A stretch of 64,000 bases of DNA, from the NCBI RefSeq assembly GCF_002224245.2, contig NZ_NKHK02000004.1, positions 62,001-126,000 on the forward strand. The letters run 5' to 3'. Both the position numbers and the translations under genes were made by a program. This document shows positions 1-64,000 of this stretch, in pieces. The stretch is from Moraxella sp. VT-16-12 (lineage in GTDB: Bacteria; Pseudomonadota; Gammaproteobacteria; Pseudomonadales; Moraxellaceae). The first letter of the stretch is position 1. The number at the start of each line of letters is the position of its first letter. The notes under the pieces were generated by a model, which ran no database searches, was not told where the DNA came from, and saw only the letters and a program-made list of their open reading frames with translations.

Positions 1-346
1 TGTCCACATAACCTTCGCCCACGATAGGGTTGGCCATTTGGGTGATTTGATAGCCTTTGGGCAAATCTGGATAAAAATAGTTTTTGCGGTCAAAGGTGTT
101 GTACATGCCCAGTTTGGCATTGACCCCCATACCAAATTTTAAGGCACGCTCTATCACGCCTTCATTTAACACAGGCAACGCCCCCGGAAAGCCCAAATCC
201 ACGATGGTGGCTTGGGTGTTTGGCGCTGCACCAAAGGCGGTGGGGGCGTTTGAAAAAATTTTGCTGTCGGTGTTTAATTGGCAATGAATCTCAATGCCGA
301 TGACAACTTCGTAACCATCAATAAGGGGGGCTTGGGGGGTGGTCAT
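1..346 (-). CDS. gatB: Asp/Glu-tRNA amidotransferase subunit B (5' part)
   Basis: The first 115 codons of GatB, cut off by the window edge. GatB is the tRNA-binding and kinase subunit of GatCAB, which converts Glu-tRNA(Gln) and Asp-tRNA(Asn) to the amidated forms. The N-terminus carries the family signature [10 protein letters not shown], followed by a stretch with [14 protein letters not shown] at 346-344. It lies about 180 bases downstream of the beta-lactamase gene on the same strand, so gatB is separated from gatA by inserted material. The 347-527 gap is AT-rich and I see no clear promoter in it. Confidence 0.95.
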
Positions 347-527
347 AACTTTTTCCTATAATTACCTATAATGAGTTGTTGAATAATAACCTAAATGCGT
401 CAGCAAATAAATCGCTAAATATGAGATGTAAAAACATATCACCGATGGTGTACTGATGGCGAATTTAATCATAAAACGATATTTTTGCCAAATTGATATA
501 ATATCAGTAAAGCATTGGTAATAAAAA

Positions 528-1454
528 TCATAAAAAAGGATAAATCTCTTGTCCAATATTTGCTATGGCAATGCTTTTTTGTGTTTTAAAATCATAAGAA
601 TTGCCATCATTAGGTTGGGTGATGAATAAACTGATAAAATAGGGCTTATTTTGCGCATTCCAAATCACCGCAACGATGTTTTTTGATTCGCTGCCTGTGC
701 CTGTTTTATCACCAATACGCCAGTTTTTTGGCAGATGTTTTCTTAATAAATCATCGGCAACTTTATCATTAATCAGCCAAGTTAGTAGTTGATTTTTGCT
801 TTGATTGGATAAAATATCTTTTGTGATGATATCTTTTAGGCTTTGGGCATAAGAATTTGGTTTGGCAGTATTGTAAGTTTCGCCATAATGAGCATGATTT
901 AAAAGTGGCTCATTATGTGATAATACCACATCTGCTCCAATGTCTTTTAAAAACTGATTAAATGCCATCAAACCACCAAGATGATTTAATAAAATATTGG
1001 CGGCGGCATTGTCACTTAATGTGGTTGTTGCTTCACACAACTCACTGATTGTGATGGGTTTTTTCTCATTAAAAAACGTTTGACAGACGGGAGAATATTC
1101 TATTAAATCGCTTTTTTTAATTAAAATGGATTGTGTTAAGTCCAATTTGCCTTTATCCACCAAAAATAATACATGAGCGACAATAAAGGCTTTAATGGTG
1201 CTATTGACAGGAAAATAATCCTCTTTGCGATAACTGTTTATTTGACCGTCATCATTAATAATGGCCATGCCAATTTTAGCATTTAATCGTTTTTCCCACC
1301 GTGGTAGTATTTCATTGAGTTTATTTTGTAAGGGGCTGATGTGGGCTGATGAAGTCTGTTGGGTCATGTCCGCACGACACCCAGACAATAAACCGCCAGA
1401 AAAAATCACCGGTAAGGTAAATAGCGTACCTTTTAAAAAATGACGGCGCTGCAT
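528..1454 (-). CDS. bro: BRO-type class A beta-lactamase, Tat lipoprotein
   Basis: A 308-residue serine beta-lactamase that hydrolyses penicillins by acylation and deacylation. All class A motifs are visible: STIK (nucleophile Ser85, Lys88), SDN at 147-149, ExxLN with Glu182, and KTG at 250-252. The N-terminus combines a twin-arginine motif (RRHFLK) with a lipobox (LLSGC, Cys26), so it should be exported folded and anchored as a lipoprotein, as described for BRO of M. catarrhalis. ATG 1454 is preceded by a strong AAGGAG. The sequence strongly resembles BRO as I remember it; the exact variant cannot be named without alignment. It sits between gatA and gatB in the same orientation and is AT-richer than they are, which fits the acquired origin proposed for bro. 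Confidence 0.95.
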   Translation of the reverse strand: MQRRHFLKGTLFTLPVIFSGGLLSGCRADMTQQTSSAHISPLQNKLNEILPRWEKRLNAKIGMAIINDDGQINSYRKEDYFPVNSTIKAFIVAHVLFLVDKGKLDLTQSILIKKSDLIEYSPVCQTFFNEKKPITISELCEATTTLSDNAAANILLNHLGGLMAFNQFLKDIGADVVLSHNEPLLNHAHYGETYNTAKPNSYAQSLKDIITKDILSNQSKNQLLTWLINDKVADDLLRKHLPKNWRIGDKTGTGSESKNIVAVIWNAQNKPYFISLFITQPNDGNSYDFKTQKSIAIANIGQEIYPFL

Positions 1455-1595
1455 AAATACTCCTTAATATAGAAAATTAAATCTTAGGCTTTTACTCAGT
1501 TTATCGTCAAGTATCGCATCTGATGATAAAACTATATAAATTTACACCGTTAATATTTAGCAAGTTGGATATTGAGTAATTTTTCATACTTTAAT

Positions 1596-1730
1596 TTATT
1601 TAATGGTGGTTTTCAAATACTTACAAAGCCACAGCCTATTATTAGGATTATTAATAATGGCTTTATCATTTAGTTTGTGATTATTTTGTGGTGTCTATAA
1701 TAAAATGTGTGTATCAAGCAAATAGTTCAT
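1596..1730 (-). pseudogene. Decayed PIN-domain (VapC-like) toxin
   Basis: The ATG at 1730-1728 overlaps the stop of the preceding antitoxin-like frame (ATGA). Reading from it gives MNYLLDTHILL and then TAG at 1697-1695. MNYLLDTHxLLW is the classic N-terminus of PIN-domain toxins, with the first catalytic Asp in DTH, so the TAG most simply replaces the Trp codon TGG. The same frame stays open for 32 further codons, with PIN-like content (a KLNDKA segment and an NNPNN segment), then ends at TAA 1598-1596. The rest of the domain, including its later acidic residues, is missing. The sequence and the coupling to the upstream frame are directly visible; toxin ancestry is inferred from the N-terminal signature. 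No functional protein is expected. Confidence 0.7.
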
Positions 1731-1975
1731 ACATCAAAGTCCGTAATTTCAATGTCATCAAAATCATCAGGAACTTTGATGTTTGGCAAAGCACCTAAGC
1801 GATAAGGTCTGTCCGTTGCGACTCTATCGGCATTTGTTTCTTGTTTGGCGTGTTTTGGTGAATAGGCGAGCATTTCAAAAAAACGAATGCCAAATTCTTG
1901 AATGTCATCTTTGCCATACTTTTGCATTAGGTTGTGATAAAGTGTATCATTAATTTCAAGTACAAATTACTGCAT
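1727..1975 (-). pseudogene. Antitoxin-like gene with stop at codon 3
   Basis: An ATG at 1975-1973 follows a GGGAGC ribosome site with 6-base spacing, 12 bases after gatA, but codon 3 is TAA (1969-1967). The frame then continues unbroken for 80 codons to TGA at 1729-1727. A CAA to TAA change would explain it. Translation could restart only at ATG 1927, giving 66 residues without a visible ribosome site. The C-terminal part (KVPDDFDD) resembles the acidic, flexible tails of type II antitoxins, and the frame is coupled by ATGA to the PIN-like remnant. It is most likely the antitoxin half of a dead pair; a conserved stand-alone protein started at 1927 is the alternative. I do not recognise the DNA-binding family. 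Confidence 0.6.
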
Positions 1976-1987
1976 GACGATGCTCCC

Positions 1988-3475
1988 TTATTCTTGTTTG
2001 GCAATCGGCGATAATGCTTGATGAAATGCCGTATTTGCCTGATAAATATGCGCCGTTTGTAACAGCTCACTTTCTGCCCAATGTTTACCAATCAGCTGCA
2101 ATCCCACAGACAGCCCATGCGCTTGACCCACAGGGTGCGACAGTGCAGGCAGCCCCGCCAAATTGACACCAATGGTATATAAATCAAGCAGATAAATGCT
2201 GGCTGGGTCTAGGCTTTCGCCAAGTTTATAAGCGGGCGTGGGGGCGGTGGGGCTGGCGATGATGTCGCATTTTTCAAAGGCCTTTTTAAAGTCTTCCACA
2301 ATCAAACGGCGCACCTTTTGGGCTTTGGTATAATAAGCGTCAAAATATCCGGCTGACAGAGCATATGTCCCCATGATGATACGACGCTGTACTTCTGCGC
2401 CAAAGCCTTCAGAGCGACTACGAGTGTATAAGTCCATAAGGTCGCTAGGATTTTCACAGCGATAGCCAAAGCGCACACCATCATAGCGAGACAGGTTAGA
2501 GCTGGCTTCGGCAGGAGCAAGTAGATAATAAGTGGCAAGGGTGATGGCAGGGTCGGTGATGTCCACCTCTACAATGCTTGCCCCCAGCTCTTCGTATTTG
2601 GCAAGGGCTTGGCGAATGGATTTTTCTACTTCGCCATCAAGTCCTGCCCCAAAATACGCCTTTGCCACCCCAATTTTTTTGCCAGCCAAGGGTTTGCTAC
2701 TTGTGGTGTCAGTTGCCAAAATGTCAGCAACCAGCGTGTCAGTAGGGCGGTTGATACTGGTGGCATCTTTGTTATCATAGCCTGCCATTGGGTCAAGCAA
2801 ATAAGCACAGTCCAAGGCGGATTTACCAAAAGTGCCTGCTTGGTCTAGGCTTGACGCATAAGCAATCATGCCGTAGCGAGACACACGCCCATAGGTGGGT
2901 TTAATGCCAGTGATGCCACAAAAGCTCGCTGGCTGACGGATTGAGCCGCCAGTGTCCGAGCCTGTCGCCACAGGCACAAAACCACTTGCCACAGCCGCTG
3001 CCGAGCCACCTGACGACCCACCCGGCACACGTTCTAAGTCCCAAGGGTTATGCACTGCCCCAAAGTGTGAGCTTTCATTGTCCGAGCCCATGGCAAACTC
3101 ATCCATGTTAAGTTTGCCAATGCTGACAAAGCCAGAGTTGGCGATATTTTCTACCACCGTGGCATCATAAGGCGAGACAAAGTTATAGAGCATTTTTGAG
3201 CCAGCCGTGGTCAAAACCCCTTTGGTGCAAAGGTTGTCTTTATGAGCCATTGGCACGCCAAGTAGGGGGCGAGTGTCGCCATCGGCACGCAGTTTGTCGG
3301 CAGTTTCGGCGTGTTTTAGGGCATTGTCAAAATCTTTGGTGATAAAGCTGTTGATTTGACCGTCTAAGCTGTCAATGCGACCTGCAAAATGCTTTACCAA
3401 GTCAGTGCTAGAAAATGCTTTATTTGCCAAACCTTTGACCAGTTCAGATACAGATAAATGATGTAATTGTGTCAT
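1988..3475 (-). CDS. gatA: Glu-tRNA(Gln)/Asp-tRNA(Asn) amidotransferase subunit A
   Basis: A 495-residue amidase-signature enzyme, the glutaminase subunit of GatCAB that liberates ammonia for transamidation. The Ser-cisSer-Lys triad is visible: Lys79 in PMAHKDN, the GGSSGGS loop (Ser154) and nucleophile Ser178 in [11 protein letters not shown]. Length is normal for the family. It lies downstream of gatC on the same strand, with a 202-codon exported protein between them. In a genome using GatCAB the nearby tRNA-Gln at 40596 would be one of its substrates if GlnRS is absent, which cannot be judged from this window. Confidence 0.97.
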
Positions 3476-3514
3476 AAAATGCCTTTAATAATCAAAAAAT
3501 CACAAATTTTAATG

Positions 3515-4123
3515 TTAAATCGTCCATTCGTCAGTGATGATGGCGACCAAATAAGGACGACCTTGGTAGGTTTCAAACACCAAACGCAAACACCGCCAGT
3601 CCATGCAGTCATATTGCTTGCTGCCTGCATAATAAAACTCAACAAAGTCTTGGGTGGGGTAAACTTCCCTAAGGTTATTTAGGCTGTTGCCAGTCCCATA
3701 AAATTCGTTCACACCCACTTTGCTGGGGTTGGACAGATTGTCTCTGACCACCCAGTCGCTTAAATAGCTTGGCAGGGGTGTGATGAGTGGCTCGCCAATG
3801 CCATCTTTGTCGCCCCACGTAAATTTGATTTTGGATTGTTTTAAATATTTATCAAAATTTTTTCGGCTAAATACCTTGTCTTTTTTGACATTAACATAGG
3901 CATACATACTAAAACGCACACCTTTTTTGGGGTGAATGTGTGGTGTGATTTTGGCGTATTGCTGGCTTTGAAGGGCGTCTTTGATGATGTGAGCTGTTTG
4001 AACAAAGTTTGGTATTTGCTCGCTTTGGCTACTGCTAGGCTTTGCAATGGCAGGCACAGCCAAGCCACTTGTCAGGCTAAGAGCAAGCAAAGCTCTACAA
4101 ATAACGTTTTTTAAGCTGGTCAT
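3515..4123 (-). CDS. Exported protein of unknown function
   Basis: 202 residues beginning with a typical signal peptide: hydrophobic core ALLALSLTSGLAVPAIA with AIA/K cleavage near residue 28. The mature part is polar and rich in Tyr, Lys and Asp. It ends with a pair of cysteines (YDCMDWRCLRL) that could form a disulfide in the periplasm. The start codon overlaps the gatC stop (TAATG), so it is translationally coupled to gatC and probably co-transcribed with gatCA. I do not recognise the family. Nothing in the sequence suggests a role in tRNA amidation; it looks like an accessory insertion between gatC and gatA. Confidence 0.8.
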   Translation of the reverse strand: MTSLKNVICRALLALSLTSGLAVPAIAKPSSSQSEQIPNFVQTAHIIKDALQSQQYAKITPHIHPKKGVRFSMYAYVNVKKDKVFSRKNFDKYLKQSKIKFTWGDKDGIGEPLITPLPSYLSDWVVRDNLSNPSKVGVNEFYGTGNSLNNLREVYPTQDFVEFYYAGSKQYDCMDWRCLRLVFETYQGRPYLVAIITDEWTI

Positions 4124-4410
4124 TATTCAATCACCTGTGGTACCAGATACAGCCCATCTTGGGCGTGTGGGGCAACCGCTTGAAATGCGTCTCGGTCAAT
4201 GGCAGGATTGGGTACATCGGCACGCAAAGGCTGACAGGCTTCATGGATGTTTGCTAAGGGCTTAATGTCATCGGTGTCAACGCCATCCAACACGTCCATC
4301 ATCGCTAGGATTTTGTCCAGACTTTGAGCATAGGCTTGGGCGGTCGTCTCATCAATCGCTAGACGTGATAGGTTGGCACACGTTTGTACATCGTTGGTGG
4401 TGATGGTCAT
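4123..4410 (-). CDS. gatC: Amidotransferase subunit C
   Basis: 95 residues, the usual size for GatC, the small subunit that wraps around GatA and stabilises the GatAB complex. The N-terminal helix with CANLSRLAID and the C-terminal GLYLVPQVIE match the family pattern (xxAxLARLxLxE ... YFxVPKVIE). It is the first gene of the minus-strand gat operon. The stop overlaps the next start. An AAAATTTTAGGAGCT stretch gives a good ribosome site about 6 bases before ATG 4410. Confidence 0.95.
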   Translation of the reverse strand: MTITTNDVQTCANLSRLAIDETTAQAYAQSLDKILAMMDVLDGVDTDDIKPLANIHEACQPLRADVPNPAIDRDAFQAVAPHAQDGLYLVPQVIE

Positions 4411-4549
4411 AAAAAGCTCCTAAAATTTTATGGCTCATTCTACCACATTTCTGATGGCTTTTAAAATTAGGCAAGTGAACAAGCGTATATTTACGGTATT
4501 GATAAGAATTTGTAATTTTTGGTAAGCAGTTATGGATTGATTTGTTACA

Positions 4550-4578
4550 ATTTTAGCCTTTGAAAAATTTTCTTGCAA
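4550..4578 (-). promoter_or_regulatory. Probable gatC operon promoter
   Basis: On the minus strand, TTGCAA (4578-4573), 17 bases, then TAAAAT (4555-4550), about 140 bases upstream of gatC. It lies in the 345-base divergent gap to mreB (4411-4755). The rest of that gap is AT-rich. On the plus strand it holds TATAAT at 4629-4634 without a well-spaced -35, and TTGACA copies at 4592 and 4688 without a good -10, so the mreB start point is unresolved. Confidence 0.45.
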
Positions 4579-4737
4579 AATCATGATTTTTTTGACAAAA
4601 CTTAATGATTTTTTGGACACAAATCAGGTATAATTTACCACCGTTTTTAACGTTTTTGGTCATGATGTTTTCATTTTATCCTAATTATTGACAAAATGCA
4701 GACAAAGTGATGACACATTTTATTTCTTTTTGTATGA

Positions 4738-5787
<1,050 letters not shown>

Positions 5788-5805
5788 TGATTACCACTTA
5801 ACCCA

Positions 5806-5836
5806 AAAATAGCGGTGTTCAACGCACCGCTTTTTG
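5806..5836 (+). terminator. Intrinsic terminator after mreB
   Basis: Stem AGCGGTG (5811-5817) and CACCGCT (5825-5831) with a 7-base loop, followed by TTTT and preceded by an A-run, so it may work in both directions. It would separate mreB from mreCD, allowing more MreB than MreC/MreD. Confidence 0.75.
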
Positions 5837-5891
5837 TGTCTTTTTATTGAGTGTGCTAGCATAGTACATCACATTTAGGTATTCTTGGCTT

Positions 5892-6752
5892 ATGTTGCCC
5901 AGTATTTTTTCTCAAAAGCCACTTTTTGCTCGCATGACCATCGGATTTTTGGTGGTGGCACTGATTTTGATGTTGCTTGATAGCAAAAATCCCCAGTGGT
6001 TTTCCCCTTTGCGTAGTGCCAGCCATGCTTCCATGCAGCCTATCTACCAAATAGCGGTAGGGCCATCTTATGCGATGACTTATGCCGAAGGTCAGCTTTA
6101 TACAAAAGAAGCCCTACGCCGTGAAAACATTCGCTTGCAAACTGAGCTGTTACAGGCTCGTGCCAAACTTCAAGTTCAAGACCATCTGATTGCCCAAAAC
6201 GCCCGTTTGCATGGCATTTTAACCACCACTTTATCTAATACCCACCATCTGCAATTAGCTCAGGTGATTGGCACTGACAGTAACCCATTAAAACAAGTGG
6301 TGATACTTAATAAAGGCAAAAATCATGGCGTGCAGATAGGTCAGACGGTGATTGATGAAAATGGCATTTTGGGTCAAATCATCAACACTTACCAAGACAC
6401 CAGCCGTCTTTTGCTCATCACAGATGAACAGCAGTCAGTGGCGGTGGTGGTGGCTCGTACAGGTCAGCGAGCGATGGTGTCAGGTGTTGGCATGCCTGAC
6501 AGTTTAAGTTTGGACTATATCTTTAAAACAGCCGATGTTAAAGTGGGCGATGAGCTGATTTCATCAGGGCTTGGTGAGCGTATTCCTGCTGGCTACAAAG
6601 TGGGCACAGTATCTGACATAGATACCACGCATACGGATAATTTTGCTGACATTAAAGTCAAGCCATCAGCAGATTTTTTGCGTAGTAATTATGTGTTGAT
6701 ATTGCAACCAAAAGAGTCATCAGTCGCCCAAGCCAAACATCAGCCATCATGA
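5892..6752 (+). CDS. mreC: Rod-shape determining protein MreC
   Basis: 286 residues. One membrane segment near the N-terminus (about residues 15-31, GFLVVALILMLLD) is followed by a coiled coil (about 65-100, ENIRLQTELLQARAKLQ) and the periplasmic beta-barrel domain with VIGTDSNPLKQVVILNKGKNHGV. MreC is the periplasmic scaffold that activates the PBP2-RodA synthase. The start at ATG 5892 has no strong ribosome site. The stop overlaps mreD by 4 bases (ATGA), indicating coupled translation. Confidence 0.95.
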   Translation: MLPSIFSQKPLFARMTIGFLVVALILMLLDSKNPQWFSPLRSASHASMQPIYQIAVGPSYAMTYAEGQLYTKEALRRENIRLQTELLQARAKLQVQDHLIAQNARLHGILTTTLSNTHHLQLAQVIGTDSNPLKQVVILNKGKNHGVQIGQTVIDENGILGQIINTYQDTSRLLLITDEQQSVAVVVARTGQRAMVSGVGMPDSLSLDYIFKTADVKVGDELISSGLGERIPAGYKVGTVSDIDTTHTDNFADIKVKPSADFLRSNYVLILQPKESSVAQAKHQPS

Positions 6753-7237
6753 AATCCAAAGTCTTTTTAATCACAGGCATGATAGCCAGTTTTGTGATAG
6801 CATCTGCCTTAAATGTTTATCCTTTAACACCCATGTTTGCCAGTATTCGCCCCATGTTTTTGGTGATGGTGCTGATTTTTTGGGTGATATATCGCTCTAC
6901 TTTATTGTCAGTATGGGCGGTGTTTTTGGTGGGCTTAGTCTCGGATTTGTTGTTTGGGACGCATTTGGGACATCAGGCGTTTTGTGCCACACTCATGGCA
7001 TTTATTCTAAGAGCCATGCTGATTTATGCCAAAGAGCTGACCTTGGTACAAGCATGGATAATTGCGGTGGTGGGATTGCTTGTGTACCAAGGCACATTGT
7101 GGTTTTTGCAAGCATTGGCACATCATAATTTTTTGTGGACGGGCATGGGGTCGCTCATCAGTAGTATGGCGTTATTTCCATTGTTGTGGTTGCCTTTATA
7201 TTGGATAAATAGCCAAGTCAAAGAGCGAGCCTACTGA
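6749..7237 (+). CDS. mreD: Rod-shape determining protein MreD
   Basis: 162-residue integral membrane protein with about five hydrophobic segments and the family motif FVGLVSDLLFGTHLG at mid-length. It belongs to the inner-membrane part of the elongasome with MreC and RodA. It overlaps mreC at its start and the maf start at its stop (TGATG), so mreC-mreD-maf form a tightly coupled unit. Confidence 0.93.
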   Translation: MKSKVFLITGMIASFVIASALNVYPLTPMFASIRPMFLVMVLIFWVIYRSTLLSVWAVFLVGLVSDLLFGTHLGHQAFCATLMAFILRAMLIYAKELTLVQAWIIAVVGLLVYQGTLWFLQALAHHNFLWTGMGSLISSMALFPLLWLPLYWINSQVKERAY

Positions 7238-7821
7238 TGAAAGTGATTCTTGCATCCACATCACCACGTCGTCAAGAACTGCTGGCACGGATTGTTGATG
7301 ATTTTACTGTTTGCCCTGCTGATATTGACGAAAGTGTTCAGCAAGATGAGTCTGCTCATAATTATGTCATGCGTATGGCAACCGATAAAGCACAGAAGAT
7401 TGCCCAAGCTTTTCACATCACAGATGGCGTGGTTATTGGGGCAGACACCATTGGGGTGCTTGATGATGATATTTTGACCAAACCCACCGACAAAGCTCAT
7501 GCCTTTGCGATGTGGGACAAGTTATCTCATCGCACACATCATATTTGGACAGCGGTATGTGTTGTGATGGTCAAAGATGGCAAAATTCATCACCAAAAAA
7601 CCATCAAAGTTAGTACAGACGTAACTTTTATTCAGCTGACTGACCATCAAAAACAGCAATATTGGCAAACAGGTGAGCCGACCGATAAAGCAGGGGCGTA
7701 TGCCATTCAAGGCGGAGCGATGGCGTGGGTGCGTGCGATTAATGGCAGTTATACCAACGTCATAGGATTGCCACTTGCTGAGATGGCTGAATTATTAGAC
7801 GAATGCTTGATGTTGTTTTAG
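7237..7821 (+). CDS. maf: Maf/YhdE-type nucleotide pyrophosphatase
   Basis: 194 residues of the Maf family, which hydrolyses dTTP, UTP and modified pyrimidine triphosphates to monophosphates (house-cleaning). Substrate-binding ASTSPRRQELL at the N-terminus, catalytic GADTIGV near residue 70, and the KAGAYAIQGG segment near 150 are diagnostic. Its position after mreD and before rng is the classic gammaproteobacterial order. Subgroup (YhdE rather than YceF) is inferred from that position. Confidence 0.93.
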   Translation: MKVILASTSPRRQELLARIVDDFTVCPADIDESVQQDESAHNYVMRMATDKAQKIAQAFHITDGVVIGADTIGVLDDDILTKPTDKAHAFAMWDKLSHRTHHIWTAVCVVMVKDGKIHHQKTIKVSTDVTFIQLTDHQKQQYWQTGEPTDKAGAYAIQGGAMAWVRAINGSYTNVIGLPLAEMAELLDECLMLF

Positions 7822-7828
7822 GTGTTGT

Positions 7829-9220
7829 ATGCCAAAACAGCTCATTGTCAGTCATATTTGTTACCCCCAAGTTGCCATACTTGATGATGGCAGACTTTGC
7901 CGATTGTTATCAGACAAGCCATCAGCACAAACAGGCGATATTTATCTAGCAAAAGTGGTGCGTCTTTTACCATCTTTAATGATGGCGTTTTTGGACATTG
8001 GCGAGCCAAAAAACGCTGTCTTGACACTCACCAAAGACAGCCAGATTCGTCAAGGTCAATACATCATGGTTATGATTGGTCGTCCTGCTTATGCTCAAAA
8101 AGGGGCAACTGCTACGACCGCCATCAGTTTATCATCGCCTTATGTGGTTTATAAACCTGATGATGTGGGGGTGCGTATCTCTCATAAAATCCCCAAAAAT
8201 ATTGCCCAGCACATCAAACACGCCATCACCGCCACGATGAAAGATGAGCATTTACAAGGCGGTATCATCATTCGCACATCTGCTCAAACCGTTGATATTG
8301 CCACAATTTTAGAGCATATCGGTAAACTATATCAAACAGGGCAACACATTAAAAACCATGCCCATAAAAAGCCTTGTCGCTTGTATCGTGTGCCATTGCC
8401 ATTGTCTGTATTTGTTCATGATGCAGACAGCAAAAAGATTGATGAGATTTTAATTGACGATAAGACATTGTATGACGAGTGGTGTGATTTTGTGGGGCAG
8501 TTTTTGCCACATCTGACGGATAAAATTAAATACCGCACGCCCAGCTTGTTTGATGGTCATGATATTTATGCACAGCTACGCCAAGCTTTATCACCCTATG
8601 TGCCTTTGCCGTCTGGGGCGACTTTGGTCATTGATGAATGTGAAGCGATGACGGTTGTTGATGTAAATACAGGTTCTTTGGTCAATTCATCAAAAAATCT
8701 GATATATCAGGCAAATTTAGAAGCCAGTCAAGCGATTGCTTTTGAGTTAAAATTAAGACAAATCGCTGGGTTGGTGGTGATTGATTTTATAGACATGAAA
8801 AATACGCAGCACCAACAAGCCGTCTATGATAACCTAAAAAAGCATTTGGCAGATGACCCCGCTAAAATTCGTTTATTACCCTTGAATGAGTTTGGATTGG
8901 TTCAGCTAAGCCGTGAACGCACTTCATTAAGATTGTCTGATATGTATGCTGAGCCTTGTTCTGCCTGTCAAGGTGATGGCATCACAACCCAAAAGGCAAG
9001 TGTACTGGCAATCATTGCACAATTGACCACTTTTACCCATCAACATTTATCTTCCAAAGATGAGATTGTGCTCAGGGTGTCCAATAATATTGCTAAAATA
9101 CTACTAAATAGTATGGATTTTGTAAAAATACAAACGGCATTACATGAGCAATTATCCCTAAAAATCATCAATACTTATTGTGATGATAAATATGATATTT
9201 TGTTTCATACAATCAAATAA
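7829..9220 (+). CDS. rng: Ribonuclease G
   Basis: 463 residues, slightly shorter than E. coli RNase G. It carries the S1-like N-terminal domain, the catalytic aspartates in VVDVNTGSLVNS and VIDFIDMKN, and the zinc-link CSAC motif late in the protein (EPCSACQGDGI). It processes the 5' end of 16S rRNA and cleaves 5'-monophosphorylated mRNAs. It lacks the long C-terminal scaffold of RNase E. Last gene of the mre cluster; its stop lies 13 bases before the S10 promoter. Confidence 0.94.
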   Translation: MPKQLIVSHICYPQVAILDDGRLCRLLSDKPSAQTGDIYLAKVVRLLPSLMMAFLDIGEPKNAVLTLTKDSQIRQGQYIMVMIGRPAYAQKGATATTAISLSSPYVVYKPDDVGVRISHKIPKNIAQHIKHAITATMKDEHLQGGIIIRTSAQTVDIATILEHIGKLYQTGQHIKNHAHKKPCRLYRVPLPLSVFVHDADSKKIDEILIDDKTLYDEWCDFVGQFLPHLTDKIKYRTPSLFDGHDIYAQLRQALSPYVPLPSGATLVIDECEAMTVVDVNTGSLVNSSKNLIYQANLEASQAIAFELKLRQIAGLVVIDFIDMKNTQHQQAVYDNLKKHLADDPAKIRLLPLNEFGLVQLSRERTSLRLSDMYAEPCSACQGDGITTQKASVLAIIAQLTTFTHQHLSSKDEIVLRVSNNIAKILLNSMDFVKIQTALHEQLSLKIINTYCDDKYDILFHTIK

Positions 9221-9233
9221 GTCCATAAACTTC

Positions 9234-9261
9234 TTGCATTTATGTGTTTTTTGTGTATAAT
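9234..9261 (+). promoter_or_regulatory. S10 operon promoter
   Basis: TTGCAT (9234-9239), 16 bases, TATAAT (9256-9261), just after rng and about 250 bases upstream of rpsJ. The same TTGCA-type -35 recurs at the spc and rplF promoters. Confidence 0.7.
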
Positions 9262-9510
9262 AGGCACACATTTATGTTTAGCGTTGCCTTTTTGTGTATA
9301 TCACACAATTTTCCAGCATTTTGGTATTTGCAACGCCACAGCCGAAGCATCGTTTTTGGCATGATGATTTTAACTCTGTTGTTATCTTTTGGGATAATTT
9401 TAACAGGGTATGTTATTTTGTCTAAAAAATGCTGGCAACTTATAACAGATGACTGACATCTTTTTAGATGGAAGTTAAAAAGAACTTAAATTTAGTAGGA
9501 GCTAGTTGGC
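9262..9510 (+). promoter_or_regulatory. Structured S10 mRNA leader
   Basis: A leader of about 240 bases without a credible gene but with several perfect pairings: GCGTTGC 9281-9287 with GCAACGC 9330-9336; TTGTGT 9292-9297 with ACACAA 9303-9308; and CCAGCATTTT 9313-9322 with AAAATGCTGG 9426-9435. The third pairing starts inside the loop of the first, so the two are either alternative folds or a pseudoknot. In E. coli the S10 leader is bound by L4 for feedback control; the same role here is inference. The ribosome site of rpsJ is TAGGAGCT, ending about 10 bases before the ATG. Confidence 0.5.
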
Positions 9511-9822
9511 ATGGCTAACCAGAGAATCCGTATCCGACTCAAATCATTTGACCATCGTCTGATTGACCAGTCGGCACAAGAGATTGTTGATACGGCAAAG
9601 CGTACAGGAGCTCAAGTTTGTGGACCTGTTCCCTTGCCGACTCGTATTGAGCGGTTCAACGTATTGACATCACCACACGTCAATAAAGATGCTCGTGACC
9701 AGTATGAAATTCGCACTCACAAACGCATGATTGACATTGTGCAACCTACTGACAAAACAGTAGATGCATTGATGAAATTAGATTTGGCGGCTGGTGTGGA
9801 TGTTCAAATCGCCTTAGGCTAA
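9511..9822 (+). CDS. rpsJ: Ribosomal protein uS10 (NusE)
   Basis: 103 residues, standard length. [16 protein letters not shown] and THKRMIDI are diagnostic. It is a head protein of the 30S subunit and, as NusE, pairs with NusB in rRNA transcription antitermination; NusA is encoded at 42740. First gene of the S10 operon, preceded by a long structured leader. Confidence 0.98.
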
Positions 9823-9870
9823 TTGAACGACTGGTTTAATATAAACGATTAAAGAAGTAAGAGGTCTAAA

Positions 9871-10509
9871 ATGGCGATTGGTTTAGTCGGTATAAAGCGT
9901 GGTATGACCCGAATCTTCACTGATGCAGGTGCTTCTATTCCTGTAACGGTGGTTGAGGTTAACGCAAACCGCATCTCGCAAATCAAGACAGTAGACACAG
10001 ATGGCTATAACGCAATTCAAATCACCACAGGTGAGCGTCGTGAAAGCCGTGTAACTGCTGCTCAAAAAGGACACTTTGCCAAAGCTGGTGTTGCTGCTGG
10101 TCGTGGTGTTTGGGAATTTCGTGCTGACGCAAGCGAACTTGAAGGTCGTGAAGTTGGTGCAAGCATCTTAGTTGATTTATTTGAAGTTGGTCAAATTGTT
10201 GATGTAACTGGTCAATCTAAGGGTAAAGGCTTTCAAGGTGGTGTAAAACGCCACAACTTCCGTACCCAAGATGCTTCTCATGGTAACTCTGTGTCGCATC
10301 GTGTGCTTGGTTCTACTGGTCAAAACCAGACACCAGGTAAAGTATTTAAAGGCAAAAAAATGCCAGGTCAAATGGGTAACAAACGTGTTACCGTTCAGGG
10401 CTTGGAAATTGTGTCTATTGATGCTGAAAAAGGGTTGCTAGTCATCAAAGGTGCACTACCAGGTGCCAATGGTGGTGATGTCATCGTGCGTCCATCAGTC
10501 AAGGCCTAG
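9871..10509 (+). CDS. rplC: Ribosomal protein uL3
   Basis: 212 residues. The central loop reaching the peptidyl-transferase region has [17 protein letters not shown], including the Gln that PrmB methylates in E. coli. It is one of the two assembly-initiating 50S proteins. It lies 48 bases after rpsJ with an AGAGGT ribosome site, in the same transcription unit. Confidence 0.98.
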
Positions 10510-10522
10510 TAAGGGGATTAAC

Positions 10523-11125
10523 GTGAATTTAAAAACTGTTACAGGTGCGGCGGTTGAATTATCAGAGACTATTTTTGGTCGTGAATTCAATGAAGCCTTA
10601 GTACACCAAGTCGTAACTGCTTACCTAGCTGGTGCTCGTCAAGGTACTCGTGCCCAAAAAACTCGTGGCGAAGTATCTGGTGGTGGCAAAAAGCCATGGC
10701 GTCAAAAAGGTACAGGTCGTGCTCGTGCGGGTTCTATTCGTGGACCTATTTGGGTTGGCGGTGGTCGTGCGTTTGCTGCTAAGCCACAAGACTGGTCGCA
10801 AAAAGTAAATCGTAAGATGTATCGTGGTGCAATGAGATGCATTTTGGCAGAGTTAGTACGTCAAGAGCGTCTGGTTTTGGTAGAAAACATTGCCGTTTCT
10901 GCACCAAAAACCAAAGAATTGATTGCAAAATTGGCTGAATTGAATGCACCACGTGCGTTAATTGTGAGCCATGAAGTTGATGAAAACTTATATTTGGCAG
11001 CACGCAATATCCCACATGTGAATGTGTTGGGTACTCGTGAGGTTGACCCTGTGAGCTTGGTGTCTTTTGATAAAGTCATCATGACTGTTGAAGCTGCTAA
11101 GCAATTTGAGGAGACGTTGGCATGA
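10523..11125 (+). CDS. rplD: Ribosomal protein uL4
   Basis: 200 residues from a GTG start at 10523 with AAGGGG about 7 bases upstream. A longer reading from 10451 would overlap rplC and has no ribosome site. The conserved tunnel loop is present ([20 protein letters not shown]). L4 lines the exit tunnel. In E. coli it also represses its own operon by binding the S10 leader, which makes the folded leader at 9262-9510 relevant. It overlaps rplW by 4 bases. Confidence 0.96.
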
Positions 11126-11451
11126 GTAACGCAAGATTATATCAAGTGCTAAAAGCACCTGTCTTCTCAGAAAAATCTCAACGTTTGGGCGATAGCCTTG
11201 GCGTACAAGTTTTTAAAGTTGATAGCAAAGCCACTAAGCGTGAAATCAAACAGGCGGTTGAAATGATGTTTGATGGTGTTGAAGTTGTTAAAGTAAACAC
11301 CCTAAATGTTAAAGGTAAAACTAAGCGTTTTGGTCGTGTGGTTGGTAAGCGTTCTGACTTTAAAAAGGCGTATGTAACCCTAAAAGCAGGTTCAGACGTA
11401 CAAATCGGTGCTGGTGAAGAATCCACTGGCGAAACAGCGACTAACGAATAA
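11122..11451 (+). CDS. rplW: Ribosomal protein uL23
   Basis: 109 residues, slightly longer than usual because of an acidic C-terminal tail ending [13 protein letters not shown]23 sits at the tunnel exit and docks trigger factor and SRP. The core with KSQRLGDS and [15 protein letters not shown] is typical. Coupled to rplD by an ATGA overlap. Confidence 0.97.
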
Positions 11452-11460
11452 GGAATTATC

Positions 11461-12288
11461 ATGCCTATCGTAAAAGCGAAACCCACATCACCAGGCCGCC
11501 GCTTTGTTGAAAAAGTTGTGCATCCACACCTTTATAAAGGTCGTCCTTATGCACCACTTTTAGAGTCAAAGTCTAAGTCCGGTGGACGTAACAACAACGG
11601 TCGTATCACTACCCGTCATATCGGTGGTGGTCATAAGCAACACTATCGTCTGATTGACTTTAAGCGTAATAAAGATGGCATTGTTGCAACTGTTGAGCGT
11701 ATTGAATATGACCCAAACCGCACTGCACACATCGCACTATTGAAGTATGCAGATGGTGAGCGTCGTTACATTATTGCTCCTAAAAAATTGGCAGTAGGCG
11801 ATCAGGTTCAATCTGGTGAAGGTTCTCCAATCCGCCCAGGTAACTGTTTGCCACTTAAAAATATCCCAGTGGGTACCACCATCCATAATATTGAGCTAAA
11901 AATTGGCAAAGGTGCACAAATTGCACGTTCTGCTGGTGCGGCAGTTCAATTGCTTGGTCGTGATGGTGCTTATGTGATTGTTCGTTTGCGTTCAGGCGAA
12001 ACTCGTCGCATTCACGCAAATTGTCGTGCAGTGGTTGGTGAAGTATCTAATACCGAAAACAACCTAAAATCACTTGGTAAAGCAGGTGCAGCACGTTGGC
12101 GTGGTGTTCGTCCTACTGTTCGTGGTACGGCGATGAACCCGATTGATCACCCACACGGTGGTGGTGAAGGACGTAACTTTGGTAAACACCCAACCAGTCC
12201 TTGGGGTCAGAAAGCTAAGGGTCTTAAAACCCGTTCTAATAAGCGTACTGACAGCATGATTATCCGTCGCCGTCGTGCCAAGAAATAA
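11461..12288 (+). CDS. rplB: Ribosomal protein uL2
   Basis: 275 residues. It contains [21 protein letters not shown] and the highly conserved [13 protein letters not shown] segment, whose His is needed for peptidyl-transferase assembly. Large-subunit RNA-binding protein that bridges to 30S. AAGGA ribosome site 5 bases before the ATG. Confidence 0.98.
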
Positions 12289-12299
12289 AGGAAGAGTTT

Positions 12300-12575
12300 A
12301 TGCCTCGTTCGTTAAAAAAAGGCCCGTTTATTGATGCACATCTGTTTGCCAAGGTTGAAAATGCCCTTGAAACAAACAGCCGTAAGCCTATCAAAACTTG
12401 GTCTCGTCGTTCTATGATTTTACCACAAATGGTCGGTTTGACCATTTCTGTTCATAACGGTCGCACTCATGTGCCTGTGATTGTTAGCGAGCAAATGGTT
12501 GGTCATAAATTAGGTGAATTCGCTCCGACCCGTTCTTATCGTGGTCATGGCGTTGATAAGAAATCTAAGAGATAA
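12300..12575 (+). CDS. rpsS: Ribosomal protein uS19
   Basis: 91 residues with the family start [12 protein letters not shown] and the C-terminal segment [12 protein letters not shown]. It lies in the head of the 30S subunit and forms a complex with S13 contacting 23S rRNA. Eleven bases after rplB with GGAAGAG as ribosome site. Confidence 0.98.
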
Positions 12576-12584
12576 GGTGATACC

Positions 12585-12914
12585 ATGGAAGTAACTGCAA
12601 AATTACGTGGTGCCGCCATTTCGGCACAAAAAGTAAGATTGGTTGCGGACGAAGTTCGTGGTAAGTCAATCGAGCGTGCTTTAGATATTTTGACATTTAG
12701 CAATAAAAAAGGTGCTAAATTGGTTAAAAAATGCCTACAATCAGCCATTGCAAATGCTGAGCACAACAATGGTTTGGATATTGATACATTGCGTGTTTCA
12801 ACGATTTATGTAGATGAAGGCATCACTTTGAAGCGTATTATGCCCCGTGCCAAGGGTCGTGCTGACCGCATCAGCAAACGTACTTGCCACATCACTGTTA
12901 AAGTAGGAGCATAA
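12585..12914 (+). CDS. rplV: Ribosomal protein uL22
   Basis: 109 residues. The long beta-hairpin that lines the exit tunnel is visible as [18 protein letters not shown]; changes in this loop give macrolide resistance in other bacteria. The loop looks full length, with no insertion or deletion apparent by eye. Confidence 0.98.
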
Positions 12915-12916
12915 TC

Positions 12917-13642
12917 ATGGGTCAAAAAGTTCATCCAATCGGTATTCGTTTGGGCGTCATCAAAAAGCACAATGCAAACTGGTACGCCAATCCAAAACAA
13001 TACTCTGAATATTTGCTAAATGACTTTAAAGTACGTGATTTTTTGCGTAACAAATTAAAAGAAGCCATGGTGAGCAATATCAGTATTGAGCGTCCTACAG
13101 GTGCTGCTAAAATTACCATTTCATCAGCTCGTCCAGGTGTGATTATTGGTAAGCAAGGTGCTGATATTGAAGCTCTGCAAAAAGAGTTGACTAAGATTAT
13201 GGGTGTCCCTGCTCAGGTAAACATTCAGGAGATTAGCCAGCCTGACTTAGATGCTCGTTTGGTAGCAGTGGGTATTGCCAATCAGCTAGAACGTCGTGTG
13301 ATGTTCCGTCGTGCTATGAAACGTGCGGTTCAAGGCACCATGCGTGCAGGTGCTGGCGGTATTAAAGTTGAGCTGTCAGGTCGTCTTGGTGGTGCTGAGA
13401 TTGCTCGTACAGAGTGGTATCGTGAAGGTCGTGTGCCATTGCATACTTTGCGTGCTGATATTGATTATGCAGAAGTTCGTGCAGAAACCACTTATGGCAC
13501 CATCGGTGTGAAAGTTTGGATTTTCCGCGGTGAAATTCTAGACGGCATGAATAGTGTTTACAATCCAGTTGCAGAAGATAAGACTCGTGCACCAAAACGC
13601 CGTGGTCGTACTAGCAACCGTCGCAATTCAGACAAGGGGTAA
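12917..13642 (+). CDS. rpsC: Ribosomal protein uS3
   Basis: 241 residues. The KH type II domain shows the GxxG loop ([12 protein letters not shown]) around residue 75-86, and the C-terminal domain has [22 protein letters not shown] shared by all S3 proteins. It forms the mRNA entry channel with S4 and S5. A basic tail ([15 protein letters not shown]) ends the protein. Two bases after rplV. Confidence 0.98.
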
Positions 13643-13645
13643 GCC

Positions 13646-14059
13646 ATGTTACAACCAAAACGCACCAAATTCCGCAAAATGCACAAAGGTCGTAACACAG
13701 GCCTTGCCCAACGTGGTAATACTGTTGCATTTGGCGAAATTGGTCTAAAATCTATCGGTCGCGGTCGCATGACTGCTCGCCAAATTGAAGCAGCTCGTCG
13801 TACCATTACTCGTCGTATTAAGCGTGGTGGTAAAATCTGGATTCGTGTGTTTCCAGATAAACCAATCACTGAGAAACCTTTGGAAGTACGTATGGGTAAA
13901 GGTAAAGGTCCAGTTGAGTACTGGGTGGCCGAAATTAAGCCGGGCAAAATGCTATATGAAATCCAAGGTGTGAGCGAAGAGCTTGCTCGTGAAGCATTGA
14001 CCTTAGCATCAGCTAAGCTACCTTTCAAAACCACCATTGTTAAACGGACGGTGATGTAA
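13646..14059 (+). CDS. rplP: Ribosomal protein uL16
   Basis: 137 residues starting [19 protein letters not shown], with the RPIT-type region read here as [19 protein letters not shown], where E. coli L16 is hydroxylated by RoxA on an Arg. It organises the A-site tRNA elbow region of 23S rRNA. Its stop overlaps the rpmC start (TAATG). Confidence 0.98.
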
Positions 14060-14256
14060 TGAAAACAAGCGAATTACGTGAAAAATCAGTAGAAGAGCTG
14101 GCTACATTGCTTGACGAAAAGCAACTGGATGCATTTCGCCTACGCATGGCAAAAGCAACAGGTCAGCTAGCAAATACTCATGAAGTCAAAGCAAACCGCC
14201 GTGTTATTGCAAAAATTTTGACTTTGCTTAACGAGAAACAAAGGGGCAACGCATGA
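14059..14256 (+). CDS. rpmC: Ribosomal protein uL29
   Basis: 65-residue two-helix protein with [16 protein letters not shown] and [12 protein letters not shown]. It sits beside L23 at the tunnel exit. It overlaps both neighbours by 1-4 bases, the tightest spacing of the operon. Confidence 0.97.
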
Positions 14257-14525
14257 GTACAAATACCCAAAACCAAGAAGTTGGCGTGGTGACTGGTAAA
14301 GTTGTCAGCAACAAGATGGACAAATCTATCACCGTCCTAGTTGAACGTCAAATTCGCCACGAAAAATATGGCAAGCAAATTCGTCGTTCTACAAAGCTAA
14401 AAGCTCATGACGAAAACAATGTTTGTCAAGAAGGTGACATCGTACGCATCAAAGAAACTCGTCCAATTTCAAAGACCAAAACTTGGACTTTGGTGGACGT
14501 GGTGGAAACTGCGGTAAAAATTTAA
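14253..14525 (+). CDS. rpsQ: Ribosomal protein uS17
   Basis: 90-residue OB-fold protein with [18 protein letters not shown] and [18 protein letters not shown]. Primary 16S rRNA binder and last gene of the S10 operon proper. The next gene starts 130 bases later behind a new promoter. Confidence 0.97.
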
Positions 14526-14530
14526 GCTAT

Positions 14531-14559
14531 TTGCATTAAAAGTCATTTGCGAGTATAAT
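14531..14559 (+). promoter_or_regulatory. spc operon promoter
   Basis: TTGCAT (14531-14536), 17 bases, TATAAT (14554-14559), in the 130-base gap between rpsQ and rplN. Position and quality make it the likely start of the spc unit, added to any read-through from S10. Confidence 0.7.
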
Positions 14560-14626
14560 AAACGCCTTTAAAGTGTTTATCTACCAAATTTATGCAAAAT
14601 AGCATAAATTTGGAGCAAATGACTTT
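14539..14626 (+). repeat. Nested inverted repeats at the S10-spc junction
   Basis: The outer arms are 12 bases each and exact: AAAGTCATTTGC (14539-14550) with GCAAATGACTTT (14615-14626). Inside lies a perfect 12-base hairpin, CCAAATTTATGC (14584-14595) with GCATAAATTTGG (14602-14613) and a 6-base loop. No T-run follows, so it is not a standard terminator. Transcripts from the spc promoter would contain only the inner hairpin; read-through mRNA from S10 would form the whole stacked structure. That could act as a processing site or mark the mRNA origin, which is inference. Confidence 0.75.
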
Positions 14627-14655
14627 ATTGTATTATTATTTTATGGAGTCATGCG

Positions 14656-15024
14656 ATGATTCAGACTGAAACAATGCTGGAAGTTGCAGATAATAGTGGT
14701 GCGAGACGTGTACAGTGCATTAAAGTACTAGGAGGCTCGCATCGTCGTTATGCATCAGTTGGCGATATTATCAAAGTAACGGTTAAGGAAGCGATTCCAC
14801 GTGGTCGTGTTAAAAAAGGCGACGTGATGAATGCAGTTGTGGTACGTACCAAAAAAGGCGTACGCCGTCCTGATGGTTCTGTTCTACGTTTTGATGACAA
14901 TGCGGCAGTTATTCTAAATAACAATAAAGCCCCCATTGCAACTCGTATTTTTGGACCTGTTACCCGTGAACTACGTGGTGAACAATTTATGAAGATTGTT
15001 TCACTAGCACCAGAAGTACTGTAA
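14656..15024 (+). CDS. rplN: Ribosomal protein uL14
   Basis: 122 residues beginning [19 protein letters not shown], the invariant L14 start, and containing [17 protein letters not shown]. It forms an inter-subunit bridge and the RsfS docking site. First gene of the spc operon, with GGAG 10 bases before the ATG. Confidence 0.98.
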
Positions 15025-15039
15025 ACTTAGAGGCTATCT

Positions 15040-15357
15040 ATGGCAAAGTTACGCAAAGGCGATACCGTGATTGTGATTGTTGGTAAAGATAAAGGCAAGC
15101 AAGGCACAATTTTGGCGGTAAAAGCAGACCGTGTCAAAGTGGAAGGCATTAACATTGTAACCAAACACCAAAAACCCAATCAAATGTTGGGCAAAGAAGG
15201 TGGTATTGTTAAGCAAGAAGCATTTTTACACATTTCAAATGTTGCGATTTATAACGCAAACACCCAAAAAGCAGACCGTATTGCTTACCAAGTGAACGAA
15301 GAGGGTAAAAAAGTCCGTATTTATCGTTCCACTGGTGAAGTAGTGGCGACTGCATAA
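15040..15357 (+). CDS. rplX: Ribosomal protein uL24
   Basis: 105 residues. The KOW motif is at the N-terminus ([19 protein letters not shown]). Assembly initiator of the 50S subunit near the tunnel exit. Fifteen bases after rplN. Confidence 0.97.
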
Positions 15358-15377
15358 GATACTAAGGGTAATTAGTA

Positions 15378-15914
15378 ATGGCAAGATTAAAATCATTATA
15401 TAATGGCAAGCTAAAACAGCAAATCAAAGATGAGCTTGGTTTAGAAAATGTCATGCAAGTACCAAAAATCACCAAAATCACTTTAAATATGGGTGTTGGT
15501 GGTGCAGCACAAGATAAAAAACTACTAGAAGGTGCTTTGGCGGATATGACTGTCATCGCAGGTCAAAAACCTGTGGTTACTAAAGCTCGTAAGTCAGTTG
15601 CTGGATTTAAAATTCGTGAAGAGTGGCCAATTGGTTGTAAAGTTACTCTTCGTGGTGAGCAAATGTATGAATTTTTAGACCGTTTGATTGCAATTGCGAT
15701 TCCTCGTATTCGTGATTTTCGTGGTTTTTCAGCCAAAGCTTTTGATGGTCGTGGTAACTATTCATTAGGTATCAAAGAGCAAATTGTTTTCCCAGAAGTT
15801 GATTTTGATAAGATTGACCGTATCCGTGGTCTTGACATCACCATCACAACGACTGCTACCAATGACGACCAAGGTCGTGCATTGCTAAAAGCATTCGGTT
15901 TTCCATTTAAGTAA
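15378..15914 (+). CDS. rplE: Ribosomal protein uL5
   Basis: 178 residues with [16 protein letters not shown] and the C-terminal [21 protein letters not shown]. It binds 5S rRNA with L18 and L25 and contacts P-site tRNA. Spacing to rplX is 20 bases. In E. coli the rplE start is where S8 represses the spc operon; I cannot confirm that fold here. Confidence 0.98.
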
Positions 15915-15923
15915 GGTAACGTT

Positions 15924-16229
15924 ATGGCTAAAATGAGCATGATTAATCGCGAATTAAAACGCGAAAAATGTGTGGCTAAGTACGCCGAAAAGCGTGCCGC
16001 CTTAAAAGCAGTCATCAGTGATGTGAATGCAAGTGATGAAGAGCGTTTAGATGCCATGCTTGCTTTACAGGCATTGCCACGTAACTCATCTCCAGTACGT
16101 TTACGTAATCGTTGTGGCTTGACTGGTCGTCCACATGGTTATTTCCGTAAGTTTGGTTTATCACGTAACAAGTTGCGTGAGCGTGTAATGCAAGGCGATG
16201 TGCCTGGTGTTCGTAAAGCTAGTTGGTAA
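15924..16229 (+). CDS. rpsN: Ribosomal protein uS14, zinc-free form
   Basis: 101 residues, the long form of S14. The C-terminal half has [20 protein letters not shown] with only one Cys and no CxxC pairs, so this is the zinc-independent (C-minus) version. The L36 protein at 20177 keeps its zinc ligands. Confidence 0.97.
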
Positions 16230-16239
16230 GGAGCAAGCC

Positions 16240-16638
16240 ATGAGTATGCAAGACCCAGTTGCTGATATGCTAACCCGTATCCGTAACGCACAATCAAGAA
16301 ATAAGCCAGCCGTTTCTATGCCTGCATCAAAACTACGTAAGTCTATTGCTGATTTATTGGTTGCTGAGGGATATTTAACTTCTGCTGAGGTTGTGGAAGG
16401 TGAGAACGGAAAAAGTGTTCTTAATATTGAGCTAAAATACCATCAAGGTCAAGGCGTTATTGCAGAATTAAAACGTTATAGTCGTCCTGGTCTTCGTCAG
16501 TATCGCAGTAAAGATGAGCTACCAAGTGTCAAAAAAGGCTTGGGTGTGGCCATTATTTCTACCAGCAAAGGCTTGATGAGTGATCGTACAGCACGCCAAG
16601 CAGGTATTGGTGGCGAAGTGATTGCATTGGTTTCTTAG
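16240..16638 (+). CDS. rpsH: Ribosomal protein uS8
   Basis: 132 residues from ATG 16240, preceded by AAGGAG ending about 6 bases upstream. A longer reading from 16198 overlaps rpsN and is unlikely. [18 protein letters not shown] and the end [19 protein letters not shown]-like segment are family hallmarks. S8 binds helix 21 of 16S rRNA and represses the spc operon in E. coli. Confidence 0.97.
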
Positions 16639-16657
16639 TCAATTTCTGTATTAAATC

Positions 16658-16724
16658 AAATAATCCTTGGTTTGCACTAAGGATTATTTGTGTTATAATA
16701 GTTTGCTTTCTTGATTATCAAGAA
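16658..16724 (+). repeat. Two dyads around the rplF promoter
   Basis: The first is AAATAATCCTT (16658-16668) with AAGGATTATTT (16679-16689), an exact 11-base stem whose 10-base loop holds most of the -35 box. The second is TTCTTGAT (16708-16715) with ATCAAGAA (16717-16724), a 17-base palindrome in the 5' UTR followed by TTTTT. They fill the 141-base gap between rpsH and rplF. Either could be an operator or an RNA hairpin. Confidence 0.6.
16672..16699 (+). promoter_or_regulatory. Internal promoter before rplF
   Basis: TTGCAC (16672-16677), 16 bases, TATAAT (16694-16699), about 80 bases before rplF. It splits the spc gene set into an upstream part (rplN-rpsH) and a downstream part (rplF-rpmJ). 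The -35 matches the TTGCA pattern of the S10 and spc promoters and is enclosed by a perfect inverted repeat. Confidence 0.55.
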
Positions 16725-16779
16725 GTTTTTCATGACATCAGTAATTACAGATGTTGTTTTCATTTGAAAGGATATTAAT

Positions 16780-17313
16780 ATGTCTCGTGTGGCAAAAGCC
16801 CCAGTAACGCTGCCAGCTGGTACTAGCGTTACTTTGAACGGTCGGCAGGTTGAAGTGAAAGGCAAAAATGGTTCTTTGTCTTTACACCTGCACGATTTGG
16901 TCGAGCTTAAACAAGAGGATAATGCTGTTACTCTTGTTCCTGTAAAAAACACCAAAGAAGCGTGGATGCACACAGGTACTGTACGTGCATTGTTAAACAA
17001 TATGGTTCAAGGTGTTACTAATGGTTTTGAGCGTCGTTTACAGCTTATTGGTGTTGGTTATCGTGCTCAGGTTGCAGGTAATGTGGTTAATTTGAACTTA
17101 GGTTTTTCACACCCAATTGCTTATAGCTTACCAGAAGGTGTTACTGCTGAAAGCCCAAGCCAAACTGAAATCGTTTTAAAATCAAACGACAAGCAAAAAT
17201 TGGGTCAAGCAGCCGCAAAAATCCGTAGTTTCCGTCCGCCAGAGCCTTATAAAGGTAAAGGTGTTCGTTATAGCGACGAAGTTGTTCTTCGTAAAGAAGC
17301 TAAGAAAAAATAA
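16780..17313 (+). CDS. rplF: Ribosomal protein uL6
   Basis: 177 residues with two repeated domains and the C-terminal signature [14 protein letters not shown], which contacts the sarcin-ricin loop region. AAAGGA ribosome site. First gene after the internal promoter. Confidence 0.98.
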
Positions 17314-17329
17314 GATAAGGTGAGCAAAC

Positions 17330-17680
17330 ATGTTTGATAAAAAATCCGCTCGTCTTCGTCGAGCAAAGAAAACTCGTGCCCATATCCGTCAATTAGGTGC
17401 TAACCGTTTGACTGTTACTCGCACCCCACGCCATATTTATGCACAAATCATCGCACCAACAGGTGGCGTTGTGATTGCACAAGCATCAACCTTGGATGCA
17501 AGCCTTCGTTCTGGTGTTACTGGTAACGTTGAGGCAGCAAAAGCAGTAGGTGCATTGATTGCAGAACGTGCAAAAGCTGCGGGCATCACTAAGGTTGCAT
17601 TTGACCGTAGTGGTTTTAAATATCATGGCCGTGTTAAAGCATTAGCTGACGCTGCTCGTGAAAACGGATTGGAGTTCTAA
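17330..17680 (+). CDS. rplR: Ribosomal protein uL18
   Basis: 116 residues with a basic N-terminus ([17 protein letters not shown]) and C-terminal [20 protein letters not shown]. It binds 5S rRNA together with L5. Confidence 0.98.
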
Positions 17681-17682
17681 TC

Positions 17683-18180
17683 ATGGCAAAAGTTGAACAA
17701 ACTGACGGTTTGGTAGAAAAATTAGTTGCCGTTGACCGTGTGGCAAAAGTTGTAAAAGGTGGTCGTATTTTTTCTTTCACAGCGTTAACCGTTGTGGGAG
17801 ATGGTAATGGTCGTGTGGGTTTTGGTCGTGGCAAGGCTCGTGAAGTGCCTGCTGCTATTCAAAAAGCGCTTGAAGCTGCTAAGCGTAATATGATTACTGT
17901 TGAGCTTGCTGGCACCACTTTGCAGCATCCTATTAATGCTCGTCATGGTGCATCAAAAGTTTATATGCAACCTGCATCAGAGGGTACTGGTGTTATTGCT
18001 GGTGGTGCAATGCGTGCTGTACTTGAAGTTGCTGGTGTACAAGACGTACTTGCTAAATGTTATGGCTCAACCAATGCTGCTAACGTTGTGCAAGCAACTT
18101 TTAAGGGTTTGCGTGATATGGTTTCACCAGAACAAATCGCTGCTAAGCGTGGTAAGTCTGTTGAAGAAATTTTGGGCTAA
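17683..18180 (+). CDS. rpsE: Ribosomal protein uS5
   Basis: 165 residues. The N-terminal dsRBD-like fold has [20 protein letters not shown], and [14 protein letters not shown] is the loop mutated in spectinomycin-resistant and ram strains elsewhere. It forms the mRNA entrance with S3 and S4. Two bases after rplR. Confidence 0.98.
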
Positions 18181-18197
18181 GAGATAGGTGAATTGTT

Positions 18198-18377
18198 ATG
18201 AAAACAATGAAAGTTACTCAAATCAAATCAAGTAGCCATCGCTTAGCAAGCCATAAAGCTTGCCTAAAAGGTTTGGGTCTACGCCGTATTGGTCATACCG
18301 TTGAGGTGGAAGACACGCCTTCTACTCGTGGCATGGTGAATCGTGTGCATTACATGGTTAAAGTGGAGGAAGCATAA
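18198..18377 (+). CDS. rpmD: Ribosomal protein uL30
   Basis: 59 residues, short enough to be missed by length cut-offs. The product starts [16 protein letters not shown] and contains [20 protein letters not shown], characteristic of L30. It lies between rpsE and rplO, where the family is always found. Its TAA overlaps the rplO ATG (TAATG). Confidence 0.95.
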
Positions 18378-18817
18378 TGGTTCTTCGTTTAAATGAACTT
18401 GCACCTGCCATTGGTGCAAAAAAAGTTGCCCAACGCCGTGGTCGTGGTATTGGCTCAGGCTTAGGTAAGACAGGCGGTCGTGGTATTAAAGGTCAGACTT
18501 CACGTTCAGGCTCAAGCATTCCAGTGGGATTTGAAGGTGGTCAAATGCCCATCTATCGTCGTTTGCCAAAATTTGGTTTTACTAGCCAACTTGCTTTGGC
18601 AACTGCTGAGGTTCGTTTGTCTGAGCTTAACAAAATTGAAGGCAATGAGGTAACTTTGGAAACCTTAAAAGCTGCTAATATCATTCGTGGCGATATGAAG
18701 CGTGCTCGTATTATTTTATCTGGTAAGATTGAGCGTGCATTGACTTTTAAGGGTGTAAAAGTAACCAAAGGTGCAAAAGAAGCGATCGTTGCTGTTGGCG
18801 GTAGTGTTGAGGAATAA
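18377..18817 (+). CDS. rplO: Ribosomal protein uL15
   Basis: 146 residues with the Gly/Arg-rich N-terminal extension ([17 protein letters not shown]) that penetrates 23S rRNA, and [11 protein letters not shown]. Assembly-late 50S protein. Translationally coupled to rpmD and 3 bases ahead of secY. Confidence 0.98.
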
Positions 18818-18820
18818 CCT

Positions 18821-20161
18821 ATGTCCAAGCAATCAGTGTCCAAATCAGGTATTCCACTAAATCCCATCACATTTGTCCGCAAATATGATGAGTTGTGGAG
18901 ACGTATGTTATTTTTGATAGGGGCATTGATTGTTTATCGTTTAGGTTCCCATGTACCTGTGCCGGGTATTAATCCTGTTGCTTTGGCAGATTTTTTTGAT
19001 GCAGGCAAAGATACCTTTTTAGGTATGTTTAATATGTTTTCTGGCGGTGCCTTGGAACGTATGTCCATTATGGCACTTGGGATTATGCCGTATATTTCAG
19101 CATCTATTGTGGTGCAGATGATGTCGGCAGTTGTCCCATCGTTAGAAGCATTAAAAAAAGAAGGTGAAACAGGTCGGCGCACTTTGAGTAAATATACTCG
19201 TCAAGGCACATTGGCATTGGCCTTTGTACAGGCGGTTGGCATGTCAGCTGGCTTGATTGCTGGTGGTTTGACTTTATCATCAGGATTGAGTTTTTATATC
19301 CCTGCGGTAACTTCCTTGGTTGCAGGCTCCATGTTCTTGATGTGGCTTGGTGAGCAGATTACTGAGCGTGGCATTGGTAATGGTATCTCCATGCTGATTT
19401 TTGCAGGAATCATTGCAAGTGCTCCAAACATGATTTCAGGGGCTTTGGCAAGCGGCAGTGGTAGTGGCAGAGATTTATTGGTTTTGTTGATTTTTGCTGT
19501 GCTTGGCGTAGCGGTTACTGCTGGTATTGTTTATATGGAACGTGCCCAAAGACGAGTTCCTGTCAATTATGCCCAAAAGCTACAAGAAGGTCGTAAGATT
19601 TATGCTCAACAACAAGCACATTTGCCTTTAAAATTAAACATGGCAGGGGTAATTCCTGCAATTTTTGCCAGTTCTCTGCTGATGTTGCCTGCCAGTTTGG
19701 GTCAGTTCTCAGGAGCATCTGAAAATCCAAGTACCATACAAGTAATTTTGCAAAATATCTCTTTGGTATTGCAATTTGGTAGTCCGTTATATCTGCTAGT
19801 TTTTGGTGTTTTAATCATCTTCTTTTGTTATTTTTATACTGCATTGATGTTTAATCCCAAAGAAGTGGCAGAAAATTTAAAGCGTAGTGGGGCTTATATT
19901 CCAGGTATTCGACCAGGTCAGCAAACTAAGCGTTATTTGGATTTTGTATTAAATCGCCTAACTTTTATTGGGGCGATGTATATGACGGTCATTTGCCTTA
20001 TGCCAATGGTGATTCAGTCTGCTTTTGGTATGCCATTGCCTTTGGGTGGTGCATCTTTGTTGATTATGGTGGTGGTATTGATGGATTTTATTGCACAAGT
20101 GCAAGCGCATATTATGACGCATCAATATCATGACCAAACTTTAATTAAATCATCTCGTTGA
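18821..20161 (+). CDS. secY: Protein translocase channel SecY
   Basis: 446 residues with ten membrane segments. TM1 is near residues 28-45, the plug region follows (ALADFFDAGK), and the cytosolic loops with RRTLSKYTRQGT and AQRRVPVNYAQK bind SecA and ribosomes. It forms the SecYEG channel for export and membrane insertion; BRO is instead predicted to use Tat. Its place within the spc cluster is universal. Confidence 0.98.
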   Translation: MSKQSVSKSGIPLNPITFVRKYDELWRRMLFLIGALIVYRLGSHVPVPGINPVALADFFDAGKDTFLGMFNMFSGGALERMSIMALGIMPYISASIVVQMMSAVVPSLEALKKEGETGRRTLSKYTRQGTLALAFVQAVGMSAGLIAGGLTLSSGLSFYIPAVTSLVAGSMFLMWLGEQITERGIGNGISMLIFAGIIASAPNMISGALASGSGSGRDLLVLLIFAVLGVAVTAGIVYMERAQRRVPVNYAQKLQEGRKIYAQQQAHLPLKLNMAGVIPAIFASSLLMLPASLGQFSGASENPSTIQVILQNISLVLQFGSPLYLLVFGVLIIFFCYFYTALMFNPKEVAENLKRSGAYIPGIRPGQQTKRYLDFVLNRLTFIGAMYMTVICLMPMVIQSAFGMPLPLGGASLLIMVVVLMDFIAQVQAHIMTHQYHDQTLIKSSR

Positions 20162-20176
20162 TGAATGGAGTTAGCT

Positions 20177-20293
20177 ATGAAAGTTCAAGCATCTGTTAGA
20201 AAAATTTGTGGTAGCTGTAAAATTGTACGTCGCAAAGGTCAAGTTCTTGTGATTTGCAGCTCAGAACCACGTCATAAACAACGTCAAGGTTAA
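20177..20293 (+). CDS. rpmJ: Ribosomal protein bL36, zinc-binding form
   Basis: 38 residues, [19 protein letters not shown] onward. The zinc ligands Cys11, Cys14, Cys27 and His33 are all present, so this is the zinc-dependent version. Ribosome site GGAG about 8 bases before the ATG. Sixteen bases after secY, the normal position. Confidence 0.96.
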
Positions 20294-20307
20294 TTGCAAA
20301 ATAACGC

Positions 20308-20340
20308 TTGATATTTTATGGCAGATATTGTATTATCTGC
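20308..20340 (+). promoter_or_regulatory. alpha operon promoter with dyad
   Basis: TTGATA (20308-20313), 17 bases, TATTAT (20331-20336), about 80 bases before rpsM. A hairpin or operator, GCAGATA (20321-20327) with TATCTGC (20334-20340), overlaps the -10. The gap 20294-20416 holds no gene. Confidence 0.5.
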
Positions 20341-20416
20341 TACTTGCTACCTTTGTGTTTGGGTAGTTATACTTAACTATCAAATACATTTGTATTTGCT
20401 TAATGGAGACAAATTA

Positions 20417-20773
20417 ATGGCTCGTATTGCCGGTGTAAACATTCCGGACAACAAACATGCTGTGATTTCTCTAACTTATATTTTTGGTATTGGTCGCACA
20501 ACAGCAAAACAAATCTTGTCTGCTGTTAATATTTCAGAAACCACCAAAATTGGTCAGTTAGATGATGCACAATTAGATGCTGTCCGTGCAGAAGTTGCAA
20601 ATTACACAACCGAAGGTGATCTTCGTCGTGAAATTTCAATGAACATCAAACGTTTGGTTGATTTGGGTTGCTACCGTGGTCTTCGCCACCGTCGCGGCTT
20701 GCCTGTTAATGGTCAACGTACCAAAACCAACGCGCGTACCCGCAAAGGTCCACGCAAAGCAATTAAAAAATAA
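20417..20773 (+). CDS. rpsM: Ribosomal protein uS13
   Basis: 118 residues from ATG 20417 with GGAG 8 bases upstream. The frame is open further upstream to 20318, but that extension is not S13-like and spans the predicted promoter. [19 protein letters not shown] and the tail [15 protein letters not shown] are typical. It bridges 30S to 50S at the head. First gene of the alpha operon, which S4 represses in E. coli. Confidence 0.97.
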
Positions 20774-20794
20774 ACTAATTTAGGAAGCTAAAAG

Positions 20795-21187
20795 ATGGCA
20801 AAAGACACTCGTAGTCGCAAAAAAGTGGCTCGTCGTTCAGTATCGGAAGGTATTGCTCACATTCACGCGTCTTTTAATAACACCATTGTAACGATTACCG
20901 ATCGTCAAGGTAATGCATTGGCTTGGGCCACCTCAGGTGGACAAGGCTTCCGTGGTTCACGTAAATCTACACCATTTGCTGCACAGGTTGCCGCAGAAGT
21001 GGCTGGTAAAACTGCCCAAGAAACTTATGGTGTTAAAAATATTGATGTCTTGGTAAAAGGTCCAGGACCAGGTCGTGAGTCTGCGGTTCGTGCATTAGGT
21101 GTGTTGGGTTATAAGATTAATAGCATCAGTGATGTTACCCCAATTCCACACAACGGCTGTCGCCCACCTAAGAAACGTCGCGTTTAA
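20795..21187 (+). CDS. rpsK: Ribosomal protein uS11
   Basis: 130 residues with [18 protein letters not shown] and the C-terminal [15 protein letters not shown], invariant in the family. It lies on the 30S platform near the E-site codon. Confidence 0.98.
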
Positions 21188-21198
21188 GGAGATAACTC

Positions 21199-21840
21199 AT
21201 GGCCCGTTATATTGGTCCAAAACTAAAATTGTCTCGCCGTGAAGGTACTGACTTACAGCTTAAATCTGGAGTTAAGGCTTACGATGTTAAGACAAAAAAA
21301 TCAAGTCGTGCCCCTGGTCAGCATGGCAATAGCCAAAACAAAACATCTGAATACGCATCACAACTTCGTGAAAAACAAAAAGTTAAGCGTATGTATGGTG
21401 TATTAGAGCGTCAATTCTCAAATTACTACAAAGAAGCTGCCCGTATGCGTGGTGCCACAGGTGAAAATTTGCTTGGTATGTTAGAGCGTCGTTTAGATAA
21501 TGTGGTTTATCGTATGGGCTTTGGAGCAACTCGTGCAGAAGCTCGTCAGCTAGTTAGCCATCGTGCCATTTTGCTAAAAAAAGCAGGGCGTGATGAGTTT
21601 GTACGTGTAAATATCCCATCAATTCAAGTTCAAGATGGCGATGTGATTGCTGTTCATGAAAAATCAAAAGAGCAACTTCGCATTAAAAATGCGATTGAAC
21701 TTGCAACTCAACGTGGCATTCCAGAATGGCTAGAAGTTGACCACAGCAAATTACAGGGTACTTTCAAGACTGCACCAGAACGCAGTGAGCTACCTGCTGA
21801 AATCAACGAAAGTTTGATTGTTGAGCTATATTCTAAATAA
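21199..21840 (+). CDS. rpsD: Ribosomal protein uS4
   Basis: 213 residues, a little longer than E. coli S4. It has [20 protein letters not shown] and the S4 RNA-binding domain ([19 protein letters not shown]). The N-terminus lacks the zinc Cys cluster seen in some lineages. It starts 30S assembly and in E. coli autoregulates this operon through a pseudoknot at rpsM; I cannot confirm such a fold here. Confidence 0.98.
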
Positions 21841-21865
21841 TTAACTGAACTATTCGAGGTGAACC

Positions 21866-22870
21866 ATGACAACTGCAAATGAGTTTCTAACACCAAGCAC
21901 CATTCAGGTGGATACGGTTAATGAAACAACTGCTAAGGTCACACTCGAGCCGTTAGAACGTGGTTTTGGACATACATTAGGTAATGCCCTTCGCCGTATT
22001 CTATTGTCTTCATTGTCTGGTGCTGCTGTTGTTGAAGCGGAGATTGAAGGGGTTGATCATGAGTATTCAACCCTTGAAGGACTGCAAGAGGACGTGCTTG
22101 ATTTGTTGTTAAACTTAAAAGGTTTGGCAATTATTTTGCATGACCAACATGAGGCGTATTTAACCTTAGACAAAAAAGGTGCAGGTATTGTTACGGCTGC
22201 TGATTTAGAGTTGCCACATAATGTTGAGATCGCCAATCCTGAGTTGGTGCTTGGCACATTGAGCGAGCGTGGACATTTAAAAATGCGTCTGCGTGTGGTA
22301 ACAGGTCGTGGTTACGAGCCCGCCAGTCAGCGTCGTGAAGATGCGAACTCTAAGATGATTGGACATTTAAAACTTGATGCAAGTTTTAGTCCTATTTTAC
22401 GAGTGGCATATGATGTTGAAAATGCTCGTGTTGAACAACGTACTGACCTTGATAAACTCATCATTGAGCTTGAGACAAATGGCACGATTGACCCAGAAGA
22501 GGCAATTCGTAAAGCTGCCACGATTTTGCAACAACAAATTGCAATTTTTGTGGATTTAGAGGCAGAAGAAGCCCCTGAGCCAATCAAAGAAAAAGAAGAG
22601 ATTGACCCTGTGCTGTTACGTCCAGTGGATGATCTTGAACTGACGGTTCGTTCAGCCAACTGCTTGAAAGCTGAAAATATTTACTATATCGGTGATTTGG
22701 TACAACGCTCTGAAACTGAGCTTTTAAAGACCCCAAATCTTGGTAAGAAATCATTAACTGAAATCAAAGACGTGCTTGCGTCTAAGAATTTAGAGCTTGG
22801 TATGCGCCTAGATAACTGGCCACCAAGTGATTTGCGAGTTGATGACCGTTTCTCTTACCGTAGCCGTTAA
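21866..22870 (+). CDS. rpoA: RNA polymerase alpha subunit
   Basis: 334 residues. The N-terminal dimerisation domain has [22 protein letters not shown]. An acidic linker (about 235-250, [13 protein letters not shown]) leads to the C-terminal domain with [20 protein letters not shown] and [12 protein letters not shown], which binds UP elements and activators such as OxyR and MetR (both encoded in this window). It lies between rpsD and rplQ as in most bacteria. Confidence 0.98.
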
Positions 22871-22887
22871 CTTAAAGGATACTGACC

Positions 22888-23247
22888 ATGCGACATCGTA
22901 ATAGCGGAGTCAAGCTGGGTCGCACCAGCAGTCATCGTAAGGCAATGTTCCAGAACATGACAAATTCATTGTTTGAACATGAGTTGATTAAAACCACTTT
23001 GGTAAAAGCCAAAGAACTACGCCGTGTGGCTGAACCACTTATCACACTTGCAAAAGAAGATAGTGTGGCAAATCGCCGTTTGGCTTTTAATCGTACTCGC
23101 AACAAGGTAATCGTAGGCAAGCTATTTAATGAGCTTGGTCCACGTTATAAAACTCGCCCAGGTGGCTATTTGCGTATCATTAAGTGCGGTTATCGCGATG
23201 GTGATAATGCACCAATGGCCTATGTAGAGTTGGTTGACCGCCCATAA
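22888..23247 (+). CDS. rplQ: Ribosomal protein bL17
   Basis: 119 residues beginning [20 protein letters not shown]. Located at the tunnel exit. Last gene of the 14-kb ribosomal cluster, followed at once by a terminator. Confidence 0.98.
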
Positions 23248-23269
23248 GTGCAACTTTAAAGTTACACTT

Positions 23270-23299
23270 AAAAACCCCAATTTTAGTTGGGGTTTTTAA
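23270..23299 (+). terminator. Terminator of the ribosomal cluster
   Basis: Stem AAAAACCCCAA (23270-23280) with TTGGGGTTTTT (23287-23297), 6-base loop, then an AT-rich tail. It ends the rpsJ-rplQ cluster 22 bases after rplQ. Confidence 0.9.
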
Positions 23300-23369
23300 T
23301 TTTTTAAAAATGGAGTTTTTATATTAAAGATTTATTCTAAAAAATGGTATTTTAGGGTTTATCTGGATT

Positions 23370-23993
23370 TTATGTTGGCTCTGCCCAATCACTCGTATCC
23401 ATCACTCCTGCTCGTAGACAAATGGGATTGTCACCTGTTAAATCAATAACGCTGGTCATGCCATCAATGAGTGTGCCCACATCAATAAAGCCATCTACCA
23501 CATTATCTAGCGTTTCTTGGATACGATAAGGCTCATGCAATACACCCACATCAGGCAAAATAAGCGAGCTGATGAGTAAGGGTTCTGCCAAAGTGTCTAG
23601 CAAGGCATGAATGATGGGGGTATTGCTAATACGCACACCAATGGTCTTTTTCTTGGGGTGAGCAAGTTTTTTGGGCGTATCTTTGCTGGCTGATAAAATA
23701 AAAGTAATGGGGGCTGGGGTGTGAGCTTTAAGATGGCGAAACTGCTCGTTATTAACTGTGGCAAAGCCTGCTACTTGTGATAAATCGCGACACAGTAGGG
23801 TGAAATGATGTTTGTCATCTAGCTGGCGAATTTTTTTGAGCTTATCTAGGGCTTGGCGAGATGATGTCATGGCACCAAATATATAACCCAAATCGGTCGG
23901 TAGTATAATTAGGGCATCATCACGCAATAGGCGTACAGCTTGATTGATAAGGCGTTCTTGAGGATTATCAGGGTGGATATATAATGTTTGCAT
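23370..23993 (-). CDS. yciO: YciO-type YrdC/Sua5 domain protein
   Basis: 207 residues from ATG 23993, which has AAGGAC about 8 bases upstream; a longer TTG-started reading to 24065 is less likely. The family threonylates nothing itself but binds ATP and L-Thr in the YrdC fold; TsaC/Sua5 members make threonylcarbamoyl-AMP for tRNA t6A. The N-terminus (LYIHPDNPQERLINQAV) and the PTDLGY segment match E. coli YciO in pattern and length more closely than TsaC. Role as a t6A enzyme is therefore uncertain. It follows the EF-P hydroxylase gene on the same strand. Confidence 0.85.
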   Translation of the reverse strand: MQTLYIHPDNPQERLINQAVRLLRDDALIILPTDLGYIFGAMTSSRQALDKLKKIRQLDDKHHFTLLCRDLSQVAGFATVNNEQFRHLKAHTPAPITFILSASKDTPKKLAHPKKKTIGVRISNTPIIHALLDTLAEPLLISSLILPDVGVLHEPYRIQETLDNVVDGFIDVGTLIDGMTSVIDLTGDNPICLRAGVMDTSDWAEPT

Positions 23994-24065
23994 GGTAAGT
24001 CCTTGGGTGAGTGTTGATTTTAAATGTATCAATGATGAATCAATAAAACCATACCATATCACCAA

Positions 24066-24752
24066 TCATGATGTCAAACCATCAAAACCTGCTGCTGATA
24101 AAAACACCCAAATCAGTCGTCTTGCATCAGGGGGTAAGCTGCTAGGTTGGTGTAAAAATAACAAAGCCTTATCATAGACATCTTGGGCAAATGTGCTGTT
24201 GGTAGTGTCAAAATTGGCATTTAGGTTGTCTTGGGAGACATAAAAATACCGTCCCAAAGCCATATTGAGTAAACATTCTATTGCTTGGGGTTTGATTTCT
24301 ACTTGTTCAAAAGCTTTTTGAGTCGCTTCATCACGCCCATCAGGGCAGTACCAATACCCAAAATCATCTAAGGTGCGTCTGTGTTTGCCCGCCACGCACC
24401 AATGACTAATCTCATGTAGAGCACTATTAAAAAACCCATGAGCAAAGGCAATATAAGCAGGCTGATTATTTTTTGGGGCAAAATACTCAGGTTCACCTGT
24501 GCTGTGGACAAGCTGCGTATGTGTGCCGTATAATTTATCAAATAAACCAATCAGCCAATCAGTTAGGGGCTTGTCATCGCGAATGTCATGACGATACAAA
24601 TGCTGATAGTGCTGACAAAGCACATCAAAATCATCAGGCAGTTGGCTTATGATGTCTTGGTGAATTTGTTCATGATGATAAAAATCATGCCAAAGTTTTT
24701 TGATGGCAGGTGTGGCATAATGGGGAGAAAGTTCATTAAAATCAACAGTCAT
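24066..24752 (-). CDS. epmC: Elongation factor P hydroxylase
   Basis: 228 residues, YfcM/EpmC family, which hydroxylates the beta-lysylated lysine of EF-P. The metal-binding core is clear: FAHGFFNSALHEISHWC with the HExxH-like HEISHW, then DFGYWYCPDGRDE and KPQAIECLL. It is longer than the E. coli protein by an N-terminal extension of about 50 residues. It lies directly upstream of the yciO-like gene. The partner genes epmA, epmB and efp are not in this window. Confidence 0.92.
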   Translation of the reverse strand: MTVDFNELSPHYATPAIKKLWHDFYHHEQIHQDIISQLPDDFDVLCQHYQHLYRHDIRDDKPLTDWLIGLFDKLYGTHTQLVHSTGEPEYFAPKNNQPAYIAFAHGFFNSALHEISHWCVAGKHRRTLDDFGYWYCPDGRDEATQKAFEQVEIKPQAIECLLNMALGRYFYVSQDNLNANFDTTNSTFAQDVYDKALLFLHQPSSLPPDARRLIWVFLSAAGFDGLTS

Positions 24753-24840
24753 GATTTATCCAGAATTGGCATGAAAATGAGAAGAATACATGGTGTATTT
24801 TAAATAATGCTCAATTTGTATGTGGTTTTGGTCTTGCGGA

Positions 24841-26166
24841 TTAATGCTTGGATGGGCGATAAGCATCCAAACCATCTACCACCATGTCTAATATTGCAGG
24901 GTCGCTGGTGGTGGCGACATGGCGAATCAGTCGTGATGGTGGGTGGGTAAGTGTTTGCGTGAGTGCGTGGGCAAATGTGTTTAATACCACGTCGGCAGAC
25001 TCTCCTTGGGATAAGCGTGCTTTGGCATGAGCAAGCAGACGTTCTTTGTGTTGAGTGGAAATCTGGCGATAGTCTGCTATCATTTTTTGGGCGGATAAGA
25101 GCTGGATTTGGGTTTCTATGTTGCTGGTAAGCTGACTGGCAAGCAATTCGGCTTCTACGGCAGCTTGCTTGCGTTCTTCTAAATTGCCTGCGATGACGTG
25201 CTGTAAGTCGTCCACCGAATATAGATACACTTCATCAAGATGAGTTGTGGCAGGTTCTATGTCCCTAGGCACTGCCAAATCCACCAATAACATGGGACGA
25301 TAACGGCGTGTTTTTTGAGCGGCTTTTACCATTGGTAGGGTGATGAGTGTTTGCATGCTGCCACTACAACTGCTGACCACGTCCGCACAACCAATGACAT
25401 CTGACAGTTTATCCAAGCCAACACAGTCTATTTGCACCAAGCGACCAGATGTGAGTGCCATTTGGGTCAGCTCATCTTTTAATGTATTGGCACGCTCAGG
25501 CGAGCGGTTGGCGATGATGATGCGTTTCATGCCAAGCGTGGCGACATTGTGGGCAACCAAACGGTTCATCTCACCTGCTGCCACAATAAGTAAAGTCAGC
25601 TCTTTGGGGCCATCAAAGATTTGTGTTACCAGTTTGGCAGTGGCAAAACCAAGTGTTACCGCTTGCTGTCCAACTTTGGTATCACGGCGAACAGAGCGAG
25701 CTGATGCAAAAATTTGTTGGGTTAGCCAATCAAATTGACCACTAACACCTCCGATTTGTTTGGAGATATTGACCGCATTGCGGATTTGTCCAAAAATTTG
25801 TGGTTCGCCCAAAATCATAGAGTCTAAGCCTGATGCAACTCGTATCCAGTGATTTAAGGCTCTGGCATTTTCATAGATGTACAAATAAGGCGACAGCTCT
25901 GTAAAATCAATGCCTTTAAATTCAGACAGCCATTGACTTACTGTGGTTGCTTGGGGGCTAAGTGGGTTTTCTTCATCATCATCGGTATGCTCAAAGCCAA
26001 CATAAATCTCACTGCGATTGCAGGTGGAAACAATGACTGACCCCATGCTGTCAGGCAGGGCATTTAGTTTGTCAATGGCGTGCGTGATGTCATCACCAAA
26101 AGATAGTCGCTCTCGCATGGCAACAGGAGCGGTCTTATGATTGACGCCGATGACGACAAGTTTCAC
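24841..26166 (-). CDS. hemA: Glutamyl-tRNA reductase
   Basis: 441 residues. It reduces Glu-tRNA(Glu) to glutamate-1-semialdehyde, the first step of the C5 haem pathway. The catalytic Cys49 lies in VSTCNRSEIY; GEPQIFGQIRNA and the NADPH-binding region with VAAGEMNRLVAHN follow, then the C-terminal dimerisation helices. ATG 26166; the upstream gap 26167-26408 (about 240 bases, AT-rich) holds no gene and presumably the promoter. Confidence 0.97.
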   Translation of the reverse strand: MKLVVIGVNHKTAPVAMRERLSFGDDITHAIDKLNALPDSMGSVIVSTCNRSEIYVGFEHTDDDEENPLSPQATTVSQWLSEFKGIDFTELSPYLYIYENARALNHWIRVASGLDSMILGEPQIFGQIRNAVNISKQIGGVSGQFDWLTQQIFASARSVRRDTKVGQQAVTLGFATAKLVTQIFDGPKELTLLIVAAGEMNRLVAHNVATLGMKRIIIANRSPERANTLKDELTQMALTSGRLVQIDCVGLDKLSDVIGCADVVSSCSGSMQTLITLPMVKAAQKTRRYRPMLLVDLAVPRDIEPATTHLDEVYLYSVDDLQHVIAGNLEERKQAAVEAELLASQLTSNIETQIQLLSAQKMIADYRQISTQHKERLLAHAKARLSQGESADVVLNTFAHALTQTLTHPPSRLIRHVATTSDPAILDMVVDGLDAYRPSKH

Positions 26167-26362
26167 AAGTTTAGCCCTGATGGTAAAGGGGATTGTGATG
26201 ACAAATAAAAATGTGGCATGGCAATAAGTGATTGATTAAAACGGTGTATTATAACAAGTTTTTTGGGGCGATAAAACCTTATGCAAGGGTTGGGGTGATA
26301 AATTAACAAAGACATACCTTGCTTGTGATTGATTGCACAGATTTGTTGGTGGTAAGATAAAT

Positions 26363-26390
26363 AAAAAGCTGTCCATCAAGAACAGCTTTT
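26363..26390 (-). terminator. Terminator after ahpC
   Basis: Plus-strand arms AAAAAGCTGT (26363-26372) and ACAGCTTTT (26382-26390) with a 9-base loop. On the minus strand the hairpin is followed by TTTATTTATC, just after the peroxiredoxin stop. Confidence 0.85.
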
Positions 26391-26408
26391 AGATTGGGTA
26401 TTGATGGT

Positions 26409-26975
26409 TTAGATTTTACCAACCAGGTCAAGGCTGGGTTTTAGGGTGTCTTGACCTGCTTCCCAAGCAGCAGGGCAAACTTCGCCATCATTATCACGCA
26501 CATATTGGGCGGCTTTGACTTTACGAATCATGTCTTTGGCTGAGCGACCAATGCCCAAATCGTGAATCTCAGCAACTTTAATCAAACCATCTGGGTCAAC
26601 CAAGAAAGTGCCACGCAGTGCTGCGTGCTGACCTTCAATCATGACGTTAAAGCCACGAGTAATCGCGCCTGTGCCATCACCAAGCATGGGGTACTTTACC
26701 TTACCGATGGCAGGTGAAGCATCATGCCATGCTTTGTGCACAAAATGTGTGTCAGTAGAAACGGCATAGACTTCCACACCTAGGCTTTGCAGCTCTTCGT
26801 AGTGGTCTGCCATGTCTTCAAGTTCAGTAGGGCAAACAAAAGTAAAATCATGTGGATAAAACATGAAAACTGCCCATTTGCCTTTAACATCGCTGGTAGA
26901 GATGGTTTTAAATTCGCCATTAACAAAGGCTTCGGTAGTAAATTCTGGGATGTGTTGGTTGATGATGGCGGTCAT
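26409..26975 (-). CDS. ahpC: Alkyl hydroperoxide peroxiredoxin AhpC
   Basis: 188-residue typical 2-Cys peroxiredoxin. Peroxidatic Cys48 is in DFTFVCPTE and the resolving Cys167 in GEVCPAAW. It reduces H2O2 and organic peroxides with electrons from AhpF or another reductase; no ahpF is in the window. It is divergent from oxyR across about 180 bases. Expected regulation: induced by OxyR under peroxide stress. The gap holds tandem AT-rich GATA/TATC elements that might be OxyR contacts, but I cannot place a site with confidence. Confidence 0.96.
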   Translation of the reverse strand: MTAIINQHIPEFTTEAFVNGEFKTISTSDVKGKWAVFMFYPHDFTFVCPTELEDMADHYEELQSLGVEVYAVSTDTHFVHKAWHDASPAIGKVKYPMLGDGTGAITRGFNVMIEGQHAALRGTFLVDPDGLIKVAEIHDLGIGRSAKDMIRKVKAAQYVRDNDGEVCPAAWEAGQDTLKPSLDLVGKI

Positions 26976-27156
26976 AGTGATACCTTTTTATGACAGGTGG
27001 GAGAAACCAAAACAACAAAACAATCGTGAATTTTGTTATTTGTGGATACATCATAACAAAAATATCGCATTTATCCAGTTAAAACTTTTAAATGCTCTGT
27101 TTTGTTTTATCAAACTTGGGTGTAAAATAGAGATATAAACTTAACCAGAGATAGTC

Positions 27157-28053
27157 ATGATTACATTACGTCAATTAGAATTTGCCTTAGCGGTTGCCAA
27201 ACACAAACATTTTAAACGTGCTGCCGAAGAGTGTAACATTTCTCAATCTGCTCTCAGTTTGGGCATTGCAGAGCTTGAAAAACAGCTGGACACACAGATT
27301 TTTGAACGCAACAACAAACAAGTGCTGATTACGCCCATTGGCGAAGAGTTGTTGGAGCGGGCATTGCGTGTGTTTAGTGAGATTAATGACTTAACCACCC
27401 GAGCTCATAACCATCAAACGCCCCTAGCGTACCCCATGACCATTGGTATCATACCAACCGTTGCTCCTTATTTGCTTCCTAAGGTGTTGCCTGCATTGAC
27501 GCAGGCTTATCCTGATTTTGAGCTTTCGGTGGTGGAGCAACGTACTGAGCGACTGATTGAACAGGTGCGATATGGGCATATTGATACGGCGATTGTTGCA
27601 TTGCCATATCAAATAGATGGATTGCATACGTTTGAGTTTTGGGCGGAAGATTTTTTTGCGATTTTTCCCAAAAATGATGAATGTGGCAAACTTGAACATA
27701 TCAGCAGTAAAGAGCTGTCAAAGACGCATATGTTATTGCTTGGTGAAGGTCATTGTTTGACTGACCAAGTGCTGTCAGTATGTGCGATGAATAAAACGGA
27801 CATAAAGACGGGATTTTCAGATGCCAGTTTAAACACCATCATTCAGATGGCGATTGCTGGTATGGGAACAACTTTGGTACCAAAGATGGCACTTGACCAA
27901 ATCAGTTGTGGGCAAGTCAATGCCGTATCACTCAATGAGCCAGGACCTCACAGACGATTGGCGTTTATTACACGTCTTAATTATGCTCGCGTTAATGATG
28001 TTAAAATATTAAGTGAAGTTTTTCATAATGCTCTTAATTGTCAGGTGAGCTGA
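27157..28053 (+). CDS. oxyR: Hydrogen-peroxide sensing regulator OxyR
   Basis: 298-residue LysR-type regulator. The N-terminal winged helix (RQLEFALAVAKHKHFKRAAEE) is followed by an effector domain holding both redox cysteines at the E. coli positions within one residue: Cys200 (GEGHCLTDQ) and Cys209 (SVCAMN). It should form the activating disulfide under peroxide. Divergent from ahpC, its usual target. Followed by a strong terminator. Confidence 0.96.
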   Translation: MITLRQLEFALAVAKHKHFKRAAEECNISQSALSLGIAELEKQLDTQIFERNNKQVLITPIGEELLERALRVFSEINDLTTRAHNHQTPLAYPMTIGIIPTVAPYLLPKVLPALTQAYPDFELSVVEQRTERLIEQVRYGHIDTAIVALPYQIDGLHTFEFWAEDFFAIFPKNDECGKLEHISSKELSKTHMLLLGEGHCLTDQVLSVCAMNKTDIKTGFSDASLNTIIQMAIAGMGTTLVPKMALDQISCGQVNAVSLNEPGPHRRLAFITRLNYARVNDVKILSEVFHNALNCQVS

Positions 28054-28087
28054 TAATACTCGTTATCATTTGTAACAGTTGTCATGT

Positions 28088-28136
28088 CAGTCTGTAACTA
28101 TCTATTTTGTATAGGTATTTACAGGCTGATTTTTTT
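28088..28136 (+). terminator. Terminator after oxyR
   Basis: Ten-pair stem CAGTCTGTAA (28088-28097) with TTACAGGCTG (28119-28128), one G-U pair, and an inner CTAT/ATAG pairing. Then seven T (28130-28136). It insulates the accessory operon from oxyR transcription. Confidence 0.85.
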
Positions 28137-28203
28137 ATGTCGTTGTGTGCGGTTTTAGTGGTTTTTGATTGAGAGATGTCTAAATTTTTGTTTTGTTAAA
28201 TGT

Positions 28204-28222
28204 TGCGACATAATGTGTCGCA
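28204..28222 (+). promoter_or_regulatory. Palindromic operator candidate
   Basis: TGCGACA (28204-28210), TAATG, TGTCGCA (28216-28222): an exact 7-5-7 inverted repeat 70-80 bases before the HTH-regulator gene. GC-rich arms stand out in AT-rich surroundings, and no T-run follows, so a protein-binding site is more likely than a terminator. The natural candidate binder is the product of the next gene. A -10-like TATTAT lies at 28259-28264 without a well-spaced -35. Confidence 0.55.
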
Positions 28223-28291
28223 CAAATCTTGCTCTTATATTGCTTTTTGAAATAAATGTATTATCCTTTACATACAAAATAAATCAATGTT

Positions 28292-28978
28292 ATGAGAGCC
28301 ATTATGAGCCAAACCAAGAATAATCAAATCATACGTCAATGGCATATTATTCAATATTTGTTGGTGGCAGATGGTTATGTATCTAGTGATAATGTCTTGG
28401 CATATATTCAAGATTTGGGTATTTCTGTAACAGATAGAACCATACAAAGGGATTTGGTGTTGTTGTCAGAGATTTTTCCGATTGAGTGTCGTAAAGATGA
28501 CAAACCTTATAGCTGGCGATGGGAGCGTCTGCCAAATACCAAAAAAAGCCAGCTAAATTATAGGCAAGCGGCTGTTTTGACCTTGGTTAATAATGAGTTA
28601 AAGGATTGTATCCCAGAGGGTTTGTTTAAGCGGTTGATGCCTTTGTTTATTAAGGCAAAATTGACCTTGATTGACCTTGATTGTGAGCAAGTAGCATCTT
28701 TGCGTAATGAGTTAGAGTTGCCCAAAGTGAAAAAACCACATGACACACCGTTTGGTTTTATAGATGTCAAACCATCATCAATTTATCAGTTAAAGCAGTA
28801 TTTAGCAGGTTTTGCCAAGCTCAATCCATTTGCCAAAGATAATGGTGAACATTGGCAAAATGTGGTTAAACAACAAGACATCAAAGACTTGCAAGAGATT
28901 TTAACCAGTCAGGGTCATGTGCAGATGGCTGAGATATTAAGTGGGCTTGATAAGAAATTGAAAAAATCAAGAAAGTAA
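28292..28978 (+). CDS. HTH regulator of the YafY/DeoR-like type, without WYL
   Basis: 228 residues. The N-terminal about 75 residues form a winged helix of the kind that heads WYL-domain regulators (RQWHIIQYLL... VTDRTIQRDLVLLSEIFPIE...YSWRW). The rest is helical and charged. I do not see the WYL motif or fold, so the ligand-binding part is different or lost. Either ATG 28292 or ATG 28304 may be the start; GAGAG precedes the second. First gene of the accessory block, 70 bases after the palindrome, hence probably an autoregulator. WYL-type relatives often control defence genes; applying that here is inference. Confidence 0.7.
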   Translation: MRAIMSQTKNNQIIRQWHIIQYLLVADGYVSSDNVLAYIQDLGISVTDRTIQRDLVLLSEIFPIECRKDDKPYSWRWERLPNTKKSQLNYRQAAVLTLVNNELKDCIPEGLFKRLMPLFIKAKLTLIDLDCEQVASLRNELELPKVKKPHDTPFGFIDVKPSSIYQLKQYLAGFAKLNPFAKDNGEHWQNVVKQQDIKDLQEILTSQGHVQMAEILSGLDKKLKKSRK

Positions 28979-29023
28979 TTATCCAAAATTGGTACATTTT
29001 AACTGGCTAAAAGAGGTGAAAAA

Positions 29024-29215
29024 ATGGGTTTATTTCGTGAAGTCTTTGGATTTGTCAAAGATTTAAAAGAAGATAGTGACTTTTACAAAGATTTGTATGC
29101 TGATTATGATGATGAAGAGTTGCGTGAGGAGCTAAAAAAATGTGAGTTTGTAGATGTAGCCAAAAAAATGGCGATTCGCAGTTTGTTAAATCAAAGAGGT
29201 TATAGTGATTCATAA
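29024..29215 (+). CDS. Small acidic helical protein
   Basis: 63 residues with a good ribosome site (GAGGTG, 8 bases before ATG). It is mostly predicted helix with a run of acidic and aromatic residues (DLKEDSDFYKDLYADYDDEEL). No membrane segment or signal. Family not recognised. It lies 45 bases after the HTH gene and 97 bases before the glycine-rich membrane protein, so it probably belongs to the same operon; a TTGTCA/TATTAT pair with 15-base spacing (29248-29274) might start a further transcript. Confidence 0.65.
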   Translation: MGLFREVFGFVKDLKEDSDFYKDLYADYDDEELREELKKCEFVDVAKKMAIRSLLNQRGYSDS

Positions 29216-29312
29216 CAAGTCATAACTTTTGTAAGCTTATCATTGCTTTGTCATGACTGAAAATATCTTATTATAGTTGTACATCAATCATCATTTGTTT
29301 AGGAGTAAGAAT

Positions 29313-30239
29313 ATGGCTATTCCAGTATTATTATGGGGTGCAGCAGCTGCACTTGGAGCAACAGGTGTTGTCAAAGGTGTTGAGGCGATTGGTTTGCAGT
29401 CTCGAGCCAAAGAAATTGGCGAACAAGCAGAAAGTAAGTATAGACGCAATAAGCGTTTGTTGAATGATGTGCGTGATGATACAAATGATAAATTTGAATC
29501 ATTAGGTCGTTTAAAGATAGAAATTTTTAATAATCAAATCAATCATGTGGTTCAGGTATTAAAACAACAAAAAAGCACCAGTAGTTCTATCAAAAACTTT
29601 AATAGTATGTTTACGATTGAAGAATTAAGACAGATGGAAACGATGGTGCAAAAATCCTTAGAATTAGAGTCTGGATTATTGCAAGGTGCAGCGGTTGGTG
29701 TGCTAGCAGGTCTTGGAGCTTATGGTTCAGTGCCATTATTTGCTGCTGCATCAACTGGTACAGCAATCCCTGCTTTATCGGGTGCCGCTGCTACTAATGC
29801 TACTTTGGCTTGGTTGGGCGGAGGTTCACTTGCAGCAGGTGGTTTTGGTATGGCAGGTGGTATGATGGCATTGGGTGGCATTGTTGCAGGTCCTGCTTTG
29901 GCAGTTGGTGGGTTTTTTCTGGCTGGCAAAGCTGAGGAGGCTCTTACTGAGGCACGAGCATATGAGGCTAGGGTTGATGAGGCAGTAATGCAGTTTGACC
30001 TAATGGCTGATACGTTACTTGCTCTGCAAGAAAACGCCAACGAGATTTCAACAACCTTAGAAATGCTGGTAGATAGGTTTGAACAAGTTAAGGTTGATAG
30101 CATTAACGACGGCAATATTGCAAAAATGTTAACAGTTGGAAAAGCCATTAAAGCAATTTTGGACTATCAAATCATGGAGGAAGATGGCTCAGCAGTACAA
30201 GGTGTTCGGCACTATTGCTCAGGCTACTTAGAAATTTAA
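29313..30239 (+). CDS. Glycine-rich membrane protein, unknown function
   Basis: 308 residues from ATG 29313 with AGGAG 7 bases upstream; an upstream extension to 29277 has no ribosome site. A hydrophobic N-terminus (IPVLLWGAAAALGATGVV) is followed by a charged coiled-coil-like region (about 25-115). A long Gly/Ala-rich hydrophobic stretch (about 120-205) has glycine-zipper features (GAAVGVLAGLGAYGS, GGSLAAGGFGMAGG, GGIVAGPALAVGGFF). A helical C-terminal half follows. This layout fits a membrane-inserting or pore-like protein but no named family is certain. I recall similar unnamed proteins in diverse bacteria. It is the largest product of the accessory block; a partner of about 139 residues follows 61 bases later. 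Confidence 0.75.
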   Translation: MAIPVLLWGAAAALGATGVVKGVEAIGLQSRAKEIGEQAESKYRRNKRLLNDVRDDTNDKFESLGRLKIEIFNNQINHVVQVLKQQKSTSSSIKNFNSMFTIEELRQMETMVQKSLELESGLLQGAAVGVLAGLGAYGSVPLFAAASTGTAIPALSGAAATNATLAWLGGGSLAAGGFGMAGGMMALGGIVAGPALAVGGFFLAGKAEEALTEARAYEARVDEAVMQFDLMADTLLALQENANEISTTLEMLVDRFEQVKVDSINDGNIAKMLTVGKAIKAILDYQIMEEDGSAVQGVRHYCSGYLEI

Positions 30240-30300
30240 TCAAGCTTTGGTGGTGTTACCTGTACCGAGAGTAGCGCCACCAACAATTTAGGAGAAAATT

Positions 30301-30720
30301 ATGACACAAGCAACACTGATAAAGGCGACAAATGTGACTAAATTACCCATGATGACTTCAAACTCAGCATTGAGTGCATTTGAGATGTTGGTAAATAGTC
30401 ATAAAGAATACAAAATGATTGCAGAACGGGAGCTTACAAAAAGAGAAATGATAAAAACGTGGAAAGAAACACGTTTGGCTCAAATTCAAGCACAGCAAGA
30501 AATTTTGAGAGATTATCTTAAATACACATTTGCTGAGAGAAAAACAGCCATTGATGGTTTTTTTGAAGTGTTGGATAAGGGATTTGAGAGTAATAATTTG
30601 GAGATGATAAATATGGCAATTGGTGGTATTGTCGGCATTGTCAAAACATCGCCATTGCAACAAGTGGAGTCTTTGATGCTTTGTTTGAATGATGATGGAG
30701 TAAAGCATATTGAGTTTTAA
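30301..30720 (+). CDS. Helical partner protein, unknown function
   Basis: 139 residues with a strong ribosome site (AGGAGAA, 5 bases before ATG). Residues 25-100 form amphipathic helices rich in Lys, Glu and Gln (HKEYKMIAERELTKREMIK, RLAQIQAQQEILRDYLKY), then a short hydrophobic segment (MAIGGIVGIVKTSPL). Soluble and coiled-coil-like. Family not recognised. Its end overlaps the TTG start of the Cys-rich gene. Position suggests it works with the glycine-rich membrane protein. Confidence 0.72.
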   Translation: MTQATLIKATNVTKLPMMTSNSALSAFEMLVNSHKEYKMIAERELTKREMIKTWKETRLAQIQAQQEILRDYLKYTFAERKTAIDGFFEVLDKGFESNNLEMINMAIGGIVGIVKTSPLQQVESLMLCLNDDGVKHIEF

Positions 30721-30988
30721 TATCAACAATTCTTTTCCTTGCAATGCTTGTGGGCAGTGTTGTCGATATGTAGATAAAAGCACACAGACTGCTTATCTTA
30801 GTCGTGGTGATGGTGTGTGTCGTCATTTAGATGAGCAAAGTAATTTGTGTATGATTTATGAACACCGCCCTTTGGTTTGTCAGGTTGAAAAATACTATCA
30901 AGTTTATTTAAAGGAACACTTATCTTGGCAAGATTTTGTTGAGAGAAATGTTCAGATATGTCAAAAACTGCAACAAGCCAGTTATTAA
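30710..30988 (+). CDS. YkgJ-like Cys-cluster miniprotein (TTG start)
   Basis: 92 residues. FPCNACGQCCRY followed by GVCRHLDEQSNLCMIYEHRP and VCQ gives the eight-Cys pattern of YkgJ/UPF0153 proteins, thought to bind zinc or iron. No ATG lies before the motif. TTG 30710 has GGAG with 9-base spacing and overlaps the previous stop by 11 bases, making it the best start. The role in the accessory block is unknown; metal binding or Fe-S-type redox sensing are possibilities from the family name only. Confidence 0.75.
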   Translation: MSFNINNSFPCNACGQCCRYVDKSTQTAYLSRGDGVCRHLDEQSNLCMIYEHRPLVCQVEKYYQVYLKEHLSWQDFVERNVQICQKLQQASY

Positions 30989-31025
30989 TGGTTGGTTGTG
31001 GATTAATGTTAATTTGGAGTGATTT

Positions 31026-31463
31026 ATGGAACATCCTTTTTTGCTGGAATTATACAGAGAGTTTGGCGAGTTTTTTGAAGATGCTCGTTCGGACAAAAAA
31101 GTTATTTTCAAAGAAAATTGCGATAATAAAGCTTATGATAAACTATATAAAGCTATGAATGGACATTCTGATTATGGTGCTTTTTGTGGCGATATGTGTA
31201 GTATCTTAATTGCGTTTGATGCCACAGTATTTGGCAGTTTTAGTGATGGTGTTTATATTTGCCGAGAAGGTGTGTATGTAAAAGGTTTATTTCAAGAGGT
31301 TGAAATATACTATTATGATGATTTACGCACTTTTGAGGTTGATGAACGTGAAAAAAGAATATGCGTCAATTATGGTGATGATGTATTGATTGCTAATGCT
31401 TATGCGATATCAGTTGCCAAAAGGGTTGAATACGCCTTTAATAGATACAAAAAGAATCGTTGA
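31026..31463 (+). CDS. Protein of unknown function, possible PH-like fold
   Basis: 145 residues, with a TTGGAGTGA ribosome site before ATG 31026. No signal peptide. The N-terminal half is helical; the second half alternates beta strands (FGSFSDGVYICREGVYVKG... VEIYYYDDLRTFEVDE) in a way that recalls bacterial PH-like domains. This is a weak impression. Last gene of the accessory operon, ending 28 bases before a strong terminator. Low GC like its neighbours. Confidence 0.7.
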   Translation: MEHPFLLELYREFGEFFEDARSDKKVIFKENCDNKAYDKLYKAMNGHSDYGAFCGDMCSILIAFDATVFGSFSDGVYICREGVYVKGLFQEVEIYYYDDLRTFEVDEREKRICVNYGDDVLIANAYAISVAKRVEYAFNRYKKNR

Positions 31464-31490
31464 GATGATTGTGGCAGTACATCAAGAATA

Positions 31491-31522
31491 AAAAAACAGG
31501 CAAATCAAATTGCCTGTTTTTT
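31491..31522. terminator. Bidirectional terminator
   Basis: AAAAAACAGGCAA (31491-31503) with TTGCCTGTTTTTT (31510-31522), 13 exact pairs, 6-base loop, A-run and T-run on either side. It closes both the accessory operon and the convergent OmpA-like gene. Confidence 0.93.
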
Positions 31523-31538
31523 TGTTGTAAAACTTACA

Positions 31539-32195
31539 TTAGTTTACGCTTTGTGGGGCTAAAATGGTCAACTCCACACGGCGGTTAGGCTCATAACTGC
31601 CACCAAATTGAGTGGTTGCACCGTGTCCATAAGCACTGATACGGCTTTGGCTAACGCCTTGGGCAACTAAATACTGTGCCACGGCATTTGCACGGTTTTG
31701 TGATAGGATTTGGTTGGCGTGGGCATTGCCTTCAATAGAAGCATAGCCATTGACCACAACTTGAGTTTGGTGGTATTGGCTTAGTGTGCTGGCAACTTGA
31801 TTTAACGCACCAAACGAGTGGGGTTTGATGTTGTATCTGCCCACATCAAAGGTGATGGCTTCTGGAATGGCTAGGTTGATGTTGTTGGTAACAGGGTCTC
31901 GGGTAACTTCAATGCCTGTACCTGCGGTTTGTTGTTTTAGTTGGGCTTCTTGACGGCTCATATAAGCACCCACACCCGCTCCGATGGCAGCACCGATGGC
32001 AGCATCACGCCCTGTTTTTTCTCCGCCTGTTGCCTTAGAAATGCCTGCACCAAGCACCGCACCTGCCAATGTGCCTAAGCCGACTTTGGTGGCAGTACTG
32101 CTGTTGCTACCTGCGTTTTGGGTAGAAGCACAGCCTGTGATAACAAGGCTAGATGCGATGGCACCAACTGCCAATATGCTTTTTGCGTTTTTCAT
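31539..32195 (-). CDS. OmpA-family lipoprotein (YiaD-like)
   Basis: 218 residues. Lipoprotein signal with lipobox VITGC (Cys22); a glycine-zipper segment (about 40-80, GLGTLAGAVLGAGIS, GAAIGAGVGAYMS); C-terminal OmpA peptidoglycan-binding domain (about 110-215) with VNGYASIEGNAHANQILSQ and RVELTI. The anchor Asp/Arg pattern is partly visible (NQILSQNRANAV). It probably tethers the outer membrane to murein. The upstream gap 32196-32488 (about 290 bases) holds no gene; it is AT-rich and separates two divergent genes. Confidence 0.88.
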   Translation of the reverse strand: MKNAKSILAVGAIASSLVITGCASTQNAGSNSSTATKVGLGTLAGAVLGAGISKATGGEKTGRDAAIGAAIGAGVGAYMSRQEAQLKQQTAGTGIEVTRDPVTNNINLAIPEAITFDVGRYNIKPHSFGALNQVASTLSQYHQTQVVVNGYASIEGNAHANQILSQNRANAVAQYLVAQGVSQSRISAYGHGATTQFGGSYEPNRRVELTILAPQSVN

Positions 32196-32488
32196 CGTGA
32201 TGTTTCCTTTTAAAATGGCTAAAAAACCAAAGCAACAAATTATAATATATAGTATGCAGTAGTAAACTTACCATTTTGTTATGAGTATGTATGCAATATG
32301 TGTATCTGGTGCGTGATTTGTGCGAATAAATTTGCTATATCATTGTTTATTATATTGATTTGATAAAGGGCGGATGATGATAGAAGTAATCAAATGATGG
32401 GTTTGTTTTTATCAATCACAGGCAGGCTTTTTACAAAAAATGCGAAAGTTGTTAAAATACGCCATTTTAATCTAGTGGAAAAATCACC

Positions 32489-33436
32489 ATGAAGCAGCGT
32501 TTGCCCTTATCTTTTTTTCAAAAATTACATGATAAATCTCCTGCTTTTGCTCAAAAACTTTCACTGACCACCTGTACCAGTACCATCGCTTTAAACAGCA
32601 TGGTGATTGGTTTGCCGTTATTTGGGGCGGGATTTGGCAAGATTTTTGCAAAGTCAAAACGAGCTGATAAGGCGGTGATTGACATTGCTCATCATTGGAT
32701 AAAAGTAAATAACCTGCTGATAGATAAGGTGTTGCCACATAAAGACTGGCGTATCAGTTTGCCTGACGATTTAAACCCAAATGGCAATTATCTGCTTATT
32801 TGTAACCATCAGTCATGGGTGGATACAAGCATCATTCAGTATGTCAGTGCAGACAGGTTGCCTTTGACACGGTTTTTTGCCAAGCATGAACTGCTTTATA
32901 TACCTGTGGTGGGGCAAGCGTTTTATTTGTTGGATTTTCCGATGATGAAACGCCATTCAAAAGAACAAATCGCCAACAATCCTGCCCTTGCTAACCGAGA
33001 TTTGGACGAAGCAAAAAGGGCGTGCCAGTTATTGTTGGATAAACCATTTGTGCTACTTAATTATTTGGAAGGCACACGATTTAGCCAAGATAAGCACAAA
33101 AAACAGCAGTCGCCTTATCGCCATTTATTAAAACCCAAAGCGGGCGGATTTGCTTTGGCGTTATCCAGTCTTGGCAGTAAGATAGATGGCATTTTGGACA
33201 TGACGGTGGTATATCCTGATGGTGTGCCAGAATATACCGACTTGTGGCAAGGTAAAATCACTCGCCTAGGGGTGGACATTCGTCATTTGACCATGAATGA
33301 TGAGTTATTAAATGCACTTAAAGATGGTAAATATGACCAAGATGAGTGCGTTAAAAATGCTTTATTTACATGGCTAGATACGGTATGGCAAGCCAAAGAT
33401 GAGCGAATAGATGAGATGATGGCGACTTTTAAATAA
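32489..33436 (+). CDS. PlsC-like acyltransferase (YihG type)
   Basis: 315 residues of the lysophospholipid acyltransferase superfamily. Motif I is NHQSWVDTS (HxxxxD), motif III EGTRFS, and a hydrophobic N-terminal segment serves as anchor. The length and motif spacing fit the YihG/YihG-like group that acylates lysophosphatidate or related lipids, rather than essential PlsC. Substrate is inferred. Four bases before the next membrane-protein gene. Confidence 0.85.
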   Translation: MKQRLPLSFFQKLHDKSPAFAQKLSLTTCTSTIALNSMVIGLPLFGAGFGKIFAKSKRADKAVIDIAHHWIKVNNLLIDKVLPHKDWRISLPDDLNPNGNYLLICNHQSWVDTSIIQYVSADRLPLTRFFAKHELLYIPVVGQAFYLLDFPMMKRHSKEQIANNPALANRDLDEAKRACQLLLDKPFVLLNYLEGTRFSQDKHKKQQSPYRHLLKPKAGGFALALSSLGSKIDGILDMTVVYPDGVPEYTDLWQGKITRLGVDIRHLTMNDELLNALKDGKYDQDECVKNALFTWLDTVWQAKDERIDEMMATFK

Positions 33437-33440
33437 TCAG

Positions 33441-34541
33441 ATGACAACCATGAAAAGACAAACCCCAGAACTTGATGAGCTAAAAATTCCCCAATCGGCA
33501 GAAATCCCAGACGATGTGATACCTTTGTTCGGGCAAGAAAAAAAGGATGACATACCCAGCACCACCAAAATCGTCTATGACATCATCATGCTGGGCTTGT
33601 TGGTGGTGGATTTGCTTTTGATTATTGGCGATAAAATTTTAATGAGTGGGCTTGCCACAAAACTTGCTCAGTGGTTTGGCTTTGGGGCAAATTTGGCGAC
33701 ATATCATGAGCAGTATCATCTTTCCATTTCTGCCATTGGGGGTGTGTTTACCATTTTTTGGGTGGCAGAGCTTTTGGTGCGTTGGCTGATTGCTATTATC
33801 AAAAAAACTTATTTTCGTTGGTTCTTTTTTCCATTTGTGCATTGGTATGAAGTGCTGGGGTGTTTTCCTGCGTTGCGTGCTTTGCGATTGTTGCGGGCAG
33901 GGGTCATCATCAAGCGATTACATCACATCAACATCAAAGTCATTCCTGAAAAATGGCTAAAATCTGCACAATTTTATTATCATGTGATTTTAGAAGAGTT
34001 GTCTGACCGTGTGATATTAACGGCGGTGGATAATTTTAGAACACAGATGGCACAATCTAGAACGCATGGTGAACTGGTGCAATCCGCCATTAACAAAAAT
34101 CGTGCCGAGCTTGAACAGGTGGTGTTGGAGCTACTTCGTCGTGAGTTATCGCCCAAATTGGAGCAGGCATTTTTGCAAGAAGTGGGGCAAAAACTCTCTG
34201 TTGATATTGGGCGGGCGGTGGAGCAAGCGTTGGTGGACACTCCTGAATTAAAACGTTATTTAAAACTCATACCCATTGCAGGCGGTCTGATTGAAAGCCA
34301 AATCACCAATGTGGGCAAACATATTGGCGAGAACGTTACAACGGCGGTCAATGGGCATTTGTTTGATCCAAAAACATTAGATACGTTGATGATAAACATC
34401 GCCAAAGGTGTGGCAAGTATTGACACCACACGCCCTGAATTGCAAAAGCTGGTAGGTACGGTGGTAGATGATGCTTTAACGGCATTTGAAAAACAAATCA
34501 AAATCCAACAATGGAAACATAAAGCCCAACTTCATTTATAA
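33441..34541 (+). CDS. Membrane protein with voltage-sensor-like segment
   Basis: 366 residues. Two to three hydrophobic segments lie at about 44-66 and 92-118. Then comes a regularly spaced arginine helix, PALRALRLLRAGVIIKRLH (about 142-160), like the S4 helix of ion-channel voltage sensors. The remaining 200 residues are soluble, helical and repetitive. No pore-loop selectivity motif is visible, so channel activity is not shown. Possibly a voltage-sensor-only or channel-derived protein. Start ATG 33441 or 33450. It is probably co-transcribed with the acyltransferase gene. Confidence 0.65.
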   Translation: MTTMKRQTPELDELKIPQSAEIPDDVIPLFGQEKKDDIPSTTKIVYDIIMLGLLVVDLLLIIGDKILMSGLATKLAQWFGFGANLATYHEQYHLSISAIGGVFTIFWVAELLVRWLIAIIKKTYFRWFFFPFVHWYEVLGCFPALRALRLLRAGVIIKRLHHINIKVIPEKWLKSAQFYYHVILEELSDRVILTAVDNFRTQMAQSRTHGELVQSAINKNRAELEQVVLELLRRELSPKLEQAFLQEVGQKLSVDIGRAVEQALVDTPELKRYLKLIPIAGGLIESQITNVGKHIGENVTTAVNGHLFDPKTLDTLMINIAKGVASIDTTRPELQKLVGTVVDDALTAFEKQIKIQQWKHKAQLHL

Positions 34542-34800
34542 ATGCATCAAAAAACTGTTAAAAAATGTTCAAAAATGATACAATTTAGTAATTTTTAGTG
34601 GGTCATGTCGTGTCATTTATAAGGGCTTTTTGGTGGTATTACAAAAAATTTGGATAAAATGTTAATTTTAAGCCATTTTCTTACCAAAATAAAAAAGTAT
34701 GGTTAAGTTTGGTAAGTTGGCACAAAACTTGTAACCACCAATCTATCGGTCCACTTATAATCAAGGGTGGGGTTTGGATTTATCAGATAGGGTGAAGAAC

Positions 34801-35541
34801 ATGAGAGCAATTGCGTTATTTGGCAAAATGTTAGCATTTAGCCGTTTGCGTATCAACATTGATAACATAGATGATATTCGTGCTGAGATTGAGCAGATGT
34901 TAAAGGGCAATGTCAGTCCCGTGCCTGTGGTGATTGACAGTGCGGTCATGCTAGATTTGCAAGCATTGGTAGAAATGCTGTGGTCGCTAAATATTCAGCC
35001 CATTGGGGTGATGGCAGGTGAGCTGACCGAGCAGGCAACAGCATTAAGATTGGCGATTTTTCCAGCTGATGGTCAAAGAATTGAGTCTTTGCAAGTAGAA
35101 AAAAACATTGATGAAAGCCCAGCGACTACTTCTGAGCCACCAAATGTCAACGAAAAAGTGCCTAGGGGTTCTATCCAAAACTTTGGAAATGAATTGGAGC
35201 TTGGTTTGACCAGCAGTGTGTGCGACAGCATTTTGCGTTCAGGTCAAAGTTTGCAACATTTGGGCGGTGATTTGGTGGTGCTAGGTGGTGTCAATCGTGG
35301 TGCTGATGCCATCACTGACAGTAATTTGCACGTTTATGGGCGTGGCTTGGGCAGACTGGTGGCGGGGGCGACAGGCGATAAAGATGCACGCATTTTTTGT
35401 CAAAGATTTGACCCATCGTTGGTGTCTGTGGCAGGAACGTATTGTTTGCATGATGACATACCCAAAGAGATGATTGATAAAGCGGTACAAGTCAGCTATG
35501 ATGAAGATAAAGGGCTGGTATTTACTTTAATGAATAATTGA
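34801..35541 (+). CDS. minC: Septum site-determining protein MinC
   Basis: 246 residues from ATG 34801; an upstream TTG at 34774 is unlikely. The N-terminal FtsZ-inhibiting domain starts IALFGKMLAFSRLRI. A linker (about 100-125) leads to the C-terminal right-handed beta-helix with LGGDLVVLGGVNRGADAI and NLHVYGRGLGRLVAGA, which binds MinD. Blocks polar septation. First gene of minCDE. The gap 34542-34800 has no other gene. Confidence 0.95.
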   Translation: MRAIALFGKMLAFSRLRINIDNIDDIRAEIEQMLKGNVSPVPVVIDSAVMLDLQALVEMLWSLNIQPIGVMAGELTEQATALRLAIFPADGQRIESLQVEKNIDESPATTSEPPNVNEKVPRGSIQNFGNELELGLTSSVCDSILRSGQSLQHLGGDLVVLGGVNRGADAITDSNLHVYGRGLGRLVAGATGDKDARIFCQRFDPSLVSVAGTYCLHDDIPKEMIDKAVQVSYDEDKGLVFTLMNN

Positions 35542-35607
35542 CCCATCAATTCATATAAAAATTGATGGCATAAACATTCAAAACATTTTGTTAAACAGGA
35601 ACTTTTT

Positions 35608-36423
35608 ATGGCAAAAATTATCGTGGTAACATCAGGCAAAGGTGGGGTGGGCAAAACCACCACCAGTGCGTCCTTTGGGGCGGGTCTTGCCATGCGTGGT
35701 CATAAGACCGTGGTCATTGATTTTGATGTGGGGCTACGCAATCTTGATTTGATGATGGGGTGTGAAAACCGCATTGTTTATGATTTTATTGATGTTATTA
35801 ATGGTACTGCTAAGCTGTCTCAGGCACTTGTCAAGGACAAACAGCTAGATAATTTATTTATCCTGCCTGCATCTCAAACTCGTGATAAAGACGCTCTGAC
35901 CGAAGAAGGCGTAGAAGCGGTGATGAAAGAGTTGGCTGATGAGCTAAACTTTGAGTACATCATCTGCGACAGTCCTGCTGGGATTGAGCGTGGGGCAAAA
36001 CTTGCCATGCACTTTGCTGATGAAGCACTCATCGTAACCAACCCTGAAATATCTAGCGTACGAGATTCTGACCGCATTATTGGGATTTTGCAGTCTGATA
36101 CCAAAAAAGCTCGTGAAGGTGGGCGAGTGCGTGAGCATCTTATCATCGCCCGCTACAATCCTGAGCGTGCTGACCGTGGTGAGATGATGGGGATTGATGA
36201 CATTGCTGATGACATTTTAAGAGTGCCACTGATTGGCGTTGTGCCTGAAAGTAATGCTGTATTGGAAGCATCCAACTGTGGTCAGCCCGTGATTTTTTAT
36301 AAAGACTCTGCCGCAGGTCAATGCTATGATGATATTGTGGCACGTTTTTTGGGTGAAGAACGCCCACGTCGCCACATACAAGTCAAGAAAAAAGGCTTGC
36401 TTGCAAGATTCTTTGGGGGTTAG
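35608..36423 (+). CDS. minD: Septum site-determining ATPase MinD
   Basis: 271 residues. Deviant Walker A GKGGVGKTT (Lys11, Lys16) and the C-terminal amphipathic membrane-targeting helix KKGLLARFFGG are both intact. It recruits MinC and oscillates with MinE. It lies 66 bases after minC and 1 base before minE. Confidence 0.97.
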   Translation: MAKIIVVTSGKGGVGKTTTSASFGAGLAMRGHKTVVIDFDVGLRNLDLMMGCENRIVYDFIDVINGTAKLSQALVKDKQLDNLFILPASQTRDKDALTEEGVEAVMKELADELNFEYIICDSPAGIERGAKLAMHFADEALIVTNPEISSVRDSDRIIGILQSDTKKAREGGRVREHLIIARYNPERADRGEMMGIDDIADDILRVPLIGVVPESNAVLEASNCGQPVIFYKDSAAGQCYDDIVARFLGEERPRRHIQVKKKGLLARFFGG

Positions 36424-36424
36424 T

Positions 36425-36700
36425 ATGTCAAAAGGTTTTTTTGGTTCATTTTTTGGGGATTCTAGCAAACAGACCAGTGCATCTATTGCCAAGGATAGGC
36501 TTAAAGTCATTGTTGCCACTCATCATCTTAACGACCGTTTGCCACCTGAACGCGTTGATGAGATGAAACAGGAAATTTTGGAAGTGATTAATCGTTATGT
36601 ATCAGGTGTTCGCATGAGTGATGTGAATATCCAACAACGCAAAGAAGAAGACATGGACATTTTGGAGATGAATGTCAATCTGCCAGAGCGTTTGGGCTAA
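36425..36700 (+). CDS. minE: Cell division topological specificity factor MinE
   Basis: 91 residues from ATG 36425. The N-terminal membrane-binding segment (KGFFGSFFG), the anti-MinCD helix (ASIAKDRLKVIVATHH) and the dimerisation domain with VNLPERLG are present. A longer frame from 36326 lies inside minD and is not credible. Confidence 0.96.
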   Translation: MSKGFFGSFFGDSSKQTSASIAKDRLKVIVATHHLNDRLPPERVDEMKQEILEVINRYVSGVRMSDVNIQQRKEEDMDILEMNVNLPERLG

Positions 36701-36716
36701 TAACATTTTGTTACAC

Positions 36717-36746
36717 TTGAAATCATCTGCCTTCATCAGTTATAAT
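36717..36746 (+). promoter_or_regulatory. Promoter before the TPR-lolB genes
   Basis: TTGAAA (36717-36722), 18 bases, TATAAT (36741-36746), 44 bases before ATG 36790. Confidence 0.5.
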
Positions 36747-36789
36747 AATCCGATGGCTTGACTATCGGGTATTGGCGTAGGTGGGCTAG

Positions 36790-38802
36790 ATGAGCATATG
36801 GCAACTAACAACAAGCAAACGACACGCCCTAAGACAGCTAGGGCGATTGTGTCTTTTTGTTAAAAAATCCATGTTGTTCAATGCCATTTTTTTATATACC
36901 TGTTTGTTAAGACAGTTTGGTAAAAAAGTCAGTGTGGCGATTTTGGTATCGTCCATGATGACAACCTTGCCAGCACAGGCAGGCGTGTTTGACTCATTAC
37001 TAAAAATTCTACTGCCATTTTATAAAGGCAAACACAGCACCCAAGAACACACACAATCCCCACCTGCCCATGAAGAGCAGGAGTTAGTTACCACAGATGA
37101 GCCATCTCAGTCAAACGATGATGGTGTACAAAACACCCCTTCTTCATCAGACGATTTAAAAATACCTAGCATTTTATTAGACGATGTGTTAAGTGCAGAT
37201 GACACCACACCTGTGCTGGACGAGCCTGATTTGTACGCATTGCTTTTGGCGGAGTTTTATGCTGACCGTGGCGACATTGCACAGGCTTTGAGTATTTATA
37301 AGGCGGAGAGCTTTAAAAGAAATGCTACGGCTGTTTTTGAGCGGGCTTTGGCGTTATCAATAGAATATGAAGACCCCATTGAATCGCTGCATTTTGCAAC
37401 CGCTTGGCAGATGATAAATACCGACCATATCCCTGCATGGTTTTATGTGGCACATTTGGCATTAAAAGCCAAAGACTACAACCAAGCCACCCAAATGATT
37501 GCCATGATTTTGCAATATGATGATAGGGCGGATTTAACGCAGATTTTGACAGGGATTGTGCCCACCGACCATGCCGACCAACGCAATCTATTTTTTGCTT
37601 TACAAGAGCTGGATGATGATAATGCCGCCATCTCAGTATTAAGAGCAGGTTTGCTGTTTAATATGGGTGAGTATCCACCTGCACTGCTTCATGTTGATAA
37701 GGCATTGATGAGTGAGCCTAATAATCTGGCTTATATCAATCTAAAAGTAGATATTTTAAGGCAAGCAGGACGCCTTGATGAAATGTGGTCATTTATCCGT
37801 ACCAAGCGAAAACAGCTACCTGCCGAAAAAGAATTGCATTTGTATGAGATTCGTCATCACATAGAAAACGGTCAGCTAGAACAAGCGTGGCAACTTTTGC
37901 TGATTGCTCACAAGCAAACCAATAACCCAGAAGTTTCACTTTTGACGGCATTGGTTGGTATTGACAGTCATCATTTGGCACAAGCAAGCGACATATTAAA
38001 AGGGCTTGCCAAAAATCCTGAGTATGCCAGTCGAGCTAATTATTATTTGGGCATCAGCCACGAACGAAGTGGCGATGTTGATGCAGCACTTAGTTATTAT
38101 GAAAAAGTCAAAGACCGTGAACACGTTTTGGACGCACGCACCAAAGTGGTGGGGTTTTATTTGCTTCATAATGATGTGGATAAAGCAATGGCGACTTTGG
38201 TGCGACTGCGTGAAGAATATGAAGTATTTACCGCAGACAGTTATATTTTGCAGGCAGAGATTTTGATAAGTCAGGGCAAAAAAGACTTAGCCAGCGAGCT
38301 GTTAAGTAGTGCCAATCGTGAAAACCCTGACGATGACCGTTTGTTGTTTGCCAGTTATAAACTGTTAGAAAATGAGCTAAGTTTTGAAGACAAACGGGGT
38401 ACGTTGGATAAACTGCTTGCCATTGATCCTTATCATTTGGAGTATCAGCTTGCTGATGCCAAAGTTCGCTTGTTACAAAACCCAGACGACCAAGAAGCAC
38501 AAACCATCGCCACCAACATCAGTCAATTGGAAGTCAGCGATCCTGCTTATGACAGTCAGCTTCAACTTGATGCCTTGATGGTGCTTGCTCAGCTTGCCCA
38601 CACCAAAGGCGACTATCAAGCAGTTATTGATTATCTGCAAACCCCTTATGATGTTGAGCCAAGTTTGCCTGTGGGTATTATTCTGCTTAGAGCATATCAA
38701 GGCATGGGCAATGGCACAAAGGTGGCAGAGCTATTGGGCGAGTTACAACAGCGTTTTGCTTTTGGTCAAAATCGTACAGGCGTTGAAGCTCAGGAGTATT
38801 AA
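36790..38802 (+). CDS. TPR protein upstream of lolB
   Basis: Up to 670 residues. A hydrophobic segment AILVSSMMTTLPAQAG looks like a signal peptide but begins only near residue 50, so the true start may be an internal ATG (36871 or nearby) or the protein may be N-terminally anchored. An acidic low-complexity region (about 80-130) precedes many TPR-like helix pairs through the C-terminus (for example SRANYYLGISHERSGDVDAA). In pseudomonads and Acinetobacter a TPR protein also sits before lolB-ispE. Probably an exported scaffold for envelope assembly; function not established. Confidence 0.8.
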   Translation: MSIWQLTTSKRHALRQLGRLCLFVKKSMLFNAIFLYTCLLRQFGKKVSVAILVSSMMTTLPAQAGVFDSLLKILLPFYKGKHSTQEHTQSPPAHEEQELVTTDEPSQSNDDGVQNTPSSSDDLKIPSILLDDVLSADDTTPVLDEPDLYALLLAEFYADRGDIAQALSIYKAESFKRNATAVFERALALSIEYEDPIESLHFATAWQMINTDHIPAWFYVAHLALKAKDYNQATQMIAMILQYDDRADLTQILTGIVPTDHADQRNLFFALQELDDDNAAISVLRAGLLFNMGEYPPALLHVDKALMSEPNNLAYINLKVDILRQAGRLDEMWSFIRTKRKQLPAEKELHLYEIRHHIENGQLEQAWQLLLIAHKQTNNPEVSLLTALVGIDSHHLAQASDILKGLAKNPEYASRANYYLGISHERSGDVDAALSYYEKVKDREHVLDARTKVVGFYLLHNDVDKAMATLVRLREEYEVFTADSYILQAEILISQGKKDLASELLSSANRENPDDDRLLFASYKLLENELSFEDKRGTLDKLLAIDPYHLEYQLADAKVRLLQNPDDQEAQTIATNISQLEVSDPAYDSQLQLDALMVLAQLAHTKGDYQAVIDYLQTPYDVEPSLPVGIILLRAYQGMGNGTKVAELLGELQQRFAFGQNRTGVEAQEY

Positions 38803-38894
38803 ATGACCCATGAGTTTGCATTAAGCGTAAAACAAACGCATATTCATTAAGACCAATTTTAGCCAAAATCCACAATAAGACAATCAAAATCATC

Positions 38895-39503
38895 ATGCAA
38901 CAGCCACACCATTTTATCCATTCATTACGACCCAAATATCTAAAATACAGCACCATCTTAATGATGGGTATCCTGCTTGGGGCGTGCCAAACACTTCCTG
39001 TTGCGACCGCACCAAACACACACAACACGACCGATGGTGCGATGAGATTTGACATCACTGGCAAAATCGGCATCACCACCAAGACACATGAAGGCGTGCA
39101 AGCAGGCAGTGCTTTTTATACTTGGGGGCAAGATGATAAGCGGTTTGGGGTGGAGCTGACAGGGGCATTGGGCATGGGAGCGACCACCATCACGTTTGAT
39201 GGTCAAACTGCCACACTCACAAGCGAACGCACGGGGGTGATTACTGCTGATAGTCCTGAATCTTTGTTGTTTCGGGCGACAGGTTGGCAAGCTCCCATCA
39301 GTCAGCTGCCTTTTTGGGTGCTAGGTCGCACTTCTCCTGATGACGATACGCCAACTTACCAAGATGGCAGATTGACCCACAGTACTCATGGCGACTGGCA
39401 AGCAAATTTTGAATATCCAAAACACGCCATTTATCCTAGCCGACTTAGCATTCATCATGTGGACGGGCATAAGGTGGTGATGACCATCACGCATTTGCAA
39501 TGA
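38895..39503 (+). CDS. lolB: Outer-membrane lipoprotein receptor LolB
   Basis: 202 residues, itself a lipoprotein (lipobox LLGAC, Cys31, after a long 30-residue signal). The mature region shows the half-barrel pattern with AFYTWGQDDKRFGVEL and the TGWQAPISQLPFWVLG segment near LolB's protruding loop. It receives lipoproteins from LolA and inserts them into the outer membrane. BRO, the OmpA-like lipoprotein and ApbE in this window are possible clients. Genomic order TPR-lolB-ispE-tRNA(Gln)-prs is classic. Confidence 0.9.
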   Translation: MQQPHHFIHSLRPKYLKYSTILMMGILLGACQTLPVATAPNTHNTTDGAMRFDITGKIGITTKTHEGVQAGSAFYTWGQDDKRFGVELTGALGMGATTITFDGQTATLTSERTGVITADSPESLLFRATGWQAPISQLPFWVLGRTSPDDDTPTYQDGRLTHSTHGDWQANFEYPKHAIYPSRLSIHHVDGHKVVMTITHLQ

Positions 39504-39637
39504 TGGTTTTTGTCGTTGGGTTGATGTGCCTAAATTTTTAATATTTAAACAATTCAGCCCCCATAACATGACAGCTACATAAATACAAACACAGCCATAA
39601 AACACCAAAATCATCTTAACACACTCAGCGAGTTTTT

Positions 39638-40510
39638 ATGAAAACCATAGAGCTTTTTTCGCCAGCTAAAATCAATCTGTTTTTACACATCAATGCTCAG
39701 CGTGAAGATGGTTATCATGAATTACAAACGGTATTTCGTGCTTTGGATTTTGGTGATACACTCACCTTTCGTCAAAAAAGTGGCACGCAATTGGTAAATC
39801 TTTTGGGGGCAGATAATGTAGGTAATATGGCAGACAATCTCATCACCAAAGCAGTTAATGTGCTTGCCAAACAATTTCCTGCCTACGCATCGCCTGTGGA
39901 GATTGTGCTAGATAAAGTCATTCCCATGGGGGCAGGATTGGGTGGTGGTTCTAGTAACTGTGCGATGACACTGATTGCCATCAATGAGCTGTGGGGTCTG
40001 CATTTGGGGGTGAATGAGCTGATTAAAATTGCCAGTACGCTTGGGGCGGACGTGCCGTTTTTTGTGTTTGCACATCTGCACAAAACAGATGCTGTGGCGG
40101 TGGGTATTGGCGATAAACTCAGTCCGATTGATTTGCCACATCAGGACTATCTGCTGCTGATGCCAAAAGTGGCTGTCAGCACTGCCAAACTGTTTACGCA
40201 CCCCCATTTGGTAAAAAATACGCCCATCATTGATGACATCAATGGTCAAATAGAGCGGTTTTTGGATAATTTGCACGCGCCATTTCATAATGCGTTTGAG
40301 CACATTGTCATGGCAGCTGCTCCCATCAAACAAGCCCTTGATTATTTGCGCACGCTCCAAGCTCAAACCAATGCCACCGCTCGTTTAACAGGCACAGGTA
40401 GCACGGTGTTTTTGCCACTGCGATATACCCTAAATGACCATCAAATTCAATATATCATCAAACATGCCCCATGCCGAGCGGTAAAAGCAAGCTCATTATT
40501 TGGTGTATAA
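39638..40510 (+). CDS. ispE: 4-diphosphocytidyl-2-C-methyl-D-erythritol kinase
   Basis: 290 residues of the GHMP kinase family in the MEP isoprenoid pathway. N-terminal PAKINLFLHINAQREDGYHEL, the ATP loop PMGAGLGGGSSNCA (about 95-110) and C-terminal ARLTGTGSTVF are diagnostic. Shares the isoprenoid supply used for ubiquinone, linking it loosely to the hydroxylase at 61015. Confidence 0.96.
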   Translation: MKTIELFSPAKINLFLHINAQREDGYHELQTVFRALDFGDTLTFRQKSGTQLVNLLGADNVGNMADNLITKAVNVLAKQFPAYASPVEIVLDKVIPMGAGLGGGSSNCAMTLIAINELWGLHLGVNELIKIASTLGADVPFFVFAHLHKTDAVAVGIGDKLSPIDLPHQDYLLLMPKVAVSTAKLFTHPHLVKNTPIIDDINGQIERFLDNLHAPFHNAFEHIVMAAAPIKQALDYLRTLQAQTNATARLTGTGSTVFLPLRYTLNDHQIQYIIKHAPCRAVKASSLFGV

Positions 40511-40554
40511 AATCAGTAAGTTATAAAATTTTTTAAAAAATATCCAAAAATTAC

Positions 40555-40582
40555 TTGCTATTTTAAAAAGCTTAGGTATAAT
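40555..40582 (+). promoter_or_regulatory. tRNA-Gln promoter
   Basis: TTGCTA (40555-40560), 16 bases, TATAAT (40577-40582), 13 bases before the tRNA. Confidence 0.65.
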
Positions 40583-40595
40583 ATGCCCCCTATAC

Positions 40596-40671
40596 AGGGG
40601 TATCGCCAAGTTGGTAAGGCATCAGGTTTTGATCCTGACATTCGTTGGTTCGAGTCCAGCTACCCCTGCCA
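40596..40671 (+). tRNA. tRNA-Gln (anticodon TTG)
   Basis: 76 bases with encoded CCA. Acceptor AGGGGTA pairs with TACCCCT, and the anticodon loop is TTTTGAT with TTG. The T-loop GGTTCGAGTCC is normal. Position between ispE and prs matches other gammaproteobacteria. The A1-U72 pair is weak, a usual glutamine-tRNA feature. Confidence 0.96.
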
Positions 40672-40676
40672 TATTT

Positions 40677-40707
40677 AAAACCAATCTTTAATGATTGGTT
40701 TTTTTGT
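40677..40707 (+). terminator. Terminator after tRNA-Gln
   Basis: AAAACCAATC (40677-40686) with GATTGGTTTT (40693-40702), 6-base loop, then TTT and more T. Confidence 0.88.
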
Positions 40708-40813
40708 TTTTATGATAAATCATTCTTGGCATTTCTTTTTGTGATTTTTGGGTAAAAATGATAAAATAATGGGTGCTAAACCTATTTTTTCATTGTCCAA
40801 CCTAGGATTTTTT

Positions 40814-41764
40814 ATGTCATATATGGCTGTCTTTTCAGGTAGTGCCAATCCTGAGCTTGCCCAAACTGTTGCCAATCACCTACACATTCCACTTAGTAAA
40901 GCAAATATTAACCGTTTTTCTGATGGTGAGATTGCTGTTGAAATCAAAGAAAATGTGCGTGGCAAAGATGTGTTTATTTTACAGCCCACCTGTGCCCCAA
41001 CCAATGACCATTTGATGGAAGTGGTGCTGTTGGCTGATGCGTTACGCCGTTCTAGTGCTGGGCGAATTACCGCTGTCATTCCTTATTTTGGATATGCTCG
41101 TCAAGACCGCCGTAGCCGTTCTGCTCGTGTGCCAATCTCTGCTCGTGTGGTGGCAGATATGTTGTCTATTGGTGGCATTGACCGTGTGATGGTGGTGGAT
41201 TTGCACGCCGACCAAATTCAAGGGTTCTTTGACATTCCTGTGGATAATCTGTATGGCACGCCCATTTTGTTAAATGATTTAAAACAGCAAAATTATGAAA
41301 ATTTGATGGTGGTATCCCCTGACGTTGGTGGGGTGGTGCGAGCAAGAGCCATGGCAAAATCTTTGGGCGATACTGACCTTGCCATTATTGATAAACGCCG
41401 AGCTCGTGCCAATGAATCAGAAGTCATGCACATCATTGGCGATGTTAAAGACCGTGATTGTGTGATTGTAGATGACATTGTTGATACCGCAGGCACTTTG
41501 TGTAAAGCTGCCCAAGCCCTAAAAGACAAAGGGGCAAGACGTGTGGTGGGTTATATCACGCACCCTGTACTGTCAGGCAAGGCGGTAGAGACCATTACAA
41601 ATTCTGCCTTGGATGAGATTGTGGTTACAGACACCATTCCTTTAAATGACAAAGCCAAGGCGTGTCCAAAAATCCGCCAAGTGTCTATCGCACCCATGCT
41701 TGCTGAGAGCCTTCGCCGTATCAATAACGAAGAGTCCATCAGTGCCATGTTTGACTATGACTGA
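40814..41764 (+). CDS. prs: Ribose-phosphate pyrophosphokinase
   Basis: 316 residues from ATG 40814, with GGA 7 bases upstream; the frame is open to 40748 but that region is the end of the previous terminator area. It makes PRPP from ribose-5-phosphate and ATP. The flexible loop has [20 protein letters not shown], and the PRPP site [13 protein letters not shown] is perfect. Length is typical. Confidence 0.97.
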
Positions 41765-41772
41765 TGACAGCC

Positions 41773-41799
41773 AAAACCGTCCTAAGGGCGGTTTTTTTT
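41773..41799 (+). terminator. Terminator after prs
   Basis: AAAACCGTCC (41773-41782) with GGGCGGTTTT (one G-U pair), loop TAA, then T-run to 41799. Confidence 0.9.
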
Positions 41800-41818
41800 A
41801 AAATATTTTTAAAAATGC

Positions 41819-41846
41819 TTGACAGTCTTAAAGATTGTGTTATAAT
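41819..41846 (+). promoter_or_regulatory. Initiator tRNA promoter
   Basis: Consensus TTGACA (41819-41824), 16 bases, TATAAT (41841-41846), the strongest promoter seen in the window. Confidence 0.8.
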
Positions 41847-41861
41847 GGCGTTCTAAATTGA

Positions 41862-41938
<77 letters not shown>

Positions 41939-41948
41939 TATTTAAAAT

Positions 41949-41971
41949 CCTTATCTGATGATAAGGTTTTT
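41949..41971 (+). terminator. Terminator after tRNA-fMet
   Basis: CCTTATC (41949-41955) with GATAAGG (41960-41966), loop TGAT, then TTTTT. A second hairpin (TTTTTATC/GATAAAAA) follows directly. Confidence 0.8.
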
Positions 41972-42006
41972 ATCTTTTGATAAAAACTCGGCTGATTTTG
42001 ACACTT

Positions 42007-42034
42007 AAAGCCCGCCTAGATTGTGGGCTTTTTT
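42007..42034 (+). terminator. Second terminator before rimP
   Basis: AAAGCCC (42007-42013) with GGGCTTT (42025-42031), then TTT. Together with the previous hairpins it insulates the rimP operon from the strong tRNA promoter, unlike E. coli where the tRNA and nusA are co-transcribed. Confidence 0.7.
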
Positions 42035-42132
42035 GCACTTGTCATTTAGGTTTTTGGCAAATTTATGTTAGAATGAGCATGTCGGCGTGTTGATATTTGT
42101 CTGTTTTTTAGATAAAAACACGTTTGTGGTTG

Positions 42133-42160
42133 TTGATTTGCCATGATAAATGTGTATAAA
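42133..42160 (+). promoter_or_regulatory. rimP operon promoter candidate
   Basis: TTGATT (42133-42138), 16 bases, TATAAA (42155-42160), 41 bases before rimP. Confidence 0.45.
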
Positions 42161-42200
42161 AGTTCAGCATACTCTTTGATTTTTAAGGATAAGCCATTAG

Positions 42201-42698
42201 ATGAAACCTTCTTCTAAAATTTTAGAACTTTCCCAAATCATCGCCCCTGCCGTGCGTGCGTGTGGTGTGGAGCTTTGGGGGATTGAATTTATGCCACAAG
42301 GGCGTAAATCTTTGCTAAGAATTTATATTGAAGTCAATGCTGAGCAACGCAATCTTGGTGAACACATTACCATAGAAGACTGCTCGGCGGTCAATCATCA
42401 GGTGTCAGGCGTGTTGGACGTGCATGACCCCATTGCAGGTGAGTATGTATTAGAAGTGTCAAGTCCGGGTTTTGACCGTCCATTATTTACCCCTGAGCAG
42501 GTGGCGATGTTTGTTGGTGAGATGGTGAGCTTGCGTTTGATTCATGCCATCGGTCAAGGCGACAGCAAACGCCGTAAAGTAACAGGTCGCTTGATGGAAA
42601 CAAACGACACTCATATGAAAGTTGTTACCGAAGATAAACTGGCATTTGACATCGCTTTTGATAATGTGGATAAGGCTCATCTGATTTATCAAGATTGA
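42201..42698 (+). CDS. rimP: Ribosome maturation factor RimP
   Basis: 165 residues. The N-terminal KH-like domain contains [23 protein letters not shown] and the central signature [11 protein letters not shown] matches the YhbC/RimP family. It acts in 30S subunit maturation with RbfA (47207) and the r-proteins. First gene of rimP-nusA-infB. Confidence 0.96.
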
Positions 42699-42739
42699 TT
42701 TTAAATTAAAATACACAGAATAAACACAAAGGTGAACCC

Positions 42740-44221
42740 ATGAGTCGTGAGATTTTAACCGTTGTTGAGACAGTTAGTAATGAAAAAGGCTTAGACCCAG
42801 AAGATGTTTTTCAAGCGATTGAGCAGGCACTTGTTTTTTCCACCAAGAAAAAAGTCTATACCGAACAGCCAGAAGTTGCCATTCGTGTTGCCATCAACCG
42901 CAAAACAGGTGAGTATGACACTTATCGTTTTTGGACGGTGGTGGCAGATGAAGACCATGAAATGCCTGCTTGTCAAAAAGCCATTAGTGATTTGGACGAA
43001 AATGAATATCAAATTGGCGATGTGATTGAAGAGCAGATTGAGTCTATTGAGTTTGGGCGGATTGCAGCAACCCAAGCCAAGCAAGTGATTATCCAAAAAA
43101 TCCGTGAAGCAGAGCGGGCGTTGATTGCCGATGCTTTTGAAGCTCGTGTGGGTGAGTTGGTTACAGGAGAAGTTAAAAAACAAAGCCGTGATGGTTATGT
43201 GATTGATTTAGGTGATGGAGCGGAAGGCTATTTGCCAAAAGACCAAGCCTTGCCCCGTGAAGTGTTGCGTACAAAATCGCGTGTTACTTGTTTGCTTGCA
43301 CAGGTAAACCGAGACAATCGTGGCTCTCAAATTTTGTTATCACGTGCCAGCAAAGAGATGCTCAAAGCTTTGATGACCAAAGAAGTGCCAGAGATTGGCG
43401 AAGGAATTATTGAGATTCGTGATGTGGCTCGTCTGCCGGGATTGCGTGCCAAGGTGTCAGTAAAAACTCATGACAACCGCATTGACCCTGTGGGTGCGTG
43501 TATTGGTATGCGTGGTACTCGTATCCAAGCGGTACAAGGTGAGCTTGATGGAGAGCGTATCGATGTGGTGGTGTGGAGTGATGATGCTGCCCAATATATC
43601 ATCAGTGCGTTAGAGCCTGCGGACGTATCTAGTATCGTGCTTGATGAAGACAATCAAACGGCTGACATCATTTTTGCAACCAATGACCAGCTTGCTCGTG
43701 CCATTGGTTCACAAGGGCAAAACGTTCGTTTGGCGTCTGATTTGACAGGCTACAAATTAAACATGATGCTAGAATCTGAATATGCTGAACGTCAAGCCAC
43801 CGAAAGCCAAGCCATCATTGAGATGTTTTATGAGCGTTTGGAAGTGGATAAGGATTTGGCAGAAGCATTGGTGGAAGTTGGCTTTAAAAATATTGAAGAA
43901 GTCGCTTATGTGCCTGCCGAGACCTTTTATGACATTGAAGGTCTTGATGATGAAGTGATTGGCATGATTCAAGAGCGTGCCAAAGAAGTGGTGATTGCTG
44001 ATGAGTTACTTCGCCAACAAAACATCAAAGAGCCAAGTGGTGAGCTACTTGCCTTAGAAGATATGACGCCTGCAATTGCTTATAAACTGGCTGAGCGTGA
44101 TATTTTGACACTAGATGACCTAGCTGAACAGGCGATTTTTGATATTGAAGATATTGAAGGGCTAGGAAGTGAGTTGGCTGGCAAACTTATCATGAATGCT
44201 CGCCAATCGTGGTTTGACTGA
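42740..44221 (+). CDS. nusA: Transcription termination/antitermination protein NusA
   Basis: 493 residues. Order: N-terminal RNAP-binding domain (about 1-130), S1 domain (about 135-200, VTGEVKKQSRDGYVIDLGDG), two KH domains (GACIGMRGTRIQAVQGEL; RAIGSQGQNVRLAS) and two C-terminal acidic repeats (about 360-490). Works with NusG, NusB and S10 (rpsJ in this window). Confidence 0.97.
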   Translation: MSREILTVVETVSNEKGLDPEDVFQAIEQALVFSTKKKVYTEQPEVAIRVAINRKTGEYDTYRFWTVVADEDHEMPACQKAISDLDENEYQIGDVIEEQIESIEFGRIAATQAKQVIIQKIREAERALIADAFEARVGELVTGEVKKQSRDGYVIDLGDGAEGYLPKDQALPREVLRTKSRVTCLLAQVNRDNRGSQILLSRASKEMLKALMTKEVPEIGEGIIEIRDVARLPGLRAKVSVKTHDNRIDPVGACIGMRGTRIQAVQGELDGERIDVVVWSDDAAQYIISALEPADVSSIVLDEDNQTADIIFATNDQLARAIGSQGQNVRLASDLTGYKLNMMLESEYAERQATESQAIIEMFYERLEVDKDLAEALVEVGFKNIEEVAYVPAETFYDIEGLDDEVIGMIQERAKEVVIADELLRQQNIKEPSGELLALEDMTPAIAYKLAERDILTLDDLAEQAIFDIEDIEGLGSELAGKLIMNARQSWFD

Positions 44222-44286
44222 CCATGAGAACGTCAGTATGTGTGCATATTGATGGACATCAGTCATGAATATGCTCAGCGATTAAC

Positions 44287-44341
44287 TGCCAAATCCACCT
44301 AAACAGGATTTGGCACATATTAGGGCAACAGTATTTGTTGC
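44287..44341 (+). promoter_or_regulatory. Two stem-loops in the infB leader
   Basis: TGCCAAATCC (44287-44296) with GGATTTGGCA (44306-44315), ten exact pairs and a 9-base loop; GCAACA (44325-44330) with TGTTGC (44336-44341), loop 5. They occupy the 156-base nusA-infB gap. No T-run follows either stem, so they look like mRNA processing or stability elements. Confidence 0.6.
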
Positions 44342-44377
44342 GACATTTGTCAAATTTAAAAAATTTTAGGTAACACA

Positions 44378-47137
44378 ATGGCAGAAAAAACCGTCAAAGA
44401 GTTGGCAAAACTCTCCAAAAAAACCCCTGAGGCTCTTTTGGCTCAGCTAAAAGAAGCTGGTCTATCCATGCGTGGCGAAAATGACGTGGTGAGTGATAGC
44501 GAGCAAGAGCAACTGGTGGCATTCTTAAAAACAAGCCACGGCGACAAACCCAAATCTCGCATTAGCTTAAAATCTAAAACCACCACCACCGCTAAAATTA
44601 CCGACACAAGCGGTAAAGCCAAAAAAGTCAATGTGGTAAAATCAAAAAATTTGGTGTTTGAAAAACCTGATGTTGCAAAAATCAGCGAAGATGCCACCAA
44701 AGCCAAACAAGCCCAAGCAGAAGCTCGCATTAAAGAGCTAGAAGCCAAACAAGCCGAAGAACGTAGCAAAAAACAAGCCCAAGAACGCCAAGAAGCTGTG
44801 CTTGCGTCCATGCGTGCCAATAGTGGTTCGGCTGAAAAAGCCAGTCAGCCAACTGCATCTGTGGTTGTCAAAAAAATCAAAAAAGATGATGACAAATCAA
44901 ACAGCGTGGTCAGTGCCAGCACGGTGAAAAAAGCCAATAAAGCTGACAAAGCCGACAAAAAACCCGCCACCAAAAAACCTACCAAACAAGAAACAGCGGC
45001 TGAAAAAGAAGCTCGTAAACTTCGTGAGGCCGAAGAGCAAAGACTGCGTGAGATAGAAGCCCAAAACCGCCGTAAAGCCGCCATTGATGCCCAAAATCGC
45101 ACGTTGGAGCAGATGAAACAAATGGCAAGTCAGTATGATGACAAAGAAGACACATCAAGTGCGGTGGTGCGCCATAAAGATGAGCCACTTGCCAAGGGGC
45201 TTGTTGGGGCAGCACTAGAAGAGTCTTTTGAGAAAGAACGCCGTGAGATTAAGCGTGGCGGTGGTGGCAACAGAAGCAAAACTGGCAAGAAAAAAGGCAA
45301 AGAAGAGCTTGAAATCAAAACCAAAACTCGTGGTCTAAAATCATCACAAGCAGGCAAACATAAGTTTGAGATGCCCGTAGAAAAAATCGTCTATAATGTG
45401 GAGATTGGCGAGAGCATTGTGGTTTCTGACCTTGCCCAAAAAATGGCGGTCAAAGTGCGTGAAGTCATCAAGACATTGATGAAAATGGGCGAGATGGTGC
45501 GTGAATCTGATACCATTGACCAAGATACCGCAGGGCTTGTGGTGGAAGAGTTTGGGCATAATTTGGTATTGGTGTCTGATACCAAGCTAGAAGATGACCT
45601 ACAAGAGTCAGTGGACGAAAAACAAGGCAACGTTCAGACTCGCCCCCCTGTCGTTACCATCATGGGGCACGTTGACCACGGTAAGACATCATTGCTTGAT
45701 AAAATCCGTGAAACCAAAGTTGCCATTGGTGAAGCAGGTGGCATTACTCAGCATATCGGTGCCTATCATGTCAAAACTGAGCGTGGTGTGATTACCTTTC
45801 TTGACACGCCCGGACACGCCGCCTTTACTGCCATGCGTTCTCGTGGGGCAAAGGTAACTGACATTGTGGTGTTGGTCGTGGCGGCTGATGATGGCGTGAT
45901 GCCACAAACCATTGAAGCGATTGACCACGCACGAGCAGCGGGCACGCCGATTATTGTCGCCATGAACAAGATGGACAAAGAAGGCATTGACCCTGAACGT
46001 GTGCTTAACGAGCTGTCTGTTAAAGAAATCATCACAGACGCATGGGGCGGAGACACATCACTGGTGAAGGTTTCTGCCAAAAAAGGCACGGGCATTGATG
46101 AGCTGTTAGAAACCATCAGCATTCAAGCTGAAATCATGGAGCTAACTGCCCCTGTGGACGGTTCAGCGCAGGGTTTTGTGATTGAATCACGCCTTGATAA
46201 GGGTCGTGGTGCAGTGGCAAGTCTGTTGGTTAAAAAAGGCACCTTAAAACAAGGCGATTTGGTTTTAGCAGGGGAGTTTTATGGCAAAGTGCGTGCGATG
46301 ACGGATGAAAATGGTCAGCGTATCAAATCGGCAGGACCTTCCATTCCTGTGGAGATTTTGGGTTTGCCTGATGCTCCTATGGCAGGCTCTGAGTTTTTGG
46401 TGGTTTCTGATGAGAAAAAAGCTCGTGAAGTGGCAGATTTTCGTATCGCTCGTGAGCGCGAACGCCTATTGGAACGCCAAAACAAAATGCGTCTTGAAAA
46501 TATGTTTGAAAACATGGGCAAAGAAGCTGCCACTTTGAACATTATCCTAAAAACAGACGTGCGTGGTACGTTAGATGCCCTGACAGGGGCATTAAATGAG
46601 CTTTCTACTGATGAAGTCAAAGTGCGTATCATCAGCTCTGGTGTGGGCGCGATTAGTGAATCGGATGTGATTTTGGCAGAATCTAGTGAAGCGGTACTAC
46701 TAGGGTTTAACGTGCGTGCTGACACCGCAGGCAAGCGTAAAGCAGACGAAGCGGGCATTGACATTCGTTATTATAGCGTGATTTATGGCTTGATAGACGA
46801 TGTTAAATTGGCGATGAGTGGTATGCTTGCCCCTGAACACCGTGAGCAAATTTTGGGCATTGCACAGGTGCGTGAAGTCTTCCGTTCTAGCAAATTTGGG
46901 GCGGCAGCAGGCTGTATGGTGCAAGAAGGTGTCATTTATCGCAACAAACCAATCCGAGTCTTGCGTGATGATAAGGTCATCTTTACAGGTCAATTACAAT
47001 CACTACGCCGTTATAAAGACGACGTTACCGAAGTCAAAGCTGGCATGGAGTGTGGTTTGGCGGTGAAAGGTTATGAAGTCATGGCAGGTGATTTGATTGA
47101 AGTGTATGAGATTCATGAAGTCAAGCGTGAACTGTAA
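44378..47137 (+). CDS. infB: Translation initiation factor IF-2
   Basis: 919 residues. A long Lys/Glu-rich N-terminal region (about 50-330) contains many KA, KQ and EAEE repeats. The GTPase domain follows with G1 [11 protein letters not shown]3 DTPGHAAF and G4 NKMDKEG, and then domains II-IV binding fMet-tRNA. The initiator tRNA at 41862 is its direct ligand. An internal start for a shorter IF2 form is possible but not evident. Confidence 0.97.
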
Positions 47138-47151
47138 CCCAAATAAAAAAC

Positions 47152-47176
47152 AAAGCCCCACCAAGTGTGGGGTTTT
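47152..47176 (+). terminator. Terminator after infB
   Basis: CCCCAC (47156-47161) with GTGGGG (47167-47172), loop CAAGT, then TTTT. Moderate; rbfA follows 31 bases later and may be reached by read-through. Confidence 0.6.
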
Positions 47177-47206
47177 AGCCATCAATATATCAAATAGGAA
47201 ATAATC

Positions 47207-47608
47207 ATGAACCAACGCCTACAACGCTTAGCTGACCAAATTCAGCGTGCTTTGTCAGTACTTATCCGTGATGAGATTAACGACCCGCGTCTGACAGGCT
47301 TTGTTACCATTTCTGCTGTCAAAATCAGCCCTGATTTGGGTTATGCTGATGTGTATGTAACGATTTTGGAGCCGTCCCAAGATGGCGGTATGAACAAAGA
47401 AGCCCATCAAGAAAGTCTTAATGTGTTAAAAAATGCGTCAGGATTTTTACGCACACAACTGTCGCAAACCATGAAAACTCGCACCACACCACGTCTTAGA
47501 TTTCATTATGATGAAGTGGTCGCTCATGGCAATCACATGATGAATCTGGTCAATCAAGCCATGCAAAAAACCGCCACCACTTCTGATGATACTGTGGATG
47601 ATGTGTGA
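47207..47608 (+). CDS. rbfA: Ribosome-binding factor A
   Basis: 133 residues, KH-like fold with RDEINDPRLTGFVTISAVKISPDL near the start and RTTPRLRFHYDE later. It binds the 30S subunit for 16S 5' end maturation. AGGAAAT ribosome site. Its TGA overlaps the truB ATG. Confidence 0.95.
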   Translation: MNQRLQRLADQIQRALSVLIRDEINDPRLTGFVTISAVKISPDLGYADVYVTILEPSQDGGMNKEAHQESLNVLKNASGFLRTQLSQTMKTRTTPRLRFHYDEVVAHGNHMMNLVNQAMQKTATTSDDTVDDV

Positions 47609-48549
47609 TGGCAAACAATCACGCCAAAAAGCAAGTTGTTGGCATCCTACTGTTAAACAAACCTAGCGGTATCAGCTCACATTCGGCACTAGCTGGTGCC
47701 AAATGTTTGTTTATGTCCGCAGAATTTGACAGCAAAAAAGCAGGGCATACAGGCACGCTTGACCCGATGGCAACCGGCTTGCTTCCCATTTGTTTTGGGG
47801 AAGCCACTAAATTTAGCCAATTTGGTTTGGATGCTGATAAAAGCTATACCGCCACCATTAAACTTGGTGATGAAACCGACACAGGCGACAAAGAAGGAAA
47901 AATCATCGCCACCAGTGCGGTTTTGCCATTTAGTCAGCAGCAGCTTGATGAGCTTGCCCAGACCTTGGTCGGCAAGCAAGAACAAATCCCGCCCATGTAC
48001 TCTGCACTAAAAAAAGATGGCAAAAAACTCTATGAATATGCCCGAGATGGCATAGATGTTGAGCGTCAAGCACGCACCATCACGATTTACAAGCTGACTT
48101 TAACCAAACTGAGCGATGATGAAATACAGCTTTGTGTGGTTTGCTCAAAAGGCACTTATGTGCGTGTGCTTGCCCAAAACATTGCCGAGCAACTTGGCAT
48201 GGTGGGGCATTTGACCGCTTTGCACCGTACGGCTACGGGTGGGTTTGACGTGGCAGACAGTATCAGGCTTGATGAGCTTGATAAGATGGCGTTTGATGAG
48301 CGATTTGGTCGGCTACTGTCAATAGATGCCTTGCTGACACATTTGCCAAAGGTGTCCTTGACTGGTGATGAGACTAGGCGGATTGGTATGGGGCAACGGC
48401 TGAACATCAAAGATAGGTTGAGTGATGTTGTTTTTGATGATGACACACAACAAATCCGTCTATATCAAGGGAAGAAGTTTGTTGGGCTAGGACAAGTGTG
48501 GACAAACGGGCGAATGCAGCCCATCAAAGTGCTTAATTTTAACCACTAA
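47608..48549 (+). CDS. truB: tRNA pseudouridine-55 synthase TruB
   Basis: 313 residues from ATG 47608, overlapping the rbfA stop (TGATG); a GTG at 47605 is less likely. It makes the universal Psi55 of the tRNA T-loop. Catalytic Asp is in GTLDPMATGLLPIC, and KSYTATIKLGDETDTGD is a family hallmark. C-terminal PUA-like domain completes the protein. Confidence 0.96.
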   Translation: MANNHAKKQVVGILLLNKPSGISSHSALAGAKCLFMSAEFDSKKAGHTGTLDPMATGLLPICFGEATKFSQFGLDADKSYTATIKLGDETDTGDKEGKIIATSAVLPFSQQQLDELAQTLVGKQEQIPPMYSALKKDGKKLYEYARDGIDVERQARTITIYKLTLTKLSDDEIQLCVVCSKGTYVRVLAQNIAEQLGMVGHLTALHRTATGGFDVADSIRLDELDKMAFDERFGRLLSIDALLTHLPKVSLTGDETRRIGMGQRLNIKDRLSDVVFDDDTQQIRLYQGKKFVGLGQVWTNGRMQPIKVLNFNH

Positions 48550-48647
48550 AAACCCAAAATTCATCTTTTGTCTGATGGTGATTGCAAAAATCTTAACTCA
48601 GGGTACAATGATAATGTAGTTTTTTGTTATTCTGTGTAAGGATTTTT

Positions 48648-49181
48648 ATGAAAAAGTTTATTTTAGCGACTTTGCTTGCCATTCCTGCCCTTGCCACCGC
48701 CCAAAATGGTTATTATGTTCAGGCTGATGTGGGCTATGCTCGTGTTAAGGTGGATGGTGTTTCAGGTGGTGATGACACAATTTCTTATGGCGTGGCTGTT
48801 GGTAAAGCGATGGACAGTGGGGCAAGATTTGCGGTAGATTATACCCATATTGCTAATGGTGATTTCAACCAAAAAGGCACAAATTTTAAGATGAAAGCCC
48901 ATTCTGTTGGGGCATCAGCCATTTATGATTTTAAAAATGACACGCCTTTAACGCCTTATTTGGGTGTCAAAGCATCCGCCACCCGTCTAAGCGGTAAAGG
49001 TGATGGACATCATTCTAAACACGTTACTCGTACAGGCATGGGAGCGGTGGCTGGCGTACAATACCAAGTTGCCCCAAACCTTGCCCTAGATGGTGCGGTA
49101 GAATATAACTATTTGGGCAAATTTGAAGGGCAAAAAGTTACCCAATATGGGGCAAAAGCAGGCGTGCGTATGGACTTCTAA
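48648..49181 (+). CDS. Opacity-type outer-membrane beta-barrel protein
   Basis: 177 residues from ATG 48648 with AAGGA 7 bases upstream. Signal peptide MKKFILATLLAIPALATA, cleavage at ATA/QNG. Alternating hydrophobic strands, ending in VRMDF with a terminal Phe, fit an eight-stranded barrel like Opa or OmpX. The His-rich loop GDGHHSKH is a probable surface loop. Possible adhesin, but function is inferred from fold. Followed by a terminator. Confidence 0.82.
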   Translation: MKKFILATLLAIPALATAQNGYYVQADVGYARVKVDGVSGGDDTISYGVAVGKAMDSGARFAVDYTHIANGDFNQKGTNFKMKAHSVGASAIYDFKNDTPLTPYLGVKASATRLSGKGDGHHSKHVTRTGMGAVAGVQYQVAPNLALDGAVEYNYLGKFEGQKVTQYGAKAGVRMDF

Positions 49182-49198
49182 GTCCAATATCACACATC

Positions 49199-49231
49199 AA
49201 ACCCTACTTAGAATGTCTAAGTGGGGTTTTT
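49199..49231 (+). terminator. Terminator after the barrel gene
   Basis: AAACCCTACTTAG (49199-49211) with CTAAGTGGGGTTT (49217 onward), G-U closed, loop of 5, followed by TTTTT. Confidence 0.85.
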
Positions 49232-49242
49232 AAGCATTTTGG

Positions 49243-49531
49243 CTATGCAGTATTTAAAATAACCACATTAAAACTTTGTTCAATTTGATTTAAAATAAAT
49301 AACATTTCTTTAAGATACGCCATGTCTTCATCAATATCGCCATAAATTTAAATCGTTCGGTTGCTTGATTTAATAATAATTTTTGTTTTGGGAATGGTGG
49401 TGAGCCTGAATAATCTTTATCAAAAATATGATTTTGAATGATTTGTTGAGTTTCTGTGGCGACATAATTGTCATGCTTATGATAAAGAAAAATGGCAGTT
49501 GCTTGATATAATTTCTCCTGATTATAATTTT
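49243..49531 (-). pseudogene. Frameshifted remnant of an unknown gene
   Basis: On the minus strand, one frame is open from 49529 with coding-like content (for example EKLYQATAIFLYHKHDN and GSPPFPKQKLLLNQATERF). It then gives way, at a T-run near GATTTAAATTTATGG, to a second frame reading YGDIDEDMAYLKEML and ending SFNVVILNTA with TAG at 49245-49243. Adding one T restores a single frame, so a one-base deletion is likely. The beginning is also broken: after the HxlR stop the coupled ATG reads ATG ACA TAA. Family not recognised. Confidence 0.5.
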
Positions 49532-49551
49532 AAGGTTGGATAAATTTTATG

Positions 49552-49923
49552 TCATTTATCAACAGAACTGTTTAAAATCCCCACTAAATTTTCTTCAAGC
49601 CAACCCACCAAATCGGCGATTTTGCTACTGGCTTGCTGACCGTATTCGGTCAAGCGATAATCCACGTGCGGTGGTACGCTGTTGTAGGATGTGCGAATCA
49701 GCATGCCGTCTTTTTCAAGGTTTTGTAGGGTTTGAGTGAGCATACGTTCGCTAATTCTATCAATACTACGGCGAATCTCACTAAATCTTAGCACCTTATC
49801 TTTTAATACCAGCATGACAAGTACGCCCCAAGGGTGCGATTTTTTTATACCAACGCCCTTATTTTATGTTATGATGTTACTTGTGTTAGGGCTTGCTGAA
49901 CATTCGTTACACAGCTTAACCAT
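49552..49923 (-). pseudogene. HxlR-type regulator with in-frame stop
   Basis: Residues encoded from ATG 49815 (87 residues) are the second part of an HxlR winged helix: LRFSEIRRSIDRISERMLTQ, a recognition helix, and VPPHVDYRLTEYG. In the same frame upstream the reading continues through GIKKSHPWGVLV to a TAA at 49866-49864, and beyond it to ATG 49923 with a Cys-rich start (MVKLCNECSASP). The usual N-terminal helix and GGKW-like motif are only partly recognisable. Either a nonsense mutation killed the gene, or a short protein from 49815 is made. Its neighbour downstream is also broken. Confidence 0.55.
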
Positions 49924-50144
49924 ACGCTTTTATGTTAATTGTTTGGCGTGTTATTTTTACATTACCCAACTACTTAAATGTTGATAAAATCAAGTTTATG
50001 CTTAAAGGTTTAAATAGTCGGGCCTTCGTCAAAGTTTTTGCCAATATACTTATATTACCTGCAAGCTTTTCTGAAGATAGTTTAGCGATTTATCTCACTT
50101 TTAATTGCAAAAAACCAATATTCAGCACGCCCTAAACAATACTT

Positions 50145-50196
50145 AACCAAGGCGATGCACCATGTCTAGCAGTGCGGCATGCCACCTTGGTTTTTT
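50145..50196 (+). terminator. Orphan terminator, possible small-RNA end
   Basis: AACCAAGG (50145-50152) with CCTTGGTT (50185-50192), inner GCAC (50157-50160) with GTGC (50172-50175), then T-run (50191-50196). It lies in the gap between the dead HxlR gene (to 49923) and 50254. That gap contains no other convincing gene. No plus-strand gene precedes it closely, so it may end an unannotated small RNA or catch read-through. Confidence 0.5.
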
Positions 50197-50253
50197 GTCT
50201 TCATGGATGGTAAAATAGTTTTTTCATAAAACTTTAAGTGATGAATTATAATC

Positions 50254-50886
50254 ATGTCCATTTATCAGTTTAAACGCCAATTTCAAAACCTGCTACGCCC
50301 CATCAGCCAAAAGCTCGTCGCTCATGGCGTACATGCCAATCATGTGACTATTTCAGCGGTTGTACTCAGTGGCGGTGTTGCCCATGTGGTCGCCAAACGC
50401 AGCCAACAAAACCCAGCGTGGTGGTATGCACTGCCAGCGGGACTATTTATCCGCATGGCGATGAATGCCATTGATGGCATGATGGCAAAAGAACACGGAC
50501 AGGCGAGTGCTTTGGGGGCGGTGCTAAATGAAGTAGGCGATTTAGTCTCTGATGCCTTACTACTCTTTAGTCTATCATCCCGCCTAAACCACAGCAATCG
50601 CCACGGTCTATATCGTGTGATGGCACTTAGTACCATCAGTGAACTCGTGGCAATTTGGGCAAGTATCAGTACAAGCAAGCGAGCCAATCATGGTCCTTTA
50701 GGCAAAAGCGACCGTGCCTTGGTGCTTGGGGTGCTGGGCGTGTATCTGGGCTTTAGGTTTACACTTAGTCAGCCCAAAGCCCGTCAGTTACTTATCATCG
50801 CTCAATTGTTACTGCTTAAAACCATCTATAATCGCACCCTTGCCTTGGGGTATGCCAATACAGGAGTTAGACATGATGCCCGATAA
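50254..50886 (+). CDS. ynbA: CDP-alcohol phosphatidyltransferase (YnbA-like)
   Basis: 210 residues with several hydrophobic segments. The family motif DxxDGxxARx(8)GxxxDxxxD is present in altered form: NAIDGMMAKE then GAVLNEVGDLVSD. So the first and third Asp are Asn and the Arg is Lys, while other acidic residues remain. From memory E. coli YnbA shares the Asn changes, so it is a subfamily trait rather than decay. It would join a CDP-lipid to an alcohol; neither substrate is known. First gene of a four-gene plus-strand run; overlaps the next gene by 14 bases. Confidence 0.8.
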   Translation: MSIYQFKRQFQNLLRPISQKLVAHGVHANHVTISAVVLSGGVAHVVAKRSQQNPAWWYALPAGLFIRMAMNAIDGMMAKEHGQASALGAVLNEVGDLVSDALLLFSLSSRLNHSNRHGLYRVMALSTISELVAIWASISTSKRANHGPLGKSDRALVLGVLGVYLGFRFTLSQPKARQLLIIAQLLLLKTIYNRTLALGYANTGVRHDAR

Positions 50887-52624
50887 AATCATCTCTACAG
50901 AAAGTGGCTTTCATGCCAGTGATGGCACCTTTATTTTTTATCGTTATTGGTTGGGTCGGCCCCTTGATACACTTACCTCCAGTGATAAAAAAGTGATGGT
51001 GTTCTTACACCGTGGGCATGAGCATTCGGCACGGCTTACCGAGATGGCACTTGCCTTTGTGCAGGCGGGTTATCAGGTATTTGCATGGGACGCACGGGGT
51101 AATGGTTTGTCCGAAGGTGAGCGAGACCATGCTGAGAGCTTTTCTTGCTTGGTGGCGGATTTGGATGAGTTTGTGGCAGAGATTCGCCAACTGATGACTG
51201 TCGATGACAGCCAAATTATGCTCTGTGCCAGCAGTCTTGGGGCATTGATGGCAATCGCTTGGGTGCATGACTACGCCCCCAAAGTGCGTAGCATGATACT
51301 GGGTACACCTGCCCTTGCCATTCGCCTATATGTGCCCTTTGCCCTGCCCGCCTTGCAATTTGCCCAAAAGGTAGGCGTAATGAGCCGCGTATCTAGCTAT
51401 GTCAAAGCCAAAGTTCTCACCCACGACCAGCACGCTCAGCAAGCCTATAACGATGATGCACTCATCTCCACGAGCATTTCACGCGATTTATTGATTGACT
51501 CAATCTTGACAGGTCAGCGACTGCTCGATGACGCTGGGGCGATTACTGTACCCACGATGGTGTTGTGTGCTGGCAAGGATTTTGTCGTGAATAAAGGCGC
51601 GATACGCACCTTTTATGAGCGTCTGCGTTCGCCTGTGAAGCGGTGGCAATATTATACGGACAGTTTTCATGCTATTTTTCATGAAACTAACAAGGCTGAT
51701 GTCTATCAAGACTGTATCGCTTTTGCTGATGAAGTGTTTGCCACACCCTTTACACCTGTGGATTTAACGGACGCTGATAAAAGCAGTGAGCACGCCAAAC
51801 GCCATAGCCAAGAGCGAATCGAAGCTTTCATGGCAAAGGAGTTTAATCCACAATTTGTCCTGACACGTCTGGCGATTGAAAAATTGGGCTGGATAAGCGA
51901 TAGCGTGGCAATGGGGGTTCGGCATGGTTTTGATTCGGGCAGTTCACTGGACAAAGTCTATCAAAATCAGCCCAATGGCAAAAATATGCTTGGCAAATGG
52001 GTGGATAGGTTTTATCTCAATAACATCGGCTGGCAGGGCATTCGCATTCGTAAAGCCCATTTGCTTGAGTTGGCAAGCATTGTCCTATCGTCCATACAAA
52101 GCGACACTCCACGACTGCTAGATATCGCCAGTGGTAACGGCTTTTATGCCTTTGAGCTGGCACAGACGTACCCTAATTTACAACTGTGCCTGCGTGATTA
52201 TGACACGCACAATGTAAAAGTGATGAGCCAAAAAATTCAAACCTTGGGGCTAGGCAAGCGTGTTCAAGCCGAGCAAATGGACGCATTTGAGCTGGCTACT
52301 TATGATGAGCAAGTGGCAGATGTCGCAATTGCTTCAGGGGTGTTTGAGCTGTTTTCTGACAATGCTTTGATAAAAACAGCACTGACAGGCATTCACCGCT
52401 CGCTAAGCGATGGTGGCTACTTGATTTATACCAATCAGCCGTGGCACCCAGAGCAAGAGTTTATCGGTAAAACGCTCACCAATCATCGGGGCAAAGACTG
52501 GATTATGCGCTGTCGCAGTCAAGCGGAGATGGACCAACTTGCCGAGCAGGCAGGCTTTAAAAAGATTGCTATGAAGATTGATAAGTTTGGTATTTTTAGC
52601 GTGTCGCTTGCCAAAAAAATATGA
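50873..52624 (+). CDS. ynbC: Alpha/beta hydrolase-methyltransferase fusion (YnbC-like)
   Basis: 583 residues from ATG 50873 with AGGAG 6 bases upstream. A serine hydrolase domain (about 1-300) carries VFLHRGHEHS, nucleophile elbow ASSLG with Ser121, and a C-terminal His region (YTDSFHAIFHE). A SAM methyltransferase domain (about 390-583) follows, with motif I LLDIASGNGFYAFELAQ (Asp417). Same domain order and size as E. coli YnbC as I remember it. A lipid-linked esterase or acyltransferase combined with a methyl transfer is implied but untested. It overlaps the next gene by 4 bases. Confidence 0.8.
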   Translation: MMPDKIISTESGFHASDGTFIFYRYWLGRPLDTLTSSDKKVMVFLHRGHEHSARLTEMALAFVQAGYQVFAWDARGNGLSEGERDHAESFSCLVADLDEFVAEIRQLMTVDDSQIMLCASSLGALMAIAWVHDYAPKVRSMILGTPALAIRLYVPFALPALQFAQKVGVMSRVSSYVKAKVLTHDQHAQQAYNDDALISTSISRDLLIDSILTGQRLLDDAGAITVPTMVLCAGKDFVVNKGAIRTFYERLRSPVKRWQYYTDSFHAIFHETNKADVYQDCIAFADEVFATPFTPVDLTDADKSSEHAKRHSQERIEAFMAKEFNPQFVLTRLAIEKLGWISDSVAMGVRHGFDSGSSLDKVYQNQPNGKNMLGKWVDRFYLNNIGWQGIRIRKAHLLELASIVLSSIQSDTPRLLDIASGNGFYAFELAQTYPNLQLCLRDYDTHNVKVMSQKIQTLGLGKRVQAEQMDAFELATYDEQVADVAIASGVFELFSDNALIKTALTGIHRSLSDGGYLIYTNQPWHPEQEFIGKTLTNHRGKDWIMRCRSQAEMDQLAEQAGFKKIAMKIDKFGIFSVSLAKKI

Positions 52625-53778
52625 CAAAACACAATCAAACACCTGCCAAGCCCTATCGGCGGGCGGTGGTTTTTGCAGGTGGCGGTTTGCGTTTTGGCTA
52701 TTACTTGGGTGTCTATCAGGCGTTGTGTGAGACTGGCAAACGCCCTGATATCGTCTTGGCAATCTGTGGCGGGGCGTTTGCAGCGGCGTTTTTGGAACTT
52801 GCCCCTGAGCCGAAGATGGCATTGGTATTATTACAAAGCCCCACCGCTTATCAGATGTTTTGCCGATTTTATGGTGTTGTGCCTGCTCATCGCATGGCGT
52901 TTGTGTTGCCTGCCACACGGCGTTTTATCAGCTTAAAGCCAGACAAATCAAAACACGCCCTAAGCCAAAAAACGCTTGACAGCCTGTACAGCCAAGCCCT
53001 ATTTGCCATCAAAGATGAAGGCGATTACCCGCTGTGGCAAAGCGATAAACTCACTCAAATATTAAGCCAAGATTTAACCCAAAATCTGGCTCAAAACCCA
53101 GCCCAAATCCCAACCAACTTGCCCAGTCCATCGGAACAAACCATCGCCAGTTTAATGGTTCTTAGTCGACTGCAGACTGTAGATACGGGCTATTGCTGGC
53201 AGTCATTACTGCGTCCATCTGCTGCGGTTAGTGCTGATGTGTGTACATGGCTAGACGGTGTACCTTGTGTCTTGCATGACCATCAGCCTAAGCGAGTTGC
53301 CCCCACAGTGGCAGTACAGGATTTGCCCCTAGCGGTAGCGGTGCGTGCTTCCATTAGTGATATGTATTATCTGTCGCCCACCCACCATGACGGGCAGACG
53401 CTGTTTGGCGGGGTGCTGGATTTGACTCCTGTGGAGCTGGCGAGTGTGCTTGCTGATGAAGTATTTATTGATGACAAAACGCCCTATGATAAGCTACTTG
53501 CCAGCCCCGCAATAGGCTCATGCTTTGGCTTTGACCCCAATGTCAGGCTAAGCGAAGTCAAACAAAAAACACACCCTGCGATGGTGCATTGGCTACCCTT
53601 AGCGGACAGTCGGCGACATGTGCCCGCGCTCATTGGCAAGCGTTTTCATTGGCAAAAGGGCTGTATTCAGGGCGTATATCCGACATTTAATACATTTAAA
53701 CAAATCGCCCATCAACAATACCACTATGGCTATCAAACAACCAAGGCGTATTTATTAAATCATGACAACTCATCATAA
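52621..53778 (+). CDS. Patatin-like protein with altered catalytic dyad
   Basis: 385 residues. The N-terminus has the patatin oxyanion loop (VVFAGGGLRFGYYLG). The nucleophile elbow, normally GxSxG, reads AICGGAFAA, putting Cys49 where Ser belongs. The later DGG motif (second catalytic Asp) reads FGGVLDLTPVE, with Phe262 in place of Asp. So neither dyad residue is canonical. A Gln/Asn-rich linker (about 140-175) interrupts the domain. It may be a non-catalytic lipid-binding member, a Cys-dependent acyltransferase, or decaying. ATG overlaps the preceding stop; the end overlaps the SDR gene by 17 bases, indicating one operon. Confidence 0.78.
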   Translation: MTKHNQTPAKPYRRAVVFAGGGLRFGYYLGVYQALCETGKRPDIVLAICGGAFAAAFLELAPEPKMALVLLQSPTAYQMFCRFYGVVPAHRMAFVLPATRRFISLKPDKSKHALSQKTLDSLYSQALFAIKDEGDYPLWQSDKLTQILSQDLTQNLAQNPAQIPTNLPSPSEQTIASLMVLSRLQTVDTGYCWQSLLRPSAAVSADVCTWLDGVPCVLHDHQPKRVAPTVAVQDLPLAVAVRASISDMYYLSPTHHDGQTLFGGVLDLTPVELASVLADEVFIDDKTPYDKLLASPAIGSCFGFDPNVRLSEVKQKTHPAMVHWLPLADSRRHVPALIGKRFHWQKGCIQGVYPTFNTFKQIAHQQYHYGYQTTKAYLLNHDNSS

Positions 53779-54556
53779 ACACTGCGTAATCATCGGGGGT
53801 ACCAGCGGTATTGGGCTGGCACTTGCCAATGATTATCTGGACAAATCATGGCAAGTAACCATCGTTGGTAGCAATGCCGATAAAATCAATACCTTAAATT
53901 CGTATTATCAAACTAACGATAATCTCACCATTAAGCAATGCGATATTACTGATGCCCGCCAAAGACAGCAGTTATTTGATGAATTGGCTAATACACCCAT
54001 GACGCATTTTATTTATAGTGCAGGGATGTATTATAATGAACGCAAATTAAACTTATCCAAAGTCCAAAGTGAGCAAATATTGGCGGTAAATTTGCAAGCC
54101 TTTTGTCAGTGTTTTGAATGGGCGAGTACGCAATTAAAACAGCACCCCAAAAACACCCATCTCATTGCCATTTCTTCTGTGGCAGGATTATTGAATTTTG
54201 AGCAAATGAGCCTATACGCCAGATGTAAACGTGTAATGATAGAGATTTGTCAGGCGTATCAATTGGCATTAGCGCCCTTTGGTATTGGCGTGAATTGCAT
54301 TGCTTGCGGTTATGTGAATACGCAAAAACTGCGTGAATTAAATGCTGGCAATGCTCATCATAAGCCATTTTTATGCTCTGAAAAGCAAGCAGTTCATGAA
54401 ATTAACCATGCCATTCACCGTAATAGTAAATTACATATTTTCCCCAAGCCAATGAAATATGTGGTGAGGGCTTTATCTGGTTTGCCAGAGCTATTATTAA
54501 GCCAAATCATGAAATTGCAATACCAACAGCAAGATAAAAAATTACACCAAAAATAA
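53762..54556 (+). CDS. Short-chain dehydrogenase/reductase
   Basis: 264 residues of the classical SDR family. Cofactor motif GGTSGIGLA near the start, NNAG-like region read as YSAGMY, catalytic Ser in ISSVAG and YARCK as the YxxxK. It probably uses NADP(H) to reduce a lipid-linked carbonyl. It overlaps the patatin-like gene at its start and the convergent CdsA-like gene by 15 bases at its end. AT-richer than the three genes before it. Confidence 0.85.
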   Translation: MTTHHKHCVIIGGTSGIGLALANDYLDKSWQVTIVGSNADKINTLNSYYQTNDNLTIKQCDITDARQRQQLFDELANTPMTHFIYSAGMYYNERKLNLSKVQSEQILAVNLQAFCQCFEWASTQLKQHPKNTHLIAISSVAGLLNFEQMSLYARCKRVMIEICQAYQLALAPFGIGVNCIACGYVNTQKLRELNAGNAHHKPFLCSEKQAVHEINHAIHRNSKLHIFPKPMKYVVRALSGLPELLLSQIMKLQYQQQDKKLHQK

Positions 54557-55321
54557 GAGATAAATTCCCCAAAATAAAGGTAGGGATAATAACAAACTAT
54601 CAATGCGGTCTAATAAGCCACCATGACCTTTTAGCCAAGTGCCCATGTCTTTAATTTGATGACATCTTTTAACAAAAGACTGAAATAAATCCCCTGCCAC
54701 ACCAAATACACCCAACAACACTGCCAATAAAAAACTCTGCATATGATTAAAAGGTGTTAAATAATTGCCTAAAAAAGTAGCCAATAATGCCATCAAAGGA
54801 ATGCCAAATATTATACCTTCAATGGTTTTATTGGGGCTGATGCTGGGAGCGAGCTTGGCTATAAAAAAACACTGACCCAGCGATTTACCCATAATATACT
54901 GACAAACATCGCTGACTTGTACACAAAATATTAGCCACAGTAAAATAGATGTTTGTCCATATTGATTAAGTTGATAATATAAACAGGCAAAGCTAAGACA
55001 ATAAATAATTAACCACGCCAATAAAATCAAATCAACCAAAAACAGCTGGATGATTTTTTGTGGATTATTGATATCACTTTGCCAAAGTTTAATAATTTCA
55101 TGTATGCCTTTTATAAGCATGGCGACAGACAGCAGTACAACTGCCCAAAACCCAAGCAGATAAAAAACAAACAATACCGCCAATAAAAAAATCCAAGAAG
55201 AAACAATGGACTTAATCACCACCAAAGCAGAAGATTTGGCAAATACAAGTAGCAGTCTTAATATTATCACCACCATAAATAGGCTTGCCATAAAAACAAT
55301 GTCATGATTAGGCATGGGCAT
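54542..55321 (-). CDS. ynbB: CDP-diglyceride synthase-like protein (YnbB-like)
   Basis: 259 residues, eight or so membrane segments. The C-terminal CdsA signature is complete: SPNKTIEGIIFG, then GDLFQSFVKR and IKDMGTWLKGHGGLLDRIDS, with the metal-binding acids. It should make a CDP-activated lipid from CTP. A second cdsA presumably exists elsewhere, so this is a dedicated copy for the ynb-like cluster. It overlaps the SDR gene tail to tail. Confidence 0.88.
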   Translation of the reverse strand: MPMPNHDIVFMASLFMVVIILRLLLVFAKSSALVVIKSIVSSWIFLLAVLFVFYLLGFWAVVLLSVAMLIKGIHEIIKLWQSDINNPQKIIQLFLVDLILLAWLIIYCLSFACLYYQLNQYGQTSILLWLIFCVQVSDVCQYIMGKSLGQCFFIAKLAPSISPNKTIEGIIFGIPLMALLATFLGNYLTPFNHMQSFLLAVLLGVFGVAGDLFQSFVKRCHQIKDMGTWLKGHGGLLDRIDSLLLSLPLFWGIYLLFLV

Positions 55322-55449
55322 TCCTTATTTTGACTATAGCTTGGTTGATTAGACATCTTGAGAAATTAGCACTTTATAAGGTTTGTTGAAATTTTAGACT
55401 CAATAAAATCAAGTCTTGAGAGCTAAAATTTTTGAATTTCGCAAGAACT

Positions 55450-56892
55450 CTATTGTAGGGCGGTTAAAAGTTTATGTTCAATGTATTTTTTAGCACGGTT
55501 TTTGGGGTAATAACTGTCAATCAGTGTATATATATTATCGGCTGAGTATCTGCCCATATAAGCGAGCAAATACGCCATCATTACCACACTGCGAGAATAC
55601 CCCATAGCACATTGACAGACAATCAGCGTCTGAGCGGTTGATAAATTCTCTTTCATGGATTGAATGGTTTGGCATTGCTGTTGTAATTGCATTAGATGAC
55701 AGTCTTGATAAGCAGTTAAATCCAGCATGGGCAGATAGATATAATGGCTTTTATTGGCCAGTTTACTATGTTTTATTTCACAAGACAGCTCAACACTAAT
55801 ATCTAGCCAAATAATTGCTTGGTATTGATGAAAAAAGTTATCATCATAATGGGATTTAGGCAATCTGCCAATGGCTAAAATATCACTATGATGGTCTATT
55901 TTTATGGGCTTTTGGATTGTTTGTAAAAATCGGCTGTATTTGGCAATTTGCCAAAGAAGATAATAAATACCATAAAAATAGATAAAGATAAATCGGCTCA
56001 ATGGCGTAAATCTGCCTTGTTGTTTATTAAATAATTGGCATAATAATTTATCAGGAATGTAGTTTTTATGATGATGATAGCTAAATGCTAGCAATAAAAA
56101 GCAAATAAAACCATGATAGGCGATAAAATCAATTATTAAACTGGCAATGCCAGTGATGGGTAATTGCGATATAATAACAGGCAGTGTTTTTATGACAATC
56201 AGCCACACAGTAGCAAGGCTGATATATTTGATAATATTTGCTTTTAGTATTTCTGTATAAGTAGATGATAAATAACGCTCAACACAATAAACCAATAATG
56301 CACAAATTAAACCAGCCAACACATCAATGCTTTGGTGCTGATAAGTAAAAACAGTAGAGATGGTAATTAAAAAACAGATAATAATAAGTGGCCAAGTGTA
56401 TAAAATATGCCAAGATTTTAGTGTGCCATATAGCGAAACACCAATCAGTACAGCAAAACCAACGTGTAATGATGGTAGCTGATTATAAGGTTTATCTATG
56501 AAAAATAAAATCTGATACGCCCACGACCAATCCACCCCCCAATCATAAAAAACATCGATAACCAATGAAAACTTTAAAGGAAAATAATAAAAAACAAGTC
56601 CAGAAATTAAAGTAATTAAAATCAGCCGATAAGTAAGATTAGATAAGCTCTTTCTGTCAATAATAAAAAAACTCATTACAAATAACGGCAATGACAGTGC
56701 ATAAGGCACAATCATAGGAGCGATAAAGGGAATGTGTTTATCAACTGCACCAGTGATATGACTGAGTCCATAAGTATTATCTATAATTTGGGCATAAGCA
56801 TTGGTTAGGTTATAAATAAGTACAAAAATACCACCTGCATACAGTAGGCTTTGCCAAGATGAGTAGGTGCAGTAAAAGTGGGGTTTATTCAT
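55450..56892 (-). CDS. ynbD: PAP2 / dual-specificity phosphatase fusion (YnbD-like)
   Basis: 480 residues. The N-terminal two-thirds is a multi-pass PAP2-type region with NQLPSLHVGFAV and a later TYQHQSIDVLAG motif. The C-terminal third is a Cys-based phosphatase with CQCAMGYSRSVVMMAYLL, that is, the CX5R loop plus Ser. This layout is that of E. coli YnbD. The protein is markedly AT-rich, unlike ynbA/ynbC. It lies 128 bases upstream of the ynbB-like gene on the same strand. Likely role: dephosphorylating lipid intermediates made by the cluster, which is inference. Confidence 0.85.
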   Translation of the reverse strand: MNKPHFYCTYSSWQSLLYAGGIFVLIYNLTNAYAQIIDNTYGLSHITGAVDKHIPFIAPMIVPYALSLPLFVMSFFIIDRKSLSNLTYRLILITLISGLVFYYFPLKFSLVIDVFYDWGVDWSWAYQILFFIDKPYNQLPSLHVGFAVLIGVSLYGTLKSWHILYTWPLIIICFLITISTVFTYQHQSIDVLAGLICALLVYCVERYLSSTYTEILKANIIKYISLATVWLIVIKTLPVIISQLPITGIASLIIDFIAYHGFICFLLLAFSYHHHKNYIPDKLLCQLFNKQQGRFTPLSRFIFIYFYGIYYLLWQIAKYSRFLQTIQKPIKIDHHSDILAIGRLPKSHYDDNFFHQYQAIIWLDISVELSCEIKHSKLANKSHYIYLPMLDLTAYQDCHLMQLQQQCQTIQSMKENLSTAQTLIVCQCAMGYSRSVVMMAYLLAYMGRYSADNIYTLIDSYYPKNRAKKYIEHKLLTALQ

Positions 56893-56978
56893 CGGGCGAA
56901 TTGAGTAAATTAAATTTGGGATTTTCTTATATTAGCAACATTGCTCTACCTTTGATGTTTTTAATTGTAATCAAAAAC

Positions 56979-57005
56979 AAAACCGCTCAGATTGAGCGGT
57001 TTTGG
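56979..57005 (-). terminator. Terminator after metE region
   Basis: Plus-strand arms AAAACCGCTC (56979-56988) and GAGCGGTTTT (56994-57003), loop AGATT. On the minus strand the stem is followed by GTTTTTGATT, so it best serves metE and the small frame at 57032. The A/T tails also allow weak action on the plus strand. Confidence 0.8.
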
Positions 57006-57031
57006 TAGATTAACTAAGATGACAAACTGAC

Positions 57032-57088
57032 TTACTCGTTATCATAATCAATCTCATCGTCATCATGGACGTTGCAGGCTTCACACAT
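57032..57088 (-). CDS. 18-residue CxxC microprotein candidate
   Basis: A minus-strand frame MCEACNVHDDDEIDYDNE between metE and its terminator, with AAGGA 7 bases before the ATG. The CxxC near the start, the acidic tail and the good ribosome site make it more than random, though 18 codons is very short. It is expected to be co-transcribed with metE, 64 bases downstream of its stop. A metal or redox role is only a guess from CxxC. Confidence 0.4.
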   Translation of the reverse strand: MCEACNVHDDDEIDYDNE

Positions 57089-57151
57089 AAATTTTCCTTT
57101 TTGACTAGACTGGCAACCACCCAAAACCCAAAGCGATGGTTGCCTATGGGT

Positions 57152-59410
57152 TTATTTGGTGTACACTTCACGCACTTGTTTAGTCATGTCAATCATGTTG
57201 GCAAGAGCAGAAACCGTCTCATCCCAGTTGCGAGTTTTTAGACCGCAGTCAGGATTGACCCATAGACGCTCGGCAGGGACGTATTTGATGGCTTCATCAA
57301 TCACCACTTGCATATTTTCTGCTGATGGCGTGCGTGGTGAGTGAATGTCATAAACCCCTGGTCCAATGGCGTTGGTGTAGCCGTTGCCCTTAAAAGCGTC
57401 AAGAAGCTGCAAGCCTGAGCGAGCCGTTTCAATGGTAATCACGTCAGCGTCCATGGCACTGATGTGGGGCAAGCAGTCATGAAAACTTGAATAACACATG
57501 TGCGTGTGAATCTGAGTATCTGTGTCAGCAATGGAGCAGGCGTGCTTAAAGGCATTGACTGCTTCTTGCCAATAATGGGCTTGGGCGGATAGTTTGAGTG
57601 GCAAGCCTTCACGGAAAGCAGGCTCATCAATCTGAATGATGCCAATACCTGATGCTTGTAAGTCGGCGACTTCTTGGTTAATCGCTTCGGCAATTTGCAA
57701 ACGTAAAATATCTCGTGTGGCGGTGTCGCTTGGAGCAAATGACCAGTTAAGAATGGTAACAGGACCTGTGAGCATGCCTTTCATGGGCTTATCGGTCAGG
57801 CTTTGGGCGTAAGTTGTCCAAGAAACGGTCATGGCGTTGGGGCGAGTGATGTCGCCAACCACAATCGGCGGGCGCACACAGCGAGTACCATAGCTTTGCA
57901 CCCAGCCATTTTCTGACAACCAAAAACCGTCCATATACTGAGCAAAATACTCCACCATGTCAGTGCGTTCCGCTTCGCCGTGTACCAGTACGTCAATGCC
58001 AAGTTTTTCTTGTTCATCAACCGCCTTTTGAATTTCGGCTTTCATGGCAAGCTCATAATCACCATCGCTGAGTATGCCTTTTTTCCAGTCGCTACGAGCT
58101 TTGCGGATTTTGTCTGTTTGGGGGAATGAGCCAATGGTGGTGGTGGGGAACAATGGCAAATTTAGCTTGGTTTGTTGGGCGGTATAACGCTCGGCAAATT
58201 CGCCACTGCGAGCTTTGGCTTGGCTGGCAAGTGGGGTTAAATGTAGGGCGGTGGCGTTGCTGTCAGCCGTCTTTTCACCCGTTGCCAGTTTGGCACAAAT
58301 CACCACTTCGGACAGTTTTTGTTTGGCAAAGGCAAGTTTGCCATTTAGCTCACTTGGCACAGTTTCATGGCTCAAATCCACAGGCAAATGTAGTAAAGAC
58401 GACCCTGTGCCTACCCACAGACGTTCGCCCAAACGTTCATACGCCCCTTGCAAAATGTCGGCAGCTGCCACTTGGTCAGTTGTCCATACTGAGCGACCGT
58501 CCACCACGCCCACTGATAGGAGTTTGTGGGTGGGCAGATGGTCAATGACTTGGGTCAGATACTGTTTTGGTGAGTCGCTACGCGTGATGTCAATGTGAAT
58601 GCCTGCCACAGGTAGGTTGCATGCGATGTTGGTGTTATTGCCTAGCGTGTCAAAGTAGCTGGCGACAATGAGTTTGGGCGGGGTGCGTTGCAAACCATTA
58701 TAGGTTCGCTCAAAGGCTTGTTGCCATTTGCCGTCCAAATCTAGGCTCAAAATCGGCTCATCAAGTTGTACCCATGCTACGCCTTGCTCACCAAGTTCGG
58801 CAAGTAGTTTGGCATAAGTGGGTAGCAGTTTGTCCAAATGGTCAAGTTTGTCATTTGCCTTTGAAGATGATAAATATAAAAAGCTCAAAGGACCAACGAG
58901 CACCACTTTTAGCTCTTTGTCCACGCCATGTTTGGCAAGTACAGCTTTGGCATCAGCCACTTGTTTAAAAATCTGCGTAAAATCGGTGTTGCTAAAATCT
59001 TGGTCGGCTTCTAGCTCTGGCACAAGGTAGTGATAGTTGGTGTCAAACCATTTGGTCATCTGCCAAGCGGCAGTATCGGCAAGCAAGCCTGTGTGGTCGC
59101 GACCACGAGCAAAATAAAACTGGCGGTCAAAGGTATCTAGGGTCTCCGCCCCTGCAAAACGTGGCGGTACAACACCAAAAGCAGTTGCCAAAGTAAGCAC
59201 CAAATCATAATGGGCAAAATCGCCTGTGGTGATGACATCAAGTCCTGCGTTGATTTGGTCGGCAATGTTGGTGTCAAAGACTGCTTGCAGCTGTTCAAGC
59301 GTGGCAGTCTTGTCTTGTTTGCCTTTCCAGTATTTTTCTAGGGCAAACTTGCTTTGGCGTTTGTCGCCGATACGGGGATAGCCAAGAATGTGTGTGGTGG
59401 GTGTGGTCAT
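57152..59410 (-). CDS. metE: Cobalamin-independent methionine synthase
   Basis: 752 residues. The N-terminal half starts with THILGYPRIGDKRQ. The C-terminal catalytic half has FPTTTIGSFPQT, zinc ligands in HTHMCYSSF (His and Cys), the later Glu and PDCGLKTR (Cys), and IQIDEPAFREG. It transfers a methyl group from methyltetrahydrofolate to homocysteine. Divergent from metR, with a small membrane-protein gene between. The gap 59411-59639 holds the promoter; TGAATAAAAATCA at 59512-59524 is one base off the TGAA-N5-TTCA MetR consensus. Confidence 0.97.
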   Translation of the reverse strand: MTTPTTHILGYPRIGDKRQSKFALEKYWKGKQDKTATLEQLQAVFDTNIADQINAGLDVITTGDFAHYDLVLTLATAFGVVPPRFAGAETLDTFDRQFYFARGRDHTGLLADTAAWQMTKWFDTNYHYLVPELEADQDFSNTDFTQIFKQVADAKAVLAKHGVDKELKVVLVGPLSFLYLSSSKANDKLDHLDKLLPTYAKLLAELGEQGVAWVQLDEPILSLDLDGKWQQAFERTYNGLQRTPPKLIVASYFDTLGNNTNIACNLPVAGIHIDITRSDSPKQYLTQVIDHLPTHKLLSVGVVDGRSVWTTDQVAAADILQGAYERLGERLWVGTGSSLLHLPVDLSHETVPSELNGKLAFAKQKLSEVVICAKLATGEKTADSNATALHLTPLASQAKARSGEFAERYTAQQTKLNLPLFPTTTIGSFPQTDKIRKARSDWKKGILSDGDYELAMKAEIQKAVDEQEKLGIDVLVHGEAERTDMVEYFAQYMDGFWLSENGWVQSYGTRCVRPPIVVGDITRPNAMTVSWTTYAQSLTDKPMKGMLTGPVTILNWSFAPSDTATRDILRLQIAEAINQEVADLQASGIGIIQIDEPAFREGLPLKLSAQAHYWQEAVNAFKHACSIADTDTQIHTHMCYSSFHDCLPHISAMDADVITIETARSGLQLLDAFKGNGYTNAIGPGVYDIHSPRTPSAENMQVVIDEAIKYVPAERLWVNPDCGLKTRNWDETVSALANMIDMTKQVREVYTK

Positions 59411-59639
59411 GATAGTACCTTAACTGTGTTGATTTTAAGTTTAAAAATATTCATTTTTATAAAATATTCATGAATAATTTTGATGATTGCTATCATAACC
59501 GATTTTTTAAGTGAATAAAAATCAAGTTTTTCAATTTTAGATGAATTTTATTTGATATAAAATCTAAACTGCCACATTTAAATAATGGTCCGTTTCATGT
59601 TGTTAAAAGCCATTGCTAAAACCCTACCGTTTGATATTC

Positions 59640-59975
59640 TTATGAGTATGCTATACATAATAGCAATGATATATAAATTGCTAAAATCAGCACCAGTCGC
59701 AATAGTGGCACACGCTGACTCCATTTATCAAGCCATGCTTTTGATTGGCGTTTAAGTCGTTGTTTGATAATAAACTTTGCCCAAAAACTGATGATTTGTA
59801 TCATCAGCATATATGTTGCAAATGCCACCCAATACTGCCAACCGTTCAGTTTTAGAAAGTTGAGTGCATCAGTATATGGTACAACATAAGAAAGCACCCA
59901 TATGGCAATACAAAGCACGAATATGTGGGTCAGGTCTGCAATCTGTATGATGGGGTCTTTTTCTTGGTGTGGCAT
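59640..59975 (-). CDS. Small membrane protein of unknown function
   Basis: 111 residues with three hydrophobic segments (about 13-33, 47-66, 90-110) separated by basic loops (KQRLKRQSKAW). No recognised family. It lies between metE and metR on the metE strand and starts 120 bases before the metR gene, so it may share the divergent metR control region. Whether it has a role in methionine uptake is unknown. Confidence 0.65.
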   Translation of the reverse strand: MPHQEKDPIIQIADLTHIFVLCIAIWVLSYVVPYTDALNFLKLNGWQYWVAFATYMLMIQIISFWAKFIIKQRLKRQSKAWLDKWSQRVPLLRLVLILAIYISLLLCIAYS

Positions 59976-60095
59976 TGTTTTTTTCCTAAAATGTGGCAGT
60001 CAGTATTATGAGAGTATTTTTCATCAATTAGCATTATATCATGAAAATATTTTGATTTTATGATAAAATGGTGAAAATTTTTAATCAAAACTGCC

Positions 60096-60983
60096 ATGTT
60101 AGAAATCCGTCATCTACAAATGCTCTCCACCCTTGCTCGTCATGGCTCGCTTGCTACTACTGCTGATGAGCTAAATTTAACCGCTTCTGCCATCTCTCAT
60201 CAATTAAAAGAGCTAGAACACTATTACGACATCACACTGGTTAATCGCCGTACACGTCCTGTCAGTTTTACCCCAGCAGGTAAACTGGTGTTGGAGCTTG
60301 CTAACAATATCCTACCACAAGTGGCTCGCACCAAAGCTGATATTAGGCGTTTGGCGTATGGGCAGGCAGGCAGGTTGCGTTTGGCAAGTGAGTGTCATAG
60401 CTGTTTTGATTGGTTGATGCCCATTTTAAATATCTATCGCAAAAGCTATGGCGATGTGGAGCTAGATTTTGCCACAGGATTTGAGCCAGAGCCACATCAA
60501 ATGCTCATTGATGGTGATATTGATTTGCTGATTACTGCCAGTGATTTGCCAATAGAAGGTATTAGTTATCAACCTTTGTTTACTTATGAAAGTCGTTTGG
60601 TGTTATCGCCTGCACATCGTTTGGCAAGTCAAAGGGTGATTGTGCCTGATGAGTTGGTAAAAGAGACACTCATTGCTTATCCTGTGGAGCATAAACGCCT
60701 TGATGTGATTGCCAAGTTTTTAGAGCCAGCAGGGGTCTCTCCCAAAAGTATCCGCACAACCGAGCTGACTGCCATGCTCATACAACTGGTGGCAAGTGAG
60801 CGGGGCGTGGCGGCATTGCCTGATTGGGTGGCGAGCGAATATGAAAAAAAAGGCTGGGTGGTCAGTCGTCCCTTGGGGTCGGGCGTGTATTGTCAGCTAT
60901 ATGCAGGCGTGCGTAAAAGTAGTATTGGGCTTGCTTATATGGCGGGTTTTTTGGAGCTGTTGGATGAAATAAAAAAGCCCTAA
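60096..60983 (+). CDS. metR: LysR-type regulator MetR
   Basis: 295 residues. N-terminal winged helix (RHLQMLSTLARHGSLATTADEL) and effector domain with ECHSCFDWLMPIL, a segment characteristic of MetR, which responds to homocysteine and activates metE. Proximity to metE supports the assignment. Followed by a bidirectional hairpin. Confidence 0.92.
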   Translation: MLEIRHLQMLSTLARHGSLATTADELNLTASAISHQLKELEHYYDITLVNRRTRPVSFTPAGKLVLELANNILPQVARTKADIRRLAYGQAGRLRLASECHSCFDWLMPILNIYRKSYGDVELDFATGFEPEPHQMLIDGDIDLLITASDLPIEGISYQPLFTYESRLVLSPAHRLASQRVIVPDELVKETLIAYPVEHKRLDVIAKFLEPAGVSPKSIRTTELTAMLIQLVASERGVAALPDWVASEYEKKGWVVSRPLGSGVYCQLYAGVRKSSIGLAYMAGFLELLDEIKKP

Positions 60984-60989
60984 CATAAA

Positions 60990-61016
60990 ACACCCCAGTT
61001 TGTGGGGTGTGTTTTT
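60990..61016. terminator. Bidirectional terminator
   Basis: ACACCCCA (60990-60997) with TGGGGTGT (61003-61010), loop GTTTG, T-run on the plus side and A-run before. It serves convergent metR and the hydroxylase gene. Confidence 0.85.
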
Positions 61017-62199
61017 ATTTGCCTGTCAGTTGTCCTGATATCCATCGTTTGACGGGGGGCAGATGATTGCTGACCCTAAGTGTCAAATCTCTAAGTGCTT
61101 GCATGCTTTTTTTGTCATCAGTAAATAGATTGACCATCAAATTTGTGCCATGATAAAGTGGGCGAGTGTGGGCTTGATGGCGGACGTTGTATTTTTGAAG
61201 TAGGGCAGCACTGGCGATGTCTTGACCTTGTTGGTGGGCATCTAGCACAAGTTTGGCGAGTGTGTTTGCTCCCATCAGTCCCAGATTAAAACCATGAGCG
61301 GTTACAGGGTGCATACCCACCGCACTATCACCAATGAGTGCTGAGCGTGCTGACACAAAAGTGTTGGCGTGTACGCCCATGAGTGGGTAGTGGTGCACGG
61401 TTCCTGCTAAGGTCAGTTTACCAAGTTGGTCGCCCATCATACGCTGTACTTCCAAGGCAAGTTCATCACCACTCATATTAAGCAGGGTGTCAGTTTGGGT
61501 ATTATCAAGGGTGATGACGCAGTTGGTCAAGTGGTCATGTAGTGGTAATAAGGCAAGTGTTCTGCCATACAAAAAGCACTCTCTGGCGGTCGCTTCGTTG
61601 GATAATGGGTGCGACACACGAAACACGATGACCGTCCGCCCAAAGTCATTCATTTGTGCCCCAATGCCCAGCTTTTTACGCACAAAAGACAAACGGCTGT
61701 CCGCCCCAATCAGCAGACTGGCAGTTAATTTTTCGCCATTTGCTAGGGTAATGGTGGCTTGTTTGTCGTCTGTTTTGATGTCTTGGACGTTTTGTTCGGT
61801 TAGGATTTTTACATTTGCCAGTTCTTTGACTTCATCATAAAAGGCTTGTCTGATGTTGTGGTTTGAGATGAGATTGCCTAGACGGTCAATACTGCTCATC
61901 AGGCGTAAATCTTTTGGCACTTTAAAATGTAAGGCATAACTAAAATCACCATTATACACCTTGGCATCAGCAAGTTTATAAATCTCATCATCAGGTATGC
62001 GTTGCCATGCACCTAAGTTGAGCATAATCTCACGAGATAAGTGCGTCAGAGCAATCTCACGCCCATCATAAGCAGGGTGTGCAATGCCATCAAGGGGGGC
62101 TTTTTCAATGATGGCGATTTGTAAATCAGTGTCTTTAAAATGCCGAGCAAAGGCAAGACCAGCAGGTCCTGCTCCGATGATGATGATGTCATAAGTCAT
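61015..62199 (-). CDS. ubiM: UbiM-like FAD-dependent ubiquinone hydroxylase
   Basis: 394 residues of the UbiH/UbiF/VisC flavoprotein group. FAD motifs: IIIIGAGPAGLAFAR at the start, the mid-protein GADSRLSFVRK, and the GDSAVGMHPVTAHGFNLGLMGANTL GD-motif. The segment PAYDGREIALTHLSREIM with LGAWQRIP, and the overall pattern, fit UbiM, found in Neisseria and Moraxellaceae relatives. UbiM replaces UbiF/Coq7 or broadens hydroxylation. Distinguishing it from UbiH/UbiF by eye is not fully certain. Confidence 0.72.
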   Translation of the reverse strand: MTYDIIIIGAGPAGLAFARHFKDTDLQIAIIEKAPLDGIAHPAYDGREIALTHLSREIMLNLGAWQRIPDDEIYKLADAKVYNGDFSYALHFKVPKDLRLMSSIDRLGNLISNHNIRQAFYDEVKELANVKILTEQNVQDIKTDDKQATITLANGEKLTASLLIGADSRLSFVRKKLGIGAQMNDFGRTVIVFRVSHPLSNEATARECFLYGRTLALLPLHDHLTNCVITLDNTQTDTLLNMSGDELALEVQRMMGDQLGKLTLAGTVHHYPLMGVHANTFVSARSALIGDSAVGMHPVTAHGFNLGLMGANTLAKLVLDAHQQGQDIASAALLQKYNVRHQAHTRPLYHGTNLMVNLFTDDKKSMQALRDLTLRVSNHLPPVKRWISGQLTGK

Positions 62200-62208
62200 G
62201 AAGCACTC

Positions 62209-62607
62209 CTAGGGGTTTTGTATGATGGACAGTTCTTCTTTGATGAGTTTTCTTAGCCAAACTTTTAGGTCTTCGGACTGCTGTGCCATTTGCTCACTTA
62301 AAAAATCATCAAGCTGATTGGATAATTTTTTATAAATCACATCTTCTAAGGCATTTAACTCTTCATTGCTTGGTGTATTGGCTGATGTGGGTGTGTTGTC
62401 GCTGGTGGGCGTGGTGTCATAGATGTGCAAAAGTTTGGTGATGTCTTCATCAAAATTTTGATGACTAAAACGAAACTCTTGGGCAGGCTGGTTGCTTTTT
62501 AGTAGGGCGATGATGTCTTCAAGCTCTTGGTGAAAGGCTTGTTTGGCGATGACAGGTATGGATAACCAACGTTTGGAAAATTGGGGAGATGGGCTAAACA
62601 CACTCAT
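62209..62607 (-). CDS. Conserved protein of unknown function
   Basis: 132 residues. The N-terminal third is neutral; a Thr/Pro/Asn-rich linker (PTSDNTPTSANTPS) follows; the C-terminal half is acidic and helical (ALEDVIYKKLSNQLDDFLSEQ). No signal or membrane segment. It overlaps the ApbE stop by 4 bases and precedes the hydroxylase gene by 9 bases, so it belongs to an apbE-x-ubiM operon. I do not recognise the family. Confidence 0.7.
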   Translation of the reverse strand: MSVFSPSPQFSKRWLSIPVIAKQAFHQELEDIIALLKSNQPAQEFRFSHQNFDEDITKLLHIYDTTPTSDNTPTSANTPSNEELNALEDVIYKKLSNQLDDFLSEQMAQQSEDLKVWLRKLIKEELSIIQNP

Positions 62608-63662
62608 GGACGATTCTCTGTTTTGTTAGTAGGGTTAAAGGTGTTAGTATAGGCTTGTGAATAAATAATTTCTAGGGTTTTTTGGTTATTTTCACCAATA
62701 AAAATGGCGATGATGTCATTATCATTTGCCATCTGTATGGCTTTATCAGCAGGGACGGCCGATAAAGCGGTTGCCCAACCATCTGCAATGGCGGTGGTAT
62801 CACTAATGACACTGATGCTGGCAAAGCCATTTTGGACAGGGTGTGCGGTGATGGGGCTGATGGTATGGCTGTATGTTTGACCATCATATTCTAAACGATT
62901 TCTATAATTACCACTGGTTGCCATGCTTTGACCGCTTAGTAAGACGGTGGTCATAATTTCACGTTCTGATACCGTACTGCCAACAATGGGCTTGTCAATG
63001 GCGAGTGTCCACGGTTTGCCTTTGTTATTAACGCCACCTGTGGCAATCTCTCCGCCTATCTCCACCATAAAATTTTTAATGTGGTATTGAGATTTTAGCA
63101 CATCAGCGATGGCATCCACACCATAGCCTTTGGCAATCGCTGAAAAATCAAGCCCCACGCCATTGTTGGTTTTGGTCAGCTTATCACCTGATAGCACCAC
63201 TTTATCTAGCCCAATTTTGTCTTGTACAGCATGGATTTGGTCGGCGGTTGGGGGATTTTGTAGGCGTTCAATATTCATGCTGCTACCAAATCCCCACAGC
63301 TCCACCAAAGGGTAAACTGTAGGGTCAAAGGCGTGGTGGGATTTTTTGTAAATCATGCGGCTATCATCTAATACTTTGATAAAATCGCTGTCTATTTGTA
63401 TCGTTTGCCCTGCTGGTAGGGCGTTAAATTTGGAGATGGTGCTGTTTTTGTCATAGGTGGACATACTGGCATTGATTTGGGCTAGGCGTTCATCAATGCT
63501 ATTTTGAATGTCGCTGATGGCAACGTTTTTGGGGGCTTCAAAGGTGATGTGATAGCTTGTTCCCATCGTTTGCCCGTCTATTTTTTGATAAGATGGGGCA
63601 GGCTGGCAGGCGGTTAGTAGAGTGATTGTTAGGCAGGTGGTGGCAATAGATGTTTTCATCAT
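62604..63662 (-). CDS. apbE: FAD:protein FMN transferase ApbE
   Basis: 352 residues. Lipoprotein signal (lipobox LLTAC, Cys19), so it acts in the periplasm. GQTMGTSYHITFEA, HHAFDPTVYPLVELWGFG, LDFSAIAKGYGVD and SGQSMATSGNYRN are the ApbE motifs. It covalently attaches FMN to Thr residues of flavoproteins such as the Nqr and Rnf subunits, not encoded here. First gene of the minus-strand trio with the 132-residue protein and the hydroxylase. Confidence 0.95.
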   Translation of the reverse strand: MMKTSIATTCLTITLLTACQPAPSYQKIDGQTMGTSYHITFEAPKNVAISDIQNSIDERLAQINASMSTYDKNSTISKFNALPAGQTIQIDSDFIKVLDDSRMIYKKSHHAFDPTVYPLVELWGFGSSMNIERLQNPPTADQIHAVQDKIGLDKVVLSGDKLTKTNNGVGLDFSAIAKGYGVDAIADVLKSQYHIKNFMVEIGGEIATGGVNNKGKPWTLAIDKPIVGSTVSEREIMTTVLLSGQSMATSGNYRNRLEYDGQTYSHTISPITAHPVQNGFASISVISDTTAIADGWATALSAVPADKAIQMANDNDIIAIFIGENNQKTLEIIYSQAYTNTFNPTNKTENRP

Positions 63663-63721
63663 AAATGGGTAAAAATTTGTATTTTAACACAAGCAGTCAA
63701 ATAAAAACCAAGGCAAATAAG

Positions 63722-63748
63722 AAAAATCCGCCCATCAAGCGGATTTTT
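63722..63748. terminator. Terminator after metY, possibly bidirectional
   Basis: AAAAATCCGC (63722-63731) with GCGGATTTTT (63739-63748), 7-base loop, T-rich on both strands. Ends metY; the apbE start is only 60 bases further. Confidence 0.85.
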
Positions 63749-63762
63749 AAAACAAATCAATC

Positions 63763-64000
63763 TTACACCTTATCAAGAGCCTGCTCTAAATCAGCAATCA
63801 AATCATCAATATGCTCAATACCAATGGACAAACGCACCATGTCTTCGCTCACCCCAGCTTTGGCAAGCTCATCGGTGCTCAGCTGACGGTGTGTGGTGCT
63901 GGCAGGGTGGCAAGCCAGACTTTTGGCATCACCAATATTGACAAGGCGAGTAAATAATCCTAAGGCATCAATAAAGCGAGTGCCACCTGCAACGCCATCT
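63763..64000 (-). CDS. metY: O-acetylhomoserine sulfhydrylase (C-terminal part)
   Basis: The last 79 residues of a PLP-dependent Cys/Met metabolism enzyme, running off the window. GGTRFIDALGLFTRLVNIGDAKSLACHPASTTH and VRLSIGIEHIDDLIADLEQAL are typical of the O-acetylhomoserine aminocarboxypropyltransferase group. It makes homocysteine, the substrate of the nearby MetE. The exact substrate (acetyl versus succinyl) cannot be seen in this fragment. The gene symbol is shared with an unrelated initiator-tRNA name. Confidence 0.88.
   Translation of the reverse strand, partial: DGVAGGTRFIDALGLFTRLVNIGDAKSLACHPASTTHRQLSTDELAKAGVSEDMVRLSIGIEHIDDLIADLEQALDKV

Follow-up and report, generated by a model that had tools for sequence, protein, structure and literature searches.

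Six small genes stand between a LysR-type gene on one side and a gene for an OmpA-family lipoprotein on the other (both by Pfam) in the 64,000-nucleotide stretch of Moraxella DNA analysed here (the window), and the question they raise is what such an operon does. A phage-response system, or a pore with its control protein, was among the roles suggested in a first-pass annotation of this DNA and is our leading reading. We give a probability of roughly 0.55 to the cassette being a horizontally acquired operon of phage-defence type, as judged from sequence comparison; it is most likely a membrane-acting, probably abortive system, and its attribution to defence rests on context.

The features of the locus are listed in Table 1. 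As the first-pass annotation had it, the genes, named A to F, are co-oriented and bounded by two strong terminators: all six ORFs were found on the + strand, from 28292 to 31463, and the hairpins on either side both out-fold their shuffled counterparts. A terminator scan of the 7-kb region gave 10 sites vs. 5.9 expected, so the terminator assignment rests on folding against shuffles and not on the scan. The AT-richness ascribed to the block was also found, the cassette genes having 32-42% GC vs. 42.6% for the window. Position 28204 was rejected as a gene start, being the first base of the palindrome situated 88 bp before A. A peroxiredoxin gene, read by eye, also adjoins the cassette. No RNA family was detected in 27900-31700, and the longest flanking direct repeat measured 9 bp.

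Table 1. Coordinates of the cassette features in the window.
Feature	Position	Strand	Basis
Left-border intrinsic terminator, LysR gene side	28086..28130	+	-22.6 kcal/mol, z -6.3, 0/200 shuffles as good; T run after
Palindrome TGCGACATAATGTGTCGCA, candidate operator of A	28204..28222	.	19 bp, arms of 7 bp; A begins 88 bp further on
A, regulator of 228 aa with the winged-HTH-like N-terminus of the WYL family, no WYL domain	28292..28978	+	Pfam, PADLOC, alignment
B, 63-aa acidic protein	29024..29215	+	no relative found
C, membrane protein of 308 aa, rich in Gly/Ala, of the PDC-M09A family	29313..30239	+	PADLOC PDC-M09A 5.3e-30; alignments
C residues 2-20, N-terminal hydrophobic stretch	29316..29372	+	hydropathy
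C residues 118-203, two hydrophobic segments around conserved AASTGTAI..GAAATNATLAWLGGGSLAAGG core	29664..29921	+	hydropathy; invariant alignment columns
D, 139-aa soluble helical partner, free-standing form of the C-terminal domain of PDC-M09B/LRAT-type/BnzB partners	30301..30720	+	profile searches, hhalign
E, 92-aa YkgJ/CxxCxxCC protein, TTG start, 11-bp overlap with D	30710..30988	+	PF03692 33.2 bits vs. cut-off 23
F, 145-aa protein with BnzA N-terminal domain	31026..31463	+	BnzA 9.2e-6 over F 30-117
Right-border bidirectional intrinsic terminator	31488..31525	.	-18.6 kcal/mol, z -7.0, 0/200 shuffles as good

The block had been put forward as an undescribed system, a claim that falls with the identification of C. 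PADLOC assigns this protein to PDC-M09A (matches of 5.3e-30 and 4.6e-22), and PDC-M09, made up of PDC-M09A and PDC-M09B, is already catalogued in PADLOC-DB 2.0 as a phage-defence candidate. That class was named from the same kind of context evidence as is used here, so the match of C is not an independent proof of defence; no paper naming PDC-M09 was found in a literature search. Hydropathy marks residues 2-20, 118-146 and 173-203 of C as hydrophobic, and residues 118-203 are predicted to form a membrane hairpin. The hydropathy of C would be compatible with the fold of two-component alpha-pore-forming toxins (long helices and a hydrophobic hairpin that inserts into the membrane); the match to the NheB model is very weak (E 0.016), and profile searches of the PDB gave no match of weight for C and no convincing relative for D. 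DUF2120, clathrin light chain, NheB and similar candidates for C and D were set aside, as they fall below the Pfam/NCBIfam cut-offs and are typical of helical or Gly-rich sequence. A pore made by C and D is hence a candidate mechanism only.

As in PDC-M09, a partner gene directly adjoins C. The proposed pairing of the 308- and 139-residue families was confirmed: D is present in 13 of 299 Moraxellaceae genomes, next to C in all 13. Among 91 C loci (11 loci gathered earlier and the best 80 of the 384 confirmed relatives on genome contigs, every one picked via C), a partner lies within 3 kb of C in 84 and a YkgJ gene near C in 57; since the 299 genomes overlap these loci (G083/L028, G246/L022, G277/L029), the pairing counts are not independent. 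The cassette differs from PDC-M09 in its additional YkgJ protein, F, B and A-type regulator, and in its partner: no full-length PDC-M09B stands beside C, and the 139 aa of D correspond to the C-terminal domain of PDC-M09B only. The long partners of C relatives do match PDC-M09B, up to 1.3e-188.

In iterated profiles, which are prone to drift, D was fused with the long partners, and A was likewise drawn in with WYL regulators; the homology of D therefore rests on a non-iterated search and on hhalign with controls. The former matched 21 of 44 long partners with domain E <1e-3, the best hits all being C-terminal, and two of three mid-length partners. With hhalign, D gave 6e-10 against the C-termini of PDC-M09B-type partners, 3e-9 against LRAT-type and 8e-5 against BnzB-type ones, vs. 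0.11 for the C family, 0.13 for WYL regulators and 0.87 for HNH-type partners as controls. By these comparisons, D is the domain that forms the C-terminus of longer relatives, in which the domain in front varies (LRAT, M48 peptidase or unknown). Searched against PADLOC, D itself had no match at E<=1.

In PDC-M40-type loci, a partner of ~545 aa occupies the same place, flanked by C and YkgJ, and matches PDC-M40B (1.2e-30). All eight sequences (8/8) carry LDH..E.H..N..N..K, read by eye as HNH, and Pfam returned no HNH match for this protein. Such an HNH-like partner is absent from the cassette and, at the hhalign value given above, its homology to D is undetectable; it was rejected as a long form of D, though one protein (L074) matched both iterated profiles.

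Concerning the mobility of the cassette, the LysR-OmpA site could be assessed in five genomes of the same genus: the 3.5-kb insert is absent from three (G018, G008, G017), and G005 and G011 carry a different gene there, of 222 aa. The cassette family is patchily spread, occurring in 8 of 22 genomes of the genus, 35 of 299 of the family and 9 of 299 of the phylum. It was found in 6 of 72,556 plasmid records, one copy adjoining a phosphorothioation methyltransferase and another type I restriction genes, with no near-identical plasmid DNA for the cassette. C was not found in 50,697 phage records, and viral contigs gave two partial matches to it.

In Moraxellaceae, restriction and BREX genes are found around C, so that the family does lie among defence genes; the copy in the window stands alone between ordinary genes and outside any defence island. 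Around 20 Moraxellaceae C loci (the window left out), neighbour proteins matched 243 PADLOC models vs. 33 for control stretches, the comparison resting on 110 proteins from each side, drawn from 189 eligible neighbours and from 207 proteins of 19 control stretches, two of them short; redundancy among the PADLOC models inflates these counts, and WYL regulators belonging to the cassette itself account for four of the neighbour matches.

Taken as one conserved unit, the six genes did not hold together: A, B and F had no match in the loci of the first 11 relatives, and only C-D-E recurs. The C-D core turns up as a pair across phyla, in most cases accompanied by a YkgJ protein. The condition under which the annotation would have given up its proposal, namely that the genes never co-occur elsewhere, is thus contradicted for C-D-E and true for B and F. 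The description of E as an eight-Cys YkgJ-like protein was upheld, PF03692 being above its cut-off and each of the eight Cys positions being kept by 56 to 58 of the 58 sequences in the alignment; a link between YkgJ and phage defence was not found among paper titles. For B, no match was found in a set of 9908 small ORFs taken from the retrieved loci, and Pfam gave sub-threshold matches only; a similarity between the 63-aa B and an 84-aa protein in L165, suspected by eye, was unsupported by the small-ORF search. Single-sequence searches with E, F and A gave no convincing match.

F points to another system, Bunzi, made up of BnzA and BnzB. Bunzi is reported to have been phage-tested by Millman and co-workers. 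A table of PMC10952713 cites Millman et al. 2022. In a search of the genome that holds the window, the BnzA model matched F only (1.2e-4, model positions 39-114); F aligns with BnzA-like N-termini and covers positions 24-113 of the 544 of the full model, as a lone BnzA N-domain. The remote relation of D to the BnzB C-terminus is a further likeness, as are clostridial loci whose operon holds a C gene together with BnzB-like and ~250-aa proteins, the latter TerB-like by eye. The cassette differs from Bunzi in having neither a full BnzA nor BnzB (PADLOC, no BnzB match at E<=1 among the six proteins), and the TerB part is missing. In another genome (G144), the gene that follows an A-like regulator encodes a dynamin-like protein with an F-like domain inside it.

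A had been called an HTH protein lacking WYL, and so it appears: HTH matches are weak, Pfam finds no WYL domain at E<=1, and the PADLOC WYL model covers residues 12-69 only. Over residues 3-128, A is ~30% identical to BrxR/CapW-family regulators of WYL size, whose N-terminal winged-HTH region it shares. A palindrome of ~20 bp lies upstream of the genes for the defence-operon repressors BrxR and CapW according to PMC9122601, PMC9122589 and PMC9122588, and A shares this arrangement; since it has no WYL domain, the ligand switch described for BrxR/CapW cannot be the same. The palindrome at 28204 is the only exact match to TGCGWC-N7-GWCGCA in the genome assembly, and on its own it lacks significance in the window, since a match with at most one mismatch also turned up in 26 of 100 shuffles. 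Each of the 12 closest A relatives is preceded by a similar site at -78 to -97, an exact one in five cases, under a pattern relaxed after inspection of these relatives; in 4 of the 12 it has three mismatches, a level that 539 of 4000 random stretches show as well. Of 17 exact sites in 13 genomes, 10 are not near an A-like gene. The contexts of 8 of 11 A relatives were viewed and those of 7 scanned with PADLOC: Leo-like genes follow in 5/7, several of these matches being short GTP-binding stretches only, and IetA-like genes in 2/7. A-type regulators with the same upstream palindrome link the cassette to the Eleos/Leo and IetAS systems of Moraxellaceae, whose effectors (GTPase, AAA ATPase) are absent from the window.

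It is conceivable, if on balance doubtful, that C-D-E alone is the system and that A, B and F are separate, older acquisitions stacked at one site. The 11 related loci without A, B and F speak for this, as do the A and F relatives of G018, which stand together beside an IetA-like fragment in the absence of C, and the dynamin-like protein of G144. All six genes are, on the other hand, co-oriented, closely spaced and enclosed by one pair of terminators, and A-like regulators and the BnzA N-domain are defence-linked elsewhere, so that these two could be borrowed components and not remnants. The purpose of the core could also be different. In an envelope- or metal-stress module, C-D would maintain or remodel the membrane, the YkgJ protein would sense metal or redox, and the defence neighbourhood would reflect shared accessory islands; this is unlikely, even with a LysR gene and (by eye) a peroxiredoxin gene adjoining and YkgJ being a general family (PF03692) with no phage-defence role found among paper titles, as housekeeping genes are seldom so patchily spread, carried on plasmids, set in a defence-rich neighbourhood or joined to a partner whose toxin-like front domains can be swapped, and the LysR gene stands without the cassette in relatives.

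An interbacterial or secreted toxin module, in polymorphic-toxin style and not a self-directed defence, seems very improbable: enzyme-like N-terminal domains do swap on a constant C-terminal domain, which is the reverse of the usual polymorphic-toxin layout, and incidental inspection noticed no signal peptide, secretion or immunity gene beside C. A toxin-antitoxin or addiction module, with C or C-D as the toxin and E, F or B as the antitoxin, would maintain mobile DNA, with phage defence as a by-product or absent. The compact operon and small accessory proteins, the copies on plasmids and beside toxin-antitoxin genes, and the broken copies in G012 and G004 fit such a module; we nevertheless regard it as quite unlikely, for there is no constant small antitoxin (E is missing from 34 of the 91 loci, some with ample flanks), B and F are not common to the relatives, and a WYL-type regulator gene, more typical of defence operons according to PMC9122601, is present in 19 of the 91.

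For a phage-defence operon, we propose the following course, which goes beyond what the sequences show (the genes present, their homologies and pairing, the conserved site and the context). A, as a repressor of the BrxR/CapW kind without WYL, would sit on the palindrome at 28204 and hold the operon low, until infection lifts the repression or triggers the proteins. D would then dock onto the membrane protein C. In relatives, this docking may bring an effector domain (LRAT, M48 peptidase or unknown) to the membrane, or an unrelated HNH-type partner may be brought there; here, where D has no effector domain, the C-D complex itself would disturb or permeabilise the inner membrane, so that phage production is stopped and the cell sacrificed. 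E, with its putative metal or redox cysteine cluster, and F, with the BnzA N-domain, might tune or sense.

A wider reading, which we offer tentatively and consider rather unlikely as a whole, would place PDC-M09, the forms armed with LRAT or M48 and a portion of Bunzi in one superfamily of defence systems docked at the membrane, in which C is the platform and D the plug delivering interchangeable effectors. The window would then hold the effector-free form, acting on the membrane by itself, and a subfamily of WYL-less repressors with one shared operator would control several unrelated Moraxellaceae defence systems, having been fitted to this cassette too. A link to Bunzi was not met in the literature search. 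The comparison makes of an anonymous candidate class a testable modular system, with a membrane platform and a docking domain that would stay constant while effectors are exchanged; the minimal two-protein core found here is small enough for direct tests of membrane action. As for the family, the regulator subfamily with its recognisable upstream site may flag further defence operons in Moraxellaceae.

The six-gene block between terminators recognised in the first-pass annotation was borne out by ORF calls and terminator folding: six ORFs lie on the plus strand at 28292-31463, separated by stop-to-next-start gaps of 45, 97, 61, -11 and 37 bp, and their GC content is below that of the window. 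The distance between the flanking LysR and OmpA-lipoprotein genes is 3485 bp here, vs. 52 bp in G018 (the relative whose LysR protein is most similar, 88%), 68 bp in G008 and about 95 bp in G017, while G005 (L151, 3432-4100) and G011 (L167, 3890-4558) hold an unrelated 222-aa gene in this gap; the block is therefore an insert at a small variable spot. No long direct repeats were found flanking it. By Pfam, a Gly-zipper is likewise present in the OmpA lipoprotein; since relatives possess this lipoprotein without the cassette, it is not counted as part of the cassette. In this 2.15-Mb assembly of 60 contigs, the cassette stands alone among ordinary genes.

Features of the six-gene block and its borders in the window
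Feature	Position	Remark
Terminator	28086-28130	
Palindrome	28204-28222	candidate site of A, 88 bp upstream of A
A	28292-28978	228-aa regulator
B		63-aa acidic protein
C	29313-30239	308-aa Gly/Ala-rich membrane protein
D	30301-30720	139-aa helical partner of C
E	30710-30988	92-aa YkgJ protein
F	31026-31463	145-aa protein
Terminator	31488-31525	
OmpA lipoprotein	31539-32195 (-)	outside the cassette

Nine relatives of C were aligned, the genome collection was scanned and the best 80 of 384 confirmed relatives were kept, which together with 11 earlier loci gave 91 C loci. These best 80 span many phyla (Neisseria, Campylobacter, Peptococcaceae, Brevibacillus, Nostoc, Bacteroidales, Spirochaetales and others). 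The distribution of C is patchy, with 8 of 22 genomes at the genus level, 35 of 299 in the family and 9 of 299 in the phylum. As for mobile replicons, C was found in six of 72,556 plasmid records, in none of 50,697 phage records, and in viral contigs as two partial matches only.

The core of the cassette is C-D-E. A partner gene lies within 3 kb of C at 84 of the 91 loci (30 short D, 3 mid-length, 44 long and 7 HNH-type), several of the seven partnerless loci being truncated at a contig end or degraded, and a YkgJ gene is present 5' or 3' of C at 57. With a D profile, 13 of the 299 Moraxellaceae genomes proved to carry D, and in all 13 it adjoins C on the same strand, at 17-359 bp by match coordinates. 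Individual loci displayed other states: an insertion with a transposase-like 217-aa ORF splits the C gene in L015 (G012, 7309-8990), downstream D and YkgJ being intact; L018 (G004, 5462-8068) is a decayed copy, with the HNH-type partner in several ORFs and an in-frame stop within the C match; and L165 (G206:C7, 3637-11227) carries a tandem pair, in the order WYL regulator, C, 104-aa ORF, long D-type partner, 84-aa ORF, second C, HNH-type partner and YkgJ.

Concerning the long partners, their final ~110 residues are related to D: a profile built from short D only gave C-terminal matches in 21 of 44 (domain E <1e-3), and in two of the three mid-length partners. In single hhalign comparisons, D matched the PDC-M09B (6e-10), LRAT (3e-9) and BnzB (8e-5) types, vs. 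0.11 for C proteins, 0.13 for WYL regulators and 0.87 for HNH-type partners. The front parts vary, most having no known domain; Pfam recognises an LRAT domain (1.3e-16) in one of the mid-length partners and a Peptidase_M48 domain (2.1e-15) in a long, BnzB-like one. In two cases the partner is simply BnzB, the Bunzi protein (4.6e-125 and 1e-116), and three of the long ones scanned matched PDC-M09B, a PADLOC phage-defence candidate, strongly or clearly. Clostridial loci L051, L083 and L090 share the order BnzB-like gene, ~250-aa protein (TerB-like by eye) and C. HNH-type partners, one of them PDC-M40B by PADLOC, occupy the same slot between C and YkgJ and show no detectable kinship with D. From these comparisons, D would be the docking-sized portion of larger partners, and the window's D has neither hydrophobic segment nor front domain. 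If long partners carry an effector to the membrane, the window copy must work through C-D itself, or E or F. L049 (Selenomonadaceae MAG, 9983-16009) has a row made up of a C gene, a pair of large ORFs that look GTPase-like by eye, and a BnzB gene, a possible link of Bunzi with dynamin-like systems.

F showed a weak match (9.2e-6) to the N-terminal part of BnzA, which its nearest relatives, from Acinetobacter, matched at 3e-12 to 1e-15. F is rare, with five of 299 family genomes including this one, the other four matches being partial. In G144, a dynamin-like protein behind an A-type regulator ends in an F-like BnzA N-domain (2.5e-6; aligned). Acinetobacter loci L105, L106 and L107 encode 356-397-aa proteins combining the BnzA N-domain with, by eye, TerB and J-domain parts. 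A itself is similar to WYL-type regulators over their N-terminal half; such regulators exist in some form in 259 of 299 genomes, but a close A relative (E <1e-28) is present in only 12 genomes, including this one. Surroundings were viewed for eight of the 11 others and scanned for seven: directly behind the regulator stood a Leo-like gene in five and an IetA-like gene in two, several Leo matches covering a short GTP-binding stretch only. In L158 (G163, 4575-6174), a 228-aa gene is faced by an A-like regulator. Through F and A, the operon is linked with further defence systems; Bunzi, Eleos and IetAS are systems that defend bacteria against phage.

The palindrome upstream of A recurs among its relatives. 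In each of the 12 close ones, the 200 bp upstream have their best TGCGWC-N7-GWCGCA match at -78 to -97, with no mismatch in five, one in two, two in one and three in four, the pattern having been loosened once these upstream regions were known and three-mismatch sites drawing their weight from position alone. Among 4000 random 200-bp stretches, none was exact, and 4, 50 and 539 had one, two and three mismatches, respectively; eight more distant WYL-size regulators had four to six, and one of 22 WYL genes in C loci (L080) was preceded by an exact site. The motif's presence in the window is by itself unsurprising (26 of 100 shuffles also match with up to one mismatch). Thirteen genomes held 17 exact sites, seven at A-like loci and ten elsewhere, vs. 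seven for a reversed control pattern; the sole one in the studied genome precedes A. L154 (G003) has exact palindromes at 715-733, before the A-like gene, and at 1314-1332, within the 3' part of that gene and ahead of a Leo-like gene.

The first-pass annotation had proposed a stress or phage-response system, or a pore with its control protein. The core of this reading, a partnered membrane system of defence type, is well supported by the context, although the family was listed earlier as a defence candidate, C matching PADLOC's PDC-M09A. At 20 Moraxellaceae C loci, the window left out, 110 of 189 eligible neighbours were tested at 1e-10 and matched 243 PADLOC models (including type I methyltransferases, a type II enzyme, IIG enzymes, PglX and BrxC), vs. 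33, mostly one helicase, when 110 of the 207 proteins in 19 control stretches were searched; model counts are inflated by redundancy and four of the neighbour matches come from WYL regulators belonging to the cassette itself, but the kinds of genes differ plainly. We consider it somewhat more likely than not that the cassette is a defence system. As for its means, C has a hydrophobic N-terminus and two hydrophobic segments around a near-invariant Gly/Ala/Thr core, framed by helical stretches; it looks membrane-active, and these features would fit a helix-hairpin-helix pore protein without proving it. A profile search of solved structures gave no relative of C (best E about 0.002, coiled helical proteins). 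Defence by membrane permeabilisation is a tentative reading, somewhat doubtful.

Within the library covered, 'PDC-M09' appears in no paper, and the papers listed for YkgJ, Bunzi, Leo, glycine zipper, abortive infection, LRAT/HNH and defence include none on the C family. What is new is that the presumed docking domain D is related to partners of the PDC-M09B, LRAT and BnzB types, that C-D occurs in the window in an effector-free form, and that A is a WYL-less regulator with an upstream site common to its relatives.
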